Shown: piece by piece, positions 1-64,000 of the stretch
Numbering within the stretch: position 1 is the first letter of the stretch
Layout: every line of letters begins with the position of its first letter
Assembly (NCBI GenBank): GCA_025463135.1
Contig: JAOAPY010000024.1
Span: 186,001 to 250,000 of the forward strand
Length of the DNA stretch: 64,000 nt
From: Acidobacteriota bacterium
GTDB lineage: Bacteria > Acidobacteriota > Blastocatellia > Pyrinomonadales > Pyrinomonadaceae
Direction: 5' to 3'
The notes under the pieces: model-generated
The model's database searches: none
What the model was told of the DNA's origin: nothing
Seen by the model: only the letters and a program-made list of their open reading frames with translations
Program-made: the position numbers and the translations under genes

Positions 1-275
1 TCTGCGTCGCTGGCTGCGCTCTTGGCGGCTTCCCTTTCCATGGGTTCCAGGCGAGCTCGACGTTTCTCAGCCATTATCTCTTCGGCAGCCTTCTGCGCGG
101 CAATAAACGTCGCCGGAAGTTTGGACGCAAGGCCTTGCAGTTGTACCTCAACGGTCGCTACCTGGCGGGCATTGCGTTGCACTTGTCTATTGGTCTTAAT
201 CAAGAAGACTGCAAGGCCGGCAAAAATAACCGGCACACCCAGTAAACCGATGAATAACTTATTGCGAATTTTCAT
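1..275 (-). CDS. N-terminal part of a membrane-anchored protein, cut by window edge
   Basis: The minus strand is open from an ATG at 275 to the window edge, giving 91 residues. The start is supported by an AAGGAA ribosome-binding site about 8 nt upstream. The protein begins MKIRNKLFIGLLGVPVIF, a short positive N-terminus followed by one hydrophobic segment (about residues 7-26). After that comes a charged, Ala/Glu/Arg-rich helical stretch that may form a coiled coil. The layout fits an inner-membrane anchor with a periplasmic helix, as in sensor kinases, chemoreceptors or secretion adaptors, but too little is present to choose a family. A plus-strand frame over the same bases looks like a shadow. 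Confidence 0.6.
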   Translation of the reverse strand, partial: MKIRNKLFIGLLGVPVIFAGLAVFLIKTNRQVQRNARQVATVEVQLQGLASKLPATFIAAQKAAEEIMAEKRRARLEPMEREAAKSAASDA

Positions 276-355
276 CTTCAATTCCTTTTGTGAGTTAACA
301 CCTCGATACTGAGGATGCCGGCACCAGGGAGCAATTCGCGCCGGCGAATTAGTCC

Positions 356-1162
356 TTACCGGTGATCTGGTGTAGCGCGGAATTCATATACAAGATTGAC
401 GATAACTCTAAAGCCATCGGCTTCCCGACTTAATCCGAGAGGCACTCCGACACCAAACTCCAGATCTCTCGGAAGTTTCCAAACAATTCCGGGCGTAAGA
501 TAGAGATTGCTTTCCCTGGAGCCTTTGCTCCAGCTGATCTCATTTGTGAAACGCGCTCGGCGGTAGGGAACAAACATGCCGCTGTTCCATTCGACTGTCT
601 TTTCATTTGGACTCCCTTCGTCAAGAGTCGATCGAGTTATCGAGCGGGCAAAGCTAAGTCCCAACTGACTAAACAATTGCAACCGCGACAGCCTGGGAAA
701 ATCTTTCGCGAGGACCACGTACGGTTCGTATTCAATCTTGCGTTCAGAGATTCCTTTCTTTGCACTCGCGGCGGGTAAGCCAAGTTCGAATCCAACGGCG
801 CTGTGGAAATTCGAGCCATGTATATTCATGAAGCTGTATTTTGTGCCAAGACGTACGTCGCCCGAGCCGTGCGAAATCAATCCACCAACCGTTTGTTTGC
901 GGGCAAAGGATTGCCATTGCAGATCAATCTGCCAGGAATGACTTAGACCATACTCGAGAGTCAGATCATTCGAGAACTCCTTGTTCACTTTGCTGAAGGT
1001 GAAAACCGAAGTCAGCTGAAATGCGCCCTTCTCCTGCGGGTAAACCAGTTCCGTTTGAAAGACGCCCTGGAGCGGTTGGTCGCGTTTGTCCTGCGCCTTC
1101 ACGCGTGACGCATAGCTTAGAGAAACAGATATTGCGACTGTGATGAAAAGAACTTTTTTCAT
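356..1162 (-). CDS. Outer-membrane beta-barrel type protein
   Basis: The protein is 268 residues from the ATG at 1162. I chose this over the upstream in-frame ATG at 1201 because a GGGAG site sits 6 nt before it and it starts a clean signal peptide (MKKVLFITVAISVSLSYASRVKAQ, cleaved after KAQ). The mature part is rich in alternating hydrophobic/polar strands with aromatic girdle residues. The ending (VIVNLVYEF) has the aromatic last residue typical of barrels, followed by a short tail. The pattern resembles the phenol-degradation MetA-like or transporter-type barrels of unknown substrate. It is probably an outer-membrane pore or structural protein. No operon partner is visible, and the next gene downstream begins after an 80-nt gap. 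Confidence 0.6.
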   Translation of the reverse strand: MKKVLFITVAISVSLSYASRVKAQDKRDQPLQGVFQTELVYPQEKGAFQLTSVFTFSKVNKEFSNDLTLEYGLSHSWQIDLQWQSFARKQTVGGLISHGSGDVRLGTKYSFMNIHGSNFHSAVGFELGLPAASAKKGISERKIEYEPYVVLAKDFPRLSRLQLFSQLGLSFARSITRSTLDEGSPNEKTVEWNSGMFVPYRRARFTNEISWSKGSRESNLYLTPGIVWKLPRDLEFGVGVPLGLSREADGFRVIVNLVYEFRATPDHR

Positions 1163-1536
1163 TCTGTTCTCCCGGTTAGTATTGAGGTTAAGGGAAGGCA
1201 TACGATTGTGCAGGTAATAAGTGGTTGTGGTGGGGTTTCAGACGGCGGCCCTGACTTAAACTGGAGCGCAACTGACTCGGGAAATCCGTCGGGGAGCCAA
1301 GCAGTATGTGAATTGAACCATCGCCTTAGTAGAATCCGGGCGAGGCTCCTCAGAAATGAATGAACGAAGTTAAGCCGGGGATGGGGCGAAAGAGGGCACG
1401 GCCTGTACAGGCCGCCCGGTCCAAAACGAACTTTCCTGTCAGTCCAGCTGCCGATCGCGCTGGCTCAAGGAAAGGTAAGCAATGGGCGTGCCCAGTGAGC
1501 GCGACTTCGCGGAGAGCCTGCACCGGTTCAAATTCG

Positions 1537-1780
1537 AGTAGTGCTCCATTAAGGTGTTGCAAAAAAGGGGAACGGTTCGAAGGCAATGAGGTCAGTACCA
1601 CCTGCGGAAGCGGGTGGGTTGTCGTTGGAGCAGCAATAACGCCGAGAGGATCTGGTTTGCCCAGCGATCTTGTTCGGGAGCAGACCCACCCGCTACCGCA
1701 GGTGGTACTGACCTCATTGCCTCGCAGTAACTCGCCGGGCAGTCCTTTCTTTCTCAGCAACACGCTAACGGAGCACTACT
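1537..1780. repeat. 244-bp foldback (MITE-like) element with nested inverted repeats
   Basis: This sits in the 640-bp stretch (1163-1804) between the barrel and ThuA-like genes. Inner arms at 1581-1619 and 1684-1722 match as inverted repeats at 38 of 39 positions; their core reads GTCAGTACC and CCCACCCGC. Outer arms at 1537-1560 and 1757-1780 (AGTAGTGCTCC...GTGTTGC) match at about 21 of 24. The 64-nt centre (1620-1683) is unpaired. A degenerate copy of the inner arms lies at 61490-61580, so this is a dispersed family. The right end stops about 10 nt before the ThuA ribosome-binding site. Open frames on both strands here mirror one another because of the palindrome, and I do not call them genes. 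Nothing else was seen in 1163-1536. Confidence 0.8.
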
Positions 1781-1804
1781 GAAACCTAAGGAGAGCATTG
1801 AGCA

Positions 1805-2734
1805 ATGAATAGGACCTTCAACATGTCTGCCTTCAAGGCCCTTAAGGCCTTAGGCATTGCAGTGCTCATCTGCTGCTCCGCGCTTAACGTGAATAGCCGC
1901 ACCCCGAAGTTCAAAGTCGTCGCGTTCTTTACCGCCAAACAGGATCCGGCGCATATCAGCTTTGTACACGAGGCCAACCGCTGGTTTCCTGAAATGGCGG
2001 CGAAATACAATTTCACCTATGACACCACATCCGATTGGCAGAATCTGAATTCAGACTTTCTTGCCAAATATCAGGTGGTTATTTTTCTGGATACTCGTCC
2101 AGAAGATCCTGCACAGCGAGCTGCGTTTAAGGAGTACATGGCACATGGCGGAGCCTGGATGGGCTTTCACTTTGCCGGCTTTGCACTGACATCAACGCCA
2201 CCTTCAGCCTATCCGGCCGACTGGGACTGGTACCACAACACCTTTCTCGGGTCAGGCTCATACGTCAGCAACACCTGGAGACCTACGTCGGCGATTCTAC
2301 GCGTCGAAGACCGCGGGCATCCGGCGACTCGTCACCTGCCTGAAACTTTCAAGTCTTCACCAAACGAGTGGTATCGATGGGAGAAAGATCTGCGACAGAA
2401 TCCCGACATAGACGTTCTGCTGTCCATAGACTCAACCAGCTTTCCGCTGGGCACCGGGCCAAAACAGAACGAGATCTGGCACAGCGGCTACTATCCCGTG
2501 GTCTGGACGAACAAAAACTACAAGATGCTCTATCTCAACATGGGCCACAACGACATTGACTATGAGCACAAGTACGACAATACCAACAAGACGTTGTCAT
2601 ACACGTTCGACAACACAATTCAGGATCGACTGATAATCGACGGCTTGCTGTGGTTGGGCAGGAGAGAAATAAGAAGGTGCGTTAAAGGAACTCCTCCGAT
2701 CCCGCCGCTTCAACAACCGCTATATCCGCACTAA
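1805..2734 (+). CDS. ThuA-like domain protein, exported
   Basis: This is a 309-residue protein. An N-terminal hydrophobic segment (about residues 8-31) looks like a signal peptide or anchor. The body has the ThuA fold pattern: KVVAFFTAKQDPAHISFVHEA near the start, a strand VVIFLDTR, a glycine turn HGGAWMGFHFAG, and a C-terminal WHSGYYPVVWTNKNYKMLYLNMGHND. ThuA domains belong to the glutamine-amidotransferase-like (class I GATase) superfamily and occur in sugar-utilisation and secreted glycan-related proteins; the exact reaction is unknown. AAGGAG lies 11 nt before the ATG, and a second in-frame ATG at 1823 is possible. The gene stands alone, its upstream region ending in the foldback element. 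Confidence 0.75.
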   Translation: MNRTFNMSAFKALKALGIAVLICCSALNVNSRTPKFKVVAFFTAKQDPAHISFVHEANRWFPEMAAKYNFTYDTTSDWQNLNSDFLAKYQVVIFLDTRPEDPAQRAAFKEYMAHGGAWMGFHFAGFALTSTPPSAYPADWDWYHNTFLGSGSYVSNTWRPTSAILRVEDRGHPATRHLPETFKSSPNEWYRWEKDLRQNPDIDVLLSIDSTSFPLGTGPKQNEIWHSGYYPVVWTNKNYKMLYLNMGHNDIDYEHKYDNTNKTLSYTFDNTIQDRLIIDGLLWLGRREIRRCVKGTPPIPPLQQPLYPH

Positions 2735-3018
2735 TTTGCCGACCAACTCATTTAACAGGGGAGACGTGTTTGAAATTGCTTTGAGGAGCAGGATTAATAG
2801 AATTTTGAAACCGATGGAATGGACTAAGGTCAAGACTTTGAGGGGTAACGTTCTTGCGCGGCTAACACCGTAAAAAAGTTTCCAGGAGGTCTGCGCACTA
2901 AAGCTAATAGTGACTCCCACTCGCCGCTCTGCGGCGACGGCAGGTGCGCTTGGGCGCGTTGCTGAACGCGCTCTCCGTGGTGTGGCCAGGGAAAAACCCA
3001 ACTCTGTCTTAAGATCAT

Positions 3019-3573
3019 TTAGGCGTTGTCTAATACCGCTTCGACATCGATGGCGATATCAATCTCATTACTGACGACAATCCCGCCGCGGTCCATTGTA
3101 TCCTGCCAACTGACTCCAAAGTCCTGACGATTGATCTGAGTGGTTGCCAGGAAACCCGCGCGCGTTCGTGGTCCCTTGTTAACTCCATCCTCCCACCAGG
3201 GCGTCGCCCACTGTCCCAGGTAGCGAACATTCAATGTGGCCTTACGAGTAACTCCCCGAATCGTCAAATCGCCTGTGACTGCATAGTCGTGCTCGCCTTT
3301 GACCTCAACTTGATTGCCCGCGAAAGTCATCTCCGGATAATGCTCCACATCAAGAAAGTCTGCGCTGCGCAGATGGTCGTCGCGTTCCTTCACTCCCGTC
3401 CAGATTTCCCTGGCATCAATCTGTACTTCCAGGGAAGATTTCTCCGGACTTTCCAGATCAAACTCGAGCGTGCCGTGAATGTTTTTGAAGTGTCCGCGAA
3501 CGTAGGTCACCATCATGTGCCGTGCGCGAAACTCGGCTGCGGTATGTCCGGGCTCGAAAGTCCATTTAGCCAT
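3019..3573 (-). CDS. YceI-family lipocalin-like protein
   Basis: The protein has 184 residues from the ATG at 3573, chosen because GGAGG lies 8 nt upstream; the ATG at 3591 has no such site. YceI features are clear: MAKWTFEPGHTAAEFRARHMMVTYVRGHF at the start, FDLESPEKSSLEVQIDAREIWTG, the DDHLRSADFLDVEHYPEMTFAG block, GDLTIRGVTRKATLNV, and a C-terminal NRQDFGVSW. The family forms an extended beta-barrel that binds polyisoprenoids or amphiphilic lipids; its physiological role varies (stress, isoprenoid carriage). No signal peptide is visible, so this copy is probably cytoplasmic. The 284 nt between it and the convergent ThuA gene hold only short palindromes such as CCGCTCTGCGG. Confidence 0.88.
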   Translation of the reverse strand: MAKWTFEPGHTAAEFRARHMMVTYVRGHFKNIHGTLEFDLESPEKSSLEVQIDAREIWTGVKERDDHLRSADFLDVEHYPEMTFAGNQVEVKGEHDYAVTGDLTIRGVTRKATLNVRYLGQWATPWWEDGVNKGPRTRAGFLATTQINRQDFGVSWQDTMDRGGIVVSNEIDIAIDVEAVLDNA

Positions 3574-3670
3574 TGCTGAAGCCTCCGTCAAATATTGAAT
3601 TCATCATTACCTTTCTCCACAGTTTACTCTACCGTATCATGAATTTCTCCCTGCTGTTTCCGTTACTAAC

Positions 3671-3747
3671 TCTATCGCAACCCCCACGGGCGGGACGCCC
3701 GTGCCACACTCTATCGCAACCCCACGGGCGGGACGCCCGTGCCACGC
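3671..3747. repeat. Two tandem copies of a 38-39 bp palindromic repeat
   Basis: Two copies (3671-3709 and 3710-3747) begin TCTATCGCAACCCC and each carries the self-complementary core CGGGCGGGACGCCCG followed by TGCCAC. They differ by one C in the run of C. A third partial start (TTATCG) follows. It lies in the non-coding stretch 3574-3785 between YceI and the DoxX remnant and resembles a REP-type intergenic repeat. Confidence 0.85.
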
Positions 3748-3785
3748 TTTATCGTCTTCCCACGCGACGAGTGCTGTGACGACTA

Positions 3786-3900
3786 AAGAACGATCGCCAT
3801 CAAGGGGCTTCCACCGACGATGAAGACGTGCGTCACAACAGCGCCGACCATAATACCGGCGAGCATCAGCACGGCCAATCTCCTCTCGCTTACCGCTTAT
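3786..3900 (-). pseudogene. Remnant of a DoxX-like membrane protein (C-terminal part)
   Basis: Directly downstream of the MarR gene the minus strand reads AVSERRLAVLMLAGIMVGAV and then VTHVFIVGGSPLMAIVL before TAG at 3786-3788. The arrangement (hydrophobic helix, G-A-V-x-T-H-x-F, then G-G-S-P-L and another helix start) is what I know from the second half of DoxX-family four-helix membrane proteins. Only about 37 codons remain, an in-frame TAA lies just upstream, and there is no full N-terminus. A GTG at about 3863 preceded by GAGGAG could start a 27-residue peptide, but a decayed gene is more likely. MarR-DoxX pairs are common, so this may be the lost regulatory target. Confidence 0.5.
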
Positions 3901-3903
3901 GTC

Positions 3904-4392
3904 TCACGCCGTACGCTCTTCTTCATGTCGTTCTGACGCGCCGGCCGCCTCATAGCCGATCTTCTTCAAGAGGACGATGAGCGTCTTGCGCTCCGCCCTG
4001 GTCAGCGAGGCGGACGTGAGCCTTTCCATGTCGGCGGCGTGATCGGCGTAAATGCGCGTGATCAGTTTCCTGCCGCCCCTGGTTAAATGAACTATCCTTG
4101 CCCGCCGATCGGTGCCGTGCGCGCGCCGCTCTACCAACCCCTTCGTCTCCAAACGGTCAACTGCGACGGTGATCGAGCCGCTCGTCAGCAAAACCTTTTT
4201 CCCAATCTCATTAACGGGAAGCGGGCCTTTGTGCAGCAGGGCTTCGAGCACCGCGAAGTCGCTCCCGCACATCTCCAACTCGGAGATGCTCTTTTCAGCA
4301 TAGGCCTGAGCCGCATGCGACGCTTTCCACAACACCAGAAAAACGTGAACACCGCTTCCGCCCGTCAATGATTCCGGCTTCCCTGTTTTCAC
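3904..4392 (-). CDS. MarR-family transcriptional regulator
   Basis: This is a 162-residue winged-helix regulator. It has the MarR layout: an N-terminal dimerisation helix (KASHAAQAYAEKSISE), CGSDFAVLEALLHKGPLPVNEIGKKVLLTSGSITVAVDRLE as the helix-turn-helix, then KGLVERRAHGTDRRARIVHLT as the wing with its D-R-R-A motif, and C-terminal helices. Such proteins usually repress their own operon and neighbouring detoxification or redox genes and release DNA on binding a phenolic or oxidised ligand. The start is a GTG at 4392, because no ATG lies near the domain start and only a weak AAAAGGT precedes it. A palindromic site 12 nt upstream (4405-4420) fits autoregulation. The gene below it is a DoxX-like remnant. 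Confidence 0.9.
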   Translation of the reverse strand: MKTGKPESLTGGSGVHVFLVLWKASHAAQAYAEKSISELEMCGSDFAVLEALLHKGPLPVNEIGKKVLLTSGSITVAVDRLETKGLVERRAHGTDRRARIVHLTRGGRKLITRIYADHAADMERLTSASLTRAERKTLIVLLKKIGYEAAGASERHEEERTA

Positions 4393-4404
4393 CTTTTTTT
4401 AGTT

Positions 4405-4420
4405 ACCTTGATATCAAGAT
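4405..4420. promoter_or_regulatory. Palindromic operator, probable MarR binding site
   Basis: The perfect 12-bp palindrome CTTGATATCAAG (4407-4418), extending imperfectly to ATCTTGATATCAAGGT on the minus strand, lies 12-27 nt upstream of the marR GTG. Size, symmetry and position match operators of MarR-type dimers. The proximity to the start codon implies that binding would block polymerase at the promoter or start site. Function is inferred. Confidence 0.65.
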
Positions 4421-4681
4421 ACTTCGTATTAAGGCAGGTGTCAACCCGCGCCGTATTGGTTCGGGTTGCTGTGGTTGCGTAAGAGTAGTTGCAGGACCTG
4501 TAGCGGTAGCGACCGAATCCTGCGTTGATCTCGAAACGGTGTTCCGTCTTGACCCCCGGCGAGACTTCGGAAAGAATTCACTGAGCGATTGATTGGTTAG
4601 CTGGCCAAAACCATTGTCGGCCGGATTTAGAGTTGCCAAGACGGCGAACGAACCTGTCCGCGAGGCCTACGATCCCCAGGC

Positions 4682-5338
4682 TTGGGATTGGGGGTTACGT
4701 CATCGCTGCTGAAACCAAGGGAAACACCTCTGCAAAACGTCCCGCGAAAAAAAGAATGGGTGCTCACGGACCAGGCCTTTGCTGGGTTGCTGGATTGGCT
4801 GGATGATGGCACGAATTCGCGCGGGCAATCGTATCTGGATCTCCGCCAGCGCCTGGTCGCGTACTTCGATCGGAAGAACTGCCGCGCGCCGGATGACCTG
4901 GCAGACGAAACCCTGAACCGCGTAGCTCGCCGCCTGTTGGAAGAGGGGGCCATCGTCAGCGAAACCGCGGCCCGTTATTGTTACATCGTCGCTCGCTTTG
5001 TGTTTCATGAATACTTGCGCGGGAGCAATGATGAGGTCGCGCTGGATGCATTGCCGAGTGAGGTCGCCGCAAGCCATTCTGCTGTCTCCGGATCAGATGA
5101 TGAAGGCGTACGTCGCGAGCAGTTGCTAAGTTGCCTTGACCAGTGCACTGAACAGTTGGAGCCGGCGCATTGCGATCTGATCATCCGTTACTATCACGGC
5201 GAGCAACGCAGCAAGATAGAAAATCGAGTCACCCTGGCGCAACAACTCGGGATAACGATAAATGCGTTGACCATTCGCGCGTGTCGTATACGCGATAAAC
5301 TGGAGGCCTGCGTCAGGGAGTGCGCTCGTAACGAATGA
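4682..5338 (+). CDS. Sigma-70 family (ECF-like) sigma factor
   Basis: This protein of up to 218 residues has a region-2-like helical block (LDLRQRLVAYFDRKNCRAPDDLADETLNRVARRL, about residues 54-88), a variable linker, and a region-4 block (LEPAHCDLIIRYYHGEQRSKIENRVTLAQQLGITINALTIRACRIRDKLEAC, about 160-211) with a helix-turn-helix. It would direct RNA polymerase to a dedicated regulon. The start is uncertain: the longest frame begins at a TTG (4682) without a clear ribosome-binding site, and GTG at 4760 would still keep both regions. The gene is followed 51 nt later by a membrane-spanning anti-sigma-like protein and then by a TPR-CHAT protease, all on the same strand. Confidence 0.75.
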   Translation: MGLGVTSSLLKPRETPLQNVPRKKEWVLTDQAFAGLLDWLDDGTNSRGQSYLDLRQRLVAYFDRKNCRAPDDLADETLNRVARRLLEEGAIVSETAARYCYIVARFVFHEYLRGSNDEVALDALPSEVAASHSAVSGSDDEGVRREQLLSCLDQCTEQLEPAHCDLIIRYYHGEQRSKIENRVTLAQQLGITINALTIRACRIRDKLEACVRECARNE

Positions 5339-5389
5339 AATGTTTTTGTCGGTTTGTCTAACAGGTTTGGAAGCAGTGTGTGAGTTCTA

Positions 5390-6373
5390 ATGAGCGAAAC
5401 GAGCTACAACGAACAAGGGATGGCCGATTATCTGCTCGGTTCTCTACCCGCGGTCGAAACTGAGCGATACGACGAATTGAGCGTTGCTGACGATGAGTTT
5501 GTGGCGGCGCTGAGCGCCTGCGAGAAAGATCTGGTTGACGCTTACGTGCAGGGAGAACTTACCGGACGGACGCTGGAGCAGTTCACATCACATTATCTCG
5601 CTTCGCCACTCAGGCGAGACAAAGTCGCCTTCGCGCAAGCATTGCAGGTTTTTGCGAAACGCACCGCGAGCGACGTGCGACGCAAAGACGCAACCGATGG
5701 CGCTATTAGCCGAGGATGGTTCTCGCCGGCGAGCAGGTTCCTGGCGCGGCGACCGGCCTTGCAATGGGGACTTGCCACTGCCGTACTGGTCCTGCTGACA
5801 GCCGGCGGCTGGGTTACGATCGACAATATGCGACTCCGTCAACAGATGTCTGAGGCGCAGATCCGGCGAGATGAATTGCAACTGCGCAAAGATGAGCTGC
5901 AGCAGCAACTGGAAGCTCAGCACGCAGCGAACTCGAGAGCCGAACAGGATCTTGCGCAAGTGCGCGCCGATCGGGAGCGTTTGGACCAGGAATTGAAGAA
6001 GCAAACGCAGCCGTCACCACTACACGCCCAAACGAGCATCGCTTCCTTCATTCTTACTCCAGGGCTGCGTGGCGCCGGACAGATTCAGTCACTTTCTATT
6101 CCGCCCGGCTCCGCTCGAGTGGCGTTGCAGTTGAACCTTGAACCTAATGTCTACCAGTCTTACCGGGTGGCTTTGATCGATCAATCTAATCATCAAACGT
6201 CGTGGCGGAGTGGACAACTCAAAGCCCATTCTGGAAAGAAGGGCGAAGTTGTCAGCGTCAGTTTTTCCGCTGGTCTGCTCAAACCTCAAACCTACGTTCT
6301 GCAAGTCTCTGGCATCTCCTCGAACGGCAAGATCGAAGTGATGAGTGACTATCCGTTCAAAGTCGTGAAATAA
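5390..6373 (+). CDS. Membrane-spanning anti-sigma-factor-like protein
   Basis: This 327-residue protein has an acidic N-terminal domain (about 1-118: MADYLLGSLPAVETERYDEL, resembling the start of anti-sigma domains), one transmembrane helix (about 124-144, LATAVLVLLTAGGWV) and a charged coiled coil (about 147-205, with repeated RRDELQLRKDELQQQLE). It ends in a beta-rich domain (about 215-325) that would face the periplasm. No HxxxCxxC zinc motif is present, so if it is an anti-sigma it is of the zinc-free type. Position right after the sigma gene supports that role: hold the sigma at the membrane until an outside signal leads to release. The immediate downstream neighbour encodes an exported CHAT protease, a possible trigger. 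Confidence 0.65.
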   Translation: MSETSYNEQGMADYLLGSLPAVETERYDELSVADDEFVAALSACEKDLVDAYVQGELTGRTLEQFTSHYLASPLRRDKVAFAQALQVFAKRTASDVRRKDATDGAISRGWFSPASRFLARRPALQWGLATAVLVLLTAGGWVTIDNMRLRQQMSEAQIRRDELQLRKDELQQQLEAQHAANSRAEQDLAQVRADRERLDQELKKQTQPSPLHAQTSIASFILTPGLRGAGQIQSLSIPPGSARVALQLNLEPNVYQSYRVALIDQSNHQTSWRSGQLKAHSGKKGEVVSVSFSAGLLKPQTYVLQVSGISSNGKIEVMSDYPFKVVK

Positions 6374-6419
6374 TAGCGCCTCAAATCCGACAGCCAATCT
6401 GGCATCATCGGGGCGCGAT

Positions 6420-9400
6420 ATGTTCAAGCGAATCGTCGATCACGCACAACCAAAGATATCGACCCGCATAAGTCTGCGGTTTGTCGCGCTGTTGCTCACC
6501 GCGTTCGGAGCCCAAGTCGCTCACTCCACAAGCGCAATAGCGTTCGCAGACGGACCACAAAGTCTGCCGGCAGCCACGGCACTTGAATTGGGCAAACCCC
6601 TTGAGCGTGAAATCACTGGAGGACAGACGCAGAGTTATCAAATTACACTGGCCAAAGATCAGTTTGTCGATGTCACTATTCAACGCCGCGGGGTCAATGT
6701 TGTCGAGCAATCCTTCGCGCCGAACGGCAATTTGATTGCGAGGTTCGCCTCAGAATGGCGACCGGAGGTTAAGGAGACTGTAGGATTTGTCGCTGAAACA
6801 GCAGGCGCGTACCGGCTGGATGTCAAAGCGACGATTAGAGGCTCCGTCGGCCGCTATGAGATTCAGATCGGGGAAATTCGCTCGGCGACTGAACATGATC
6901 GCTTGCTGGACGAAGCCCACCGCCTCAGCACGGAAGCTTCCACCCTCGGAACGGCCGGAAAATATCAAGAGGCGGCTTCATTATCAGTGCGAGCAGTTGG
7001 GTTAGCTGAAAAAGCTCTGGGGCCGAATGACGGCTTTGTCGGCCTTCTGCTTAATGAGTTGGGATCCTACCAGCGCAACGGGGGAGAGTATGCGAAAGCT
7101 GAAGCGACACTCCAACGCGCGCTGGCCGTCAATGAAAAGGCGCTGGGCCCGGACCATACGCAGACAGCTGACTCTCTGAATCGGCTGGGCTTGGTGTACC
7201 GAGCGACGAACGATTACGCAAAAGCAGAGCGGCTGTTGCGGCAATCACTGGAGATTACCGAGCGAACCCTGGGCCCGGAACACCCGAGAGTGGTGGTGTT
7301 TCTGGACAACCTCGAGGCGGTTGAGTTCGACCTGGGGGATCTGACGCAAGCTGAACATGATCTCGAACGCGCATTGGCGATTGCCGAAAAAGTACTCGAG
7401 CCCGATAACGTTGACAAGGCGCGCTTACTCAACAACCTCGGGAATCTCTATCGCGCACGAGGCGACTACGCACGGGCCGAGCCACTATTGCTGCGAGCGC
7501 TGGCACTTTACGAAAAGAAGTTCGGTCCGGAAAATCCCAGGGTCGGTGACACCCTGCAAAACCTGGGTATCATCGCTCGACAAAGAAAAGACTACGCGCG
7601 GGCCGTGGAGCTGTACGAGCGCGCTCTGGTGATCAGAGAAAAGACGGTCGGGCCTGAGCACGCGAATGTCGCCGCGCTGCAGAATAACATCGCCAACATC
7701 TATCACGCCGAACGCAACTATGCGAAGGCGCTGGAGTTGCAACAACGCGCGCTCAGCATCGCTGAAAAAGCCGTCGGGCCATATCACGGTCTAACGCTGA
7801 CCTTACTGGCAAATATTGCCAGGACTCATATGGCGACGGGCGACATCGCCAGCGCCATTCAATTTCAGACCCGGGCGGAGATGGGCCAGGAAGTTGCGGT
7901 TGCTTTGGATTTAGTGATCGGCTCTGAACGTCAAAAGCTTGCTTACATCGACGATCTCGCGGAGTCTTCCGCGCGCACCATCTCTTTGAATCTCAGCTTT
8001 GCGCCGAATGATCAGGGGGCAGCTAACCTGGCCACGCTTGTTCTTTTGCAGCGCAAAGGACGCGTCCTTGACGCGATGTCCGACAGCTTCACAGCTCTGC
8101 GCCAACGATCCAATCCCGCAGACCAAAAACTGCTTGGCCAGTTGAACTCAGCCGTAGAGCGGCTCGCCAAGCTAGCGCTCAGCGGGCCGGGAAAAATGGC
8201 GCGTGAAGAATATCAGAAGCAACTCACGTCGCTGGAAGAAGAAAAAGAAAGACTTGAAGCCGAAGTCAGCGAACGGAGCGCGGAATTTCGCGCGCAATCA
8301 CAGCCAGTGACGATTGCCGCCGTCCAGGCTGCGATTCCCAACAACGCCGCGCTGATTGAGTTCGCCACCTATCGTCCATTCGATCCCAAAGGGGTCAACT
8401 CTGACGAAGCCTTCGGCAAACCTCACTACGTCGCTTATGTCGTGCGTCATGTAGGCGCAGCTCAAGGAAAGGACCTGGGTGACGCCAAAGCGATCGACGA
8501 GGCGATTGGTGCATTGCGTCAGGCCTTGCGCGATCCGCAGCGAAGCGATGCGCGCGAATTAGCGCGCGTAGTCGACGAAAGCGTAATGAGGCCTATCCGT
8601 GAGTGGCTGGGCGATGCCACGCAACTGCTCGTTTCCCCCGACGGCGAATTGAATCTGATTCCCTTTGCCGCGCTCGTTGATGAGCAGGGACGCTTTTTGA
8701 TCCAGCGCTATTCGCTTTCATACCTGACGAGTGGGCGGGACCTCCTGCGTATGAAAATTGCGCGCGAAAGCAAAAGCGGGCCAATCGTCTTAGCCAATCC
8801 ATCGTTTGGCGAAACTAACGAGTTGCCAGCCAAAGCAAACTCAGCCACAAGTCCGTCTAAAAGCAAGACCGAGCGCCCCAGCGTTACTACGGGACAGGAC
8901 CTGTCCCAGGTTTATTTTGCCCCGCTAGGCGGCACGGCGCAGGAAGCCCGCTCAATTCAGTCGCTGTTTCCCGACGCCAGCTTGTTGATCGGGCCCCAGG
9001 CCACTAAGGCTGCGCTCGAGCAAACCGTCGCGCCGCGCGTACTGCATATCGCCACACACGGGTTTTTTCTCGGAGAGCCGGCTACAGTCAACAACCTAAC
9101 GCGCAGCATCAACGCGACTCCTAACGTCACCAATCCGTTATTGCGGTCAGGCCTCGCCCTGGCCGGCGCCAATCGTCACAACGTCGGCGGTGACGATGAC
9201 GGAATTCTGACGGCGCTCGAAGCCTCGAATCTCAACTTATGGGGTACGAAGCTGGTGGTCTTGTCCGCCTGCGATACCGGAGTTGGCGAAGTTCGCAACG
9301 GTGAAGGCGTTTACGGATTGAGGCGCGCCTTTGTAATTGCGGGAGCTGAATCGTTGGTGATGAGCCTCTGGCCGATCAGCGATTACAGCACGCGCGTCTT

Positions 9401-9563
9401 GATGACCAACTATTACAAAAACCTCAAGCAGGACATGGGGCGCGGCGAGGCTCTGCGCCGGGTGCAACTGGATATGCTCAAGCGAAACCCAAGCCTTCAT
9501 CCTTTCTACTGGGCCAACTTCATTCAATCCGGCGACTGGACCAAGCTCGATGGCCGGCACTGA
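6420..9563 (+). CDS. Exported TPR-CHAT protein (caspase-like protease)
   Basis: This is a 1047-residue protein. The N-terminus has a basic stretch and a hydrophobic segment (about 17-44) that looks like a signal peptide. Residues 50-155 form a PPC-like beta domain (GQTQSYQITLAKDQFVDVTI ... AGAYRLDVKA). Residues 160-500 hold about seven 42-residue kinesin-light-chain-type TPRs with the recurring motif LERALAIxEKxLGPxHP. A coiled coil (about 590-635) leads into a C-terminal CHAT domain (about 645-1045). The caspase-like dyad is intact: His880 in HIATHG and Cys951 in SACDTG. The ending (HPFYWANFIQSGDW) is typical of the family. CHAT proteins cleave specific partners after sensing a signal through their TPRs. 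No substrate is known here; the anti-sigma-like neighbour (46 nt upstream) is the natural candidate. Confidence 0.9.
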   Translation: MFKRIVDHAQPKISTRISLRFVALLLTAFGAQVAHSTSAIAFADGPQSLPAATALELGKPLEREITGGQTQSYQITLAKDQFVDVTIQRRGVNVVEQSFAPNGNLIARFASEWRPEVKETVGFVAETAGAYRLDVKATIRGSVGRYEIQIGEIRSATEHDRLLDEAHRLSTEASTLGTAGKYQEAASLSVRAVGLAEKALGPNDGFVGLLLNELGSYQRNGGEYAKAEATLQRALAVNEKALGPDHTQTADSLNRLGLVYRATNDYAKAERLLRQSLEITERTLGPEHPRVVVFLDNLEAVEFDLGDLTQAEHDLERALAIAEKVLEPDNVDKARLLNNLGNLYRARGDYARAEPLLLRALALYEKKFGPENPRVGDTLQNLGIIARQRKDYARAVELYERALVIREKTVGPEHANVAALQNNIANIYHAERNYAKALELQQRALSIAEKAVGPYHGLTLTLLANIARTHMATGDIASAIQFQTRAEMGQEVAVALDLVIGSERQKLAYIDDLAESSARTISLNLSFAPNDQGAANLATLVLLQRKGRVLDAMSDSFTALRQRSNPADQKLLGQLNSAVERLAKLALSGPGKMAREEYQKQLTSLEEEKERLEAEVSERSAEFRAQSQPVTIAAVQAAIPNNAALIEFATYRPFDPKGVNSDEAFGKPHYVAYVVRHVGAAQGKDLGDAKAIDEAIGALRQALRDPQRSDARELARVVDESVMRPIREWLGDATQLLVSPDGELNLIPFAALVDEQGRFLIQRYSLSYLTSGRDLLRMKIARESKSGPIVLANPSFGETNELPAKANSATSPSKSKTERPSVTTGQDLSQVYFAPLGGTAQEARSIQSLFPDASLLIGPQATKAALEQTVAPRVLHIATHGFFLGEPATVNNLTRSINATPNVTNPLLRSGLALAGANRHNVGGDDDGILTALEASNLNLWGTKLVVLSACDTGVGEVRNGEGVYGLRRAFVIAGAESLVMSLWPISDYSTRVLMTNYYKNLKQDMGRGEALRRVQLDMLKRNPSLHPFYWANFIQSGDWTKLDGRH

Positions 9564-9615
9564 TTCGCCGAAATGTTTTTCTCAAACTCTCTTATCAACA
9601 TGAAGAAGGCGAGAA

Positions 9616-10290
9616 ATGAAAGTTGTACCCCGAATTAGCAAATCATGCGTGGTGCGATCTATGGCATTGAAGTTTGTGGTTCTGTTTTGCGTCGGCGTGG
9701 TCGCCGTCTGCTGCTGTGGCTACAGACCGCCAAACGCTGGTGCGCAATTCCAGTTGACGTCAGCGGCGCCGCTCCAGGAGCCGCCGCCGGCTCCCGAAGC
9801 AACTCCGGCCGAGGACACTGCACGCTATGTCGCCTGGATGGAGAAGCAAGCAAAACCACTCAACGATAAACCCCACGAGGTTGTCTCGCTGCGCATCGGC
9901 GATTGGGGCTTTTTCTATCACGGCGATCGGCCCGTGGGCAGTTGGAGGCCGCTGCAGGGCCGGACCGCCGTTGATCGTTCGGGCCACGCAGTGACGGAGA
10001 CTGAAAATGGCGACTGGTTCGCTTTGCTCAGCACCAGCGATCTTGACGCCGCCGGCGCCCTCAAACGAGTGGCCTGGCTGTTCAATGCCGATGGTCTCGT
10101 CCCGACCGCTAAACCCCGAACCGCAAGAGGAGACAAGTTCACCGCACCGGCGTTAACCGCTAAGGATGGCGCCATCAGATTCCAGGGCTGGTGTGAAGCG
10201 CACTCGGACCCGCCATACGAAATGCGAATCACCATCGTCGCCACCATCAAGGGAACCAAGCTGGTCGTCGACCCCGCCAGTAAACTGTGA
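9616..10290 (+). CDS. Secreted protein of unknown function
   Basis: This 224-residue protein starts after a GGCGAG site. A hydrophobic N-terminus (about 17-37, LKFVVLFCVGVVAVCCCGY) suggests a signal peptide, possibly a lipoprotein because of the CCCG run. It is followed by a Pro/Ala-rich linker (about 50-66) and a folded part with many Trp and Gly residues (IGDWGFFYHGDRPVGSWRPL). I do not recognise the family. It lies 52 nt after the CHAT gene on the same strand, with the next secreted gene 106 nt further on, so it may belong to the same envelope response unit. Confidence 0.6.
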   Translation: MKVVPRISKSCVVRSMALKFVVLFCVGVVAVCCCGYRPPNAGAQFQLTSAAPLQEPPPAPEATPAEDTARYVAWMEKQAKPLNDKPHEVVSLRIGDWGFFYHGDRPVGSWRPLQGRTAVDRSGHAVTETENGDWFALLSTSDLDAAGALKRVAWLFNADGLVPTAKPRTARGDKFTAPALTAKDGAIRFQGWCEAHSDPPYEMRITIVATIKGTKLVVDPASKL

Positions 10291-10396
10291 TCAGCCGAAT
10301 CCAGAGCCGGCACATTCTGAGATATGCGCAGAATCCTCATTTCCGGCGCGTGAAATGTTTTTCCCGAATTGTCTTATCCAGACACAGGGGGAGAAA

Positions 10397-11656
10397 ATGA
10401 AAAAGATTTCATCGCTATTAATTGTCTTGTCCATTGGCCTATACCTCAGCGTGCAGACAGCTTCCGCGCAGCTGCCGATCAAAATAAAAATCCCTAAGAC
10501 CAAATCCGACCCGACTTCAAGTCAGCCCCGGCAAGCCACTCCCGACGTCGATCGTTCAGAATCCCGCTCAGACTCGGCGACTAGGACGGGAGCGGGAAAG
10601 CCGAGTGGATCGGGGGCAAGTCGGATCTACGTCGATCTTCATCCCACCAGCAAGCTCCTTTGGGTCAAGGACTCCATTCGTATAAAGGCTAAAACACATG
10701 ACGAATACTGGAAATTGCCGAATGAGAGAAAATACTCGAGCTGGGCGCCAACACTCGGTTTTGATCTTTTTTACGATAACAAAACGGATGTGAACTATGT
10801 TGCCGAATACCTCAATCCTGACGGCTCTTCGTGGTTCACTGAAGAGTTGGACCATAGCACCTACGACCCCGCCCCCGAAACCGGAACTGTCCACTATCAG
10901 AGTAAGGATACCTTCAACAATCTGCAGACCAGGTCCACTGCGGCGATTGGAAACTATGGCGTAAGAATTAAGAACCACGAAACGGGCGAAATCGTCTTTC
11001 AAGGCAGATTCAAAGTCAACAAATTTCGTTGGGACGACAATCCGCAAGATAAGAACAAATTCGATTTCTTCGTGGAACACGACTGGCTATTGCCGATTGG
11101 TTATGTCGGCTTCAATGAAAACACCGGGTTTGATTTTGGGGCCAAGCCAATTGACGTGAGCATCTGGCTCAAAGGCAGTAGCGATACGAAAGACCTGGAA
11201 GCGCGCGTTTTCTTTAACGGCCGGCAAATCGCCACGACTGCGAATGACGGCGGCGTAGTCAACAGAACCGAAGAGATCGGAACCGAACACAGCATCTACA
11301 CCACGGACGTCCACGATTGGAAGCTCTGGCACTTCGAGTGGACGAAAAGACTCGTCTACGACAACAGTGGCGAGTTCAATCACAACAACCTTCCCGACGC
11401 ATTTTTCGCCGACAAAAACCCGGGCGATTATGTTGTCAAGATCTTTCGCAAGGGGACTCAGGTGCGTGAGTTGCAATTCACCATCGGCCCCGATAGTCGA
11501 ATCGTCGATGCCGGCTATCAGAAGCCGATGACGCTCACTGAATACAAAGTAATCGTGCCCGTTAAAGTCATCGGCGCTGCAGAAAAATGGAACGCAACAG
11601 CCTGGCAGACTGATGCCTTCTACGGTAATCCCCTGCCGGGTTTCAGTGCCCGGTAA
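10397..11656 (+). CDS. Secreted protein of unknown function
   Basis: The protein has 419 residues from the ATG at 10397, chosen because GGGGAG lies just upstream and the frame then opens with a clear signal peptide (MKKISSLLIVLSIGLYLSVQ, cut after ASAQ); upstream codons in this frame overlap the previous gene. A low-complexity Ser/Asp/Arg/Pro-rich stretch (about 30-70) leads into a beta-rich body. Two parts of the body look like immunoglobulin-type sandwiches (for example YGVRIKNHETGEIVFQGRFKVNKF, and a later DYVVKIFRKGTQVRELQFTIG). No catalytic motif was recognised. It is probably periplasmic or surface-exposed, downstream of the sigma/anti-sigma/CHAT genes. Confidence 0.65.
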   Translation: MKKISSLLIVLSIGLYLSVQTASAQLPIKIKIPKTKSDPTSSQPRQATPDVDRSESRSDSATRTGAGKPSGSGASRIYVDLHPTSKLLWVKDSIRIKAKTHDEYWKLPNERKYSSWAPTLGFDLFYDNKTDVNYVAEYLNPDGSSWFTEELDHSTYDPAPETGTVHYQSKDTFNNLQTRSTAAIGNYGVRIKNHETGEIVFQGRFKVNKFRWDDNPQDKNKFDFFVEHDWLLPIGYVGFNENTGFDFGAKPIDVSIWLKGSSDTKDLEARVFFNGRQIATTANDGGVVNRTEEIGTEHSIYTTDVHDWKLWHFEWTKRLVYDNSGEFNHNNLPDAFFADKNPGDYVVKIFRKGTQVRELQFTIGPDSRIVDAGYQKPMTLTEYKVIVPVKVIGAAEKWNATAWQTDAFYGNPLPGFSAR

Positions 11657-11701
11657 ATCGGCGAGGACCGCAGTTACTTAGGATTCTAGTAAGGGTCAAC
11701 A

Positions 11702-12343
11702 ATGGAAAAAAGAACAACCAGGATCGCACGATCATGGGGCGCGACCATCGGATATTTGATTGGCGCCATTGTCGCATTTGGCGTTGCTATTCTGCTCTTC
11801 ATGACAATCGTCGAAGGGGCGATCTCGTTCGGTTTTGCACTGATCCCGGCAATTCTGGCGCTCATCCTTCTATTCATGTCTTTCGGCGGCGCCGGCGCGA
11901 CCACTTGTCCTGGCTGCGATGCGCAGTTGGGCGGACTCAGTACCAAATCCAACGATGGTGTCCTATGCGCCGGTTGCCACCGCTACTCAGAAGGTAAAGA
12001 CGGCTTGCTCTGGCAGACCGACGAAAATCGAATCGCCGACGATCCCGTCTTCACTTCACCACTCCCGGCGCAGTTCACTTTTCCGCAGGGATGCTGCGTC
12101 TGCGGCCAGCCGGAGGTGCGTCGGGAAAAGATTACTCTGCGAATGCAGAATGCCTCGTCGGTAGTCACGGTTGCGGCCGTGGGCGTGACTACCAGCACGA
12201 CCGTCTCAGTCGAAGTGCCGCATTGTGCAGAACACAAGGAAGGGGCACGACTAAGCGGCACGCCACAATCTACACACATCAGGTTTCGCTCGTATCCTTA
12301 CCTGCGCGCTTTTTGCCAGGTCAACGGCACTACTCCCGGATGA
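11702..12343 (+). CDS. Membrane protein with zinc-ribbon cysteines
   Basis: This is a 213-residue protein with two adjacent transmembrane helices (about 14-35 and 39-61). A cytoplasmic-type cysteine cluster follows: CPGC (about 69-72) and CAGC (about 88-91), a pattern that binds zinc. Later CCVCGQPE and PHCAEH could form a second site. The C-terminal part is beta-rich and ends in FRSYPYLRAFCQVN. Function is unknown; zinc-ribbon membrane proteins of this size often sit in envelope-stress gene neighbourhoods. AAGGG precedes the ATG. It is the last plus-strand gene before the convergent kinase operon. Confidence 0.6.
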   Translation: MEKRTTRIARSWGATIGYLIGAIVAFGVAILLFMTIVEGAISFGFALIPAILALILLFMSFGGAGATTCPGCDAQLGGLSTKSNDGVLCAGCHRYSEGKDGLLWQTDENRIADDPVFTSPLPAQFTFPQGCCVCGQPEVRREKITLRMQNASSVVTVAAVGVTTSTTVSVEVPHCAEHKEGARLSGTPQSTHIRFRSYPYLRAFCQVNGTTPG

Positions 12344-12521
12344 TTACAGTGGCCGCGGATCAACGTCTTGAAGTCTTCTGAATAAGGCTTCTCGCTTCAA
12401 GGTTGTCTTCAATGACTGCGATCATAAGTGGTTCGTGAAGATCCATTCCGACCCCTGGCCAGTCGAAGCGCCCGCCCTCCGTGAATCCAGTCGGTCTTGG
12501 CGCAATCCCTGACCCGGCGCC

Positions 12522-14216
12522 CTATCTCTTTAGGGCATCGTGAGATTCAGCGATCACGCGGGTTTGACGATCGAACCTAAGGGCGTCCGGACTGCTCAGC
12601 GTGCCATGCTTCCGCATGTCTTCCCAGATATCAGCGCTTTGGTGATACAGGGCCCCTGCTGAAACCAGCAACCCTCGCCGCTCGCCTAACGCGGTTCTGT
12701 TGCTCGCGGCGATTATCGTCAGGGCCTCGCCCACGTCAGAGGATGCATACGCCCGATAGCTGCGGAGATAGACGTTGGTTGGATCATCGACTGTGTCCGC
12801 CAGCAGTGCCTGGGTCTTGCGGCAAGCGTCCAGCGCGGCGACGGCATTGCGATCCTTCGCCAGCGCGTTGCTGGTCTTTGCATAGCTCTCGATCAAGTCC
12901 CAGCGTTTCCATAAATCCAGCGGGTCAGCCGTCGCCAACTCTTCGCGGATTGCCAATGCCCTGCTCTGGTGCAGTAGAGCATCTGCCGGCTTGCCAATTC
13001 TGGCCAACATGCTCCCAACCTTTAGATACGCTGACGAAAGATCGCTGCGGAATTGTGCGTTGGCCGGATCGGTAACGGACTGCTCTTCAAAGATCCGTAA
13101 CTCGTTGCGGTAACTCTCCAATGCGCCGTTGATATCGCCGAGATTCTCCAGCGTATTACCGACTTTTTCAAAATCAATTCCCACCTCCTGGCGATAATGC
13201 GCATTCATTGGGTAAGCACTCGATAATTTCGTGTCCAGCGCCAGCGCCCTACGGCTCGCCGCTAAGGCACCCACTGCGTCGCCCTGCCATAACAGGACCT
13301 CGCTGCTCTTTTGATAAACGAAAGGAACGGCAGCGCGGCATTTTTCGTTGGTGGGCTCGGTTGCCAACACTGCTTCAAAAACCGCCAATGCCCGGCTGAG
13401 GCTTTCCGCCGCGCCCGTCGTCCCCCCTTGTTCCAAAAGCATTTCTCCGACATCAGCATGACTTACCCCAAGGTTAAAGCGAGCTTGCATGTTCATTGGA
13501 TTCTCTGCCGCTAAGGCTTCCCGCAGGACCACCTCTCTGTCGGCATTTTCCAATCCGCCGGCCGTATCGCTAGCCGTCCATAATAGCCTGCCAAACTCCC
13601 GGTAGCTGTCGGCCAGATCACTGCGTAATGAGGAATCTTTCGGATTGGCTGCCACCAGCGTTTCCCGAATTCTCAACGCCTTGCGATAGCTTTCTTTGGC
13701 GCCGGAAGTGTCACCCATATTGGCCCGCAGAGTCCTGCCCTGAACGTCGCCTACTTTCTCATAGGCAGTTGCGAGTTCACGCTGAAGTGACGGATCATCA
13801 TTCGCTTCCCCGGCCAAACTGTCGAGATACTCCAGGGCATCCTTGACCAGCCTCTCGCGCACCGGCATTGATCCGGGAAGATCCTGGATCGCCTCGTTAT
13901 AGTCGAACAGCACTGAGTGGGCCAGCTTACGCACCTGGTTGAATCGCCGTTCTGCTCTTGCTCCTGCCGCCTCTGCTCGAGCGCGCTCGCCGCGAGCCAC
14001 GTGAGCCTCCCATCCGGTCGCAGCGATGCCCACCATTACAATGAAGCTTATGATTGCGGCCGCAGCGACCGCCACAGTGTTTCTCCGGACGAACTTCGCT
14101 GCGCGGTAGGAGAGCGTCGCTTTGCGCGCCACAACCGGCAGACCGTCCAGGTGTCGGCGAATGTCTTCAGAGAATTGCCCGACGGAAGAGTACCGGCGGG
14201 ACGGCTCTTTCCGCAT
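12522..14216 (-). CDS. TPR receptor half of a frameshifted Ser/Thr kinase
   Basis: This 564-residue frame continues the kinase gene in a different frame. It opens with MRKEPSRRYSSVGQFSEDIRRHLDG, which is the normal end of the kinase domain in this receptor family, not a natural N-terminus. A juxtamembrane stretch and one transmembrane helix follow (about 46-68, NTVAVAAAAIISFIVMVGIA). Then come repeated helical pairs resembling TPRs with the recurring motif SYRKALRIRETLVAANPKD, presumably outside the membrane as a sensor. The join lies at about 14216-14223. Adding one base there would restore a single protein of about 930 residues. It may be a sequencing error, a broken gene, or two proteins made separately; the ATG at 14216 lacks a convincing ribosome-binding site. 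Confidence 0.75.
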   Translation of the reverse strand: MRKEPSRRYSSVGQFSEDIRRHLDGLPVVARKATLSYRAAKFVRRNTVAVAAAAIISFIVMVGIAATGWEAHVARGERARAEAAGARAERRFNQVRKLAHSVLFDYNEAIQDLPGSMPVRERLVKDALEYLDSLAGEANDDPSLQRELATAYEKVGDVQGRTLRANMGDTSGAKESYRKALRIRETLVAANPKDSSLRSDLADSYREFGRLLWTASDTAGGLENADREVVLREALAAENPMNMQARFNLGVSHADVGEMLLEQGGTTGAAESLSRALAVFEAVLATEPTNEKCRAAVPFVYQKSSEVLLWQGDAVGALAASRRALALDTKLSSAYPMNAHYRQEVGIDFEKVGNTLENLGDINGALESYRNELRIFEEQSVTDPANAQFRSDLSSAYLKVGSMLARIGKPADALLHQSRALAIREELATADPLDLWKRWDLIESYAKTSNALAKDRNAVAALDACRKTQALLADTVDDPTNVYLRSYRAYASSDVGEALTIIAASNRTALGERRGLLVSAGALYHQSADIWEDMRKHGTLSSPDALRFDRQTRVIAESHDALKR

Positions 14217-15301
14217 TGACTGAGCACGATGTTGTCCAAATCACCGGCCAGCTTGCGGCGGAGCTTTTCCGGACGTCCGTCGCGAGTCTTACTGACAGAT
14301 TCCGGAGTGAGCTTCTTACCCTTCCGGCCACCAGTCGTTACTTCTTCAATGCGATTGATAACGGTGCTCGGTTTCTCCGGCTCACTATCGCTGATGACCT
14401 GTACGATGTCCTGGTCCAACAAGGTTTTGAAGTGATAGGGAGAATGGCCGCTGAGCAATTCATAAAGCAGCACTCCCAGGCTGTACACATCGCTGACCGT
14501 TGTTACGTGCTCTCCCCGAACCTGCTCTGGGCTGGCATATTCCGGGGTCATCAATCGTTGCACCATTGCCGTCGTAGCTGCTCCCCGGCTCGCTTCGGCG
14601 TGAAGCAGTTTGGCAATCCCGAAGTCGAGCAGCTTCGGTACGCCGGCAGCGGTCACCAGAATATTGCTGGGCTTGATATCTCGATGAATCACGAGATTTT
14701 GGTGCGCATACTGAACCGCCGAACACACCGTGCGGAATAGTTCGAGTCGAGCCGAGGTTGAGAGTCGCTCGGTGTCGCAGAACTCATCGATGGCCTGGCC
14801 TTCGATGTATTCCATTATGAAGTAGGGCAGACCAGTTTCGGTCGAGCCGCCATCGAACAGACGAGCAATGTTTGGATGATCAAAGCCGGCCAGTATCTGG
14901 CGTTCATTGCGAAAGCGCGCGAGAACCAAATCCGTATCCATGCCACGCCTTACTACTTTGATAGCGACCTGTTTCTCGTACTGATCATCGTCGCGCGTCG
15001 CCAGGTAAACAGTGCCCATCCCTCCGCGGCCAATTTCTCGAGTGATTTTATAAAGTCCAATGTGCTGACCAATCATGGCCTGGGCTTCATCCTCGACGAG
15101 TAGTTGCGCGGCATCGCCGAAAACTGACCCTTGAATGAATCCTTCCGCCTGATCATGTGAAGCCAAAAGCGCTGCTACTTTTGCGCGCAAGACGTCGTCC
15201 CCAGCTGAGTGAGCGACAAGAAAGGCGCTTCTTTCCTGGCCATCAAGCACCAGGGCCGCATGAAACATTTCGTTTATTCGCTGCCAACGTTCTGGAGTCA
15301 T
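14048..15301 (-). CDS. PknB-type Ser/Thr protein kinase, frameshifted at its C-terminus
   Basis: The kinase half shows all key motifs: glycine loop GRGGMGTVY (about 91-99), AIK lysine (about 115), HRDIKPSNIL with the catalytic Asp near 208, DFG near 226, and the P+1 loop PEYASPEQVRGE. The N-terminal 60 residues (TPERWQRINEMFHAAL...) are usual for this class. After ...DNIVLSQ the frame runs into an unrelated sequence and stops at 14048, while the expected continuation is found in the other frame from 14216. I use the ATG at 15301; the TTG at 15307 is also in frame. It starts 6 nt after the ECF sigma stop codon, so the two are co-translated; such pairs transmit an envelope signal to transcription. 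Confidence 0.88.
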   Translation of the reverse strand: MTPERWQRINEMFHAALVLDGQERSAFLVAHSAGDDVLRAKVAALLASHDQAEGFIQGSVFGDAAQLLVEDEAQAMIGQHIGLYKITREIGRGGMGTVYLATRDDDQYEKQVAIKVVRRGMDTDLVLARFRNERQILAGFDHPNIARLFDGGSTETGLPYFIMEYIEGQAIDEFCDTERLSTSARLELFRTVCSAVQYAHQNLVIHRDIKPSNILVTAAGVPKLLDFGIAKLLHAEASRGAATTAMVQRLMTPEYASPEQVRGEHVTTVSDVYSLGVLLYELLSGHSPYHFKTLLDQDIVQVISDSEPEKPSTVINRIEEVTTGGRKGKKLTPESVSKTRDGRPEKLRRKLAGDLDNIVLSQCGKSRPAGTLPSGNSLKTFADTWTVCRLWRAKRRSPTAQRSSSGETLWRSLRPQS

Positions 15302-15307
15302 GGCCAA

Positions 15308-15877
15308 TTACCTATTGCTGATCTCAAGGTGCAACCACGCGCGCGCCATCTTCCAATCGCGTTCAATAGTGTCGGATGATACCTGCAGGACCTCTGCTAT
15401 TTCGGCAACGGTCAACCCGCCAAAAAACTTCATTTCCACAATCCTGCATTGCCGTGGATCGATGGTAGCGAGGTTTTTCAGCGCCTCATCCAGGGCTACC
15501 AGATTTACGTCCTTCTGCTCAAAAGAATTGACCGCCACTTCCAAAGACACGCGCAGTGCGCCCCCACCTCGTTTTGCTGCCTGTCGATGTAATGCGTGAT
15601 TGACCAGAATACGCCGCATCATCTCCGCCGCCAGGCCGAAGAATTGGGCGCGGTTTTGCCAATTTACATCTCTCTGATCGATGAGCCGGAGGTATGCCTC
15701 ATTGACCAGGGCCGTCGGCTGTAGAGTGTGATTGGGATTCTCCCGACGCAGGCGATTAACCGCGATACGGCGCAGTTCCTGATAAACGAGCGGTAGCATC
15801 TCGTCGAGCGCGGCCTTATCGCCATTGCTCCAGTTGACGAGGAGCTGAGTAACACCTGTGGGCGCGGGATCCAGCAT
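15308..15877 (-). CDS. ECF-subfamily RNA polymerase sigma factor
   Basis: This is a 189-residue sigma factor of the acidobacterial/planctomycete ECF type that is paired with kinases. Region 2 reads MLPLVYQELRRIAVNRLRRENPNHTLQPTALVNEAYLRL and includes the characteristic HTLQPTALVNEAYLRL block. Region 4 reads LDEALKNLATIDPRQCRIVEMKFFGGLTVAEIAEVLQVSSDTIERDWKMARAWL. Proteins of this kind lack a classic anti-sigma and are thought to be controlled by the adjacent protein kinase, here starting 6 nt downstream. The start codon is the ATG at 15877. Confidence 0.93.
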   Translation of the reverse strand: MLDPAPTGVTQLLVNWSNGDKAALDEMLPLVYQELRRIAVNRLRRENPNHTLQPTALVNEAYLRLIDQRDVNWQNRAQFFGLAAEMMRRILVNHALHRQAAKRGGGALRVSLEVAVNSFEQKDVNLVALDEALKNLATIDPRQCRIVEMKFFGGLTVAEIAEVLQVSSDTIERDWKMARAWLHLEISNR

Positions 15878-16004
15878 TAACCACTCTTTTCTATCACAGA
15901 AGCTTACTCTCCGAATCGGGCAAAGCGAAATTGAGCGTTGCGATGCGGGTTTTTAGCTCGAGTTCCTGCGTTAGCTAATAGAGAAACTTATTGGCCTTAC
16001 TTGT

Positions 16005-16060
16005 AGCACAGACTTCAGTCTGTGTTCGGCGCTCGTAAATCACAGACTGAAGTCTGTGCT
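16005..16060. repeat. Inverted pair of 20-bp palindromic repeats
   Basis: AGCACAGACTTCAGTCTGTG at 16005-16024 is repeated exactly in reverse complement at 16041-16060. Each arm is itself a near-palindrome, so it can fold either as one long hairpin or as two small ones. It lies in the 220-bp region between the divergent sigma gene and the small cysteine-rich protein. A related palindrome, GACAAACTTTAGTTTGTC, occurs at 23366-23383. Confidence 0.85.
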
Positions 16061-16097
16061 GCCTGCAATCGTAAAGGAATTAAGGAGCAGAATTATT

Positions 16098-16436
16098 ATG
16101 CAAATCAAAAGACGAAACACACTGGGATTACTTTTTTCCCTAACGCTCATCGTTGGTGCAGCAGCGTCATTTACGGTACCACGATCTCATGCTGTGGAGG
16201 CGGCGCAGGACAACAGCATTCAGTCACGTGCAACGAAGACGCGAGCACCTCTGACCGAGAGTCAAGCAAGGGAAGTGACTTCAACTAATCGGCGTACCGC
16301 TTGCAAACGGGGATGCGACGACAGGTATTCCAGTTGTCTTGCCGGCAAAAAAGCCAAAGGTTGGAGCGATGATCGAGCCGAGAAAACCTGCGGCTTGGCC
16401 GCTCGATCCTGTAAGGCGGGCTGTGACAGGAGATAG
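16098..16436 (+). CDS. Small secreted cysteine-rich protein
   Basis: The protein has 112 residues from the ATG at 16098, chosen because AAGGAG lies 12 nt upstream; an ATG at 16056 overlaps the repeat. A signal peptide (about 1-34, RRNTLGLLFSLTLIVGAAA...) precedes a short polar mature part. Six cysteines cluster near the end: C-x3-C, then C-x(16)-C-x(6)-C-x3-C, in a basic context (TACKRGCDDRYSSCLAGKKA). The spacing suggests disulfide-linked helical hairpins in the periplasm. The family is not recognised. Confidence 0.6.
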   Translation: MQIKRRNTLGLLFSLTLIVGAAASFTVPRSHAVEAAQDNSIQSRATKTRAPLTESQAREVTSTNRRTACKRGCDDRYSSCLAGKKAKGWSDDRAEKTCGLAARSCKAGCDRR

Positions 16437-16524
16437 CCCACAACCGATTGACTAGCCTAGCCGCTTTGTTACGCAACTGCGCTGCGGGTCAACACTCAGC
16501 GCCTTTCCAAAGAGGAGAATGAAA

Positions 16525-16971
16525 ATGAAGAAAAGTTTGTTACTGGCTGCCAGCCTGCTGGTGATCATCGTAGCGACTGGTTCCGCATTTGCTCAATCTA
16601 CTGACCGGGACCATCCGACACCGTTAAGGTCCGATGAAATTAAGGGCGAGTTAAAGGGCGAGGAGATTGAGTATTTCTATTCCTTTACCGCCGGCGCGGG
16701 CGAAGTCACACTCACGGTGGATGTGAAATCGTCGGGTGGCACGACGGGGACTGCCTTTGAGTTGTTGGACGCTGATGCCAACAAGGTGCTTATTTGCTGT
16801 GAAGGTGCACAGGCTGGCAGTACCGGTGAGAGCGGACGCGAGGTCGCGAGCATCAAGCTCGGCAAACGGCAAACAGTCATTCTGCACCTGACGCCTTTCA
16901 AATACGGCAATGGAACGTTCCGGGTGCGAATCGGTGGTGCGGTGGCGCTCGGAGAGCATGGGCAGAGATAG
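16525..16971 (+). CDS. Secreted PPC-like domain protein
   Basis: The protein has 148 residues from the ATG at 16525; the ATG at 16519 lies only 2 nt after the GAGGAG site, whereas 16525 has an 8-nt spacer. The signal peptide MKKSLLLAASLLVIIVATGS ends near AFAQ. The mature protein is one beta-sandwich of the bacterial pre-peptidase C-terminal type (GEEIEYFYSFTAGAGEVTLTVDV ... TVILHLTPFKYGNGTFRVRIGG). It shares this layout with residues 50-155 of the CHAT protein at 6420. It probably acts as a periplasmic or surface binding domain; no enzyme is attached. It is the last gene before the putative island boundary at 17025. Confidence 0.65.
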   Translation: MKKSLLLAASLLVIIVATGSAFAQSTDRDHPTPLRSDEIKGELKGEEIEYFYSFTAGAGEVTLTVDVKSSGGTTGTAFELLDADANKVLICCEGAQAGSTGESGREVASIKLGKRQTVILHLTPFKYGNGTFRVRIGGAVALGEHGQR

Positions 16972-17024
16972 TGTTCGAGACGCTTACCGGTAAGGCTCCA
17001 GCAATGTAACAACTGAGGGGATTA

Positions 17025-17060
17025 GTAGGCGCGTGGGGATTTGAACCCCAAACGCCTACG
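17025..17060 (-). repeat. tRNA-Val 3'-end copy, putative attachment-site remnant
   Basis: Bases 17025-17050 are identical, in the same orientation, to 39768-39793, the T-arm and 3' acceptor half of the intact tRNA-Val(GAC) (26 of 26). Weaker similarity continues to about 17060. There is no matching 5' half of a tRNA here. A duplicated tRNA 3' end in direct orientation at the far side of a gene block is the classic footprint of an integrase-mediated insertion, with the intact tRNA at the other end. Confidence 0.7.
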
Positions 17061-17066
17061 TCAACT

Positions 17067-17402
17067 CTACCTCCCGCAGTCAGTATTGCTGTGCGTAACT
17101 ATCTGACTGAAGCGTTGCTGATACTCGGCCGAGGTGATGAACGAGTAGACCATCCCTCGATAGTTGCCTGGCGGGCGCGTTTGTTCGACGTTCAGCACGT
17201 TCACCCAAAACGCAAAACCATTGTGGTCCACGTTGCGCCATCGATAGCCAAAGTGTTCCATCAGCACGAACGACGAAGTGTGGACCTCAACTTTGAATTC
17301 TGCGCTATCAGCCGCAGCTTTCAACACCGCACTGCGACTGTGATTCATGTCGCCGCCATTGTTGCCCGTGCTGTTGTAGGCCGCGATCAGCGAGTCACTG
17401 GT
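17067..17402 (-). pseudogene. C-terminal remnant of a DUF4214-containing protein
   Basis: The minus strand encodes SDSLIAAYNSTGNNGGDMNH followed by SAVLKAAADSAEFKVEVHTS, then HNGFAFWVNVLN and GNYRGMVYSFITSAEYQQRF before TAG at 17067-17069. The W-V-x-x-L-N and GMVxxFITSAEYQxRF motifs are those of DUF4214, a repeat found at the C-termini of large surface proteins. An in-frame TGA at 17403-17405 closes the frame upstream, no good start exists, and the rest of the protein is missing, so only about 111 codons remain. It lies directly beside the tRNA-derived repeat, on the island side. Confidence 0.65.
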
Positions 17403-17496
17403 TCAAAGGATGATCAATAAGAAAGCGCGGACACGATCGCCTGAAACTCTCGCTCCTAAGTATTTTTTACAGCTACCTAATCGTCCAGGGTTTCAA

Positions 17497-17943
17497 TCAA
17501 ACTTCAGTAGTTTCGGAGTTAACCCTCAATAGGCGAGGTTCTTTCTCCAGGAGTTCAACCAATCCGCTCTCTTTCCCCCACAGAAACGCAACACGTCGTA
17601 AACCGAACGCTATAGCTGGAACTGGACCGTACACCAGCAATGACCCTCTGCCTGCTAAAAGAGACATCCCTTCTTCCAACTCATTTACCTCGTAGCAAAC
17701 ATGGTAGGCGCCACAACGAATTCTATCCACCCATGCTTGTACCGGGCTGGTTTTATCTGTGGGTGAAATGAGTTCCAAAACAGGGCCGTCTGGTCTGCGC
17801 AGCAACGCAATGGCGGCTTTTTGTTCCGGGTCGTTGTAGATTTCCGAACTCGTGTACCCCAGTTCCTGATAAAACCGAATCGAACCCTTTATGTCGGGGG
17901 TTGCGATGCCAACATGATGAAAAATGAAATCAGGTAGCAGCAT
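17497..17943 (-). CDS. VOC-superfamily (glyoxalase-like) protein
   Basis: This 148-residue protein has the two beta-alpha-beta-beta-beta halves of the vicinal-oxygen-chelate fold: FIFHHVGIATPDIKGSIRFYQELGY at the start and CGAYHVCYEVNELEEGMSLLAGRG in the second half. His10 and the His of AYHVCYE are candidate metal ligands, as in methylmalonyl-CoA epimerase or glyoxalase I. It is the last gene of a four-gene operon (fkbH-like, ACP, methyltransferase, VOC), with only 1 nt between it and the methyltransferase. Its likely role is isomerising or protecting an acyl intermediate made by that operon; the substrate is unknown. Confidence 0.8.
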   Translation of the reverse strand: MLLPDFIFHHVGIATPDIKGSIRFYQELGYTSSEIYNDPEQKAAIALLRRPDGPVLELISPTDKTSPVQAWVDRIRCGAYHVCYEVNELEEGMSLLAGRGSLLVYGPVPAIAFGLRRVAFLWGKESGLVELLEKEPRLLRVNSETTEV

Positions 17944-17944
17944 T

Positions 17945-18871
17945 CTAAGAAGGTTTCCTTAAGATGAGGGCGATGTTCATTGGACGGTCGCTCATATCAG
18001 GTCTGTCGCTTTCGTATATTGGATAGACCCATGTCTTGTCGATTTCCCAACCTGCTTTGATGCAGAGTTGTGAAACTTCTTCGGCATTATGGAATAAATA
18101 GATATGATCGATCGCCGCGGCAAAGACAACCGTGGTCAGAAACAAATGGCCTCCACCTTTTGTGATTCGGATTAGTTCTCGAAGCGCCTCCAGGGGTTTC
18201 TCGATATGCTCGAGGACCTCTCCCATGATCACGCATCCAAATACATTTGATTGAAAGCGTAGTCCACTGGGGTCGGTCACGCTTGCCTGGATGAACTCAA
18301 GTTGGCTTTCATGGGTCTGGACGTCAGCAACAAAACGTTTTGCAAAATCAATGGAGTAGGGGGAAATATCAAGGCCCGTATAATTGAGCGCAGGCGCACT
18401 CTTTAACATATATCTGAGATACAATCCCATCCCAGTGCCGACTTCCAGGACTTTTGTCTCAGCTGACAGTGTCGGCAAAAAGTAATCCCTAAAATTCTGC
18501 AACAGCAGGTAGTGATTTGGCCAAAGCGCTTCGGTCAAAAGCAGCCCTTCCAGGTAATAGCCGCAAAAGAGATCCTTGTTCTTGTACACGGCATCTAATG
18601 TTTCTTCCTCTGTGCTGTACAGGTAGGATTTTGTTTTCTCTAATTGACGCTGTAGTTTCAGAAACTCGATGCATACCGTGACATAGGCTTTGACGCAAGA
18701 GCGAAGTTTCTCTTTATTACTGGAATCCAGACGCTGCAAAATTTCTTCAAGCAATGGAAGTCTGTCTTCAAGTGATGGTTGTGTCTTGTCAGCCGCCGCC
18801 TTGTATAGGAAAGGCATCTGCCGCTGCAACTCGGCTAAACATTGCCGGCTTATCGGAAAGGCGTCTTTCAA
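17945..18871 (-). CDS. SAM-dependent methyltransferase
   Basis: This is a 308-residue protein with an N-terminal helical extension of about 120 residues and a class I methyltransferase core. The core has motif I VLEVGTGMGLYLRYML (about 141-156), an acidic end of strand 2 in YTGLDISPYSIDFAK, a post-II motif SNVFGCVIMGEVLEHIEKP, and RITKGGGHLFLTT. Methyl transfer from S-adenosylmethionine is well supported; the acceptor is not known. Its ATG overlaps the acyl-carrier-protein stop by 4 nt, which points to an ACP-bound acceptor, as when FkbH-type pathways O-methylate a glyceryl-ACP unit. Confidence 0.85.
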   Translation of the reverse strand: MKDAFPISRQCLAELQRQMPFLYKAAADKTQPSLEDRLPLLEEILQRLDSSNKEKLRSCVKAYVTVCIEFLKLQRQLEKTKSYLYSTEEETLDAVYKNKDLFCGYYLEGLLLTEALWPNHYLLLQNFRDYFLPTLSAETKVLEVGTGMGLYLRYMLKSAPALNYTGLDISPYSIDFAKRFVADVQTHESQLEFIQASVTDPSGLRFQSNVFGCVIMGEVLEHIEKPLEALRELIRITKGGGHLFLTTVVFAAAIDHIYLFHNAEEVSQLCIKAGWEIDKTWVYPIYESDRPDMSDRPMNIALILRKPS

Positions 18872-19110
18872 AAGGACACGCCCTTTCTCTTTAGTGCCTC
18901 TACTGCAGCAGAGAAACTGTTGAGTTCAGTGAGTTCACTCACCAGAAAAGACACGCCAAAAACAGCTTCGATCTCGATAATGAGAGAGATCATGGCCAGG
19001 CTATCCCACTTTTCAACACTCTTTTGTTTCAAAGAGTCGCTGATTTCAATCAGATCCACCTGTAGACTATCGGCGAAGCACTGTCTTAGTTTTTCTAAAT
19101 TCTCATTCAT
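18868..19110 (-). CDS. Acyl carrier protein
   Basis: This is an 80-residue acidic four-helix carrier. The phosphopantetheine attachment site is Ser37 in the motif KWDSLAMISLIIEIE, the usual D-S-L at the start of helix 2. Its start overlaps the fkbH-like stop by 4 nt and its stop overlaps the methyltransferase start by 4 nt, so it is translationally coupled on both sides. It probably carries the C3 unit loaded by the FkbH-like enzyme. It is not the fatty-acid-synthesis ACP: the sequence is divergent and no fab genes are near. Confidence 0.88.
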   Translation of the reverse strand: MNENLEKLRQCFADSLQVDLIEISDSLKQKSVEKWDSLAMISLIIEIEAVFGVSFLVSELTELNSFSAAVEALKRKGVSF

Positions 19111-20963
19111 CTTAATGAAATCCAGGCAGGTGGTTTTTGATGCTTAAAGAAATCTTCCAAAACAATTTGATAGGTCACTTCCGCGGCGGATTCGTGAACT
19201 TTTCGTGCCCCTTTGCTTTGATAAAAGCTCGCAGTTTGTGAGTTTTTTCGGGTGGGGATGTATTTCCCGATAACACGCGACGTTCCTCTATTCTCCAGAT
19301 CCGACAACGTCTGAAACAACAAGGCCTCCTGCACACCGCGACCCAGGGCTCGGCAACTCAATAGGAAAGAATCAAGTTCCCATTCATCGTGATCCAGTTT
19401 TTTCACGATCGAGAGTCCAACAATGCCTTGATCTCCAAAACGATCTTTCACCCTGATTACCTGGCCGTGAAACAAATTTGGTTGTTCCAGCCATTGCGTC
19501 AATTGAGCCAGGGAATGCCTCCGGGTTGTTAGATTAAATTGATTAGTCTTATCCAGCAATTGATGTATTCGAGGAAGGAGATCTTTATTCCATACTTGAA
19601 CTTCCGCTTCCAGCTGGAGATTGGTGAGAAACTCTTCGACTGACTGAGCTTGCTGTTCCAACTTGCTTCGATGCTTTTGCGCTTTATAGTCTTGAGTTCG
19701 ACCGAGATCTTCCGAGGTGATCGAAACTTTGAGGAAGTCCAGGCCATTTTCGAGGTAATCCAACATACTAAGAACATCTGGCGTTTCAGGCACTCGGACT
19801 TCAGGAAGCAAGGCCCGCATGTTTTCTCTCTCGTACGCAGATTCATCTAAAAACACAAACTGGTCTAAGCCCAGGTTCAATTCCTCTGAAATTTCGATCA
19901 GGTTGTTTGCCTTATTGTCCCAATTCACTCTTGAGGCGACAAAACTATCGTAGTTGAGGGGCAAGTCTTTGTTTTTCTCGAAGACTTCTTTGACAAGATA
20001 TTCATCGTTTTTACTGAGCAGAACCAGCAAAAAGCCATTCTCGGAAAGGATTCTTGCCGCTGTCTGCAGTTTTAAGTAAAGGTTTCCAGGAAAGTCCTGG
20101 TGCAGCTGAAGTCCCTCGACGCCATCCTCGCCGACAATGCCGCCCCACAACGTGTTATCAGCGTCCAACGCCAGAACTTTAGCGGAGGAGATAAATCGAG
20201 GTGCAACACTTTTGGCGAGTGCGGTCGCGAGAACGATTTGACCAAAGTTGCTGAACGGTTGATGGCAAAGAGCTTCTTGCTTGCGATCAAAGATTGATGC
20301 ATTGCCGCTGATGGAGTTCCTTTGGTGATTCAGGTCTACCATTGAGAATCCTGGCTCCAAGTCGGCGGCCGCATTCACGATCAGGGAGTAGTGAGCGCTA
20401 ATAATCATATTTTGACGCGCACGTGTGCCGGCAAGAACGGAGTCGGCAGGTTGCTCGTTTAGGGGGAGGGCGAGGACAGGGGCGATGGACAAAGCCGTTT
20501 CCATGATCTGTCGAACCCGAGCCAGAGAATGATCCAGGACCTCGGAGAAATTTGATGCAGAGGGATAGTTCCAAATTCCGGGCACGAGATCCGGCATTCT
20601 CCAGGCTAAGAAGAGAACATCGAATGGAAGGTTCCGGTGTTCCTGATTCAAGCGACTCTTGGGATCTAATAATTCCGATTCGAAAACATTGAAGTCAGCG
20701 AAAAAAAACTCCGGGAAGATGCCCCAGCGCAAAAGGGCCAGACAAAGGAGGTCCTCCAGAAGTTCGAGGCTAAAAGATCTCAAAACCCCGATACGAACTT
20801 TGAAGGGCTGTGCTGATGGATCCTCGCAAATCTTCTTCAACAGCTTTCGACACGCAGATGGGATCCCTTGTACGAGGACGCTATTGATCTCCTCCTGGTA
20901 TGAAAGAACATTTGAACCTGACGAAACGGGAGGATTCCAACCCAGGGAATGTTTCATGAGCAT
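19107..20963 (-). CDS. FkbH-like HAD-superfamily glyceryl transferase
   Basis: This is a 618-residue protein. The N-terminal 240 residues are an SGNH-like region of the kind attached to large FkbH proteins. The central HAD domain has its nucleophile motif LALDADNTLWGGIVGEDG (about 262-279), a KNDEYLVKEVFEKN block, and QFVFLDESAYERENM; this last motif is usually F-I-D-D-N, so the second Asp is replaced here. A C-terminal GNAT-like part (about 465-610) follows. FkbH enzymes move a glyceryl group from 1,3-bisphosphoglycerate to an acyl carrier protein, supplying C3 units for polyketides or surface glycans. It is the first gene of the operon. Base composition is visibly AT-richer than in the flanking regions, suggesting transfer. 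Confidence 0.88.
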   Translation of the reverse strand: MLMKHSLGWNPPVSSGSNVLSYQEEINSVLVQGIPSACRKLLKKICEDPSAQPFKVRIGVLRSFSLELLEDLLCLALLRWGIFPEFFFADFNVFESELLDPKSRLNQEHRNLPFDVLFLAWRMPDLVPGIWNYPSASNFSEVLDHSLARVRQIMETALSIAPVLALPLNEQPADSVLAGTRARQNMIISAHYSLIVNAAADLEPGFSMVDLNHQRNSISGNASIFDRKQEALCHQPFSNFGQIVLATALAKSVAPRFISSAKVLALDADNTLWGGIVGEDGVEGLQLHQDFPGNLYLKLQTAARILSENGFLLVLLSKNDEYLVKEVFEKNKDLPLNYDSFVASRVNWDNKANNLIEISEELNLGLDQFVFLDESAYERENMRALLPEVRVPETPDVLSMLDYLENGLDFLKVSITSEDLGRTQDYKAQKHRSKLEQQAQSVEEFLTNLQLEAEVQVWNKDLLPRIHQLLDKTNQFNLTTRRHSLAQLTQWLEQPNLFHGQVIRVKDRFGDQGIVGLSIVKKLDHDEWELDSFLLSCRALGRGVQEALLFQTLSDLENRGTSRVIGKYIPTRKNSQTASFYQSKGARKVHESAAEVTYQIVLEDFFKHQKPPAWISLR

Positions 20964-21062
20964 TTTTGTAATCCCCGCCAGAACCTAAGTCAGAGACGTA
21001 ACCCCATCGTGGTGCGCTCCCTGTGCCGAGTAAAGCGACCGGCTAAAAAAAGACTTTACCAG

Positions 21063-22100
21063 CTACGTGGCATAAGGGTAGGCCGGATCCTGTAGATAGG
21101 CCGCATCGCCTTCAATCATGTTCCAGAAGATAGGAGGGGCGCCAGCCAGTTTCTTTTTCGGATCATACAGGAAAAAGGGTACGCTGCCGCGATTCCGGAA
21201 TCCACTAGCTGTTAGCGCTTCGTCGGCAAAAGGTGTTGACGCTACAGCGAGAACTTCGCAGGTTTCAGGAAGCTCTGCCGCTACCCTCGCGGCTAGTCGA
21301 TAAGCAGCAGTCCACTGCGCGGCGTCTTGCGAGTGCAAACGGATGTCAGCTATCCGCGTCTGACCTTCTACGTGACTCAGGAGAAAGTACCCCATTTCGC
21401 AATCATTATTCAGGAGCGCATAGCCCAGGACCTCTGCAGCTGGACAACGAAGCCAGTAGTTAAGATAGTTGGAATCTCGCCACGGAATGGGGTAATCGGA
21501 CTCATGTTCATAATGCACGACAGATTCAAATGAGTTAATGCGCTCGGCACGCCAGCCTTTGGAAATTGCCCCCGGTGAAGATTGGCTCAAGACCGTGTTC
21601 CGCAACAGTCGCGCGGTCCCTTTCCAAATGGGTTCCGTTGGTCGGGTGCGGAATTGTCTCCAGGGTCTAACTACTCGCGCAAACAAAGCCACCTCGCCGG
21701 CATGCGCAAATCCGAGTCGGGGTACAATCGCTCGGGTATCAGGTGAGCCGCCAACCACGATAGCTGCGTCGCTGAGACTCAGCAACTGCCTCTTCAGCAT
21801 GAAGCCGGCCCCCGGAAGGTTCCTGCCATTCGCCCAATCTATAAAGCAGTTGCACGTTACCCGCTGGCCCGAAAAATGCAGATTGAGAGGCCAGACAGCA
21901 CAGTGCGCCTGTATCTCACCTTTGTTGGTTAGTAAATAACTGCGTGAGCCTTCCCACTGGGGGCCGGATTCGAAATACTTCCAACGCAATACTTGGCTAT
22001 TTGCAAATATCGCGTCCGGACTCGCATTAAAAACCGATATCAGTAGCCTGGCTAAGGCGTCGAGGTTGGCCGGCTCTGTTCGATGGAATTCCAGCGTCAC
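21063..22100 (-). CDS. GNAT-family acetyltransferase (polysaccharide-cluster type)
   Basis: This 345-residue protein has the N-terminal GNAT pattern of the type seen in exopolysaccharide clusters: FHRTEPANLDALARLLISVFNASPDA, LRWKYFESG, then AHCAVWPLNLHFSGQRVTCNCFIDWA and a second domain with REGxYxFxL-like strands. It lacks the strict Q/R-x-x-G-x-G/A acetyl-CoA motif, so activity is unproven. Neighbours (polysaccharide deacetylase upstream on the same strand, FkbH operon downstream) suggest it modifies an extracellular polysaccharide or its donor. Confidence 0.6.
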   Translation of the reverse strand: MTLEFHRTEPANLDALARLLISVFNASPDAIFANSQVLRWKYFESGPQWEGSRSYLLTNKGEIQAHCAVWPLNLHFSGQRVTCNCFIDWANGRNLPGAGFMLKRQLLSLSDAAIVVGGSPDTRAIVPRLGFAHAGEVALFARVVRPWRQFRTRPTEPIWKGTARLLRNTVLSQSSPGAISKGWRAERINSFESVVHYEHESDYPIPWRDSNYLNYWLRCPAAEVLGYALLNNDCEMGYFLLSHVEGQTRIADIRLHSQDAAQWTAAYRLAARVAAELPETCEVLAVASTPFADEALTASGFRNRGSVPFFLYDPKKKLAGAPPIFWNMIEGDAAYLQDPAYPYAT

Positions 22101-22196
22101 GGATTAGAGACCTACTTAACAGTTGCGGGCCGCGGTGTCTCTCCTCAGCAGATAACCCAACCTACAAACAACTTAAGTTGGTCTTTGTGCAGAGAT

Positions 22197-23207
22197 CTAC
22201 TTCAAAGAACTATAGCGCGTTTTGGCCCCTCGCGCATCGACGATCCCAGCAAGTAGCTCCTGGAAGTAGGGAGTCGCCCCGACTGGCTCGACGCCGATGC
22301 GACGTAAGAGAAACCGGTCCGCACTGCTGGAGTTCAAGCCGCGCTCCGAAGTTAAGGCCGTGCGAAAACCGCAACGCTTTACTACCTCAACCGTCTGTTT
22401 GGTAAAGTCCGCAAGTTTACCGTTCGGATATGAAAAGTGTATGAGGGGTTGGTCCAGCTCTTCTTCAATGCGTCGTTTGGAACCTTCGATCTCCTCGCAC
22501 AGGATACCTTCATCGCTTATTCGAGAGAGGATCGGATGTGTTTTAGTATGAGCCGCAATCTCTACTCCATCGCGTACCATTTGTCTGACCTCATCCCAAC
22601 CCAGCGGTGACCATTTGAACGGAGGTGAGGTTGGCACCGCAACCTCCAATATTTTAGGTATCAGACTCATTAGCTTAAGCCGGTCAGTGTTTCCCACTGT
22701 TATTAGAGTGTCAACAGTTCGTTTGGCTGCACGAAGCCTTTGTTCCTGTGTCTCAAGCATGAGGTTCTCTGTTTCGCCGTCGGGAAATGGGAGCGAGACA
22801 GACTTTTGAGCGGTGTGCTCGAAGGCATATTCGATCTGGTTCCACCAGGGCCATAACCGTTGATCCAGGAAATCGCTAATGACACATACGGTAGGATTTA
22901 TCTGATAGTCGCGAAAGACTGGATATGCGTAGAGGAAGAAATCACGATAGCCATCGTCAATCGTGATGGCCACGTTATTGTGCGGAAGCGTCCTGCCCGC
23001 CTCGAGGCTTTCAGATATGGTCTTCATTGAGAGAGGCTGGTAATAGCGGCGTATGTGCTCGCATTGTTCCTTTAATCCCGTCGTATCGGGAGAGAATGCG
23101 TGGTACATCAGAATCCGCACAGCACGCCGATTGAATCTTCGCACTGCACTAACTGCGCCGCTCGAATGCAACGCCGCACGAATGATGCCCTTGACTGTTG
23201 GAGTCAC
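22197..23207 (-). CDS. Polysaccharide deacetylase (NodB-type)
   Basis: This is a 336-residue protein. NodB motifs are present: ILMYHAFSPDTTG before the domain, then AITIDDGYRDFF with the paired Asp of motif 1 (about 79-90), VCVISDFLD, EIAAHTKTHPILSRIS with the two zinc-binding His (motif 2), and HFSYPNGKLADFT (motif 3, usually F-x-Y-P-x-G). It would remove N- or O-acetyl groups from an N-acetylhexosamine polymer. There is no signal peptide, so it may act on a lipid-linked intermediate on the inner face, as in exopolysaccharide and GlcNAc-PI-type pathways. Confidence 0.87.
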   Translation of the reverse strand: MTPTVKGIIRAALHSSGAVSAVRRFNRRAVRILMYHAFSPDTTGLKEQCEHIRRYYQPLSMKTISESLEAGRTLPHNNVAITIDDGYRDFFLYAYPVFRDYQINPTVCVISDFLDQRLWPWWNQIEYAFEHTAQKSVSLPFPDGETENLMLETQEQRLRAAKRTVDTLITVGNTDRLKLMSLIPKILEVAVPTSPPFKWSPLGWDEVRQMVRDGVEIAAHTKTHPILSRISDEGILCEEIEGSKRRIEEELDQPLIHFSYPNGKLADFTKQTVEVVKRCGFRTALTSERGLNSSSADRFLLRRIGVEPVGATPYFQELLAGIVDARGAKTRYSSLK

Positions 23208-23389
23208 AATTAGCCGATCTGAGGCCGGATTTAGCGAGTGTGCAGGGAAGCAGGCTCGTGAGAATCAGCCCCTCTGGGAAATAGAGGCGATAAATATCAC
23301 CAATCCAGGGAAGAATCAATAGTTCTCATGCTGCCGGTGGCGGGTCAGTTTCGCAGCAAATGTCCGACAAACTTTAGTTTGTCCCGGCG

Positions 23390-23795
23390 TTACGACAAGC
23401 TAATAAGCTTAGCGGACATCAAACTGACCGCGAGAATTATTGTAATTGAAACGGCGGCCATCAACTGCAAAGTCATCGGATATGAACTCAAAGCCTTTTT
23501 AACCGAAGATAATGCGAACTGATGATACAGGTATAGTGAATACGAAATGCGCCCAAGAAACTTTAAGACCCGCCACTCGCTCCAACTCCAGAGAGGTGCT
23601 GAGTACAAAAAAGATCATGACACCATGAGCACCCGGGACGCGAGGGATACCAAAATGAGAAAAGATGACGAGAAAGATGGCGACTGCACGGACGCCATCA
23701 AGTGCAGGAAGATGGGATTTGTTAAATGGTAACGGTAACTCAGTCTGTTGATACATACGTAGTCTCAAAGGCGAGTAGAGATGCAAGGACTGCAT
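23390..23795 (-). pseudogene. Remnant of an OafA-type acyltransferase with a large internal deletion
   Basis: The minus strand begins (about 23726) with LPALDGVRAVAIFLVIFSHF and GVMIFFVLS, which is the N-terminus of acyltransferase-3 (OafA/NRF-6) membrane proteins. It then jumps, with a change of frame near 23605-23640, to WRVLKFLGRISYSLYLYHQF followed by a last helix, which is the C-terminus of the same family. About 200 central residues are missing. The gene would have O-acylated the surface polysaccharide served by the two preceding genes. Downstream, at 23366-23383, is the palindrome GACAAACTTTAGTTTGTC. Confidence 0.7.
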
Positions 23796-24131
23796 TGTCC
23801 TTCACAAGCGGGAACCAAGAACTCTAACATCTGGCTCGTGAGAATTTAGCCTTTGAAATAGCAAACGAACATAGGCCAGAGCCCGTGAATAAGTCAAGAA
23901 TCTCTCAAGAGGATTTCCACGGTGAATCTGCTGGAGAGAGAACTTGAACAACGCGAGTAAGAAAACGTGCGTGGAGATAAACCAAAGAGATTTACGGTTG
24001 AAATTTTCTTGCCGCACCTGGAGTTGGATGGTAGTATCGCGGCTCTAATCTGTTCCATTGATAACCCTTAACCCGGTTGAGGCGCATGCTTCTTCACCTC
24101 CGTCTAATAGTTTATTTGGTGCTCCGTTGAA

Positions 24132-24228
24132 TTGTTAGCCGCACGCAAAAAATCCGTGCGTAGGAACGAAGTGTCAGGGGCTTACTAATAAGCCAGGTCG
24201 CTCCGATTGCCGCCGGTACACCTGACAC
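24132..24228. other. Structured leader candidate upstream of the five-gene operon
   Basis: The 459-nt stretch 23796-24254 has no convincing gene. Near its end GTGTCAGG (24171-24178) pairs with CCTGACAC (24221-24228), and stacked inside it GGCTT (24179-24183) pairs with AAGCC (24190-24194). A further hairpin CGCACG...CGTGCG spans about 24132-24151. The outer helix closes only 26 nt before the ATG of the first operon gene. On the minus strand the same region carries a GGAGGTGAAG site followed by an ATG (about 24089) that opens only 31 codons. The element could be an RNA leader or a mobile-element end; no known riboswitch class was recognised. Confidence 0.4.
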
Positions 24229-24254
24229 ACTCCGTTTGTTTTGGAAAATAACTC

Positions 24255-26735
24255 ATGGCTTGGAAGTCGCTCCGGAATTCACTTACCACTAAACCTCGGG
24301 TTCTGGCCGGCCCAATACTGCGCAAGGTGACGCCTCAATCGGTCACGGTCTGGTTCGCGTTGCGCGTCGGCGCCAACGTGAAGCTCGTCGTGCTGGATGA
24401 TCACGACGCCAAGGTAATGGAGGGGTCGCGAGCGACTGTGGCAGTCGGATCCAACTTGCATCTGGTCGCCGTAACCGCGATAGCCGCAGCGCCCAGTCAC
24501 TTGAGCGAAAACGTCATTTACAGCTATGAGGTGACGTTCGACTTCACTGACCAAGTGTCGATGGGCCTGGACCAGGCGACCGCTAACGCCCCGCTTGCCT
24601 ATCCACCCTTTGCGCGACCCAGCTTCTGCCTGCCGTCGAGCAACCTTAATACTCTTAGGTTGCTGCAGGGCTCGTGCCGCATACCGCATGGCAACGGCAA
24701 AGATGCCCTGGACCTGGCGGATTTCCTGCTCGCCCAATCAGCTGGGGATCCCGCCAGGCGCCCACAGCAGCTACTGCTCACAGGCGACCAGATTTATGCG
24801 GACGACGTGGCACCCGAGATCTTGCTGATGCTTACCGACGCGGCTGAGGTGCTGCTCGCTTGGAAGGAGATGCTTCCGGTTTCCGCCCAACACGGCGGAC
24901 CGCAAACAGCCGATCAACTGCCACCATTTCTGCGCCGGCCTATCCTGGACGATGCCGGGTTCACATCGGAGGACCTCGACTCGCATCTGATGTCCTTCGG
25001 CGAATACCTGTCTATGTATTTGTTCGTCTGGTCCGATGTCTTGTGGCCTGGCGAACCGGACCTGCCGGGATTCGCGGACGTCGAGGCCGCATGTCGCGCC
25101 AATATCGTTGGCGACAAGGCCTTCAGAAAATGGCTGATCGCACGCGCCTACGGTCACGATCGGCAACGCTTCCCGAAAGAAGCTGCCAAGATCCTCCTGT
25201 TCCGCGAGCCGCTGCAGCGGGTTCGTCGCGTGCTCGCCAATGTTCCCAGCTACATGATCTTCGACGACCACGAAGTAACCGATGACTGGAACATGACGCG
25301 CGATTTCTGCAAGGGCATCTACGGTAACGCGTTGGGCCTACGCGTGGTCCAGAACGCGCTCGTCGCCTACACGCTGTGCCAGCACTGGGGAAATGCCCCC
25401 GAGCAATTCGACCTCCTCGGGCAGGCGGCGGCGCCGTTGCCGGGCCGGACGCTTCTGACGCTGGTCGACGGCACCAACGCCGGACGCTATGAACTGGACT
25501 CGTCGACGTTGCGCGACACCGTCGGGGTGCATGACGATACAGTGCTGCAGGGCCGACCGGAACGAGGCCTGTTCCACGCCCCCAATACGTTGCTGTTCAA
25601 TTTCACGGTCGAGGGGCCGGCGCATCAGGTAATCTTCACCGACACTCGCACTTGGCGCTCATTTCCCAAACACGATGACGAGGGAGGCGTGCTGTTGTCC
25701 AGCGATCAACTGCTGCAGCAGATAGTCCAGACACCGCCCACCGGCGAACGCGCCCTGCTTGTCGTACTGACGACAAATTCACCTCCGGTGCAGCCCATTC
25801 GCACCGCCACACGATACGACTTCATCTCAAACACGTTCGAACACTTCCCCGATGTCTACGAGGCTTGGGAATTGCCGTCCCTGCCTTTCGACCGGCTGAT
25901 GGTGGCCTTGAGCAACAAGCTGCCGCTGGTTGGCGGTCAGCGCACCGGGCCGCTCATCCTGCTGTCGGGCGATGTCCATCACAGCTTCGCGTCGCGGATG
26001 CTTTATAAGGCCAAGGCCCGATTCGAGGACGCGCAGCCGCAGCCGGTGAAGTCAGTAGTCGCGCAGTTGGTGGCCAGTTCCTTCCGCAAACAGACTGATA
26101 GTACGCTCGGCTTTCAGCGGGAAGGTTACGCGTACGGTCCCAACTGGCTCGCGCGACTGCTGATCCCGTCGCATACTCGCGAGGGCTACGCCGGGTGGAA
26201 CACGCCGGCTGGCGCCGAACGTGCCGTCGGACAGAGAGGCCACGAGATCGCGGGTGCGTGGGTGCCGCTTCTAACGCTCACCCTCGATCAGGCGACGCTT
26301 CAGGTATCGCCCGATGGGTTTTTCCTGGGCGTCGCAATTAACCCTGCTGAAGCGCCGGACTACAGCTATACCCTCGACTACCTCTTGCCGACCCTGGACA
26401 CCATTCCCACTGAGCAGCCTGCACCGATTCCGGCGCTCGGTTCCGGCGCCACTCTCCAGGATCGGATGAAGGCAGCTGCCGCCTTTCGCACAGCCACGCG
26501 GCAATTTCGCAAGTACAACGCCGGCAACGCGAAGGTCAGTAAAGTGATCGGCGTCAATAACCTGGGCGAGATAACCTTCAACTGGGACGCCAACGATCCG
26601 CGCAAAAGAAAGGTCAGCCACACACTGCACTGGCGCATCGACCAGACGGACACCGTTCAAGTCACCGACTATGTAGTGAGCCTCGATCCGGACGATGCCG
26701 GTTTTGCCGAGATCCAGCCGCGGGCCATGCCATGA
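24255..26735 (+). CDS. PhoD-like metallophosphatase, cytoplasmic type
   Basis: This is an 826-residue protein. An N-terminal beta domain (VLAGPILRKVTPQSVTVWFALR, about 16-37) is like the Ig-type domain of PhoD enzymes. The calcineurin-like metallophosphatase core follows, with motifs RLLQGSCRIPHGNG (about 133-146), LLLTGDQIYADD (about 173-184), SYMIFDDHEVTDDWN (about 332-346) and ILLSGDVHHSF (about 569-579). These supply the Asp, His and Asn ligands for two metals. Classical PhoD enzymes are Tat-exported phosphodiesterases; this one has no signal peptide, a large insert between the motifs, and a C-terminal extension of about 150 residues. It heads a tight operon with a DUF6603-type protein (4-nt overlap) and three giant orphans, so it may be a component enzyme of that system. 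Confidence 0.82.
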   Translation: MAWKSLRNSLTTKPRVLAGPILRKVTPQSVTVWFALRVGANVKLVVLDDHDAKVMEGSRATVAVGSNLHLVAVTAIAAAPSHLSENVIYSYEVTFDFTDQVSMGLDQATANAPLAYPPFARPSFCLPSSNLNTLRLLQGSCRIPHGNGKDALDLADFLLAQSAGDPARRPQQLLLTGDQIYADDVAPEILLMLTDAAEVLLAWKEMLPVSAQHGGPQTADQLPPFLRRPILDDAGFTSEDLDSHLMSFGEYLSMYLFVWSDVLWPGEPDLPGFADVEAACRANIVGDKAFRKWLIARAYGHDRQRFPKEAAKILLFREPLQRVRRVLANVPSYMIFDDHEVTDDWNMTRDFCKGIYGNALGLRVVQNALVAYTLCQHWGNAPEQFDLLGQAAAPLPGRTLLTLVDGTNAGRYELDSSTLRDTVGVHDDTVLQGRPERGLFHAPNTLLFNFTVEGPAHQVIFTDTRTWRSFPKHDDEGGVLLSSDQLLQQIVQTPPTGERALLVVLTTNSPPVQPIRTATRYDFISNTFEHFPDVYEAWELPSLPFDRLMVALSNKLPLVGGQRTGPLILLSGDVHHSFASRMLYKAKARFEDAQPQPVKSVVAQLVASSFRKQTDSTLGFQREGYAYGPNWLARLLIPSHTREGYAGWNTPAGAERAVGQRGHEIAGAWVPLLTLTLDQATLQVSPDGFFLGVAINPAEAPDYSYTLDYLLPTLDTIPTEQPAPIPALGSGATLQDRMKAAAAFRTATRQFRKYNAGNAKVSKVIGVNNLGEITFNWDANDPRKRKVSHTLHWRIDQTDTVQVTDYVVSLDPDDAGFAEIQPRAMP

Positions 26736-29700
26736 GCTCATCACTCTTCGACTCGCTCGCGCGTGGCTTATCGGCGCTGTTCGCGCCCATTGCCCGCGTG
26801 GTTGAGAACCCCGCATCGCTGAACCGTCTTCTGGCCACGCTCGGCGTCACGCCGGACGCTGACAGCCGCAAACTGGCCATCGCGCTCGGTGCGGTAGGTC
26901 AGTTGAAGCATGAAGTCGAAGTACTGGGAGCGCAGACGACGCCATCGTTAGAGAGTATTGCCGCAGTACTCGACGCATCCGCCAAAGCGTTCGAAGCGCT
27001 GCAGCATCTCGAGCATGCTGGTGGCCCGCTGAGCGAGTTGGAAGGGCTGGGCCAGGACCTCGTAACCCTGCTGATCATCGCATACCTCGAGGGTCGTGCC
27101 CCGGCACTGCGCCATGCTGCCGCGCTGCTGACGCTGCTTGAACCCGCCGAGGAGCAGCAAGGCCATCCACCGGTGATTCGAGACGGCAAGTTGCTGCGCG
27201 AGCCGTATCGCCTGGAACGCTTTCGTCTCGACCGGCTTCCAAAATTGCTGCGCGATCCGGTCACCACACTGCGCGCCGAGTACGGCAACCCGTTGGCCAC
27301 GGCACATGATGCCGCCGCCATGGCAGACAAATTGTTTCCGCGACTGCTGCGTCTGTTGCGTGCATTGGGAGTCAGCTGCCGCTACGGGTACGATTCGGAC
27401 CACGAAGCCTTCCTCGGAGACGCAGCGCCCCTGATGGCGCACTCCCTGATCGTCTATTCCGAGGACCCGCTGAATGCTGCGGCGGACGAGGCCGGACTGG
27501 TACTTTCGTTGTCGTCGGCAGAGCAGGGTGATCTGGGCCTGGTCATCAGCCCGTTCGGCGCGCTCTCATCGCAACGCCCCGCCGGTCCATGGATGATCGA
27601 GCTTGACATGACCGCTGGTGTGGATGTGCTTGCCTGGGGTCGTCATGGGCTGACGTTGCTCGCCGACCTGGGAACTACTGAAGTCGCAGGCAGGCTGTCC
27701 GCGACGCTTGCCTCTCCCGAGGAAGAATCAGCCTTCATCTTTGGCGCGGCGAACGGCTCGCGCCTTGAAGTCAAAGGCGCTCAACTTAAAGTTGAGACAT
27801 TCCTCTCCGAGGCTCAGCAATCGCTCGAGCTGTCAGCCGATTTGTCGTCTGCGGCAATCGTGATCGCGCCTGGCGATGGTGATAGTTTTCTGCGCAGCGT
27901 GCTACCGCCCGACGGGCTGCAAGCGAAATTCGATTTGGGTCTGTCATGGTCGAGCGAACGAGGCCTGATCTTTCGCGGCGCCGGCAGCCTGGATGCAACG
28001 CTAACGGTCGGTCTGTCCCTTCGCGGCGTGCTCACGGTGCCCACCATTTACCTTGGCCTGCGCGCGGGGAACTCTGGAGTCGAGGCTGAGGTTGCGGCCA
28101 GTGTGGGTGTTTCCATCGGTCCGATCCACGCGATTATCGACCGCGTTGGTGTGGCCGCGTTAGTGACCTTTCCCGAAGCGGGCGGCAACCTCGGTGTTGC
28201 AGATCTGGATTTTCGTTTCAAACCCCCGAACGGATTGGGCCTGACCATCGACGCCTCAGTTGTTGTCGGCGGAGGTTTCCTGCGTTTCGATCCGCAGAAG
28301 GGAGAATACAGCGGCATGCTGGAACTCCAGATTGCGGAGAGAATCTCAGTCAAGGCCATTGGTTTGCTGACCACCAGGCTGCCGGACGGCGGCAAGGGTT
28401 ATTCGTTGGTCGTCATCATCTTCGTGGAAGACTTCACGCCGATCCAGCTGGGGTTTGGGTTTAATTTAAGGGGTATCGGCGGGTTGTTGGCGATTAACCG
28501 CACCTTCGACGAAGAGGTCCTGCGCACCGGCCTCAAGAATCACACGCTGGACAGCGTGATGTTTCCGAAAGACCCGATCCGCAACGCACCCCAAATCCTC
28601 AGCAACCTGAACAAAGTCTTTCCCCCGGCCAAAGATCATCATCTATTTGGACCGATGCTCCAAATCGCGTGGGGCTCGCCGCCGCTGATCACGGCGAATC
28701 TGGCTCTCGTGCTCGAGCTCGGCGCGCGTCGGCGGTTGCTGGTTCTGGCGCAGGTCGTGGCTATTCTGCCCAAACAGGAAAACGACCTGGTGCGCTTGCA
28801 GATGGATGCCATCGGTGTGCTCGATTTCGATCAAGGCACGGCTTCGCTCGACGCGACGCTGCACGATTCGCGACTGCTGAAAAAATTTGTGCTGACGGGC
28901 GATATGGCAATGCGACTGAAATGGGAATCGTCGCCGAACTTCGCCCTGGCTGTCGGCGGATTGCATCCCGCCTTCAACCCGCCGCCGAACTTCCCCAAGC
29001 TGGAACGCATCGCGATAAACCTCTCTTCGGGCGACAACCCACGCCTGCGCTGCGAAGCCTATTTCGCCCTGACCTCCAACACAGTGCAATTTGGGGCACG
29101 CGCCGAGCTCTACGCCTCGGCGCATGGCTTTAGTATTCAAGGCGAGATTGGCTTCGACGTGCTTATCCAGTTCGACCCGTTCGCTTTCCTGGCCGATTTT
29201 GAGGCGCACCTGCAGCTCAAGCGCGGTTCGACTAATTTGTTCAAGATCGGAGTCGAAGGCTCGCTGGCAGGCCCGCGGCCGCTGCACATAAAAGGCAAAG
29301 CCACGTTTAGCATCCTGTGGTGGGACGTTACGATCCGCATCGACACGACATTGGTTGAGGGAGAAAGGCCGCCGCTTCCGAAACCCATCGAGGTACTGCC
29401 CCTGTTGAAAGCCGCGGTGGCCAATCCTGGCAACTGGACCAGCACCCTTCCCGCGGGCCATCGCGCAATGGTCACATTGCGCGCAAAACCCGCTGCGGGC
29501 ACCGATGTCTTACTTCATCCGCTCGGCACGCTGACGTTCAAAGAGGGTGTCGTCCCCCTGAACTTTGATATTTCCAGGTTCGGCCAAGCCGCGCCCGCTG
29601 ACGGTAGCCGCTTCACGATCACCGTAAGTTTGGGTGCAGACAAACTGGAGAGTAAGCCGGTGAGGGACTTCTTCGCCCCGGCCCAGTTCATCGAGATGAG

Positions 29701-30196
29701 CGACGATGAAAAGCTCTCCAGACCCTCTTTTGAACAGATGGACGCGGGCATCACCTTTGGTTCCGACCTATTCACCATCACCGACAAAGCCGACGATTGG
29801 CTCGAAGTCCCGGCGCTCGAATTCGAAACCTTTATCGTGGATACAGAAACGAACGTATCCCGGCGCAGCCAACCGGCGGGTCCGCAGAAGTTTTATCTAT
29901 TGAGCCACGAACTCCTGCTCAAGCAAGCCAGGTTCGGCGCCGCCGCCAACAGCGAACTTCGTCGCACGGGCAAAGCCAAATACCGCACGACGACCGACAA
30001 GTATCGGGTGGCAAAAGAAGGTTGGAGCATCGTCGCCATTGAAGACCTGACAGTGCAGCCAGTGTCCGGCGTCAGAGCGGGCAGGCCCGCGAGCTATTCC
30101 GAAGCTGCGCAGTCGCTGCGAAAAACAAAACAAGAGGATTCGGCAAAAGCCGCCGGCTTGAAGATTCTCCGTCTATCGGAATTGTCTGAGGGTTGA
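26732..30196 (+). CDS. Giant DUF6603-type protein
   Basis: This 1154-residue protein starts inside the stop of the previous gene (ATGA overlap). Residues 1-250 are helical. From about 270 onward the chain is beta-rich with long amphipathic strands. The region about 510-880 matches what I remember of the DUF6603 family: GGGFLRFDPQKGEYSGML (about 511), FTPIQLGFGFNLRGIGGLLAINR (about 568), GGLHPAFNPPPNFPKL (about 741) and YFALTSNTVQFGARAELYA (about 775). The ending (about 950-1154) is more polar. No signal peptide, transmembrane helix or enzyme motif was seen. The continuous beta sheet suggests a large scaffold or barrel/groove. Family function is unknown. Confidence 0.75.
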   Translation: MSSSLFDSLARGLSALFAPIARVVENPASLNRLLATLGVTPDADSRKLAIALGAVGQLKHEVEVLGAQTTPSLESIAAVLDASAKAFEALQHLEHAGGPLSELEGLGQDLVTLLIIAYLEGRAPALRHAAALLTLLEPAEEQQGHPPVIRDGKLLREPYRLERFRLDRLPKLLRDPVTTLRAEYGNPLATAHDAAAMADKLFPRLLRLLRALGVSCRYGYDSDHEAFLGDAAPLMAHSLIVYSEDPLNAAADEAGLVLSLSSAEQGDLGLVISPFGALSSQRPAGPWMIELDMTAGVDVLAWGRHGLTLLADLGTTEVAGRLSATLASPEEESAFIFGAANGSRLEVKGAQLKVETFLSEAQQSLELSADLSSAAIVIAPGDGDSFLRSVLPPDGLQAKFDLGLSWSSERGLIFRGAGSLDATLTVGLSLRGVLTVPTIYLGLRAGNSGVEAEVAASVGVSIGPIHAIIDRVGVAALVTFPEAGGNLGVADLDFRFKPPNGLGLTIDASVVVGGGFLRFDPQKGEYSGMLELQIAERISVKAIGLLTTRLPDGGKGYSLVVIIFVEDFTPIQLGFGFNLRGIGGLLAINRTFDEEVLRTGLKNHTLDSVMFPKDPIRNAPQILSNLNKVFPPAKDHHLFGPMLQIAWGSPPLITANLALVLELGARRRLLVLAQVVAILPKQENDLVRLQMDAIGVLDFDQGTASLDATLHDSRLLKKFVLTGDMAMRLKWESSPNFALAVGGLHPAFNPPPNFPKLERIAINLSSGDNPRLRCEAYFALTSNTVQFGARAELYASAHGFSIQGEIGFDVLIQFDPFAFLADFEAHLQLKRGSTNLFKIGVEGSLAGPRPLHIKGKATFSILWWDVTIRIDTTLVEGERPPLPKPIEVLPLLKAAVANPGNWTSTLPAGHRAMVTLRAKPAAGTDVLLHPLGTLTFKEGVVPLNFDISRFGQAAPADGSRFTITVSLGADKLESKPVRDFFAPAQFIEMSDDEKLSRPSFEQMDAGITFGSDLFTITDKADDWLEVPALEFETFIVDTETNVSRRSQPAGPQKFYLLSHELLLKQARFGAAANSELRRTGKAKYRTTTDKYRVAKEGWSIVAIEDLTVQPVSGVRAGRPASYSEAAQSLRKTKQEDSAKAAGLKILRLSELSEG

Positions 30197-30218
30197 CCTG
30201 GCTGGTAACTGATCTGCT

Positions 30219-33149
30219 ATGGCTGACTTAACTGCAAATTATGTGTTCTTACCCTGGATACGCCAGGGCGCCGCATCGGGTATTCAAACGACCGACATGA
30301 CCGCGAATCAGGCCGGAGTCGTTTCGGTGACCATCAGGCTGCAGGTCAACCTCACCGCCGATGTTGAGCACCAGGTCCGCCTATACGGCCCCGGCGATGT
30401 TATCGGAATTGATCCGCAGCAGGTAATACGCACGGAGCCCCGTCACCTGGCCAGGGATTTCGAGCCGAATTACTTTCCCGCCATTGAATTTGATCGTCCG
30501 GACTTTCCCTGGCTCTTCACGCCTGCGAAGGCCGATACAGCGAACAAGCTGCGTCCGTGGCTCTGCCTGATTGTCGTGCGGAAACAAGAGGGAGTCACGT
30601 TGCGTGTCGACCGCAATCTACTGCTGCCGGTACTCGAAATCCGAGAGCCGGCCCAGCCAGACCGCGAGCTGCCGGACTTGTCGGAATCGTGGGCCTGGGC
30701 GCACGCGCAGGTTACGGGCGCCAAACGGGATTCTAATTCCCTGAAAGCAGCGTTGGCGGGTGATCCGGCGCTGACGCTGTCGCGGTTGTTGTGTCCGCGC
30801 CGTCTTGATCCGTTGACGGAATATCTCGCCTGCGTCGTTCCTACATTCGAGCTGGGCCGCAAAGCCGGCCTCGCCATACCGATTCAACGCGACGAGCAAC
30901 GCGACGAGGAAAAGGAGTTGGAACTGGCCTGGAAGTTGGGTGCGCCCTCTCTCGCCGCGGTAACCTTGCCGGTCTATTTTCACTGGGACTTTCGCACTGG
31001 CTCGGGCGGCGATTTTGAATCGCTGGTGGGATTGCTCAAAGCGCGCCCCATGCCTCCGGAAGTCGGCAAGCGGCGGTTGGTTATCAGTGATCCGGGTTTC
31101 ACCATGAAACCCGCAGCGGCTCCCGATGCGAATGAAATGGCGCTGGGCCTGGAAGGCGCTTTGCGACTGGTTGAAAGTAAGCCGGATGAGTGGCCCACTG
31201 CTGTGCGCTTACCGTTCCAGACCGCGCTGCAAGACATCCTCGAGACACCGTGGAAAATAGCAACGAAGGAAAGTGGGGATGCTCATGACCCAATCGTCGG
31301 GCCGCCGATTTATGGATGCTGGCAAGCGGCGCGGCACACGGTGGAGTTTAGCCCACCACCACCAGCCTCGCTGACCTGGTTGGACGAATTGAATCTCGAT
31401 CCGCGCCACCGAACGGTCGCCGGATTGGGAACCCAGGTCGTGCAAGCTCAGCAAGAGGAATTGATGGCCGCGGCCTGGGAACAACTCGGCGAGATTCAAA
31501 GGATGAACCAAATCCGGCGTCAGGCCCAGCTCGGCCGCACCGTCAGCGCCATTTACCACGCCAGACACTTCACGCAATTCTCTCAAGAGACGCTGCTGAA
31601 AGTCCTCGCTCCGGCGCAATCGCGCGTCGTCGTCGAGGCAGGCACCCCCACTGACAAGCGGGCGCTGTTGTCTCACAAAATCTCGCAATCGGCCCTCCCC
31701 GCCAGAACCGTCTCCGCACCATTGCGCCGGTTTACCAGTCCGCGCGGAGTGATCAGCGCTCGTTTCCTGAATGCCGGCGCGCCCCCCATCGCCATCGTAG
31801 CTAAGCTGAATATCCCCACACCGATTGTTCCGCTTCTCAAGAGGGAAGCTGGTTTGGTTACGATCAATCAGGTTTCGGATAGTCAGAGTGGGCCCATCGG
31901 AGGGCTGCTAAAACAGACTGTCAGTTTCGAGCGAATTTCCAGGAGTCTTTTAACCACTCCCAGCCTGGGCAATTTCAAAGTTGTTGCCGAAGGCTTCATG
32001 CCGAAACGAAGCCTGTTGAGCTTTGAGTCGGGGCTGCCTGACAGTCCTGACGCGGCTATGTTTCGGAAATTGGTAAAGGCCCAGCAGGACTATCTCAAGG
32101 AGATCTTCACTCCTATTAAACCCATTGCGCCGCCGCCGATGGACATGTCCGGCATCGACCTCAAAGCCAAACTATTGCGCAGCGTCAATCCCGAAAAGAC
32201 CATCCACGCGCGGGTAAAGGCCTCCCTCATATTAGCCGACGGCGCCGAGGCGCCCGGGGATCCACTCGAACCGATTATGGATGCCCCAAAGTTTCCACAG
32301 CCCATGTATGAAGCCTTGCGCGATCTCTCGCAGGATTTTCTGCTTCCCGGCCTGGAGTACGTGGTGCCCGATACCGTTTCGCTGCTGGAGCCGAACCCGA
32401 AGTTCGTTGAATCTTTCCTGGTCGGACTGAATGCTGAGATGAGTAGCGAACTTCTCTGGCGTAATTATCCGACGGATCAGCGCGGGACATACTTCGAACA
32501 ATTTTGGGACACGTCCGCCGACAAGGCACAGAGCGACATTGAGCCGATCAGCAACTGGGGTGAGCGCCAACTCGGACAGAATATGCCGCGCGCGAGCGGG
32601 AACCTGGTATTGCTCATTCGCGGTGAGTTGCTGCGCCGGTACCCGAACTCAGTGATCTACGCGGTGCCGGCTGTAATGATCAACGGGCAACTCGACCTAT
32701 CAAGCAAACCTGAGGATGAAAAACATCCACTCTTTCGCGGCACACTGAAACCCGACGTCACGTTTCTCGGCTTTGACCTGACAAGCTCGAAGGCACTGGG
32801 AGAGCCCCCGAACGATCCCAATGGGTGGTTCTTTGTAATTCAGCAGCAACCGGCGGAGCCAAGCTTCGGTATGGATGTGGCTGACTTCGTGAAACAGCCG
32901 CAGCCGCCTCCACTCACCACGTGGAACGATCTGAGCTGGCGACATCTCGTTGATACCGAAGAGGAATTGAAGAAACTATCGCACGCCTCGATCAAGAAGG
33001 TGTTGCCGGACATTGACAAAGCGAAGTGGGGCCTGAGCTCCAACTCCGCTCATCACGCTTACATCACTTTACAACGCCCGGTGCGCATCGCTATTCATGC
33101 AAAACAGATGCTAGCGAAAACGGTTAGGTCGACTGATGCACACTCCTAA
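30219..33149 (+). CDS. Giant protein of unknown function, 976 residues
   Basis: The third gene of the operon begins 22 nt after the DUF6603-type gene. The N-terminal 200 residues contain a striking conserved-looking block: YVFLPWIRQGAASGIQTTDM, VRLYGPGDVIGID, and NYFPAIEFDRPDFPWLFTPA followed by LRPWLCLIVVRKQEGV. The centre (about 400-560) is helical; the last third (EYVVPDTVSLLEPNPKFVES ... LLWRNYPTDQRGTYFEQFWD) is rich in aromatic residues. No signal peptide, transmembrane helix or catalytic motif was recognised. I believe from memory that similar hypothetical proteins occur in actinobacteria next to DUF6603 proteins, but this was not checked. Its stop overlaps the next gene by 14 nt. Confidence 0.7.
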   Translation: MADLTANYVFLPWIRQGAASGIQTTDMTANQAGVVSVTIRLQVNLTADVEHQVRLYGPGDVIGIDPQQVIRTEPRHLARDFEPNYFPAIEFDRPDFPWLFTPAKADTANKLRPWLCLIVVRKQEGVTLRVDRNLLLPVLEIREPAQPDRELPDLSESWAWAHAQVTGAKRDSNSLKAALAGDPALTLSRLLCPRRLDPLTEYLACVVPTFELGRKAGLAIPIQRDEQRDEEKELELAWKLGAPSLAAVTLPVYFHWDFRTGSGGDFESLVGLLKARPMPPEVGKRRLVISDPGFTMKPAAAPDANEMALGLEGALRLVESKPDEWPTAVRLPFQTALQDILETPWKIATKESGDAHDPIVGPPIYGCWQAARHTVEFSPPPPASLTWLDELNLDPRHRTVAGLGTQVVQAQQEELMAAAWEQLGEIQRMNQIRRQAQLGRTVSAIYHARHFTQFSQETLLKVLAPAQSRVVVEAGTPTDKRALLSHKISQSALPARTVSAPLRRFTSPRGVISARFLNAGAPPIAIVAKLNIPTPIVPLLKREAGLVTINQVSDSQSGPIGGLLKQTVSFERISRSLLTTPSLGNFKVVAEGFMPKRSLLSFESGLPDSPDAAMFRKLVKAQQDYLKEIFTPIKPIAPPPMDMSGIDLKAKLLRSVNPEKTIHARVKASLILADGAEAPGDPLEPIMDAPKFPQPMYEALRDLSQDFLLPGLEYVVPDTVSLLEPNPKFVESFLVGLNAEMSSELLWRNYPTDQRGTYFEQFWDTSADKAQSDIEPISNWGERQLGQNMPRASGNLVLLIRGELLRRYPNSVIYAVPAVMINGQLDLSSKPEDEKHPLFRGTLKPDVTFLGFDLTSSKALGEPPNDPNGWFFVIQQQPAEPSFGMDVADFVKQPQPPPLTTWNDLSWRHLVDTEEELKKLSHASIKKVLPDIDKAKWGLSSNSAHHAYITLQRPVRIAIHAKQMLAKTVRSTDAHS

Positions 33150-36100
33150 TCCTGACATTCCAAATATTCAAAACACGCCGGACGTGGGATTGAAACTTTC
33201 CGCCGATCCTGCCCGCCCGGTTGTCTTGTTTCCGGTGCGGATCGAGACCCGGTTCTTTCCCCAGGCTGACGGCAGTTCTGAGCTGCGGGTACGCGTCTAC
33301 CCCGATAAGATTCACATTGATTCGCACGAGCCCGAATTGACCCCTGACGAAGTGACCTGGGGAAAACACTTCTGGGAACAGACCCTGGAAGCGGGCGCCG
33401 ATGAGGAGCGGCGCAAGGCCGCCTGGCGGCAGTTGGCCGACCGATTCGATTCGCCGCGCGCCGGGTGGATTGCCCGCACCCTCCAACCGCCAAAGGATCA
33501 GCCGTTGCTCTTTCCGACGCCAGCGACGCAACCAGAGGTGTGGATGCGCGCGCCTCTAACACGCGTATTGCCGAATTTCTGGGTGCTGCTCGGTTACAAA
33601 AATGGACGGCTCGTCGTGAATGTCAAAGGTGGTTCGATCCGGAATCCACTAGCGGCCGGCCCCGACCCCTCTCCGTCAGCCATTGTCGACGATATGGGTA
33701 TCGATAAGGGTATGAAGTGGATGGTGGACTTCGACGCGGCGGAAGAAGCAGGAATGGGGATCCGCGCCAAACTGACGAAAGATGACGCGAACATGGGATT
33801 GGACTTCGTGCTGGTGATGGGCATAAAGGATCCCCCGGGCGCGTCAGACCTCGCAGAACTTTTCAGAGCGCACCATTACACCGATGGAACGAGCTTCCTG
33901 GCGCCCGGCACACCTTCCAACAATACGGAGGATGCGCCGTCCGGCTTCAGCTCGAAGGATCACGGTCACGAAGAAAGCTACCAGGCCGAATGGATCGCAC
34001 CCGAGTTTAAGTCCGGCGACAAGTCAAACGCCGACGTCCTGGCAACCGCATTTGGACTGGCCGATGCCGGAGCGATTTTTGGTAACCTGCCCAATGCCGC
34101 CGAGAAAAATGAGCTTGACGCACGGCAAATGAATACGGCTTTGTGGCAAGCGACCTGGGGATACTTCCTGTTGCAGATGCTCGGTGTTGGCCAACCCAAC
34201 GAAAGCCCGTTGACTGACGAAGATATCACCTGGGCGCGCACCCATTTCATTGAGAACGTGCGCGCGAACGGGCCCTTGCCGGCAATACGCATCGGCAAGC
34301 AGCCGTACGGGGTTTTGCCCGTGACCTCGCTCAATGCCTGGAAACCCCTAAACGTCCAGGAGAGCGAGTCGAGACACGAGGCGGCGTTGCGGGATTTCCT
34401 GCTGCGGCTGCGCGAAATATGGCGGCGCACGTATCCGGAGATCCCGCGCCTCGGCCGGACCGGAGATGTCAATCAGGAGAAGGGTATCGATAAAGATCTG
34501 GCCGAAGTGCTGAGCATGGACGCTCTGTCATCCAGCTACTCGCTGCGTCACTTGATGGGTCGGCACTACCTGGAACACCTCTGGGTGTTTCTGGGCGCCG
34601 ACTCTTTTTTGGACGCCTGGAACCTCCCACCCATCGTTGAGCCACCGGAAGAGGAGCCGCCGACGGAAGATGACCCTCCCAATGATCTGACTCCACAGCA
34701 AAGAATCGCCTTTATCAAGCGTCAACGCGCAGAAAAGAAGGCTTTCGACGATCGAGTAAAAGCGAGAAAACTTGCGGTCAACTTAGCCCGTTCGCAAAGG
34801 GCCGCTTTCATCCGCGCCCGCCGCGACGCGCTCTCGGCATGGTGGGCAACGCAGGAACGGCTGACTGCCTCGGTGTTGCAAACGCTGGGCGTGTCGTGGC
34901 GGCCGAGATTGGCGCAAGCCGTCTTTTCAACACCTGTCGCCAACCTCAAAGGCGCGCTGGTCCAGGACGATCAAAGTTTGTTGCTCAAACCAAACTACAT
35001 CGAGGCGCTGCACGATGCCCGATCCCTTAACCGGATCAACTTTGGGATTCTTCAAACCTTGCCGCCGCCCGAATTACTGCCGGTGTTGCCGCCGCAGCCG
35101 CGCACTTTGCTCTACCTGCTGTTGCGCCATTCGATGCTGTTGGAATACACCACCGCCGCTTCGCGCTTGCTGATCAATCGAGGCTTGTTGCAACCCGCGC
35201 TGCGTCGCGAGCCGGAGCTGGTGGATCTGCCAATGGGACAGTTGACACTAACCGTCTGGCGGCAGATGGCAACAAAAATCAGCGTGGCTGGCGAGGCAGG
35301 GCCGATGGAACTCGGAAAGTACCTGCTCGGTTTCATGCCTTCCGGCGAGCCCGACGTCGCGAGAGAGCCCGATCTGAAACCGTTGAGCGAATTCCGCTCC
35401 AGCTTGGCCCACTTGAAATCGCTCGAGGTCGACAAGCTTGAAAAGTTGATGACCGGCACGCTCGACTTGTGTTCGCACCGGCTGGATGCATGGATTACTT
35501 CGTTTGCAACAAAACGATTGCGCGATATGCCGAGCGCAAGTCCCTCCGGAGTGTTGTTCGGCGGGTACGGTTGGGTCATGAACCTTAAGCCGGCCGACCC
35601 GCAAATCAAAGTTGCAGGACTGCCCGGTGAACCGGACCCAGTTTTTCAACCGGCCAACAATCCTGGTTTCGTTCACACGCCCTCGCTGACGCAGGCCTCC
35701 GCGGTCGCCATCTTGCGGAGCGGTCATTTGTCCCACGGCGGCGCGACTGCCGAGACGCCGAATGATCTGCTGTCGATCGACCTGTCGTCAGAGCGCGTGC
35801 GGTTAGCAACGTGGCTGCTCGATGGCGTGCGACAAGGACAACCGCTCGGCGCGCTGTTGGGTTACCGGTTCGAACGCGGGTTGCAGCAAGTCAAGAAGGC
35901 CCAGTTCTTACCGACCTTCCGCGAACTCGCTCCGCTGGTGGCGCGGAAGTTGGAACAAGCGAATCAGTCCGGCGGGGCGCAACCCGTCGAAGCCATCGCT
36001 GCGAACAACGTCGTGGATGGTTTAGCCTTGCTCCGGCGCTGGCAGAAAGGGAGAAGCGCCACCGCACCGCCGCAATGGACCACGGACACTATTCCCTTTG

Positions 36101-37872
36101 GCCAAGCGGTCGGTCAACAGAAGATTAAGCTTCCTCCACCCGATCCCAGCAACCTCGAATTCAAAGCAATTCTAGTTGAACTCGTAGCTTTAGAGACCGC
36201 TGTGGATGCCCTCAGCGATGCGCTGATGGCCGAAAGCGTTTATCAGGTCGTCCGCGGAAATCCATTGCGCGCGGCGGCCACGGCGGAATCCATCGCGGGC
36301 GGCGAAACGCCCCCGCCCGAACTTGAAATCATACGGACGCCGCGCACGGGCATCGCGCTGACGCACCGGCTGGTGACGTTGTTCAGCGGTGAGCCGACGC
36401 TTCCTCCCGCCTGGGCGCTGCCGATCAACCCGGTTCGCGCCAATGCCGAGCCGCACCTCAACACCTGGGCAGCGAAACTACTCGCTAACCCGGCCCAGGT
36501 GCGTTGCGTGGTTGAACGGCTTGACCCGGACAACTCAAGAGTTTTGGAGTCGAAAGAACTTCGCCTCAACCAGCTGCGTCTGGCGCCGCTCGATTTCATC
36601 TACGCGCTCGAGGGCGGACAGGGCGGACAGCAAGCAGAGATTGAACAACGCATCCTGTACACGATTATGCGCCGGTCCGACGGCTTCGCTCCCGGTTCGC
36701 TGCTGCGCATCAATCCCAACCGCAAACCGGAATGGACCACCGACGAGCTCAGTTATGGAGAGTTCAGCGAGCTGCTGCGGACTGCGCGCAAAGTGTTGAC
36801 CGGCGTGCGCGGAATTGACGACCACGATCTGAACCCGCCCGATCGCAGCACGAACTTCAGCGTGGATGTACCTGACCTGGAAGGACGTGCGGCCGCCGCC
36901 GAAAAATCGTTGCGCGATACTCGGACAGATTTCCGGATACAACTTTCTACGCCCGACACGGTTAGCCTTGAACTGCTGCGGGAGTTGATCACGCGTTCGG
37001 CAGGTCTCGGCGTAGCCGGCGCCGTGCCACTTTCCGTTGCTGGTGATTTGCCCGCAGACCGCGAAACGTTGCTCACGCAGGCGGGCTCAATTGAAAAAGA
37101 ATTGGCCCCGCGTGTCGATCTGCTGGATGCGCTTGTTCCTGGTTTGGTCGCCGGCGCGCCGGTGGAGGAAGTGAGGCGCGATGCCGCACTGGCGCGGTTT
37201 CGTATCGTCTTCGGCAAATCGTTCCTCGTGCTGCCGCGTTTCAGAGCAGCGAATGCCGCGGAGCTCGAGAAAGCGTTGGCGGACAGCGCAAAAGTACAGG
37301 ATGGCGATCCGTTCGCGGCCGCCACCTGGTTCCGGCGGATGGCACGCGTGCGGGAAGGAGTCGCCCGGCTGAATGCGGCGCTCACTTATTCCGAAGCACT
37401 CAACACTGGTGAAAAACTCAACCTGACCATCGCACAGCTTCCGTACGTCGAAGAGGACCGCTGGGTCGGCTTGCCGTTGAAAGCGGGGCAGAGTATGCCA
37501 GGTGGAAAATTTTCCCTCGTCGTGCAATCCGCTGCCGCGATCGACGTGCGCCTGCAACTGGCCGGGCTGCTAATCGACGAATGGGTCGAAGTCGTGCCGA
37601 ACGCGACCGAGACCACCGGTATCGCGTTACAGTACGATCAACCCAACGCCGCCCCGCCGCAAACGATCCTGGTCGCTGTGCCGCCGGAGGTCGGAGTGCC
37701 GTGGACAGTCTGGTCATTGCAACAGGTGCTGCTGGAAACACTCGATCTGGCCAGAATCCGCGCGGTTGACCCTGACGCTCTGGACGAAGTCGGGCATTAT
37801 CTGCCCGCGCTGTACTTTGCTTCCAACACTTCCAACGATACTGTCTCGACCGACTTTACCAGGATCAAGTAG
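33136..37872 (+). CDS. Giant protein of unknown function, 1578 residues
   Basis: This is the largest gene of the operon, overlapping the 3' end of its neighbour by 14 nt. The N-terminus reads ARPVVLFPVRIETRFFPQ and LRVRVYPDKIHIDSHEPELT, followed by EVTWGKHFWEQT. A second block at about 375-410 includes GPLPAIRIGKQPYGVLPV. Residues about 518-580 form a strongly charged helix (AFIKRQRAEKKAFDDRVKAR), probably a coiled coil. A later block (about 1060-1290) includes TPPPELEIIRTPRTGIALTH and LRLAPLDFIYALEGGQGG. No signal peptide, transmembrane helix or known catalytic motif was found. Its size suggests a structural component. Confidence 0.7.
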   Translation: MHTPNPDIPNIQNTPDVGLKLSADPARPVVLFPVRIETRFFPQADGSSELRVRVYPDKIHIDSHEPELTPDEVTWGKHFWEQTLEAGADEERRKAAWRQLADRFDSPRAGWIARTLQPPKDQPLLFPTPATQPEVWMRAPLTRVLPNFWVLLGYKNGRLVVNVKGGSIRNPLAAGPDPSPSAIVDDMGIDKGMKWMVDFDAAEEAGMGIRAKLTKDDANMGLDFVLVMGIKDPPGASDLAELFRAHHYTDGTSFLAPGTPSNNTEDAPSGFSSKDHGHEESYQAEWIAPEFKSGDKSNADVLATAFGLADAGAIFGNLPNAAEKNELDARQMNTALWQATWGYFLLQMLGVGQPNESPLTDEDITWARTHFIENVRANGPLPAIRIGKQPYGVLPVTSLNAWKPLNVQESESRHEAALRDFLLRLREIWRRTYPEIPRLGRTGDVNQEKGIDKDLAEVLSMDALSSSYSLRHLMGRHYLEHLWVFLGADSFLDAWNLPPIVEPPEEEPPTEDDPPNDLTPQQRIAFIKRQRAEKKAFDDRVKARKLAVNLARSQRAAFIRARRDALSAWWATQERLTASVLQTLGVSWRPRLAQAVFSTPVANLKGALVQDDQSLLLKPNYIEALHDARSLNRINFGILQTLPPPELLPVLPPQPRTLLYLLLRHSMLLEYTTAASRLLINRGLLQPALRREPELVDLPMGQLTLTVWRQMATKISVAGEAGPMELGKYLLGFMPSGEPDVAREPDLKPLSEFRSSLAHLKSLEVDKLEKLMTGTLDLCSHRLDAWITSFATKRLRDMPSASPSGVLFGGYGWVMNLKPADPQIKVAGLPGEPDPVFQPANNPGFVHTPSLTQASAVAILRSGHLSHGGATAETPNDLLSIDLSSERVRLATWLLDGVRQGQPLGALLGYRFERGLQQVKKAQFLPTFRELAPLVARKLEQANQSGGAQPVEAIAANNVVDGLALLRRWQKGRSATAPPQWTTDTIPFGQAVGQQKIKLPPPDPSNLEFKAILVELVALETAVDALSDALMAESVYQVVRGNPLRAAATAESIAGGETPPPELEIIRTPRTGIALTHRLVTLFSGEPTLPPAWALPINPVRANAEPHLNTWAAKLLANPAQVRCVVERLDPDNSRVLESKELRLNQLRLAPLDFIYALEGGQGGQQAEIEQRILYTIMRRSDGFAPGSLLRINPNRKPEWTTDELSYGEFSELLRTARKVLTGVRGIDDHDLNPPDRSTNFSVDVPDLEGRAAAAEKSLRDTRTDFRIQLSTPDTVSLELLRELITRSAGLGVAGAVPLSVAGDLPADRETLLTQAGSIEKELAPRVDLLDALVPGLVAGAPVEEVRRDAALARFRIVFGKSFLVLPRFRAANAAELEKALADSAKVQDGDPFAAATWFRRMARVREGVARLNAALTYSEALNTGEKLNLTIAQLPYVEEDRWVGLPLKAGQSMPGGKFSLVVQSAAAIDVRLQLAGLLIDEWVEVVPNATETTGIALQYDQPNAAPPQTILVAVPPEVGVPWTVWSLQQVLLETLDLARIRAVDPDALDEVGHYLPALYFASNTSNDTVSTDFTRIK

Positions 37873-37880
37873 AGAGAGTT

Positions 37881-39626
37881 ATGCCATCAATTACCAGTTG
37901 GATGCGGCTGGAACCGCGCAGCCGCGATGCCGAGATGAACACCAGCTTGCAGGCCAGAGTTTACGATCCGCTCTGGCTGCTGGCGCGGCAATGGCAATTT
38001 GGCGAATTCGAGGGCGAAGACAACGGCTCGCCGGTGATAGCACGATGGCGCGGGGAATCTGCGCGGCTCACCCGCTATCACTCGGGCGTTGCTTCAGGCG
38101 CCCAGGTCAACGCTTCAGCTTATGATGGCCGCAGCCTGCCACTGGAAACAGCGGTTGAGCGGGAACCCATTCTCTCCACCAATCAAGGAGCGACTACGGA
38201 GAGGCTCAGGCTAGCCGCAGAGGCCGGCCAGCAGTTTCTCCTCATGCTGGGCCGCTTGCTGGACGAGCAAGTGGTCTCGAGTGATTACCGTGAGGCGTTC
38301 ATTCGCCAATATCCTTTTCATGCGTTGACGACTGACGAGCGGGACACGCTCGACCGCGACAGCCTTCACTTCTTTGACTTGATTGCATCGCGAGTGCCGG
38401 ACGGCAGGCGGCTTTATGCAGACTTCCGTTCCCCCGGCGTGGCCGGAATTGTCCTGGCGCCGGCTTTGAACATTGCTCACGGAGATTTGGCAGAAGTCAG
38501 AGAGACCGCGAGACTTTGGGTGCAATGGTTCGAGACGTTTTTCAGCGAGCCGGAAAAAGGCAATCCGTCGTGGTTGCCGGAACGCATGGAATATTCCTTC
38601 TCGGTTGGCACCCGGTTCGGCGATGGCGAGCGCGTCTTGACGGCACCGGAATATTTTGAGGGACACTTGGACTGGTATGCCTTCGATGCCAATGCTGATC
38701 TGAAGCTCGGGGCCGCGACTGACGTTTCTAAAGAAGTCATGTGCACGGCCATTCCTTCTCCGGTCAGTTTTCGCGGGATGCCGGCGGCGCGGTTCTGGGA
38801 ATTTGAAGACGCGCAGGTTGATTTCGGTTCAGTGGATGCCGGGCCAACCGACCTGCTGCGCCTCCTGCTGGTGGAATTTGCGCTGACTTACGGCAATGAC
38901 TGGTTTGTCATTCCTGTCGAACTGGAAGTCGGATCACTCCATCAGACCCGCTCGCTAGTCATCACTGATACCTTTGGTGTCCGCTCGCTAATCAAATCTG
39001 CCAGCCAGCTGGGCGAACCCATTTCCAGTTGGCGTATGTTCCAGCATTCCTCGTCAACAGGTGCCGGTCAGCCGGCGTCAAACTTGTTCTTCCTGCCACC
39101 GTCGCTGCTCAAGAGTTTGGAGAGTAGGCCGATTGAAGAGGTGCTGTTCCTGCGCGACGAGATGGCAAACATGGCGTGGGCGGTCGAGCGCGTTGTCGAG
39201 AGCGCGAGCGAATACCCATTGAGTAGATACCAGCCACAGCGCCCCGCGGCACCACCGACCGAGCAAGCTGCCGCTAACAAATTGGTCTACAAATTGACTA
39301 CCGAAGTTCCCGATAACTGGGTGCCCTTGATGCCCGTGAAAAACAGCGCCGGTCTGCGTTTGCAACGCGCGAAAGTGCTAAGAACAGACGGCCGGTCGCA
39401 ATTTATCGAAGCGCAGGGCCGCATTCTCAATCCGGATGTGCCGAGTCAGAAGGATCTGAAAATCTTCGAGGAAGAGATCCCTCGCGAGGGTGTCCGCGTA
39501 ACGCGCCATTATCAACTCGCGCGCTGGCACGATGGCTCCACTCACCTTTGGATCGCTCGGCGCAAAAGAGTCGGCGGCGGCGAGGGATCGAGTGGATTAC
39601 GGTTCGATCTTCTTGAATCCAAATGA
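37881..39626 (+). CDS. Protein of unknown function, 581 residues, last gene of the operon
   Basis: It starts 8 nt after the 1578-residue gene with an AGAGAG site. The N-terminus is distinctive: SLQARVYDPLWLLARQWQFG followed by EFEGEDNGSPVIARW (about 24-58). The middle contains QQFLLMLGRLLDEQVVS, then FETFFSEPEKGNPSWLPERM and YFEGHLDWYAFD (about 253). The rest alternates strands and short helices, ending in THLWIARRKRVGG. No signal peptide, membrane segment or catalytic motif was recognised. The D-P-L-W-x-L-A-R-Q-W-Q block looks conserved, suggesting an interaction surface. The 142 nt that follow hold no clear terminator before the tRNA. Confidence 0.7.
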   Translation: MPSITSWMRLEPRSRDAEMNTSLQARVYDPLWLLARQWQFGEFEGEDNGSPVIARWRGESARLTRYHSGVASGAQVNASAYDGRSLPLETAVEREPILSTNQGATTERLRLAAEAGQQFLLMLGRLLDEQVVSSDYREAFIRQYPFHALTTDERDTLDRDSLHFFDLIASRVPDGRRLYADFRSPGVAGIVLAPALNIAHGDLAEVRETARLWVQWFETFFSEPEKGNPSWLPERMEYSFSVGTRFGDGERVLTAPEYFEGHLDWYAFDANADLKLGAATDVSKEVMCTAIPSPVSFRGMPAARFWEFEDAQVDFGSVDAGPTDLLRLLLVEFALTYGNDWFVIPVELEVGSLHQTRSLVITDTFGVRSLIKSASQLGEPISSWRMFQHSSSTGAGQPASNLFFLPPSLLKSLESRPIEEVLFLRDEMANMAWAVERVVESASEYPLSRYQPQRPAAPPTEQAAANKLVYKLTTEVPDNWVPLMPVKNSAGLRLQRAKVLRTDGRSQFIEAQGRILNPDVPSQKDLKIFEEEIPREGVRVTRHYQLARWHDGSTHLWIARRKRVGGGEGSSGLRFDLLESK

Positions 39627-39768
39627 GAGGTAGTTAGCTTAGACCTCTAAAAAAGTTGAGGAGATATTTGAGAGTCGTCGTAGTCGTTTCACAGCCAAGA
39701 GTCCGGCAAACTGTGCGGCCAACGACGAACGGAGGACAAGACTAACGAAACAAACCAATAAAAAATGG

Positions 39769-39840
<72 letters not shown>

Positions 39841-39999
39841 AAAGCTTTCAATCAAACTCGCAATAGTCCGACCAAAGCGAAGCCAGAAAGTAGCAAGCAG
39901 GTTGCAGATGTGTCAAGCAGCGATCCGACAGCCAGGTGGTCTTTGAACTTGGTCTTTGAGGAACGCCACCGTTGCTCCGCTCATGCATATCGGAATCAC

Positions 40000-41988
40000 T
40001 TAAGCATTCGTAGTCTCGCCAGCCAGCTGTTCCCATTCCTGATACAACTGCCGCAATCGCGCATCAGTGCGTTCGTAGTCCTGGTTCAGGGCCTGAAGTT
40101 TTTGCACATCGCGGGCGACTTCGGGCTGGCTCATCTTTTCGGAAATCTCGCGCAGCTCTTTTTCGGCCGCCGCAACTTCTGCTTCCACCGCTTCCGGAGC
40201 ACGTCCGTTAGCCTTCTTCTTCTTTACAACTTTAACACCAGGCTTCCCGGTAGCCCGCTCAGGCTTAGGTACATCCCGGGGTTCCGCGACGTTGGTTTCT
40301 TCCGGACCTGATTGCCACTGGGTGAGCCCTTCGGACGTAGTCGGATCCGGAATAACGGCGACAGCTTTGGCAACTCCGCCGCGCAGGTAGGCGGCCTTCC
40401 AATCATGGTACTGGGTGTAATCGCCGTCAAAGTGTTCCGCTCCACCGGCGCCATCCAACGCCAAAATTTGCGTAGCGACTCGATCCAGGAAATAGCGATC
40501 GTGACTGATGGTGACAATCGTGCCTTCGTAGGCGTCGAGTGCCTCTTCAAGCGCTTCGCGCGAGGGAATATCAAGATGGTTCGTCGGCTCGTCGAGCACC
40601 AAAACATTGACGCGAGAGTAGATTAACTTGGCGAGTGCAAGCCTGCCCTTCTCACCGCCGGATAGATCGCTTACATGTTTGTAGACATCATCGCCGCTGA
40701 AATGGAACTTGCCCAGGAACGAGCGCAGCTCGCCGGCTGTAGCGGATGCCGGCGCCACGCGCCGCAATTCCATGATGATTTCATTGCGGTCGTCGAGATC
40801 ATCGAGTTGCTGTGCGTAGTACCCAATCTGCACCTTCGTGCCCCAACGGACTTCGCCGGCCAGCGGTTCAATCTTTCCCAGAATCGTTTTGAGAAAAGTC
40901 GTTTTCCCCGAACCGTTGGGTCCAATGATTCCGAGGCATTCGCCGCGCCGCAAAACAAACGAGATGCCGGCGGCCAGCAATTTTTCCGGATAGCCTACGG
41001 TAGTCTGGTCCACGCTTAGAACATGATTTCCAGTCCGTTCAATGGCCTGCAGGCGAAAGTCGCCCGATGATCGGTCGGCACGCACGGCTTCGACCCGCTC
41101 CAGCTTGGCCAGCATCGTACGCCGTGACTTGGCCTGTTTGGTTTTCTGCCCGGCGAGGTTACGCCGAATGAACTCTTCGGTTTTCTCAATCAGGTGGCGC
41201 TGATTCTCATAAGCTCGCTGTTGCGCTTCGCGGCGCTCTTCGCGTTCGATGAGAAAGGCGGAGTAATTTCCCGTGTAGGTGGTCGCGCGTCCGTTCTCTA
41301 ATTCCACGATGCGGTTGCAGGCGCGATCGAGAAAGTACCGATCATGACTGATGATCACGTAAGCCGAAGCATAAGTTTGCAGAAATTCTTCCAGCCATTC
41401 GACGGCCGAAACGTCCAGATGGTTAGTGGGTTCGTCCAGCAAAAGAATATCGGGTTCGGCCAACAGCAAACGCGCCAGACCCAAACGGTTTTGCTGTCCG
41501 CCCGAAAGTTTTTCTGTTTCCAACGTCCACGTTTCGCGCTCAAAACCCAGGCCCTGTAGAATAGCTTCAGCTTTGGCCCCATATTCAAAGCCGCCTTCGC
41601 GTTCGAACTCGTGCTGCAAATCGCTATAGCGTTCGAGCACCTTTTCGAGGTCAGCATCGGCTTCCGCCATGCGGTGTTCGAGCTCGTGCATTTCATGCTC
41701 GATCTGCTGCAAGTGGCCAAACGCGGCCAGCGCTGCCTCATGAACAGTGGTCCCCGCTTCAAAGTGAATGTGCTGCGCCAGCAGTCCGAGCCGCACGCCG
41801 CGCGCGCGCACTACATCACCTTCATCAGGTGCTTCCTCTCCGCTCACGAGCCGAAAGATCGTGGTCTTGCCGGCGCCATTACGACCCACCAGGCCGACAT
41901 GCTCGCCGGGGTTTATCTGCAGCGAAGCGCCGCGTAGCACGTCCTGCGCCCCATAAGACTTGAAAACATCTGAAAGTCGAAAAAGCAT
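40000..41988 (-). CDS. ABC-F family ATPase
   Basis: This 662-residue soluble protein has two ABC cassettes. Cassette 1: Walker A GRNGAGKT (about 36-43), signature LSGGQQNR, Walker B LLLDEPTNHLD. Cassette 2: GPNGSGKT, LSGGEKGR and LVLDEPTNHLD. Between them is the long charged helical linker (IEREERREAQQRAYENQRHL...) that reaches into the ribosome in ABC-F proteins. The C-terminal 90 residues form a charged coiled coil after a Lys-rich stretch (VKVVKKKKANGRAPEAVEAE), as in Uup- or YdiF-like members. There are no membrane segments. It probably acts on stalled ribosomes; assignment to a named subfamily is not safe. Confidence 0.93.
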   Translation of the reverse strand: MLFRLSDVFKSYGAQDVLRGASLQINPGEHVGLVGRNGAGKTTIFRLVSGEEAPDEGDVVRARGVRLGLLAQHIHFEAGTTVHEAALAAFGHLQQIEHEMHELEHRMAEADADLEKVLERYSDLQHEFEREGGFEYGAKAEAILQGLGFERETWTLETEKLSGGQQNRLGLARLLLAEPDILLLDEPTNHLDVSAVEWLEEFLQTYASAYVIISHDRYFLDRACNRIVELENGRATTYTGNYSAFLIEREERREAQQRAYENQRHLIEKTEEFIRRNLAGQKTKQAKSRRTMLAKLERVEAVRADRSSGDFRLQAIERTGNHVLSVDQTTVGYPEKLLAAGISFVLRRGECLGIIGPNGSGKTTFLKTILGKIEPLAGEVRWGTKVQIGYYAQQLDDLDDRNEIIMELRRVAPASATAGELRSFLGKFHFSGDDVYKHVSDLSGGEKGRLALAKLIYSRVNVLVLDEPTNHLDIPSREALEEALDAYEGTIVTISHDRYFLDRVATQILALDGAGGAEHFDGDYTQYHDWKAAYLRGGVAKAVAVIPDPTTSEGLTQWQSGPEETNVAEPRDVPKPERATGKPGVKVVKKKKANGRAPEAVEAEVAAAEKELREISEKMSQPEVARDVQKLQALNQDYERTDARLRQLYQEWEQLAGETTNA

Positions 41989-42004
41989 CTTGCCTGCTCG
42001 TTTA

Positions 42005-42120
42005 GTTTAGAGAGCGGACTTGTCCGCCTGCTAGTCGCACCACTCAACTGCCCTCAAAAGATCATTGCTGCACCGGTTGCTTTCATTGCCGGCGAGGCGG
42101 ACAAGTCGGCCTTCTAAACC
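42005..42120. repeat. Inverted pair of the TTTAGA...GGACTTGTCCGCC dispersed repeat
   Basis: The left arm at 42005-42031 contains GCGGACTTGTCCGCC and the right arm at 42088-42120 is its reverse complement, with the shared flank GTTTAGA at the outer ends and about 56 nt between. Further copies lie at 55426-55449, 58902-58926 and 63470-63584. It sits between the ABC-F gene and the SurA-like gene. Confidence 0.85.
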
Positions 42121-42251
42121 TGGTGCGATTTTTTCGGAACTCCGAGATCGCCTTCAGAACTGAATGAAGGATCTCGCTTAACGCACAAAGCAGGTGTGAT
42201 CCAGGAACGTCAGATCACACCCGCCGTTAATTGGTGCCGCCTCTTAACGAA

Positions 42252-43445
42252 CTATTTTTTTACCGGCGAAGCGGAAGAAGTCGCCGCTGCTCCGGGCGTC
42301 GCGGTCTTGGGCGCCGCCGCGGCCGGCGTCGGTGTCGTCGCAGGTTTCTCGGTCGCACCGGCTGCGGGCGAGTGCACGGCTTCGGGCGCCGCCGGTCGCA
42401 GGCCCAGGTTGCTCGGGTTGTTGAGCATCCCGGTCGCAAGCTTATTAACGATCTTCGCCTCGTATAAGGAAAGCTGCAGCAGGGCAGCATTCAAAAGCTG
42501 CTGGCGCTGACTTCTCAGGGCTTCCGTAATTTCTTGTCGCACTCCGGGACTTTCGAGTGTGCGATTTTGAGTTTCCAACCGTTTCTCTTTCAGCTTGAAG
42601 ATAAACCAACGTCCGTTGAACTGCACTGGCGCTGTATAACTTCCGACCGACATAGTCGGTCCAAACAATTGGCTAATGAGGGCCGGCGGAAAACCATTCT
42701 GCTTCAGTGTTTCTTCCGACGCAAAACCGATGTCCCCGTTTTTTACATTGCTGGGATCTTCGCTTCGCGCACGAGCGATTTCCGCAAAGTCGGCGCTCTT
42801 CAACGTCTGGTAAATATTGTCAATCTTTATTTTTGCCTCGGCCTCACTCTTCGCGTCATCCTGGGCTGCATTGTCAGTAGGATCAACTACTATCTCCGCT
42901 AACTCGACACCGCGACCCAGGACGAACTGTGACTTGTTGGCGTTGAAAGCTTCTTCGACTTCCCGATCGCTTATGCTAACGCTGGCCGTGTATTTGTTTT
43001 GCAGCTTTTGTATGGCCAGGAGCTTGCGCGCTTCTTCCCTGAAAGCCCCCTCCGATTGATTAGTTTCCTTCAGGCGCTTCTGAAACTCTTCCTCGGTCAT
43101 CCCACCCTCTTGCTTCTTGGCCGTGATGTACTGAGATACCTCGTCATCAGTCGGTAAGAGCTTTTCATTTTCAGCGCGCTGGTAGAGCACTTCCTTTTGA
43201 ATCAAGCTGTCAAGAACTTGTAGCCGCGCCTGAGCCAAACCAAGTTGCGTCATTTGAGACTGTTTTCCACCCGTCTGTTCGGTTATCACTTGCTCCACAT
43301 CAGAAAACATAATCGGTTTTCCATTGACGGTCGCCGCTACGGTGTTGCCACCGTCTGATCCGGGATCCTTGCTGCAGGCGGTAAGACCAAACGCGGTCAG
43401 GGCGGCCAGGGTAATGGCGGCGAGTAACTTAACGGTTTTCTGCAC
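42252..43445 (-). CDS. SurA-like periplasmic peptidyl-prolyl isomerase lipoprotein
   Basis: This is a 397-residue protein. The start is a GTG at 43445 with AAGGAG 12 nt upstream. A lipoprotein signal (LAALTAFGLTACSK, lipidated Cys about 24) is followed by the SurA N-terminal helical domain (ATVNGKPIMFSDVEQVITEQ ... LDSLIQKEVLYQRAE), then a parvulin PPIase domain (about 170-300, RGVELAEIVVDPTDNAAQDD ... ARARSEDPSNVKNGDIGFAS). The C-terminal tail is Ala/Pro/Thr-rich. It would assist folding of outer-membrane or exported proteins at the membrane surface. It is divergent from rpmB across a 174-nt shared upstream region. Confidence 0.88.
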   Translation of the reverse strand: MQKTVKLLAAITLAALTAFGLTACSKDPGSDGGNTVAATVNGKPIMFSDVEQVITEQTGGKQSQMTQLGLAQARLQVLDSLIQKEVLYQRAENEKLLPTDDEVSQYITAKKQEGGMTEEEFQKRLKETNQSEGAFREEARKLLAIQKLQNKYTASVSISDREVEEAFNANKSQFVLGRGVELAEIVVDPTDNAAQDDAKSEAEAKIKIDNIYQTLKSADFAEIARARSEDPSNVKNGDIGFASEETLKQNGFPPALISQLFGPTMSVGSYTAPVQFNGRWFIFKLKEKRLETQNRTLESPGVRQEITEALRSQRQQLLNAALLQLSLYEAKIVNKLATGMLNNPSNLGLRPAAPEAVHSPAAGATEKPATTPTPAAAAPKTATPGAAATSSASPVKK

Positions 43446-43619
43446 TTAGTTCGTTGCTCCTTCGAAAGTTGTCTGATTGCGGCCCGCGTCTCGCTGCTTG
43501 ACGGCCACAAAAAGCGTCTGCTATAAGCTTACGTTTGCGAATCTGACGATATTTGTATCAATCGGATCCCATTTAGATGTCTCGCACTATTGCGATTGCC
43601 GGAGGTAAATCAAAAAATA

Positions 43620-43814
43620 ATGGCTAAACGATGCGAAGTTTGTGGCAAAGGACCACAATTCGGAAACAATGTTTCTCACGCTAACAACCGCACCCCACGC
43701 CGGTTCAATCCAAATCTGCAGTCGATCCGCGTGGCCCTGCCAAAGGGTGGCGCCCATCGAATGAAGGTATGCACAAGCTGTATAAAAGCCGGTAAGATCG
43801 CCAAAGCAGCCTAA
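43620..43814 (+). CDS. rpmB: 50S ribosomal protein L28
   Basis: The protein has 64 residues from the ATG at 43620 ([20 protein letters not shown]); the longer frame from 43590 is only the leader. GGAGG lies 14 nt upstream, a longer spacer than usual. The sequence has the L28 hallmarks [20 protein letters not shown] and the zinc-binding pairs CEVC and CTSC (the C+ form). L28 is a small protein of the 50S subunit. Confidence 0.97.
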
Positions 43815-43844
43815 GATACCAGACCAAATCTTCAAATACCTAAC

Positions 43845-43875
43845 GAACCGGCAGGCGTGAAAGCCTGGCCGGTTC
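43845..43875. terminator. Bidirectional terminator-like hairpin
   Basis: GAACCGGCAGGC pairs with GCCTGGCCGGTTC across a 6-nt loop (GTGAAA) with one bulged base. It lies between the convergent ends of rpmB (43814) and ridA (43878). No strong T-run is present, so termination strength is uncertain. Confidence 0.55.
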
Positions 43876-43877
43876 AG

Positions 43878-44261
43878 CTATTCCCCAACAAAGGCTATCG
43901 CTTCAATTTCCACCCGGGCATCCCGCGGCAAACGCGCAGCCTCTACTGTAGCGCGTGCCGGTGGTTGCTTAGCGAAAAACTTTCCGTAGACTTCATTCAT
44001 CTGCGTGAATTCATTCATATCCGCGAGAAAAACAGTCGTCTTAACGACGTGATCCAGACTGCTGCCGCCGGCCTGGAGAACAGCTGAAAGGTTCTTTAGG
44101 ACCTGCTCAGTCTGCTCTGCTATGCCCCCGACAACAAACTGGCCGGTCGCCGGATCGGTAGGTATCTGACCCGAGGCGAATATAAACCCGCCCGCCTTAA
44201 TAGCCTGAGAATAGGGCCCAATCGCCTGCGGCGCCTGGTCAGTCTGGATGCTATCCTTCAT
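43878..44261 (-). CDS. ridA: RidA-family enamine/imine deaminase
   Basis: The protein has 127 residues from the ATG at 44261 (MKDSIQTDQAPQAIGPYSQA); an upstream in-frame start at 44291 adds ten residues not typical of the family. Hallmarks: AIGPYSQAIKAGGFIFASGQIP, GGIAEQTEQVLKNLSAVLQAGG, VVKTTVFLADMNEFTQMNEVYGKFF, and the substrate Arg in PARATVEAARLPRDARVEIEAIA. RidA trimers hydrolyse reactive enamines such as 2-aminoacrylate made by PLP enzymes. It acts in the cytoplasm. Confidence 0.94.
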   Translation of the reverse strand: MKDSIQTDQAPQAIGPYSQAIKAGGFIFASGQIPTDPATGQFVVGGIAEQTEQVLKNLSAVLQAGGSSLDHVVKTTVFLADMNEFTQMNEVYGKFFAKQPPARATVEAARLPRDARVEIEAIAFVGE

Positions 44262-44409
44262 TACGATGAAAGCCTTTTCTGCGTGCTGCAAAACAAAGCG
44301 CGCATTCTAGCAGAAACATAAAGGTGGGCAAAGCAGGGGCGCTCGGAAACTACGTCGGAACGCAAACTATTAATTGCGTTCGCGTTGAATGCCACTCAAC
44401 CCTCGCCAA

Positions 44410-44448
44410 CTAACGGTTACCGTTAGAACGCAGGACGCTAAAGCCTGC
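44410..44448. terminator. Palindromes downstream of the (p)ppGpp synthetase gene
   Basis: CTAACGGTTACCGTTAG (44410-44426) is a perfect palindrome and GCAGGACGCTAAAGCCTGC (44430-44448) a short hairpin, both immediately after the minus-strand stop at 44450. They could terminate transcription or be dispersed repeats; there is no T-run. Confidence 0.35.
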
Positions 44449-44449
44449 A

Positions 44450-46633
44450 TCAGACGGCGCCCTGCAAGCGCTCGACGTCCAACACTCCGGGAACCCCTTT
44501 GATGGAATTGATCACTTTGTCCAGATGCTTCACGTCGAACACCTCGACGGTGACTTCGATGTGTCCACGCTCGTCAGGCGCGACACTGGCCCGAGCGTCA
44601 CGAATGCCTGTTTTCATGTCGGAGATGGCTCCGGTTATGCCGGCGATCATGCCAGTGCGGTTTTCAGTAACGGCCCGCAACTTCACCGCATATGCGGTTT
44701 GGTCCCCACGGCCCGCCCACTCGACATCGACAATGCGTTCGCGGTTGATCATCAGTTGCTGCACGTTCTTGCAGCGAGTGCTGTGCACGGCGACTCCTTT
44801 GCCGCGCGTGATGTAACCAATTATTTCTTCACCATGGAGAGGATTACAACAGCGCGCCCGCGCCACCATTAAGTCGTCGACACCCCGCACCACAATCGAA
44901 TCATCGCCAAAGTGGATAAGACGCTTAACAGCGCGGACGCCACTACGTAAGCGCGACTCCTTTTGTTGGTCGAGCTGTTCAAACTGTTCCGGTCCCAGGT
45001 ACTTGGCGATGACGTTGCGTGGGATCAGCTTGCCGTAGCCAATTGCGGCCAGCAGATCGTCGACCCGTCCGTAGCCGTATTCGCTGGCAATACGCTTCAT
45101 GTTGGCGTCGTTGTTGCCGAGTAATTTTTTCGGGGACAGCTGAAATCGAGACGCTTCTTTCTCGAACAATTTGCGCCCAATCTCCATTGATTCCGCGCGT
45201 TGCTGCTCAGCGACCCAGTGCCGAACACGATTGCGGGCGCGCGAGGTAACGATGAAGTTCAACCAGTCGCGAGAGGGATGTGTATTGGGATTAGTGAGAA
45301 TCTCAACTACATCGCCATTCTGAATCTCAGTTCGCAATGGAACAATTCGTCCATTGATCCTGGCCCCGGTACATGTATTTCCGACCTCCGAGTGAATCAT
45401 GTAACCGAAATCAATCGGTGTGGCGCCCCGCGGCAGTTGAATTACCTTACCCATGGGCGTAAAGGCATAAACATCCTTGGGATAGAGATCCAGCTTGAGG
45501 GTGTCGAGAAAGTCGCGCGAATCCTTTACGTCCTGCGTCCATTCAACCAGCGAGCGCAAGGCCTGCAGCGTATTGTCATCATCATGCGCGCCGCGCTTCC
45601 CTTCTTTATACTTCCAGTGCGCCGCTACACCCTCTTCGGCTATGCGATGCATCTCCTCGGTACGGATCTGGATTTCGAACGGCTGCCCTTTGGAGCCAAT
45701 GACCGAGGTATGCAGGGACTGGTACAGATTGTCGCGCGGAGTGGCAATCCAATCTTTGATGCGACCAGGCACGGGTTTCCAGTTGTGATGAATCACACCC
45801 AGGGCCCCATAGCAGTGGCGAATTTCGTTGGGTGTGATCACGCGAGCGGCTACCAGATCATAAACCTGATCGAGTTCCACCTTTTGCCGGCGGAGTTTTT
45901 TCCAGATGGAATAGAGCCGTTTAACTCTGCCCTCGACCCGAGCCGGTACTCCAGCCTCGCTCATTTTTTCTTCAATCTGCGCTGTCACCGCGGTAAGAAA
46001 CTTTTCGTTTTCAGGTCGCCGCTTTTCAAGCTGGGCCGCCAACTCACGATACTCGTCGGGATGCAGATGTTGAAAAGCGAGATCTTCAAGTTCGCTACGC
46101 AGTTTGCCCATCCCCAGACGGTGGGCGATGGGCGCAAAGATGTCCATGGTTTCCTGGGCGATGCGCTTGCGTTTCTCGGCCGGCAAATAGTGAAGGGTGC
46201 GCATGTTGTGCAGGCGATCGGCAAGCTTTACCAGCACAACGCGAACGTCGTCGACCATCGCCAGGACCATCTTGCGCACATTCTCGGCCTGTTGTTCCTC
46301 ACGCGAGACATTACTGATCTGGGCAATCTTGGTGAGGCCGTCGACCAAGTGAGTAATCTCATCTCCGAAGTACTCGCGGATGGTTCCGAGTTCGACCAGT
46401 GTGTCTTCGACAACATCGTGGAGCAGGCCGGTGGCTACCGCCACTTCATCGAGCCGCATGTCGGCGAGGATGTTCGCGACCTCCAGGGGATGCACCAGAT
46501 AGGACTCGCCCGAAGCACGTTTCTGTCCCTTGTGTTCGCGAGCAGAAAAGAGGTAGGCGCGGCGAAGCAAGTCTGAATCAGCCTGCGGATGGTTCTTTTG
46601 AACCTTAGCGACGATGTCTTCGATGCGAATCAT
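44450..46633 (-). CDS. rsh: Bifunctional (p)ppGpp synthetase/hydrolase (RelA/SpoT homologue)
   Basis: The protein has 727 residues from the ATG at 46633 (MIRIEDIVAK...). The upstream in-frame ATG at 46723 is rejected because its extra codons run through a 21-bp hairpin. Domains: HD hydrolase (about 30-180, with LLHDVVEDT at 70-78 and KLADRLHNMRTL), synthetase (about 220-345), TGS (about 385-450, DVYAFTPMGKVIQLPRGATP), a helical/zinc-finger region (ARARCCNPLHGEEIIGYITRGKG), and a C-terminal ACT domain. The synthetase loop reads RIKDWIATPRDN: the R-x-K-D charge motif marks bifunctional enzymes rather than RelA-only types. It sets the stringent-response alarmone level. It is separated from the upstream TPR gene by the hairpin. 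Confidence 0.96.
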   Translation of the reverse strand: MIRIEDIVAKVQKNHPQADSDLLRRAYLFSAREHKGQKRASGESYLVHPLEVANILADMRLDEVAVATGLLHDVVEDTLVELGTIREYFGDEITHLVDGLTKIAQISNVSREEQQAENVRKMVLAMVDDVRVVLVKLADRLHNMRTLHYLPAEKRKRIAQETMDIFAPIAHRLGMGKLRSELEDLAFQHLHPDEYRELAAQLEKRRPENEKFLTAVTAQIEEKMSEAGVPARVEGRVKRLYSIWKKLRRQKVELDQVYDLVAARVITPNEIRHCYGALGVIHHNWKPVPGRIKDWIATPRDNLYQSLHTSVIGSKGQPFEIQIRTEEMHRIAEEGVAAHWKYKEGKRGAHDDDNTLQALRSLVEWTQDVKDSRDFLDTLKLDLYPKDVYAFTPMGKVIQLPRGATPIDFGYMIHSEVGNTCTGARINGRIVPLRTEIQNGDVVEILTNPNTHPSRDWLNFIVTSRARNRVRHWVAEQQRAESMEIGRKLFEKEASRFQLSPKKLLGNNDANMKRIASEYGYGRVDDLLAAIGYGKLIPRNVIAKYLGPEQFEQLDQQKESRLRSGVRAVKRLIHFGDDSIVVRGVDDLMVARARCCNPLHGEEIIGYITRGKGVAVHSTRCKNVQQLMINRERIVDVEWAGRGDQTAYAVKLRAVTENRTGMIAGITGAISDMKTGIRDARASVAPDERGHIEVTVEVFDVKHLDKVINSIKGVPGVLDVERLQGAV

Positions 46634-46683
46634 TTGGCGAACCAATGGGAACGGGGCGGCCCGAGTTCCAGAAAACCGGATTA

Positions 46684-46733
46684 TAACAAATAGGTGGTGC
46701 CCGGCTCGAAAACCGGGCACCACCTATTTGTTA
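46684..46733. terminator. Perfect 21-bp stem hairpin
   Basis: TAACAAATAGGTGGTGCCCGG (46684-46704 minus its last base is 20 nt) pairs perfectly with 46713-46733 around the 8-nt loop CTCGAAAA. The AT-rich foot would give a short T-run in either direction. It lies between the end of the TonB/ExbBD/TPR operon (46762) and the rsh start (46633), so it most likely ends the former. It could also be a dispersed repeat. Confidence 0.7.
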
Positions 46734-46761
46734 CTACCCAAGCGCGAGTTTGATCCGCAGC

Positions 46762-47631
46762 TTAACCGGCGGGCGGGGAGGCGGCCTTCTTGGCTTCCTC
46801 CTCTTTGCGCTTCTGCTCTGCCTTGGCCTGATTGATCTTGCTCAATTCGTCGGTGCGTTTCTGCGCCGCCTCTCGCTGTTTATCCAGCTGCGCCTTGTCG
46901 TCCATCTTGCCGTCCATCTCGGCAAGCTTGGCTGCCTCGAGCAGGAGATTTGTCTTATAAGACCAGGCTGCCTCACTGTTGGCATCGAGGTTGATGGCCT
47001 TTTCAATCTCTTCCAGGCCGCGTGCTACGCACATTTTCGCGTTTTGAAACTCTTTTTCGTCCTTGGGCTTTTTGAAACTGACGGTGGCCTTGTTAGAGGA
47101 GGGATCGACGGTTGTGACCTTATTGCTGGGCAGGTCCGTAATCTCGTTCGAGCAGTGCCAATCCTTGCTGGCGAGCACGACATACGCTTCCGAACGCTTG
47201 TCGGCATCCGCATTGTTGTCGTTCGCACGTTGCAGGATCCACGCGCGTTGTTGCTGCTCTTCCTTTAAAGCTCCGAGCAGCGAAGCAACTGCCTTATACG
47301 CTTCTTCATTCTTGGGATCCTTCTCGAGGAGTCGCTTGTACTCTTCGATGGCTGCCCGCGCTTTGGCAAGATTTTCCGGAGTATTAATGCCGGGCTGATA
47401 CTCGCGATGCACTATGCGAGCAATAAACAAAGGCGCGGTCTTATTATCCGGATCAAGCTCGAGCGCCTTGCGCGAGTGTTGCTCCGCTTCCGCGAAATGG
47501 GCCTCCCGATAAGCCCGCGCGGCCTCGTTCAATTGGTTCTTGGAGCGAATTCGGTTGATGACACTGCAACCGGAACTAGTGACGACTAGCAGCGCCAGGA
47601 CAATCGCGATCCTGGAACGAGAGAGTTTCAT
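46762..47631 (-). CDS. TPR lipoprotein
   Basis: This is a 289-residue protein. A lipoprotein signal peptide (IAIVLALLVVTSSGCS, lipidated Cys22) is followed by TPR-like helices (NQLNEAARAYREAHFAEAEQ...SRKALELDPDN) and later EEIEKAINLDANSEAAWSYK. The tail is a Lys/Glu/Ala-rich helix. It closes the tonB-exbB-exbD-exbD operon (86 nt after the second exbD). TPR lipoproteins in this position probably connect the TonB motor to envelope complexes; the partner is unknown. Confidence 0.8.
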   Translation of the reverse strand: MKLSRSRIAIVLALLVVTSSGCSVINRIRSKNQLNEAARAYREAHFAEAEQHSRKALELDPDNKTAPLFIARIVHREYQPGINTPENLAKARAAIEEYKRLLEKDPKNEEAYKAVASLLGALKEEQQQRAWILQRANDNNADADKRSEAYVVLASKDWHCSNEITDLPSNKVTTVDPSSNKATVSFKKPKDEKEFQNAKMCVARGLEEIEKAINLDANSEAAWSYKTNLLLEAAKLAEMDGKMDDKAQLDKQREAAQKRTDELSKINQAKAEQKRKEEEAKKAASPPAG

Positions 47632-47716
47632 TTTATGTATGGCTCCCCATAGAATTGAACAGTAGTAGCAGCAACCACAGAGAAGGACACAGCGCCGAGC
47701 ACGAAAGCAGCGGATC

Positions 47717-48217
47717 TCACTGAGGTAGATCGTCTACCTGCAAACCGACTGGATTCGCGCCGGCCCCTTTGATGGCGTCAATCACCTTTACTACTTCACC
47801 ATACGCAAGAGACCTGGGAGCTTTGACAAAGACCGTCTTCTCAATTCGCTCCGCTTCCGGTAAGTCCACCCGGGTTTCCATCCCCGGTTTGAACGCGCGT
47901 TCCACTTTCCGTTTCTCAAAAGTCTGCTGGAGCTTTTGACTCAGCGGGCCCGTGTCATTTACCGAGCCTATATTGTCCTGGTTCAGTTTCAGCTGCAGAT
48001 CATTCGAGATAGAAACGACCAAAGTCAACGGGTTCGGTTTTAGTCGGCTTAAATCCTCGTTCGGATCTTTCTGGGTTGGGATATCCGCCTTAAAGCGGCT
48101 CGGCTTCAAAGGCGTCACCACCATGAAGATAATCAACAATACCAGCAGCACATCAATCAGCGGGGTGACGTTGATATACGGTACAGCCCGCCCGCCGCCA
48201 CCAGAACTCATTCCCAT
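47717..48217 (-). CDS. exbD: ExbD/TolR-family protein (second copy)
   Basis: This is a 166-residue protein. One transmembrane helix near the N-terminus carries the proton-pathway Asp in YINVTPLIDVLLVLLIIFMV (Asp about 19). The periplasmic part includes KPSRFKADIPTQKD and the ExbD C-terminal block FVKAPRSLAYGEVVKVIDAI. AGGAG lies 7 nt before the ATG. With ExbB it forms the proton-driven motor that energises TonB. Two ExbD paralogues in one operon suggests a hetero-ExbD stator or two motors. Confidence 0.93.
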   Translation of the reverse strand: MGMSSGGGGRAVPYINVTPLIDVLLVLLIIFMVVTPLKPSRFKADIPTQKDPNEDLSRLKPNPLTLVVSISNDLQLKLNQDNIGSVNDTGPLSQKLQQTFEKRKVERAFKPGMETRVDLPEAERIEKTVFVKAPRSLAYGEVVKVIDAIKGAGANPVGLQVDDLPQ

Positions 48218-48286
48218 AATCTCACTCCTCTATTAGCCAACCCGCCACGGCAAACGCCAAGCAACTCCACGGAGCTTGTCAAGGCT

Positions 48287-48748
48287 CTAGAGCTTCGCGG
48301 GTGCAGGTGTAGAACCGGCTCCCTTCTTCTTGTCCGCGACCAAGCCTATCTTGTCCACGCCCAGTTTCCGAACTTCATTGATGACCCCGACCACTTCGCC
48401 ATAGCTGACCTTGATGCCGCTTTTGATATAGACGATGTGATCCTGTTCATTCTTGATGTTCTTCAACATCCGATCGACTTTGTCGGCAAGGTCGGTCTTG
48501 GCCACGTGCTGTTTTCCAAGATAGTAATCACCATCAGTGGGAATGGAGATTACCACTGACGATTCCTTGATGATATTCGGGTCGACGTCGGCGGCCTTCA
48601 TATCGCGCGGTATAGCCACGGTGATGCCTTGTTGCAGAAAAGGCGTGACCACCATAAAGATGATCAGGAGCACCAACATGATATCGACCATCGGCGTGAC
48701 ATTGATTTCCGAGGAAAGGCCGGCACCGCCTCCAGATGACATTCCCAT
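48287..48748 (-). CDS. exbD: ExbD/TolR-family protein (first copy)
   Basis: This is a 153-residue protein. The membrane helix is SEINVTPMVDIMLVLLIIFM with the conserved Asp near residue 22. The periplasmic domain ends with YIKSGIKVSYGEVVGVINEV and a short Lys/Ala/Pro tail. GGGAG lies 7 nt before the ATG. It shares the MGMSSGGG start with the downstream copy, indicating duplication, but the periplasmic halves have diverged (this one keeps AIPRDMKAADVDPNI). It lies 96 nt after exbB. Confidence 0.93.
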   Translation of the reverse strand: MGMSSGGGAGLSSEINVTPMVDIMLVLLIIFMVVTPFLQQGITVAIPRDMKAADVDPNIIKESSVVISIPTDGDYYLGKQHVAKTDLADKVDRMLKNIKNEQDHIVYIKSGIKVSYGEVVGVINEVRKLGVDKIGLVADKKKGAGSTPAPAKL

Positions 48749-48844
48749 AATAAAACTCCCTCTAGTTTAATACCTGACAGAATAGTTGCACCGGCACTCC
48801 TCAGAGAGTGTCATGCCACTAAGCTTGACCTCGGGCCCAGGCCA

Positions 48845-49627
48845 CTATGGCTTCAACTGCTTGGTGCGGTTCTTGATGAAATAGTCAACCAACTCAGACG
48901 CTGAGTTGTCCATTTCCACCACAAAGCCGTCAACCTTTCCAGTAAAGTAATTGAACAGCCACACCGCGGGCACTGCTACCAGGAGTCCGAGAGCCGTGGT
49001 AAACAAGGCTTCGGAGATTCCGCCCGCGACCGCCGCGATACCCGCGGTTTCTGCGTTCTTCATGCCCTGGAAAGCGTTGATGATACCGAACACGGTTCCG
49101 AACAAGCCGACGAATGGCGCCGTTGAACCAATCGTCGCCAGGCCGGACAAGCCGCGCCGAAACTCCGCGGTCTTAATAGCGATTGCCCTCTGCAAGGCGC
49201 GCTTCGATGCCTCAATTTCGTCGCCGGAAATATCAGACGACTGTCCGTGCGCGCGAAACTCCTGCAGACCGCTGCTCACGACCATCGCCAGGTGCGACTT
49301 GCGATGCTTGTCGCTGATATTGATGGCTTCCTCAATACGATCGTTCTTTAGCGCCTGAGCCACGCGCGGCGCGAACTCGCGAGACTGCTTCTTCGCGGCC
49401 GAGTAAGTCAAATAGCGCTCAACCATAATGGCGATCGAATAGACCGACATCAGCAGCAAAACAATAACGACGCCAATCGCGACCGCGCCCATGTTCCTGA
49501 TCATGTCAGTCATGGTGAAGCGGTTCGCGGCGGCCGCGCCGGCAGCAGGACTGGCGGCAGCCTCCTGCAACAAGAAGATCACGATACCCAAAGCTTTTGT
49601 TCCAAGAAGGCTAATTAGAATAGTCAC
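48845..49627 (-). CDS. exbB: ExbB/TolQ/MotA-family proton channel protein
   Basis: The protein has 260 residues from the GTG at 49627, chosen because GGAGG sits 8 nt upstream; the longer frame from 49642 would overlap that site. Three membrane helices are visible: about 38-60 (GAVAIGVVIVLLLMSVYSIA), about 155-180 (GLATIGSTAPFVGLFGTVFG) and about 200-225 (ALFTTALGLLVAVPAVWLF). The G-S-T-A-P-F-V-G-L-F-G-T-V-x-G-I-I block is the family signature. The Ala/Pro-rich periplasmic N-terminus is unusual but common in this group. It forms the stator with ExbD. Confidence 0.93.
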   Translation of the reverse strand: MTILISLLGTKALGIVIFLLQEAAASPAAGAAAANRFTMTDMIRNMGAVAIGVVIVLLLMSVYSIAIMVERYLTYSAAKKQSREFAPRVAQALKNDRIEEAINISDKHRKSHLAMVVSSGLQEFRAHGQSSDISGDEIEASKRALQRAIAIKTAEFRRGLSGLATIGSTAPFVGLFGTVFGIINAFQGMKNAETAGIAAVAGGISEALFTTALGLLVAVPAVWLFNYFTGKVDGFVVEMDNSASELVDYFIKNRTKQLKP

Positions 49628-49726
49628 GGTACACCCCTCCAAAGGTTTTCTGAGCGTTACATTAACAAGCAGGGCACGCGTAGGACCATACCGACAACGG
49701 CAAAATGATCCTGCAGCAACCTACGG

Positions 49727-50515
49727 TTATTGAGCCACGAAGTTGTACTGAATCACGCCGTTTACTTTGACCGGCTGCCCGGAAAGCTTCGTAGGCGAAA
49801 ACTTAGACGCGCGTGCCGCAGCTACCGCCACCGCTTGCAATAAGGGATGGCCGGAAATCGCATGAGCAGAAACCACCGTTCCGTTTTCATCGATCAGCAC
49901 CTGTACGACAACTGTGCCTGAGGCATGCGCCTGGCGGGCAATTTGCGGGTAGGTCGGCTGAACCAGATGCACGGCCTTGCCGTTTAGCACACCGCCCGAA
50001 ATAGGAGCTCGAGGCGGAGTGGGCTTCGGCTCCGGCGGCGGAGGAACGTCCGCAATCTCCACCTTGGTTGGAACACCGGTAGTAACTGTCCCGGTCCCCG
50101 AGCCGCTCGCCAACGGGGCAGCAGCGTTCGAGTTAGAACCACCCACAACCGTGGTTACGCCGGCGCGCACAGGTGGCACGTCAGAGGCCTTAGTCGAAAC
50201 TTCTTTCGGAACCAATGCCGTAGTCGAGACCGGGGCAATCAGGTCGCGGCGAACGTCTACATTCTGCTCGACCTTTTGCGGCTTGGCCGTATCCTGCTTC
50301 TCGGGCTGGTTGGCCTGTGGAGGCACTGGAACGGGAGCGACAAGAGTAGTCAACTCGAGGTCACCCGTATCCAATTGCGCATCGTAAAGGTAAATGCCGG
50401 CCACAAAAAGTGTCACGCCAATTACCAGATATATCGCCACGGTACCCAGCAAAAACGAACTCTTACGAGAGAGATCCTGCTTGTGGGAACCCGACTCAAC
50501 TAGGTTATCGAACAT
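49727..50515 (-). CDS. tonB: TonB-family energy transducer
   Basis: This 262-residue protein begins with MFDNLVESGSHKQDLSRKSS and one membrane helix (about 24-45, FLLGTVAIYLVIGVTLFVAG). A long Pro/Val/Thr-rich spacer (about 55-175) crosses the periplasm. The C-terminal TonB domain (about 180-262) reads LVQPTYPQIARQAHASGTVV, then VLIDENGTVVSAHAISGHPL and FSPTKLSGQPVKVNGVIQYN. GGGAGGAAAAG precedes the ATG. It is the first gene of the operon with exbB, two exbD and a TPR lipoprotein. The C-terminal domain is closely similar to that of the protein at 62458. Confidence 0.93.
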   Translation of the reverse strand: MFDNLVESGSHKQDLSRKSSFLLGTVAIYLVIGVTLFVAGIYLYDAQLDTGDLELTTLVAPVPVPPQANQPEKQDTAKPQKVEQNVDVRRDLIAPVSTTALVPKEVSTKASDVPPVRAGVTTVVGGSNSNAAAPLASGSGTGTVTTGVPTKVEIADVPPPPEPKPTPPRAPISGGVLNGKAVHLVQPTYPQIARQAHASGTVVVQVLIDENGTVVSAHAISGHPLLQAVAVAAARASKFSPTKLSGQPVKVNGVIQYNFVAQ

Positions 50516-50841
50516 TTTTCTTTTCCTCCCTACTCCGGTGCCAAATGGATCAGGGGTGCGAAATCATTTAGAAAATTGCGACAAAAGAAATTGATGGGGA
50601 AACAGCAGCCTCTGCGATTCCAAGAACTTTGAAAGCCTGTGAACAGCCGCCGTGAAAGAAACTCGCCGGCCAGATCAACATAGACCGCCGCCTCCGCTTG
50701 AATTCAATTCGCAATGCGGTAACGACTCTGCTATTTAATTGGCCAGCAACACGGGCAGTCTATGCCGCAATCCGATGCAAAGTCAAGCGGAAATTCAACT
50801 ACTTTTGGCCTGTGATGAGCAGGCGGCAAACTGGTTCTTCG
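50516..50841. other. Intergenic region between tonB and secF
   Basis: This 326-nt stretch separates the tonB start from the secF stop, both on the minus strand. Apart from the strong tonB ribosome-binding site at its left end (GGGAGGAAAAG), I see no gene, clear hairpin or repeat. It presumably holds the tonB promoter. Confidence 0.5.
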
Positions 50842-51975
50842 CTAGGCGCGGCCCGCTCCGCTCGGTTGCTTCCGGACATTCGCCCCGGTAGTCCTCTGCT
50901 TAGCGTTGCTTTCATTAGCGGGCGCTCTCGAGCCCGTGCCGGCGAGCGGTTTCGGGGCGACCGCAATGGCCCGATTCGCGGCGTCCAGACGTTGCTCCCA
51001 CCACACCATGATAGGACTGGCAATGGCCACCGAGGAATAGGTTCCAAAGCTGATACCAATCAACAACGCGACCGAGAATCCAAACAACACCTCACCACCA
51101 AAGACCACCATGGCCAGGACTGAGAGGAAGACCAGGCCCGAGGTGATGACCGTGCGCGAGAGGGTTTGATTTATGGAATCGTTGGTGACTTTATAAAGAG
51201 AGTCGCGCCGGTGTAGACGTCGATTCTCGCGAATGCGATCAAACACCACAATCGTGTCGTTAACCGAAAAACCTACCAGGGTCAACAGCGCCGCAATAAC
51301 CGTGAGGCTGATCTCCCACTGGAAAATCGAGAAGATGCCAAGGGTCACCAGCACGTCGTGAAAGACAGCAAGAACGGCCGCGGCGCCGTAGGTCCATTCA
51401 AACCGAAAGGCGATATACAACAGAATACCCACCAGGGCTGCCAGGGTCACGGCTATAGCCTTGTTACGCAATTGCTGTCCCGCCACCGGCCCCACCGCCT
51501 CCGTGCCGATGATCTTATAAGCCGCATTTGGATCGGAATTTAGATCGGCTTTTTCGGTCGCTTCCACACCGAACTTGGCCAAAGCTTTTCTGACTTTGAC
51601 TTGTCCAATATCGACCTGGGCGCCACCTTCCTTGGTCGTGTCCGCCTGTGGGCCCTCGAGCGGCAGCTTGACTAAAACCTCATCAGTCTTGTCGGTAACG
51701 GGCTGAACGATGGCGTCCTTCACACCCTGTTCGGTAATCGCAGCGTGGATAGTCTCGGCGGGCGGCCGCTGGCGGAACTTCACCGTCATCACTGTGCCGC
51801 CCTTAAAGTCAACACCCAAATTGAAAGCCTGCGGGGCTTCCGGGTGACGCTGATGGTTCCATTGACGAAAGATGGCCGAGCCCAGCCCGGCCAACATCAA
51901 CAGAATGGAAACCGCTATGAACCAGCGACGATTCGCCAGCCAATCAATTTTTACGTCCTTGAAGATTTGAATCAT
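50842..51975 (-). CDS. secF: Protein translocase subunit SecF
   Basis: This is a 377-residue protein with the six-helix SecF layout: an N-terminal helix (about 17-37), a periplasmic domain starting FNLGVDFKGGTVMTVKF, then YKIIGTEAVGPVAGQQLRNK and a bundle of five helices with FHDVLVTLGIFSIF and LVGFSVNDTIVVFDRIREN. The C-terminal tail of about 60 residues is longer than usual and basic (QRTTGANVRKQPSG). SecF with SecD uses the proton-motive force to help complete protein export. It starts 8 nt after secD. Confidence 0.97.
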   Translation of the reverse strand: MIQIFKDVKIDWLANRRWFIAVSILLMLAGLGSAIFRQWNHQRHPEAPQAFNLGVDFKGGTVMTVKFRQRPPAETIHAAITEQGVKDAIVQPVTDKTDEVLVKLPLEGPQADTTKEGGAQVDIGQVKVRKALAKFGVEATEKADLNSDPNAAYKIIGTEAVGPVAGQQLRNKAIAVTLAALVGILLYIAFRFEWTYGAAAVLAVFHDVLVTLGIFSIFQWEISLTVIAALLTLVGFSVNDTIVVFDRIRENRRLHRRDSLYKVTNDSINQTLSRTVITSGLVFLSVLAMVVFGGEVLFGFSVALLIGISFGTYSSVAIASPIMVWWEQRLDAANRAIAVAPKPLAGTGSRAPANESNAKQRTTGANVRKQPSGAGRA

Positions 51976-51983
51976 GACTTACT

Positions 51984-53708
51984 TTAGATACTCAGCGATT
52001 CAGCCCGCTCCTTGCGACTGAGCAGCCAGATGAAAATTGTGCGCGAAACATAAACGGCGGAGAAGAGATTTATGACCAGGCCCAGAATCAGGGTTACCGC
52101 AAACCCGCGAATAGGTCCGGTACCAAACAGAAACAGGAACAAGGAAGACACGGTGGTGGTAACGTGGGTGTCGATAATAGTTACAAAAGCGCGACCAAAT
52201 CCCTGATCCACGGCCGAGGCGATTGTTTTTCCCGTGCGCAATTCCTCACGAATGCGCTCGAATATGAGCACGTTCGAATCGACCGCCATACCAATCGTGA
52301 GAATAATTCCGGCGATGCCGGGCAGCGTTAGCGTCGCACCAAAAATCATCAACCCCGCCATCATCAGGATCACGTTTAGCAGCAGAGCCACCACTGCATT
52401 TACGCCGGACCCGCGGTAGTAGACGAGCATGAACAGCACGACCAACCCCAGGCCCACCAACGAAGCTCTCACACCGGAACGAATTGAATCAGCACCCAGG
52501 CTCGGCCCGACGGTCCGTTCTTCCAGATACTCAATCGGCGCCGGTAACGCGCCCGAACGCAGGGTCAGGGCCAGGTCATCCGCGGATTCTTTCGTAAACT
52601 TCCCGCTGATTTCACCCGAGTCAAATATCTGCGACTTAATAAAGGCGACGGACTTTACCTGGTCATTGAGCACCACACCCATGTATTCGTTGATATGGGC
52701 CCCGGTCCAGGCGCCGAACTTGTCAGCGCCGCCCTTCTTTAAAGAGAACTGAATCTCATAGTCTTCCGTGCCCCCGCCCCGGCTGGGTATTCCCGCCGCG
52801 TTGCGCAACTCGCTGCCGTCGATGATCGGGGGTGTTTCAACTACTACCCATTTTGTCGGCTTCGGTTGATTCTTATCTTCCTGCGACGTCGCCGTCAGAT
52901 CCATCCGTTCCGTGTATTCAACCACTCGACGATTGACCGGAACGGATCCGCCGCTATTCAACGACGCGATCGCTTCTTCTTTAGTCGCATAGGTCTGCAC
53001 CGGTGCGGGACTGGGAGGACTGACCACATGTACCATCTCAAGCCGTGATTCGCCGGCGAGAAGTTTCTTAACGCGCTCAGGGTCTGTAACTCCCGGCATC
53101 TGCAAAAGAATCTGATGAGAGTTCTGCGACCCATGCGTCTGCAGCGTGGGTTCAGCAACTCCCAGCGCATTGATCCGGCTTTCAATAATGCGCAACGCCT
53201 GTGTGGTCGCCTCGTCAGCCAGGGTTCGTTGAGTAGCAGCGGAAAGACTCCAGGTCAGAATGTTCCCGGACGACGAGAAGGACCATCCTGGGCGTTCACC
53301 CAGTTCGACCTTTTTCTCGATTGCTTCCCGTGCTTCTTTCGTCTTCGAAGCATCACCCAGAGTAAGTACCACGCGATAGTTATTTGCGGATACGTCAGCG
53401 TGCGCTTCCTTAACCTCGAAGCCGGCGTCTTTGGCCGCGTTCTGGGCGGCGACTGCATTGTCTTCAGTCAAACGCTTCAAAAACTCTTCGGTCTTGACGC
53501 GCATGACCAAATGCGAGCCGCCCTTGAGATCCAGTCCTAAATGAATGTTGTCCCGAAGGTTTTGCTTGATGCCCGATGCGGTGAAATCCTGTTTGCGCGG
53601 CAGGCGCGCACTCGCCCCCATGATCGGCGGCATGAACACCTTATAGAGACCAAGGACGGTGATGATTACGATTAGGGCGATGCGAAACGGAAGGTTCGTC
53701 TTCTTCAT
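51984..53708 (-). CDS. secD: Protein translocase subunit SecD
   Basis: This is a 574-residue protein with an N-terminal helix (about 8-27), the P1 periplasmic head (IHLGLDLKGGSHLVMRVKTE ... LRIIESRINALGVAEPTLQT) and the C-terminal helix bundle (LGADSIRSGVRASLVGLGLV ... TIGMAVDSNVLIFERIREEL). All hallmark motifs are present. It is the third gene of the tgt-yajC-secD-secF operon. Partner SecF begins 8 nt downstream. Confidence 0.97.
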   Translation of the reverse strand: MKKTNLPFRIALIVIITVLGLYKVFMPPIMGASARLPRKQDFTASGIKQNLRDNIHLGLDLKGGSHLVMRVKTEEFLKRLTEDNAVAAQNAAKDAGFEVKEAHADVSANNYRVVLTLGDASKTKEAREAIEKKVELGERPGWSFSSSGNILTWSLSAATQRTLADEATTQALRIIESRINALGVAEPTLQTHGSQNSHQILLQMPGVTDPERVKKLLAGESRLEMVHVVSPPSPAPVQTYATKEEAIASLNSGGSVPVNRRVVEYTERMDLTATSQEDKNQPKPTKWVVVETPPIIDGSELRNAAGIPSRGGGTEDYEIQFSLKKGGADKFGAWTGAHINEYMGVVLNDQVKSVAFIKSQIFDSGEISGKFTKESADDLALTLRSGALPAPIEYLEERTVGPSLGADSIRSGVRASLVGLGLVVLFMLVYYRGSGVNAVVALLLNVILMMAGLMIFGATLTLPGIAGIILTIGMAVDSNVLIFERIREELRTGKTIASAVDQGFGRAFVTIIDTHVTTTVSSLFLFLFGTGPIRGFAVTLILGLVINLFSAVYVSRTIFIWLLSRKERAESLSI

Positions 53709-53755
53709 AAATACTCGAGTGCCGCCGGTAGCTGCACACCGGCTTTGGAATTCCT

Positions 53756-54058
53756 CTAAGCCTTGGTCTCTTCCTCCACTCCCGCCACCGCGGTGCGTGA
53801 AATCTCAAGAATGGTTTTGTCGGCGCTGCGGATTAAGAAGCTGGTGTCTTTGACGCTGGTAATCGTGCCCAGGACACCGCCCGTGGTAATGACGCGATCG
53901 CCCGCCTTCAATTCCGAGATTGTCTGCTGAAGCTTGCGTTGACGCTGTTGTTGGGGCCTGATCAGCAGGAGATAAAAGACGCCGATAATTAGGAGCATCG
54001 GCACGAACGAAACCAGCGCGCTGCCGCCTCCCTGAAACAAAAGTAGTAGGGTGAACAT
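53756..54058 (-). CDS. yajC: Preprotein translocase subunit YajC
   Basis: This is a 100-residue protein with one membrane helix (LVSFVPMLLIIGVFYLLLIR, about 15-34) and then the YajC block RPQQQRQRKLQQTISELKAG and DRVITTGGVLGTITSVKDTS. It binds the SecDF complex. It lies between tgt (71 nt upstream) and secD (47 nt downstream), the usual order. A short acidic tail (GVEEETKA) ends it. Confidence 0.95.
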   Translation of the reverse strand: MFTLLLLFQGGGSALVSFVPMLLIIGVFYLLLIRPQQQRQRKLQQTISELKAGDRVITTGGVLGTITSVKDTSFLIRSADKTILEISRTAVAGVEEETKA

Positions 54059-54129
54059 TTATTTTTGACTCTTTCGGTTCGCCGCGCGCTTCCGATCCTG
54101 ACCCAAAAAGCGCAAGTCGGCGATTTGCA

Positions 54130-55308
54130 TCACTGAACGCCCGAGTTGACCATCTCGGTGAATTCCCGCCGGAATTGGGTGAACTTGCCAGACCGGATAG
54201 ATTGCCTTACACGTCGCATGGTGTCAAGGAAGAAGGCCAGATTATGATGGGTCAACAGGATGCTCGCCAGCATCTCGCCGCTCATATAAAGATGTCTCAG
54301 ATAAGCCCGCGAATGTCGCCGGCATACCGAGCAGCAACAGGTCTCATCCAGCGGCCTTTGGTCCGTCGTCCACTGCGCATTCTTGATATTTAGCTTACCC
54401 CGCGAGGTGAAAGCCTGGCCATTTCGCCCATTACGGGTCGGAAGCACGCAGTCAAACATATCCACGCCCAGGGCCACGGCCTCGAGCAAATCTTCCGGAG
54501 TTCCCACCCCCATTAGATAGCGCGGCTGTTCTGCCGGCATCAACGGAGCAACTTCGCCGACGACATCCCACATGACAGTCTTCTCTTCACCCACGCTCAG
54601 GCCGCCGATTGCGTAGCCGTCAAAGCCGATTTCCCGGTTACGCTCCAGACTCTCGCGACGGAGATCGAGATGCGCAGCACCTTGAATGATTCCGAAAAGC
54701 GCCTGGGCGCCGCTCAGGCCTGCCGCGGATCTTCGGCCGTAGTCAGCACCTTCTCGCTGCAGTGAGTCGAACCGCTCGCGAGAGCGCCGGGCCCAGCGTG
54801 CGGTCAATTCCATACTTTGTCGCGCTTCATCGTGAGGTGCTTTACCCGGCGCACATTCGTCGAAGACCATGACAATGTCAGAGCCCAGCGCTGCCTGTAC
54901 CTCCATCGAAACCTCTGGAGACAGAAACTGCGGACTGCCATCTACATGCGAACGGAACTGTGTGCCTTCCTCCGAGATCTTTCGCAGCTCGCCCAGACTC
55001 CACACCTGAAAACCGCCAGAGTCTGTTAGGAGTGTCCGGTCCCAGGCAATAAAGCGATGGAGGCCGCCACAGGCCCGGATTATTTCAATCCCCGGACGAA
55101 GCCAAAGATGATAAGTATTGCCGAGAATAATTCGCGCATCGACATCCGCGGCTTCAAGTTGTTCAAAGCGGACGCCCTTTACGCTGCCGGCAGTCCCCAC
55201 CGGCATGAACACCGGAGTTTCAATGTCACCCCGCCGCGTCCTAACGATGCCGGCGCGCGCTGCGCCTTCCTGTGCGAGCAGTTGAAAACCAATCGAGGGC
55301 TGATGCAT
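54130..55308 (-). CDS. tgt: tRNA-guanine transglycosylase
   Basis: This is a 392-residue enzyme that swaps the wobble guanine for the queuosine precursor preQ1 in tRNAs with GUN anticodons. Motifs: TPVFMPVGTAGSVKGV, ILGNTYHLWLRPG, LLTDSGGFQVWSLG with the first catalytic Asp, VFDECAPG, YLMGVGTPEDLLEAVALGVD and MFDCVLPTRNGRNGQAFTS with the nucleophile Asp. The zinc site is in CCCSVCRRHSRAYLRHL. It starts the operon with yajC and secDF, a very common arrangement. Confidence 0.97.
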   Translation of the reverse strand: MHQPSIGFQLLAQEGAARAGIVRTRRGDIETPVFMPVGTAGSVKGVRFEQLEAADVDARIILGNTYHLWLRPGIEIIRACGGLHRFIAWDRTLLTDSGGFQVWSLGELRKISEEGTQFRSHVDGSPQFLSPEVSMEVQAALGSDIVMVFDECAPGKAPHDEARQSMELTARWARRSRERFDSLQREGADYGRRSAAGLSGAQALFGIIQGAAHLDLRRESLERNREIGFDGYAIGGLSVGEEKTVMWDVVGEVAPLMPAEQPRYLMGVGTPEDLLEAVALGVDMFDCVLPTRNGRNGQAFTSRGKLNIKNAQWTTDQRPLDETCCCSVCRRHSRAYLRHLYMSGEMLASILLTHHNLAFFLDTMRRVRQSIRSGKFTQFRREFTEMVNSGVQ

Positions 55309-55425
55309 TTCTTGATATTGAATCCGAGGAGATTGAACTAACAGAGGAACATCAAATTCCGTTAATGCGCAGGATCAAACGCATCCTTTGATCTGCAGGT
55401 CATACGCATCCGTTTAGACAGGGCG

Positions 55426-55449
55426 CCGGAGGACAAGTCCGCTTTCTAA
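55426..55449. repeat. Single copy of the GGACAAGTCCGC dispersed repeat
   Basis: CCGGAGGACAAGTCCGC followed by TTTCTAA matches the right arm of the inverted pairs at 42005-42120 and 63470-63584. It lies in the 202-nt gap between tgt and der, which otherwise shows no gene. Confidence 0.75.
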
Positions 55450-55510
55450 TCGGAAGGAGTTTTTGAGCACGCAAAACACGCGTAGTGAAAATATGTTGTC
55501 TTTTGCGGCA

Positions 55511-56941
55511 TTATCCTTTGCGGGAGCTTCTCGTCTTCCTGTGGCGCTCTACTATCCTGAGCGGCGTGCCAAAAAAATCAAATTCTTCGCGCAGCCGGTT
55601 CTGCAAATACCGTACATAGGAAAAGTGCAGACCCGGCTTGCCGCCGGCAGTGAACAATACAAATGTGGGGGGCCGCACGCTGACCTGCGTCATGTACTGC
55701 ACGTGAAGGCGCGAAACACCACCTTTCACGGGAGCCGGCGCGCCACCACCACGAGGCTGGGAAACTGCGTCCTCAAAAAACGCGTTGAGCCGCGAGGTAG
55801 GAACGCGCAGATTGCGTGCCTGGTTCGCTCGAATAGCCAATGGCAGAATTCGTTCGACCCGCTGACCAGTGAGTGCCGAGATCGTTATGACCGGCGCCCA
55901 TTCAAGAAACTTCATCTTGTCGCGCAAACCTCGTTCGAATTCACTCACCGTCCCGGTCTGCTTGTTTTCGAGTGCATCCCATTTATTAACTCCGAGGATG
56001 ATCGAACAACCTGCGTCATGTGCGTAGCCGGCGATGTGCGCATCAAGCGCGGTAACACCTTCCGCGGCATCGACCATCACGATGGCCACGTCCGCGCGTT
56101 CCAGGCTCTTCATCGCCATGACTACCGAGAGCTTCTCTGCCATCTCTCCGGTTTTACCCTTGCGACGAATACCGGCGGTGTCGATAAGACGAAACTTCTG
56201 TTCGGGGGTTTCCAAAACAGTGTCGATGGCGTCGCGCGTAGTGCCCGCTACCGGCGATACGATCACGCGCTCTTCGCCCATCAGACGATTCAATAGCGAA
56301 GACTTTCCTACATTCGGCCGGCCGATAATCGCGAGTCTGAGTTCCTTTGCTCTCGCGGCCCGCTGGTCGATTTCATTCGCGTGGGCGTTGGTCTCACCTA
56401 ACCCCTGGATCAACGCATCCAGCAACTCTCCCAGACCAATTCCCTGCTCTGCCGAGATCGGAAAGACCTCTTCAAAGCCAAAACGATAGAACTCTGACGC
56501 TTCCGCTTCCACTCTGGCGGCTTCTGACTTATTTGCCGCCACCAGCACGCGCTTGCCTGTGGCGCGCAGTAGTTTCGCCAACTCTTCATCCAGCGGAGTC
56601 AACCCCTGCCGAGCGTCAACTACCCAGATCAGCATCTGCGCATCGTCGATCGCAAAGCCTGCCTGTTTGAAAATATTTGAAGGGATAATGGCGTCGTCAT
56701 CGGGAACGATGCCACCGGTATCGACAATGGAAAAGCGTTCACCACCCCAGTCAACTTCGCCGTAGATGCGATCGCGCGTAATGCCGGGCTCGTCGCCGAC
56801 AATCGAGCGGCGCTGACCGATTAGCCGATTGAATAGAGTCGATTTGCCGACATTTGGCTGACCCACAACTGCCACCAAGGGCAGCGGAGCAGGCACAGAC
56901 TCGGCGATTGCCACTTTTTCGTTTGCGGTTTCAATGCTCAT
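55511..56941 (-). CDS. der: Ribosome-associated GTPase Der (EngA)
   Basis: The protein has 476 residues from the ATG at 56941 (MSIETANEKVAIAE); a longer frame from 57004 adds 21 residues without a better ribosome-binding site. Two tandem G domains are present: the first has VAVVGQPNVGKSTLFNRLIG and DTGGI, the second AIIGRPNVGKSSLLNRLMGE, GTTRDAIDTV and DTAGIRRKGK, with NKWD as G4. The C-terminal KH-like domain ends GNPGLHFSYVRYLQNRLRE-like (here GGKPGLHFSYVRYLQNRLRE). Der is essential for 50S subunit assembly. Confidence 0.96.
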   Translation of the reverse strand: MSIETANEKVAIAESVPAPLPLVAVVGQPNVGKSTLFNRLIGQRRSIVGDEPGITRDRIYGEVDWGGERFSIVDTGGIVPDDDAIIPSNIFKQAGFAIDDAQMLIWVVDARQGLTPLDEELAKLLRATGKRVLVAANKSEAARVEAEASEFYRFGFEEVFPISAEQGIGLGELLDALIQGLGETNAHANEIDQRAARAKELRLAIIGRPNVGKSSLLNRLMGEERVIVSPVAGTTRDAIDTVLETPEQKFRLIDTAGIRRKGKTGEMAEKLSVVMAMKSLERADVAIVMVDAAEGVTALDAHIAGYAHDAGCSIILGVNKWDALENKQTGTVSEFERGLRDKMKFLEWAPVITISALTGQRVERILPLAIRANQARNLRVPTSRLNAFFEDAVSQPRGGGAPAPVKGGVSRLHVQYMTQVSVRPPTFVLFTAGGKPGLHFSYVRYLQNRLREEFDFFGTPLRIVERHRKTRSSRKG

Positions 56942-57232
56942 TAATTTAACAATCCCAGCAGCGAGGCAAGCGTCTAGTTCATCTCCACGTAGCTTGAGGA
57001 ACAACGTTAGGGCAACATACCGGAATTTGCCAGTGACCAGGACCTACCAGGCAAGGTTCAATCGCCTCAAAATCTGGACAGATGGCCTTCATAAGAGTAA
57101 ATTCTCCGCCACGCAAACACGCTTTTGCTCCTTTGCGTCTTTCCGGGAACTCCTTTCGGATGTTCACACAAACGCAAAGGCATAGCGGAAAGATTCTGAT
57201 ACCTGAACCAACATTCGAGGAGATTTCAGACG

Positions 57233-58855
57233 ATGAAACGCAGAGTCTTCCTGCAAACCGGCGCCCTTGCCTGCGCGGCAGCCGCAGCCAATCCCGTACC
57301 GGCAGAATCGGTAGAGCGTTCGGAAGCAACAGCGCCGCCCGCACCTAAGACCTTCGAACTCGACGAAGTTACCATTGCCGAACTTCAGGCCGGCCTGAAG
57401 TCGGGAAAGTACACTGCTCTCTCTCTGACAAAGAAGTATCTGCAGCGAATCCAGGAAATCGATAAGCATGGTCCCGCGGTCAACTCTGTCATTGAAATAA
57501 ACCCTGACGCTCTGTCGATCGCCGCCGCGCTTGATCGCGAGCGCAAAGAGAAAGGATCGTCGCGTGGTCCCCTGCACGGTATCCCCGTGCTGATCAAAGA
57601 CAATATCGATACGGCCGACCGCATGATGACGACTGCGGGATCGCTCGCCCTTCTGGGTTCGACGCCGTCGCAGGATGCCTTTGTTGCCAGGCGTCTGCGC
57701 GAATCCGGCGCGGTCATTCTCGGCAAGACCAACTTAAGTGAGTGGGCCAACTTCCGCTCGAACCGTTCATCGAGCGGCTGGAGCGGGCGCGGAGGCCAGA
57801 CCAGAAACCCCTACGCGCTGGATCGCAATCCGTGTGGTTCCAGTTCCGGTTCCGGCGCGGCCACCGCGGCGAATCTTTGCGCGGTAGCTATCGGCACCGA
57901 AACCGACGGCTCTGTCGTTTGCCCATCGTCTACCAATTCCCTGGTCGGTATCAAACCAACCTTGGGATTGATCAGTCGTGCCGGTATCATCCCCATCGCA
58001 CACAGCCAGGACACTGCCGGGCCGATGTGCCGAACGGTCACTGACGCTGCGATACTGCTGGGTGCGTTGGCGGGAGTCGATCCGCGCGATAAAGCAACCA
58101 GTGCCAGTCAGGGCAAGGCTCTAACTAACTACACCACGTTTCTCGATCCTCACGGACTGAAAGGCGCGCGACTGGGGATTGTGCGCAAATCTTTCGGATT
58201 CAATGACGGCGTAGACAAGTTGCTGAACGATCTAATCGCCGAGATGAAAAGACTCGGTGCGGTGATTATCGACCCGACTGATATTCCTACCGCCGGCAAG
58301 TTTGATGATTCAGAGTTGGAAGTACTGCTTTATGAATTCAAGGCGGATCTCAACACCTATCTCAGCGGGTTGGGTGCGAAGGCGCCGGTCCGCTCTCTGC
58401 AAGAGATAATCGAGTTCAATGAAAAACATCGCGACCAGGAGATGCCCTACTTTGGTCAGGACCTCTTTGTTAAGGCCGAGGCCAAAGGGCCGCTAACTGA
58501 AAAGGCCTACCTCGATGCACTCAAGCAAAACCGGGAGATGACTCGCGAGGATGGAATCGACGCAGTGCTGCGCAAGCACAAACTCGACGCCTTGATCGCG
58601 CCCACTGGTGGCCCGGCCTGGCCCACCGATTGGGTTAATGGCGATCATTTTACCGGCGGTTACTCCAGCGCTTCGGCCGTCGCCGGTTATCCGCACATCA
58701 CCGTGCCCGCGGGCTATGTGCACGGTCTGCCGGTTGGTATTTCTTTTTTCGCCTCAGCTTATAGTGAACCGACATTGATCAAACTGGCATACGCTTTTGA
58801 GCAAGCCACGAAAGCGCGACGTCCACCAAAATTTTTGCCCACTGCTAATCTATAA
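57233..58855 (+). CDS. Tat-exported amidase (amidase-signature family)
   Basis: This is a 540-residue protein. The N-terminus KRRVFLQTGALACAAAAANP matches a Tat signal. The amidase-signature fold shows PLHGIPVLIKDNIDT with Lys122, CGSSSGSGAATAANLCAVAIG with the cis-Ser (203 or 204), and GTETDGSVVCPSS with nucleophile Ser227; the usual leading G-G-S-S is C-G-S-S here. The C-terminal region (GPAWPTDW ... GYPHITVPAGYVHGLPVGIS) is characteristic. It would hydrolyse an amide in the periplasm; the substrate is not evident. GAGGAG lies 10 nt before the ATG. Confidence 0.92.
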   Translation: MKRRVFLQTGALACAAAAANPVPAESVERSEATAPPAPKTFELDEVTIAELQAGLKSGKYTALSLTKKYLQRIQEIDKHGPAVNSVIEINPDALSIAAALDRERKEKGSSRGPLHGIPVLIKDNIDTADRMMTTAGSLALLGSTPSQDAFVARRLRESGAVILGKTNLSEWANFRSNRSSSGWSGRGGQTRNPYALDRNPCGSSSGSGAATAANLCAVAIGTETDGSVVCPSSTNSLVGIKPTLGLISRAGIIPIAHSQDTAGPMCRTVTDAAILLGALAGVDPRDKATSASQGKALTNYTTFLDPHGLKGARLGIVRKSFGFNDGVDKLLNDLIAEMKRLGAVIIDPTDIPTAGKFDDSELEVLLYEFKADLNTYLSGLGAKAPVRSLQEIIEFNEKHRDQEMPYFGQDLFVKAEAKGPLTEKAYLDALKQNREMTREDGIDAVLRKHKLDALIAPTGGPAWPTDWVNGDHFTGGYSSASAVAGYPHITVPAGYVHGLPVGISFFASAYSEPTLIKLAYAFEQATKARRPPKFLPTANL

Positions 58856-58880
58856 AGAAGAGTTGGGTTACCATACGATT

Positions 58881-59474
58881 ATGGTCCATTCTTCCAACCC
58901 TCGTTTAGAGACCGGACTTGTCCGCCACCGTCGAGGCACAACCGACGTCTTTAGCCGGGCGGCCCCGCTGGAGTGGTCGTGTGCCCTCGCTAAACTGCTG
59001 CGTCGCACATTGATACTTATCGGCTGTGGTTTAGTTCTCGTTTGCGCTATCCCCTCAATTCAGGTCAAGGCACAGACTCTTCAACCAGCCGCTGACTTTC
59101 GCGGCACCTGGCGCTGGGCCGTTTACGCGAAAAGCAGAGCCGAACTGCCGCCGGCGTATCGTGATGAGAACTTGAAAGATGTTCCCGCCGCGGCCGTCGA
59201 GTTAACACTCACTCAAAAGGGTGACAAGCTCACCGGTGAATATTCTGCCAGCCGCCGTTTTTTGGCGCGGGTCGAAGACGGCGAAGTGGACAGCAACATC
59301 AAGGGCAACGTCGCCCGTCTGGAGTTGACGAGTGGCTTTGGCGGCACTGTCACTGTACTACTGACGCTGCTCGGCAACAGGTTGCACTGGAAAACAATTA
59401 AGTCCGAGGGCGAATCTTACTTTCCTGATGATGTCTATCTCAGCCGCGTGGTAAGAAGAAAGAAGCGACACTAA
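58881..59474 (+). CDS. Exported protein of unknown function, start uncertain
   Basis: The frame gives 197 residues from the ATG at 58881, but codons 8-16 fall inside a dispersed repeat (58902-58926), so a later start is possible. A hydrophobic signal-like segment (LILIGCGLVLVCAIPSIQVK, ending KAQ) comes next. The mature part, DFRGTWRWAVYAKSRAELPP ... VELTLTQKGDKLTGEYSASR, looks like a small beta-barrel lipocalin-type domain that recurs in secreted proteins. The family is not recognised. It lies 25 nt after the amidase on the same strand, so co-transcription is likely. Confidence 0.55.
   Translation: MVHSSNPRLETGLVRHRRGTTDVFSRAAPLEWSCALAKLLRRTLILIGCGLVLVCAIPSIQVKAQTLQPAADFRGTWRWAVYAKSRAELPPAYRDENLKDVPAAAVELTLTQKGDKLTGEYSASRRFLARVEDGEVDSNIKGNVARLELTSGFGGTVTVLLTLLGNRLHWKTIKSEGESYFPDDVYLSRVVRRKKRH
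58902..58926. repeat. Copy of the TTTAGA...GGACTTGTCCGCC dispersed repeat
   Basis: CGTTTAGAGACCGGACTTGTCCGCC matches the left arm of the pairs at 42005 and 63470 (the run given here is 25 bases at 58902-58926; core GGACTTGTCCGCC). It lies at the start of the neighbouring secreted-protein frame. Confidence 0.75.
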
Positions 59475-59779
59475 GCAGTCTGAAAGCAAGATAGCAATTT
59501 TCAAGAAGCGCCCAGTCGTTGTTGAGGTTATCTTCCCTCAATGATACAAGGCGTGGATCTTGAGAGACTGTGCCGTTTGCTTTCAGTGCGGTAGGCACGA
59601 AATGTTCATAGACCGAAGACGATGCTGGTCATGGGAACCTAATTATGGGTGGACAAAGCCACACTGCGCTCCTTCGGAGCTATGTTTTCGCTTAGATTTG
59701 ATAACTATAAACATTCCGCCGCTCTGCGGCTGAATATGTAGGCGGAAACATGATCAACCAATCGTGAAAGGAAAAGCCA
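59475..59779. other. Intergenic region with short palindromes
   Basis: This 305-nt stretch holds no supported gene. It contains GCTCCTTCGGAGC (about 59672) and CCGCCGCTCTGCGGC (about 59717), short perfect hairpins of the kind also seen near 2930, and ends with AAGGA before the next ATG. Confidence 0.5.
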
Positions 59780-60415
59780 ATGCCCCGCACCGCAACTGAA
59801 ACAAAGAAGAAATCCATCTACGGCGTTCATCCCGGCGTCGCCATGACGCGGAAGTGGATTGCCGAGCTCAAAGACAAGACCGGGCGTTCGCTGGATGAAT
59901 GGTTGACCTTAATTAAGAAGAAAGGTCCCACAGAGGAAACAGCGCGGCGCGAGTGGCTCAAGACCGAACATGGTCTGGGTACCAACTACGCCTGGTGGCT
60001 GGCCGAACGCGCGGGCGGCAAAGGAACGGAGATTGGCGATCCCAATGACTATCTCAAAGCCGCCGAAGGCTATGTTGAAAAAATGTTCTCCGGTGGGAAA
60101 GCAGAGTTACGCCCTGTCTATGACGCTCTGTTGAAGCTCGGCCTCAGTGTGGGCAAGGACGTGAAAGCGTGTCCGTGCCAGACCATCGTGCCGCTTTATC
60201 GCAAGCACGTGTTCGCTCAAATCAAGCCCACCACACGGACGCGCATCGACCTCGGTTTCGCTCTCGGTGACATGAAGCCAAAAGGTCGCTTGATCGATAC
60301 CGGAGGCTTTGCGAAAAAGGATCGCATTACACACCGCATCGAAATCACTTCCGTCAAAGACATCGACGCCGAAGTCAAACAATGGTTGAAAGTGGCCTAC
60401 GATCGTGACGCATAA
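59780..60415 (+). CDS. DUF4287-DUF5655 protein
   Basis: This is a 211-residue protein. The N-terminal part (about 8-72, GVHPGVAMTRKWIAELKDKT ... TEHGLGTNYAWWLAERAGG) is a DUF4287-type helical module. The C-terminal part (about 95-208, LRPVYDALLKLGLSVGKDVK, then CPCQTIVPLYRKHVFAQIKP, RTRIDLGFALGD and HRIEITSVKDIDAEVKQWLK) is DUF5655-like, a fold often found alone or fused to DNA-related proteins. Function is unknown; cytoplasmic. AAGGA precedes the ATG by 8 nt. The next gene, 23 nt downstream, carries a second copy of the DUF4287 module. Confidence 0.8.
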   Translation: MPRTATETKKKSIYGVHPGVAMTRKWIAELKDKTGRSLDEWLTLIKKKGPTEETARREWLKTEHGLGTNYAWWLAERAGGKGTEIGDPNDYLKAAEGYVEKMFSGGKAELRPVYDALLKLGLSVGKDVKACPCQTIVPLYRKHVFAQIKPTTRTRIDLGFALGDMKPKGRLIDTGGFAKKDRITHRIEITSVKDIDAEVKQWLKVAYDRDA

Positions 60416-60438
60416 TCTGCGGCTTCGCAAGAAAAACA

Positions 60439-61011
60439 ATGACAACCAAATCAGCAAAGAAACTCTCGGTAAAGGCTCCGCGCATGAGCGACGAGGCCGT
60501 GAAAGCTAAAACGGGCAAGATCTGGAAGCAGTGGTTCGGCATTCTGGACAAAGCCGGTGGCAAGAAGATGACACATCAGGAGATCGTGAAGTATCTCAGC
60601 ACCGAACACGGGGTCGGCTCATGGTGGCAGCAGATGCTCACCGTCAGCTACGAACAACACAGTGGCCGGCGCGCGCCGCATGAAAAACCGGACGGCTATC
60701 AGATTAGCGTCAGCCGTACCATCGCCGTACCTCTTGCCCCACTCTATGAAGCATTTGGTAATGCTGGAAAGCGCGCGCAGTGGTTGCCGGAAGAGGGTCT
60801 GATCGAGCGTACCGCTACGACCAACAAATCAATGCGCGTGACCTGGAATGATCGCAAGACCAGTCTCGAAATATCTTTCCTGCCCAAGAGTGAAGACAAG
60901 AGCGTGGTGGTGGTCCAACACAGCAAATTGCCGAACGCCGGCGCCGCCGCAAAAATGAAGAAGTACTGGGGTGAAGCGCTCGACCGGCTGCGAGCGATGT
61001 TAGAGAAATGA
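60439..61011 (+). CDS. DUF4287-SRPBCC protein
   Basis: This is a 190-residue protein. Residues 16-75 (MSDEAVKAKTGKIWKQWFGI ... LSTEHGVGSWWQQMLTVSYE) form a DUF4287-like module paralogous to that of the previous gene. Residues 85-188 form an AHSA1/SRPBCC-type helix-grip domain (SVSRTIAVPLAPLYEAFGNA ... MKKYWGEALDRLRAML) with a ligand cavity. SRPBCC proteins bind hydrophobic ligands or act as co-chaperones. The pair 59780/60439 is a co-transcribed unit built from one shared module with two different partner domains. Confidence 0.82.
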   Translation: MTTKSAKKLSVKAPRMSDEAVKAKTGKIWKQWFGILDKAGGKKMTHQEIVKYLSTEHGVGSWWQQMLTVSYEQHSGRRAPHEKPDGYQISVSRTIAVPLAPLYEAFGNAGKRAQWLPEEGLIERTATTNKSMRVTWNDRKTSLEISFLPKSEDKSVVVVQHSKLPNAGAAAKMKKYWGEALDRLRAMLEK

Positions 61012-61092
61012 TTTCTCTCTGTAACGCAACCTGTTAGTTTGCGTCGCCGTCCGCATCCCCGCACCGACGCAACCTGACAAGTTCATTTACTC

Positions 61093-61461
61093 ATGATTGC
61101 GCATTTCACCAGACTCTACGCGGACCCCGATGGTGAATCACATTTCCAGGATCCCAGCCGGGAACTGGATCTCGTCGAGTTCGCTCCGCCGGCTCCGCCG
61201 CTTTATCTTTCGCCACCCGCAGCCGCGACCAACTTCTCTTTCTTTGGCGCGCCTTCCGGTTGGCACAGCGACTGGCATCCTTCAGCCAAACGCAATCTCT
61301 TTGCTGTCATTACCGGCGAGTGGGAAGTCAGCGCGAGCGACGGCGAAACGCGGCGCTTTCTCGCGGGCAGCGTCCTGCTGGTTGAAGACACCACCGGCAA
61401 AGGTCACACCTCGCGCGTGGTCAGCAACGAAGACTCCCTCGCACTACTGGTGCTGTTGTAA
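61093..61461 (+). CDS. Cupin-fold protein
   Basis: This is a 122-residue protein in the double-stranded beta-helix pattern: GAPSGWHSDWHPSAKRNLFA, VITGEWEVSASDGETRRFLA, GSVLLVEDTTGKGHTSRVVS. His and Glu residues at the usual cupin positions could bind a metal, but the motifs are degenerate. Similar short cupins are uncharacterised. No ribosome-binding site is obvious. Confidence 0.7.
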   Translation: MIAHFTRLYADPDGESHFQDPSRELDLVEFAPPAPPLYLSPPAAATNFSFFGAPSGWHSDWHPSAKRNLFAVITGEWEVSASDGETRRFLAGSVLLVEDTTGKGHTSRVVSNEDSLALLVLL

Positions 61462-61489
61462 CGGCAGGGATTCGCTGGGCGCTGGAGCT

Positions 61490-61580
61490 GTCAGTACCAA
61501 CTGCGTAAGCGGGTGGGTTCTTTGTTTTGCTCGAGTGCCTTTCGACTAACTGATCCACCCGCAACGCTGGCGGTACTGAC
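61490..61580. repeat. Degenerate copy of the foldback-element inner repeat
   Basis: Left arm GTCAGTACC ... GCGGGTGGG (61490-61519) and right arm CCACCCGC ... GGTACTGAC (61554-61580) match the inner arms of the element at 1537-1780 in order and orientation, with about ten central bases diverged. The loop is about 35 nt. It fills most of the 176-nt gap between the cupin and YraN genes. Confidence 0.75.
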
Positions 61581-61637
61581 CCGAACGCTCGCGCTGGATC
61601 TGGCCAATCTTTTCAAATCGTAATAAGCTCACTTGCG

Positions 61638-62129
61638 ATGACATCCTCTCAAACGGTCCCAGCGATTCCATCTCAGCCTTCGACGACCGCGCATTTCGAA
61701 TTAGGACGACGCGGCGAACAACTTGCGGCCGCCTATCTCGAGCAACAGGGCTTTGCGATCGTGGCCGCCAACTTCATCTTGCCTGTTGGGCGCAATATGC
61801 GCGGCGTCATCATCAATGCGGAGATCGACCTCGTGGCTTACGAAGGACCGACCTTATGTTTCGTCGAAGTAAAGACGCGCGCATCTGATTGGTTTGCTCC
61901 GCCGCAATCAAATGTGGACCTGAGAAAGCAGCGTCAGATTGCGCGCGCTGCGCGGGCCTATCGGAGACTGCTCGGCCTGGAAGGCATGGCTTATCGTTAC
62001 GATGTCGTGAGTATCGTGTTACCCACTGCCGTTGACCGGACAACGGCGCCGCACATAGAAATCCTCCGCGGGTTCTGGACTGAAGAGAAACTCCGCAAGC
62101 GTCATTGGTCGGAACGATATTGGGACTAA
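61638..62129 (+). CDS. yraN: YraN/UPF0102-family nuclease-like protein
   Basis: This is a 163-residue protein. The PD-(D/E)XK-like core is present: LGRRGEQLAAAYLEQQGFAI, then INAEIDLVAYEGPTLCFVEV followed by KTRASDWFAPP with the D...E-V-K catalytic pattern, and RQIARAARAYRRLLGL. It is longer than typical 115-130-residue members because of an N-terminal tail and an insertion (FILPVGRNMRGV). The family is usually next to ribosome or RNase HII genes; its biological role is unsettled. Confidence 0.88.
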   Translation: MTSSQTVPAIPSQPSTTAHFELGRRGEQLAAAYLEQQGFAIVAANFILPVGRNMRGVIINAEIDLVAYEGPTLCFVEVKTRASDWFAPPQSNVDLRKQRQIARAARAYRRLLGLEGMAYRYDVVSIVLPTAVDRTTAPHIEILRGFWTEEKLRKRHWSERYWD

Positions 62130-62224
62130 CAACAATTAGCCACAGATAGACCAGGACACTCACAGATCAGACAGACAGTTTTATTGCGCAATTGATGCCG
62201 ACATACGGTAGCGCCTGATTTGCG

Positions 62225-62270
62225 ACAGGCGTTCAGAGTACCGACTTCAGTTGGTACTCTGAACGCCTGT
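62225..62270. terminator. Perfect 18-bp stem hairpin
   Basis: ACAGGCGTTCAGAGTACC (62225-62242) pairs perfectly with 62253-62270 around the 10-nt loop GACTTCAGTT. It lies 95 nt after the yraN stop and in the middle of the 328-nt gap before the next gene. It may act as a terminator, though the lack of a T-run and the loop similarity to other repeats here suggest a dispersed element. Nothing else was recognised in the gap. Confidence 0.65.
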
Positions 62271-62457
62271 GAAAATTATGCACTATCCCACCCTCTCAGA
62301 CATTGAACTCTGTCTTTGATCCGTGCTAACCGGTAAAACTCTGTGGCTATTCTTCGTCAGCCAAATCCCTGCGCAAAAGTCTTGTCAGCCGCGACCGCGC
62401 GCATTATGCTTGGCGCCTCTTTTTCAAACCAGACCGGGCTGACCAGGAGACCACGAC

Positions 62458-63384
62458 ATGATTTGCAACAGCTGCGGGAACCCGATGGATTCTATTCACC
62501 GCTTCTGCCCCAAGTGCGGAGCGCCGGTCCAGTTGCAGTCACCTGCACAACCACAGCAAGTGCCCTACACTGCGCCTTACACACCGCCACAGTATGGAGC
62601 ACCGCCAGGAATGCGTGGGCCGGGCCCTCTACCACCAAAGAAATCGTTTGGTTGCGGCAAGATAATTTTGATTCTGGTGATCATCCTCGCACTCCTCGGC
62701 GCTGGGATCGGCGCCGCTATCTATTACGGCTATCGCGCCGCTGAAAAAGCTTTGAAGACCTCGGAGCCTTACATCATGGCAGTCGACGCCCTCAAACAAA
62801 GCTCCGCAGTCAAAGAGCGTTTGGGTGATATCGAGGAAACAGGTTTTCCGCTGGGCGCCTTCAGTACGGATGCAAGCGGTTCAGGCAAAGCTGCGTTCGT
62901 GATGTCTGTGAAAGGCACAAAGGGCACGGGCCAGTATCAGGTTGACCTGACGCGCACAAACAGCGTCTGGCATATCAACACCGCGATTGTGCGGACTCCT
63001 GACGGACATACGATTCCCGTCGTTGGTTACCGCGGCGTTCCCGACGCACCCGAGGCGCCCGATGTTAATGGCAACGGCAATTCCAACGACGCCGGCGCGA
63101 AAGGAGCAATCAAAGGCGGAGTGCTGAATGCGAAAGCCACCAGTTTGCCTAGCCCCAATTACCCTGCCGTCGCCAAAGCGGCAAGAGCCTCCGGCACGGT
63201 GGTGGTCCAGGTGTTGGTTGACGAAACAGGCAACGTGGTTTCGGCTCACGCGATTTCCGGCCACCCACTGCTGCGGGCTGCCGCCGAAGCCGCCGCGCGC
63301 AACGCGAAATTTACTCCCACAAAATTGTCCGGCAAGCCGGTCAAAGTTTCCGGGACGATCAGTTACAACTTCACGCCCGAATGA
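62458..63384 (+). CDS. Zinc-ribbon, membrane-anchored protein with TonB C-terminal domain
   Basis: This is a 308-residue protein. It starts with a zinc ribbon (CNSCGNPMDSIHRFCPKCGA, CxxC...CxxC), then a Pro/Gln-rich linker and one membrane helix (about 70-91, IILILVIILALLGAGIGAAI). Next is a Coa1-like domain (about 97-190, ALKTSEPYIMAVDALKQSSA ... MSVKGTKGTGQYQVDLTRTN), and finally a TonB C-terminal domain (about 225-308, ARASGTVVVQVLVDETGNVV, then SAHAISGHPLL). The last domain is closely similar to that of tonB at 49727. No Pro-rich spacer follows the helix, so it is not a standard TonB. Function is unknown; the cytoplasmic zinc ribbon and periplasmic TonB-like end suggest a signalling or coupling role. 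AGGAG lies 9 nt before the ATG. Confidence 0.82.
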   Translation: MICNSCGNPMDSIHRFCPKCGAPVQLQSPAQPQQVPYTAPYTPPQYGAPPGMRGPGPLPPKKSFGCGKIILILVIILALLGAGIGAAIYYGYRAAEKALKTSEPYIMAVDALKQSSAVKERLGDIEETGFPLGAFSTDASGSGKAAFVMSVKGTKGTGQYQVDLTRTNSVWHINTAIVRTPDGHTIPVVGYRGVPDAPEAPDVNGNGNSNDAGAKGAIKGGVLNAKATSLPSPNYPAVAKAARASGTVVVQVLVDETGNVVSAHAISGHPLLRAAAEAAARNAKFTPTKLSGKPVKVSGTISYNFTPE

Positions 63385-63469
63385 GGTGGCACGGGTGTCC
63401 CACCCTGTGCGCGGTCCCCTCCGCGTGCTGCGTCGCACCCGTTCGCCGATGTCTTCTAACGAAAAGTCT

Positions 63470-63584
63470 CGTTTAAAAAAGGGACTTGTCCGCCCGCTGA
63501 CGGCAACACTCAATCGCACACCAGGGACCGTCTTTACGCCTCGCCGTGCTGCTGCGAATGGGGCGAACAAGTCCTTTCTAAACG
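63470..63584. repeat. Inverted pair of the GGACTTGTCCGCC dispersed repeat
   Basis: Left arm (63470-63496, with GGGACTTGTCCGCCCGC) and right arm (63560-63584, with GGGGCGAACAAGTCC and TTTCTAAACG) are inverted copies separated by about 63 nt, as at 42005-42120. It lies in the 559-nt non-coding stretch 63385-63943 together with a gene fragment and a degenerate G/C palindrome near 63387-63412. Confidence 0.8.
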
Positions 63585-63698
63585 GTCCCGTTTTTCCTAC
63601 CTTCGGCGATTCTCGTTCCTGACCCCACGCCAATGCGCCCAGCCCCTCACAGCAACACCTACACGAATCCCCAATCCCCTAAACCCTCGTCAGTTAGT

Positions 63699-63748
63699 CC
63701 GGTCAAAGTTCCTGGGACGACTAGTCATAACTTCACGTCTGAAAATGG
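63699..63748 (+). pseudogene. Duplicated fragment of the TonB C-terminal coding end
   Basis: CCGGTCAAAGTT... at 63699 repeats, at roughly 80 percent identity over 50 nt, the last codons of the gene at 62458 (63338-63387): it encodes PVKVPGTTSHNFTSE against PVKVSGTISYNFTPE. Nearly all differences up to the stop are T/C exchanges. The flanking bases (63652-63690 and 63804-63842) contain two further imperfect copies of a C-rich stretch (CAACACCTACAC ... CCCAATCCCCT). It is a decayed partial duplication. Confidence 0.65.
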
Positions 63749-63901
63749 AGATTCAAGGAAGCAGGACTTAAGTCTCAGGGTTTGGAAACGAATAACGTGA
63801 TCATGCAACACCTACACCCTACTCCCAATCCCCTGCACCCTATCGTTGACCCCCGCCCTATTGCCTCAAAATAAAATCTACTCCTACGGTGATTCGCCCG
63901 C

Positions 63902-63929
63902 TTGACAACAATAATTTGATCGCTAGAAT
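63902..63929 (+). promoter_or_regulatory. Sigma-70 promoter of the tRNA-Gly gene
   Basis: TTGACA (63902-63907) and TAGAAT (63924-63929) are separated by 16 nt. Transcription would begin about 7 nt before the tRNA 5' end at 63944. Confidence 0.75.
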
Positions 63930-63943
63930 CCTTTATGCTCAAA

Positions 63944-64000
63944 GCGGGAGTAGCTCAGTGGTAGAGCATCGCCTTGCCAAGGCGAGGGTCGCGAGTTCAA
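63944..64000 (+). tRNA. tRNA-Gly (GCC), 3' part cut by window edge
   Basis: The sequence starts GCGGGAGTAGCTCAGTGGTA, with D-stem GCTC/GAGC, anticodon stem TCGCC/GGCGA, loop TTGCCAA (anticodon GCC, glycine), and the T-arm start GCGAGTTCAA at the window end. The 3' acceptor strand and discriminator lie outside the window. Confidence 0.93.

What the first reader, a model, noticed from the sequence alone, without database searches (positions are those of the whole stretch)
24255..39626. Five-gene, 15.4-kb operon of giant cytoplasmic proteins with a PhoD-like phosphatase: candidate undescribed system
Five plus-strand genes (826, 1154, 976, 1578 and 581 residues, about 5,100 in total) are packed with spacings of -4, +22, -14 and +8 nt. 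Only the first (PhoD-like metallophosphatase) and the second (DUF6603-type) resemble families I know; the other three have conserved-looking blocks (for example LPWIRQGAASGIQ and DPLWLLARQWQFG) but no recognised function. None has a signal peptide or membrane helix. Tight coupling and size suggest a multi-subunit cytoplasmic machine or particle, with a phosphoesterase as the enzymatic component. It also lies at the tRNA end of a putative island, as accessory and defence systems often do. The function is inference.
Basis: partly seen in the sequence, partly recalled or inferred. Interest (0 to 1): 0.85.

Follow-up and report, generated by a model that had tools for sequence, protein, structure and literature searches.

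The report
Giant-protein operon with exchangeable enzyme
A chain of five genes for giant proteins, found in very different bacteria and in salt-loving archaea, keeps four genes fixed while the first is swapped between unrelated enzymes, so it looks like an undescribed modular machine for carrying enzymes, perhaps toxins, that in some bacteria sits next to a known molecular syringe.

Summary
In detail: five co-directional ORFs at the stated coordinates, spacings -4, +22, -14, +8, with no signal peptides or membrane helices. Only gene A (PhoD-like) and gene B (DUF6603) match Pfam. C, D and E match nothing in Pfam, NCBIfam, PADLOC or PHROGs.

It is a real, conserved system. B-C-D-E recur together, nearly always in that order, across at least seven bacterial phyla and in haloarchaeal and Streptomyces plasmids.

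PhoD is not the fixed enzyme. The slot before B also holds M64 peptidase, subtilase, trypsin-like peptidases, tyrosinase, Het-C, or a peptidase-like effector followed by a lipoprotein that could be its immunity protein.

In five Chitinophagaceae, gene E is followed on the same strand by an extracellular contractile injection system (eCIS). In a sample of 247 Acidobacteriota, 4 of 4 DUF6603 genomes carry an eCIS tube gene, against 22 of 243 others.

The window's copy ends a 22.7-kb tRNA-Val island bounded by a 26-bp att-like repeat.

Best reading: a horizontally spread carrier complex (B-E) that deploys an exchangeable effector, possibly with an eCIS. Modularity is shown; delivery is inferred.

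The parts
24255..26735 (+). Gene A, 826 aa, PhoD-like metallophosphoesterase (variable 'enzyme slot'); PhoD-type motifs SCR, TGDQIYADD, DDHEVTDDW and GDVH conserved
   Evidence: PF09423 4e-8; nine-sequence alignment with invariant motif residues; weak profile match to B. subtilis PhoD 2yeq round GDVH, E 0.025
26732..30196 (+). Gene B, 1154 aa, DUF6603 protein: N-terminal helical part, then one long antiparallel amphipathic beta-sheet (about 340-875)
   Evidence: PF20248 5.2e-139; AF2 model, pLDDT mostly 80-93 over about 490-870; period-2 hydrophobic alternation z = 7.9
30219..33149 (+). Gene C, 976 aa, conserved core protein, no known family
   Evidence: No Pfam/NCBIfam/PADLOC/PHROG hit; 31-row alignment with 32 invariant columns
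33136..37872 (+). Gene D, 1578 aa, largest conserved core protein, no known family
   Evidence: No family hit; 36-row alignment with 38 invariant columns
37881..39626 (+). Gene E, 581 aa, most conserved core protein (DPLWLLARQWQFGEF block)
   Evidence: No family hit; 53 loci of relatives; 38-row alignment; AF2 model pLDDT 77.5 with no convincing PDB match
17025..17050 (+). Distal att-like copy of the tRNA-Val 3' end (26 bp exact): other end of the 22.7-kb island
   Evidence: only two copies in the genome
39766..39840 (-). tRNA-Val(gac); its 3' 26 bp (39768-39793) are the proximal att-like repeat

Best explanation
The operon is one copy of an undescribed modular system. B (DUF6603), C, D and E are a conserved carrier complex. 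The gene in front of B is an exchangeable effector enzyme, here a PhoD-like phosphoesterase. The proposed mechanism is as follows. The effector is translated together with the carrier; several gene pairs overlap or lie within a few bases. It docks on or inside a complex in which B supplies a very large amphipathic beta-sheet, a candidate membrane-inserting or cargo-holding surface, and C, D and E supply scaffold and target-recognition surfaces. The complex has no export signals, so it would leave the cell by lysis or through a partner machine, and act on other cells or surfaces. In Chitinophagaceae the partner would be the contractile injection system encoded immediately downstream. Shown: conserved linkage, order, cross-phylum transfer, enzyme exchange, and eCIS linkage in one clade. 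Inferred: physical assembly, delivery, target and the role of each protein.
For: Order B-C-D-E recurs in loci from Acidobacteriota, Verrucomicrobiota, Cyanobacteriota, Pseudomonadota, Actinomycetota, Bacteroidota and Nitrospirota, with D-E or C-D-E also in Chloroflexota and Bacillota contigs, and B-C-D-E in haloarchaeal and Streptomyces plasmids. The slot before B is exchangeable: PhoD in 12 loci, Het-C 5e-11 and Peptidase_M64 2e-8, tyrosinase 1e-41, subtilase 6e-42 and a pair of trypsin-like proteins. Closely related cores carry different enzymes: PhoD, trypsin-like and subtilase within one starred clade; tyrosinase next to a DUF4347-like protein at 100/99 support. The subtilase and both trypsin-like proteins share a ~165-aa C-terminal domain although their catalytic parts differ, as a loading domain would. 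In two Bacteroidia genomes the slot holds a 1005-1014-aa protein ending in SxHxxGxAxD...HDDHLH, a motif typical of peptidoglycan peptidases (own knowledge), followed by a protein with a lipobox-like N-terminus and then B-C, with gaps of a few bases. Lineage-specific recognition-type domains sit on the core: PA14 and F5/8C on E, lamin-tail on E and FG-GAP on C, plus a T9SS-exported FG-GAP protein inside one operon. Five Chitinophagaceae have Pvc16_N, sheath, tube, spike, gp25 and baseplate-type genes directly downstream of E. eCIS tube gene: 4/4 DUF6603-positive vs 22/243 DUF6603-negative Acidobacteriota, Fisher 1e-4; Bacteroidia 4/9 vs 35/286, p 0.02.
Against: No assembly, secretion or target is shown. 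About half of the carrier genomes, including all six Actinobacteria tested, lack the eCIS tube family, so an eCIS partner is not obligatory. Linkage to eCIS genes is seen in one clade only, possibly a single event. Several actinobacterial and rhizobial loci have no recognisable enzyme in front of B. The PhoD operons show no candidate immunity gene. The peptidase-like motif has no significant Pfam or PDB match. The B model is modest overall (pLDDT 64), and its resemblance to ApoB and porins has rmsd of about 10-12 A, so only a large curved sheet is indicated.
Confidence: 0.45

Rival explanations
1. It is an obligate accessory or payload module of extracellular contractile injection systems: B-E form an external cage, tail-fibre or cargo adaptor of the particle, and A is its toxin.
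For: Direct downstream eCIS cluster in five Chitinophagaceae. Significant genome-level co-occurrence in Acidobacteriota and Bacteroidia, and with a tube subtype of 429-bp match length in 3 of 4 vs 3 of 243. The window's own genome has an eCIS with an eCIS_core protein on another contig. Literature: eCIS carry accessory toxins and are released by lysis (PMC8213781).
Against: About half of carrier genomes lack PF06841. No eCIS genes were found flanking the operon outside Chitinophagaceae. The core proteins are far larger than known tube cargo (own knowledge).
Confidence: 0.22
2. It is an intracellular conflict or immune complex, for example anti-phage: the core senses a trigger and activates the enzyme in the slot, as modular effectors are swapped in NLR-like and other defence systems.
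For: Cytoplasmic proteins, sporadic and horizontally moved, tRNA island location, exchangeable hydrolases. CHAT-TPR, NB-ARC or WD40 genes occur nearby in several loci.
Against: No PADLOC match and no recognisable NTPase, sensor or nuclease. Extracellular-type domains and an exported partner occur in several lineages. Lipoprotein downstream of one effector. Linked to eCIS rather than to a defence system in Chitinophagaceae.
Confidence: 0.17
3. It is a lipid- or nutrient-handling complex: DUF6603 is an ApoB/LptD-like lipid-holding sheet and PhoD scavenges phosphate from phospho- or teichoic-acid substrates.
For: Top structural neighbours of B are ApoB100 (Z 15.2, rmsd 9.6) and barrel proteins. 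PhoD motifs intact.
Against: The PhoD gene is replaced by peptidases, tyrosinase or Het-C in front of related cores. No signal peptide. Sporadic distribution: intact E in 2 of 247 Acidobacteriota.
Confidence: 0.08
4. Relic of a phage or other mobile element's structural genes.
For: Giant proteins in a tRNA island.
Against: No PHROG match, one fragment in 2.9 million viral contigs, one hit in an unverified scaffold among 50,697 phage records; conserved in cellular genomes across phyla.
Confidence: 0.03

Closest known systems
Extracellular contractile injection systems (eCIS: Afp, PVC, MACs)
   Same: Environmental distribution, exchangeable toxic enzymes, large products without signal peptides; direct genetic linkage in five Chitinophagaceae and statistical co-occurrence
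   Different: The core has no sheath, tube, spike or baseplate gene; B-E have no detectable homology to eCIS proteins; many carriers have no PF06841 tube
Polymorphic toxin systems (Zhang et al. 2012, PMC3482391)
   Same: Effector exchange next to a conserved partner, Het-C-type effector, pre-toxin-TG-like tail in one slot protein (weak), lipoprotein after an effector
   Different: Here whole enzyme genes are swapped rather than C-terminal tips; the conserved part is four separate giant genes; no RHS, VgrG or CdiA-like stalk
Tc toxin complexes (from own knowledge)
   Same: Very large soluble complexes without signal peptides and with a variable enzymatic component
   Different: No sequence match to Tc components in Pfam or NCBIfam; different gene number and organisation
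PhoD alkaline phosphatase (PF09423)
   Same: Gene A carries the PhoD catalytic motifs
   Different: Classical PhoD is exported (own knowledge); A is 826 aa, without a signal peptide, operonic with B-E, and has a conserved extra C-terminal region
Type II DUF6603 clusters found here (L062, L102, L103, L106, L096, L097, L076)
   Same: DUF6603 protein (profile match 1e-29) followed by a gene whose N-terminus matches C (2e-14) and then, in most, a 1200-1500-aa gene
   Different: Third gene not detectably related to D or E; in several clusters followed by Kelch/PQQ propeller proteins

Membership tests
PhoD-like phosphatase (PF09423), gene A | Match to the family model above the curated cut-off | tested here: met
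   33.2 bits vs cut-off 27
PhoD-like phosphatase (PF09423), gene A | Conserved PhoD motifs (SCR, GDxxYADD, DDHE, GDVH) | tested here: met
   Invariant or nearly so in nine relatives; GDVH aligned to 2yeq
PhoD-like phosphatase (PF09423), gene A | Exported by a signal peptide (classical secreted PhoD) | tested here: not met
   No signal-like or hydrophobic segment
DUF6603 (PF20248), gene B | Full-length match to the model | tested here: met
   positions 6-501 of 502, 5.2e-139
Extracellular contractile injection system (the B-E core itself) | Encodes sheath, tube, spike and baseplate | tested here: not met
   None of the five matches those families; tblastn with eCIS proteins finds nothing in the window
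Extracellular contractile injection system (the B-E core itself) | Genetic linkage to eCIS structural genes | tested here: inconclusive
   Linked in five Chitinophagaceae only; genome-level co-occurrence significant but not universal
Polymorphic toxin system | Exchangeable toxin or effector linked to a conserved part | tested here: met
   Exchange of enzymes is met; that they are toxins is not shown
Polymorphic toxin system | Cognate immunity gene | tested here: inconclusive
   Lipoprotein after the peptidase-like effector in L113, L115 and L114; none seen beside PhoD
Known anti-phage defence system | Match to PADLOC models | tested here: not met
   No hit for any of the five up to E 10
Phage structural module | Match to PHROGs or presence in phage genomes | tested here: not met
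Outer-membrane beta-barrel or ApoB-like lipid carrier (gene B) | Same fold over a whole domain | tested here: inconclusive
   Z 13-15 but rmsd about 10-12 A, model pLDDT 64 overall
Tc toxin | TcA/TcB/TcC components | not tested
   Only indirectly through Pfam/NCBIfam scans

The most novel reading that the evidence does not exclude
B-C-D-E is a new, widespread class of effector-delivery machine, present in bacteria and archaea, unrelated in sequence to phage-tail devices. It loads interchangeable enzymes, delivers them to other cells through a giant amphipathic beta-sheet protein, and has been coupled to contractile injection systems in some lineages.
Probability: 0.33. Interest if true: 0.93.

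Novelty: categorically new. Interest (0 to 1): 0.76.

Why it matters
About 13 kb of conserved, horizontally moving coding sequence, spread over at least seven bacterial phyla plus haloarchaea, has no annotated function beyond a DUF number. Neither DUF6603 nor PF20248 appears in the 5.39 million open-access papers searched. If the module is an effector carrier, it adds a new architecture to microbial conflict and protein delivery. The exchangeable slot also makes the function testable: different natural enzymes on related carriers should give predictable, different effects. The eCIS link gives experimenters a culturable genus (Chitinophaga) in which to test it.

Tried and rejected
Phage origin: rejected (no PHROG hit; one viral-contig fragment; one unverified faecal scaffold). 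Known defence system: no PADLOC hit. Solved relatives of B-E by sequence profile: none convincing. Fold of E: Foldseek best E 0.066, VIA best Z 3.2, so no assignment; absence of a match does not prove a new fold. B against viral structures: only weak tail-fibre-like matches. Internal homology among A-E: none except a weak D-E signal (prob 26). A domain shared by all slot proteins: not found; only the subtilase and the two trypsin-like proteins share one. Apparent N-terminal fusion in L099: an artefact of ORF calling, since PhoD lies there in another frame. Long ORFs in GC-rich loci such as L068 (738 aa) are probably shadow frames. The first hhalign runs against D returned stale output and were repeated. 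Peptidase identity of the effector-like C-terminus in L113/L114/L115: motif only, no database match.
Full report
Observation. The five ORFs are present exactly as stated, with ATG starts and spacings of -4, +22, -14 and +8. Pfam recognises only A (PF09423 PhoD, 4e-8) and B (PF20248 DUF6603, 5e-139); C, D and E match nothing in Pfam, NCBIfam, PADLOC or PHROGs. None of the five, nor most relatives inspected, shows a signal peptide or membrane helix (an exception is a strongly hydrophobic stretch at 572-590 in the haloarchaeal slot protein of L085). The operon's GC3 (0.65-0.74) is on the whole higher than that of its neighbours (0.52-0.67), which fits acquisition.

Island. tRNA-Val(gac) lies at 39766-39840 on the minus strand. 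Its 3'-terminal 26 bp recur exactly, in the same orientation, at 17025-17050, and these are the only two copies in the 6.48-Mb genome. The 22.7 kb between them holds a VOC/glyoxalase-like gene, a methyltransferase, an acyl-carrier-like ORF, an FkbH-like protein (my reading of its sequence, no Pfam hit), a GNAT-like protein (likewise), a polysaccharide deacetylase and then the operon. I saw no integrase.

Conservation. A scan of one genome per species found 53 loci encoding relatives of E. B, C, D and E lie together on one strand, nearly always in the order B-C-D-E, in loci from Acidobacteriota, Verrucomicrobiota, Cyanobacteriota, Pseudomonadota, Actinomycetota, Bacteroidota and Nitrospirota. 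Shorter contigs from Chloroflexota and Bacillota carry D-E or C-D-E. Plasmids of haloarchaea, Streptomyces and Rhizobium carry it too. In three alphaproteobacterial loci and one Leptolyngbya locus B lies downstream of E instead. Distribution is sporadic: intact E in 2 of 247 Acidobacteriota genomes and DUF6603 in 4 of 247; DUF6603 above cut-off in 9 of 295 Bacteroidia. In the E tree the window groups with a second Acidobacteriota row, a cyanobacterium (Nodosilinea) and a Verrucomicrobia MAG at 98/96 support, which implies transfer between phyla.

Exchangeable slot. The gene immediately before B is a PhoD-like protein in 12 loci (window, L011, L056, L058, L060, L061, L063, L064, L073, L082, L083, L099). 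Elsewhere it is Het-C (Nitrosomonas) or Peptidase M64 (Verrucomicrobium), tyrosinase (Conexibacter), a subtilase or a pair of trypsin-like proteins. The second Leptolyngbya copy holds a protein with a sub-threshold DUF4347 match. PhoD, trypsin-like and subtilase slots occur in neighbouring Chitinophagaceae-type cores, and tyrosinase and the DUF4347-like slot on sister cores from different phyla. The subtilase and the two trypsin-like proteins share a ~165-aa C-terminal domain. In G344 and G536 the slot holds a ~1010-aa protein whose C-terminus carries SxHxxGxAxD and HDDHLH, which I read as a LAS-type peptidoglycan-peptidase motif (no database match). It is followed at once by a protein with a lipobox-like N-terminus and then by B. 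In G536 one operon also contains a signal-peptide-bearing FG-GAP protein with a type IX secretion tail between C and D. In L116 a relative of the same effector N-terminus lies two genes before a divergent DUF6603 protein.

Decorations. E of Sphingomonas carries PA14 and F5/8C domains, haloarchaeal E carries a lamin-tail domain and Streptomyces C carries FG-GAP repeats. Such domains usually act outside cells (general knowledge), which argues against a purely intracellular role.

Contractile injection systems. In five Chitinophagaceae the genes after E, on the same strand, are a Pvc16_N protein, tail sheath, tube (PF06841), spike and PAAR-like protein, followed where the locus reaches that far by gp25 and baseplate J. 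PF06841 occurs in all 4 DUF6603-positive Acidobacteriota genomes of the sample but in only 22 of 243 negative ones (Fisher 1e-4); in Bacteroidia 4 of 9 vs 35 of 286 (p 0.02). A tube subtype with a 429-bp match occurs in 3 of 4 vs 3 of 243. Genome size and lifestyle may contribute to these figures and were not corrected for. The window's genome has its own eCIS on another contig, with sheath, tube, Pvc16_N and an eCIS_core protein. But 13 of 26 genomes in one set, including all six Actinobacteria, and 6 of 13 in another lack the tube, so the partnership is not obligatory. The eCIS survey PMC8213781 describes accessory toxins, release by lysis and the DUF4157/eCIS_core marker; neither it nor PMC11297309 mentions the enzyme types searched for (tyrosinase and phosphatase in both; PhoD in the first; Het-C, M64 and subtilase in the second).

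Structures. B is predicted as an N-terminal helical part followed by a continuous antiparallel sheet of some 25-30 strands (pLDDT mostly 80-93 over 490-870) with strong alternation of polar and apolar residues (z 7.9). The nearest solved folds are ApoB100 (Z 15.2, rmsd 9.6) and porins or ushers. This indicates a large curved amphipathic sheet but not a family. E is predicted with moderate confidence and has no convincing PDB match. Its conserved first 47 residues are the least confident part, as expected of an interface (inference).

Second branch. Seven loci carry divergent DUF6603 proteins of 1000-3400 aa (profile match to B 1e-29) followed by a shorter protein whose N-terminus matches C (2e-14) and, in most, a 1200-1500-aa protein, with Kelch/PQQ propeller proteins after it in several. 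Two genomes carry both types.

Mechanism. Shown: a conserved four-gene core, an exchangeable enzyme slot, horizontal spread, and linkage to eCIS in one clade. Inferred: that A-E assemble, that B is the membrane- or cargo-facing part, that C-E are scaffold and recognition parts, and that the enzyme acts outside the producing cell. I give the carrier/delivery reading 0.45, a strictly eCIS-dependent version 0.22, and an intracellular immune complex 0.17. No open-access paper in the held library mentions DUF6603 or PF20248.

Noticed in passing
window 17025-39793: 22.7-kb island bounded by a 26-bp exact copy of the tRNA-Val 3' end; cargo besides the operon includes an FkbH-like protein, an ACP-like ORF, a methyltransferase and a polysaccharide deacetylase; no integrase seen.
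   Followed up: partly
window 6420-9563: TPR-CHAT protein (1047 aa), a caspase-like conflict or regulatory type, outside the island.
   Followed up: no
L062, L102, L103, L106, L096, L097, L076: A second, divergent kind of DUF6603 cluster (type II) with a C-like protein, a 1200-1500-aa protein and, in several loci, beta-propeller proteins; two genomes carry both types.
   Followed up: partly
L113:5880-9756, L115:5011-8865, L114:4298-8037: About 1010-aa effector-like proteins with a peptidoglycan-peptidase-type motif at the C-terminus, each followed by a lipoprotein; a relative of the N-terminal part recurs before a divergent DUF6603 protein in L116.
   Followed up: partly
L123 (window's own genome, G000:C5:200001-220000): An eCIS in the same genome with sheath, a single tube gene, Pvc16_N and a 1063-aa eCIS_core protein; this tube subtype (429-bp match) is enriched in DUF6603 genomes.
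   Followed up: partly
L027:11767-16604, L032:11716-16691, L054:11698-16847: Two extra genes between E and B in alphaproteobacteria; the first ends in a pre-toxin-TG-like segment (below Pfam's cut-off).
   Followed up: partly
L098 (G175:C2:588067-589664): A broken E relative without B in another Acidobacteriota genome, apparently a decaying copy.
   Followed up: no
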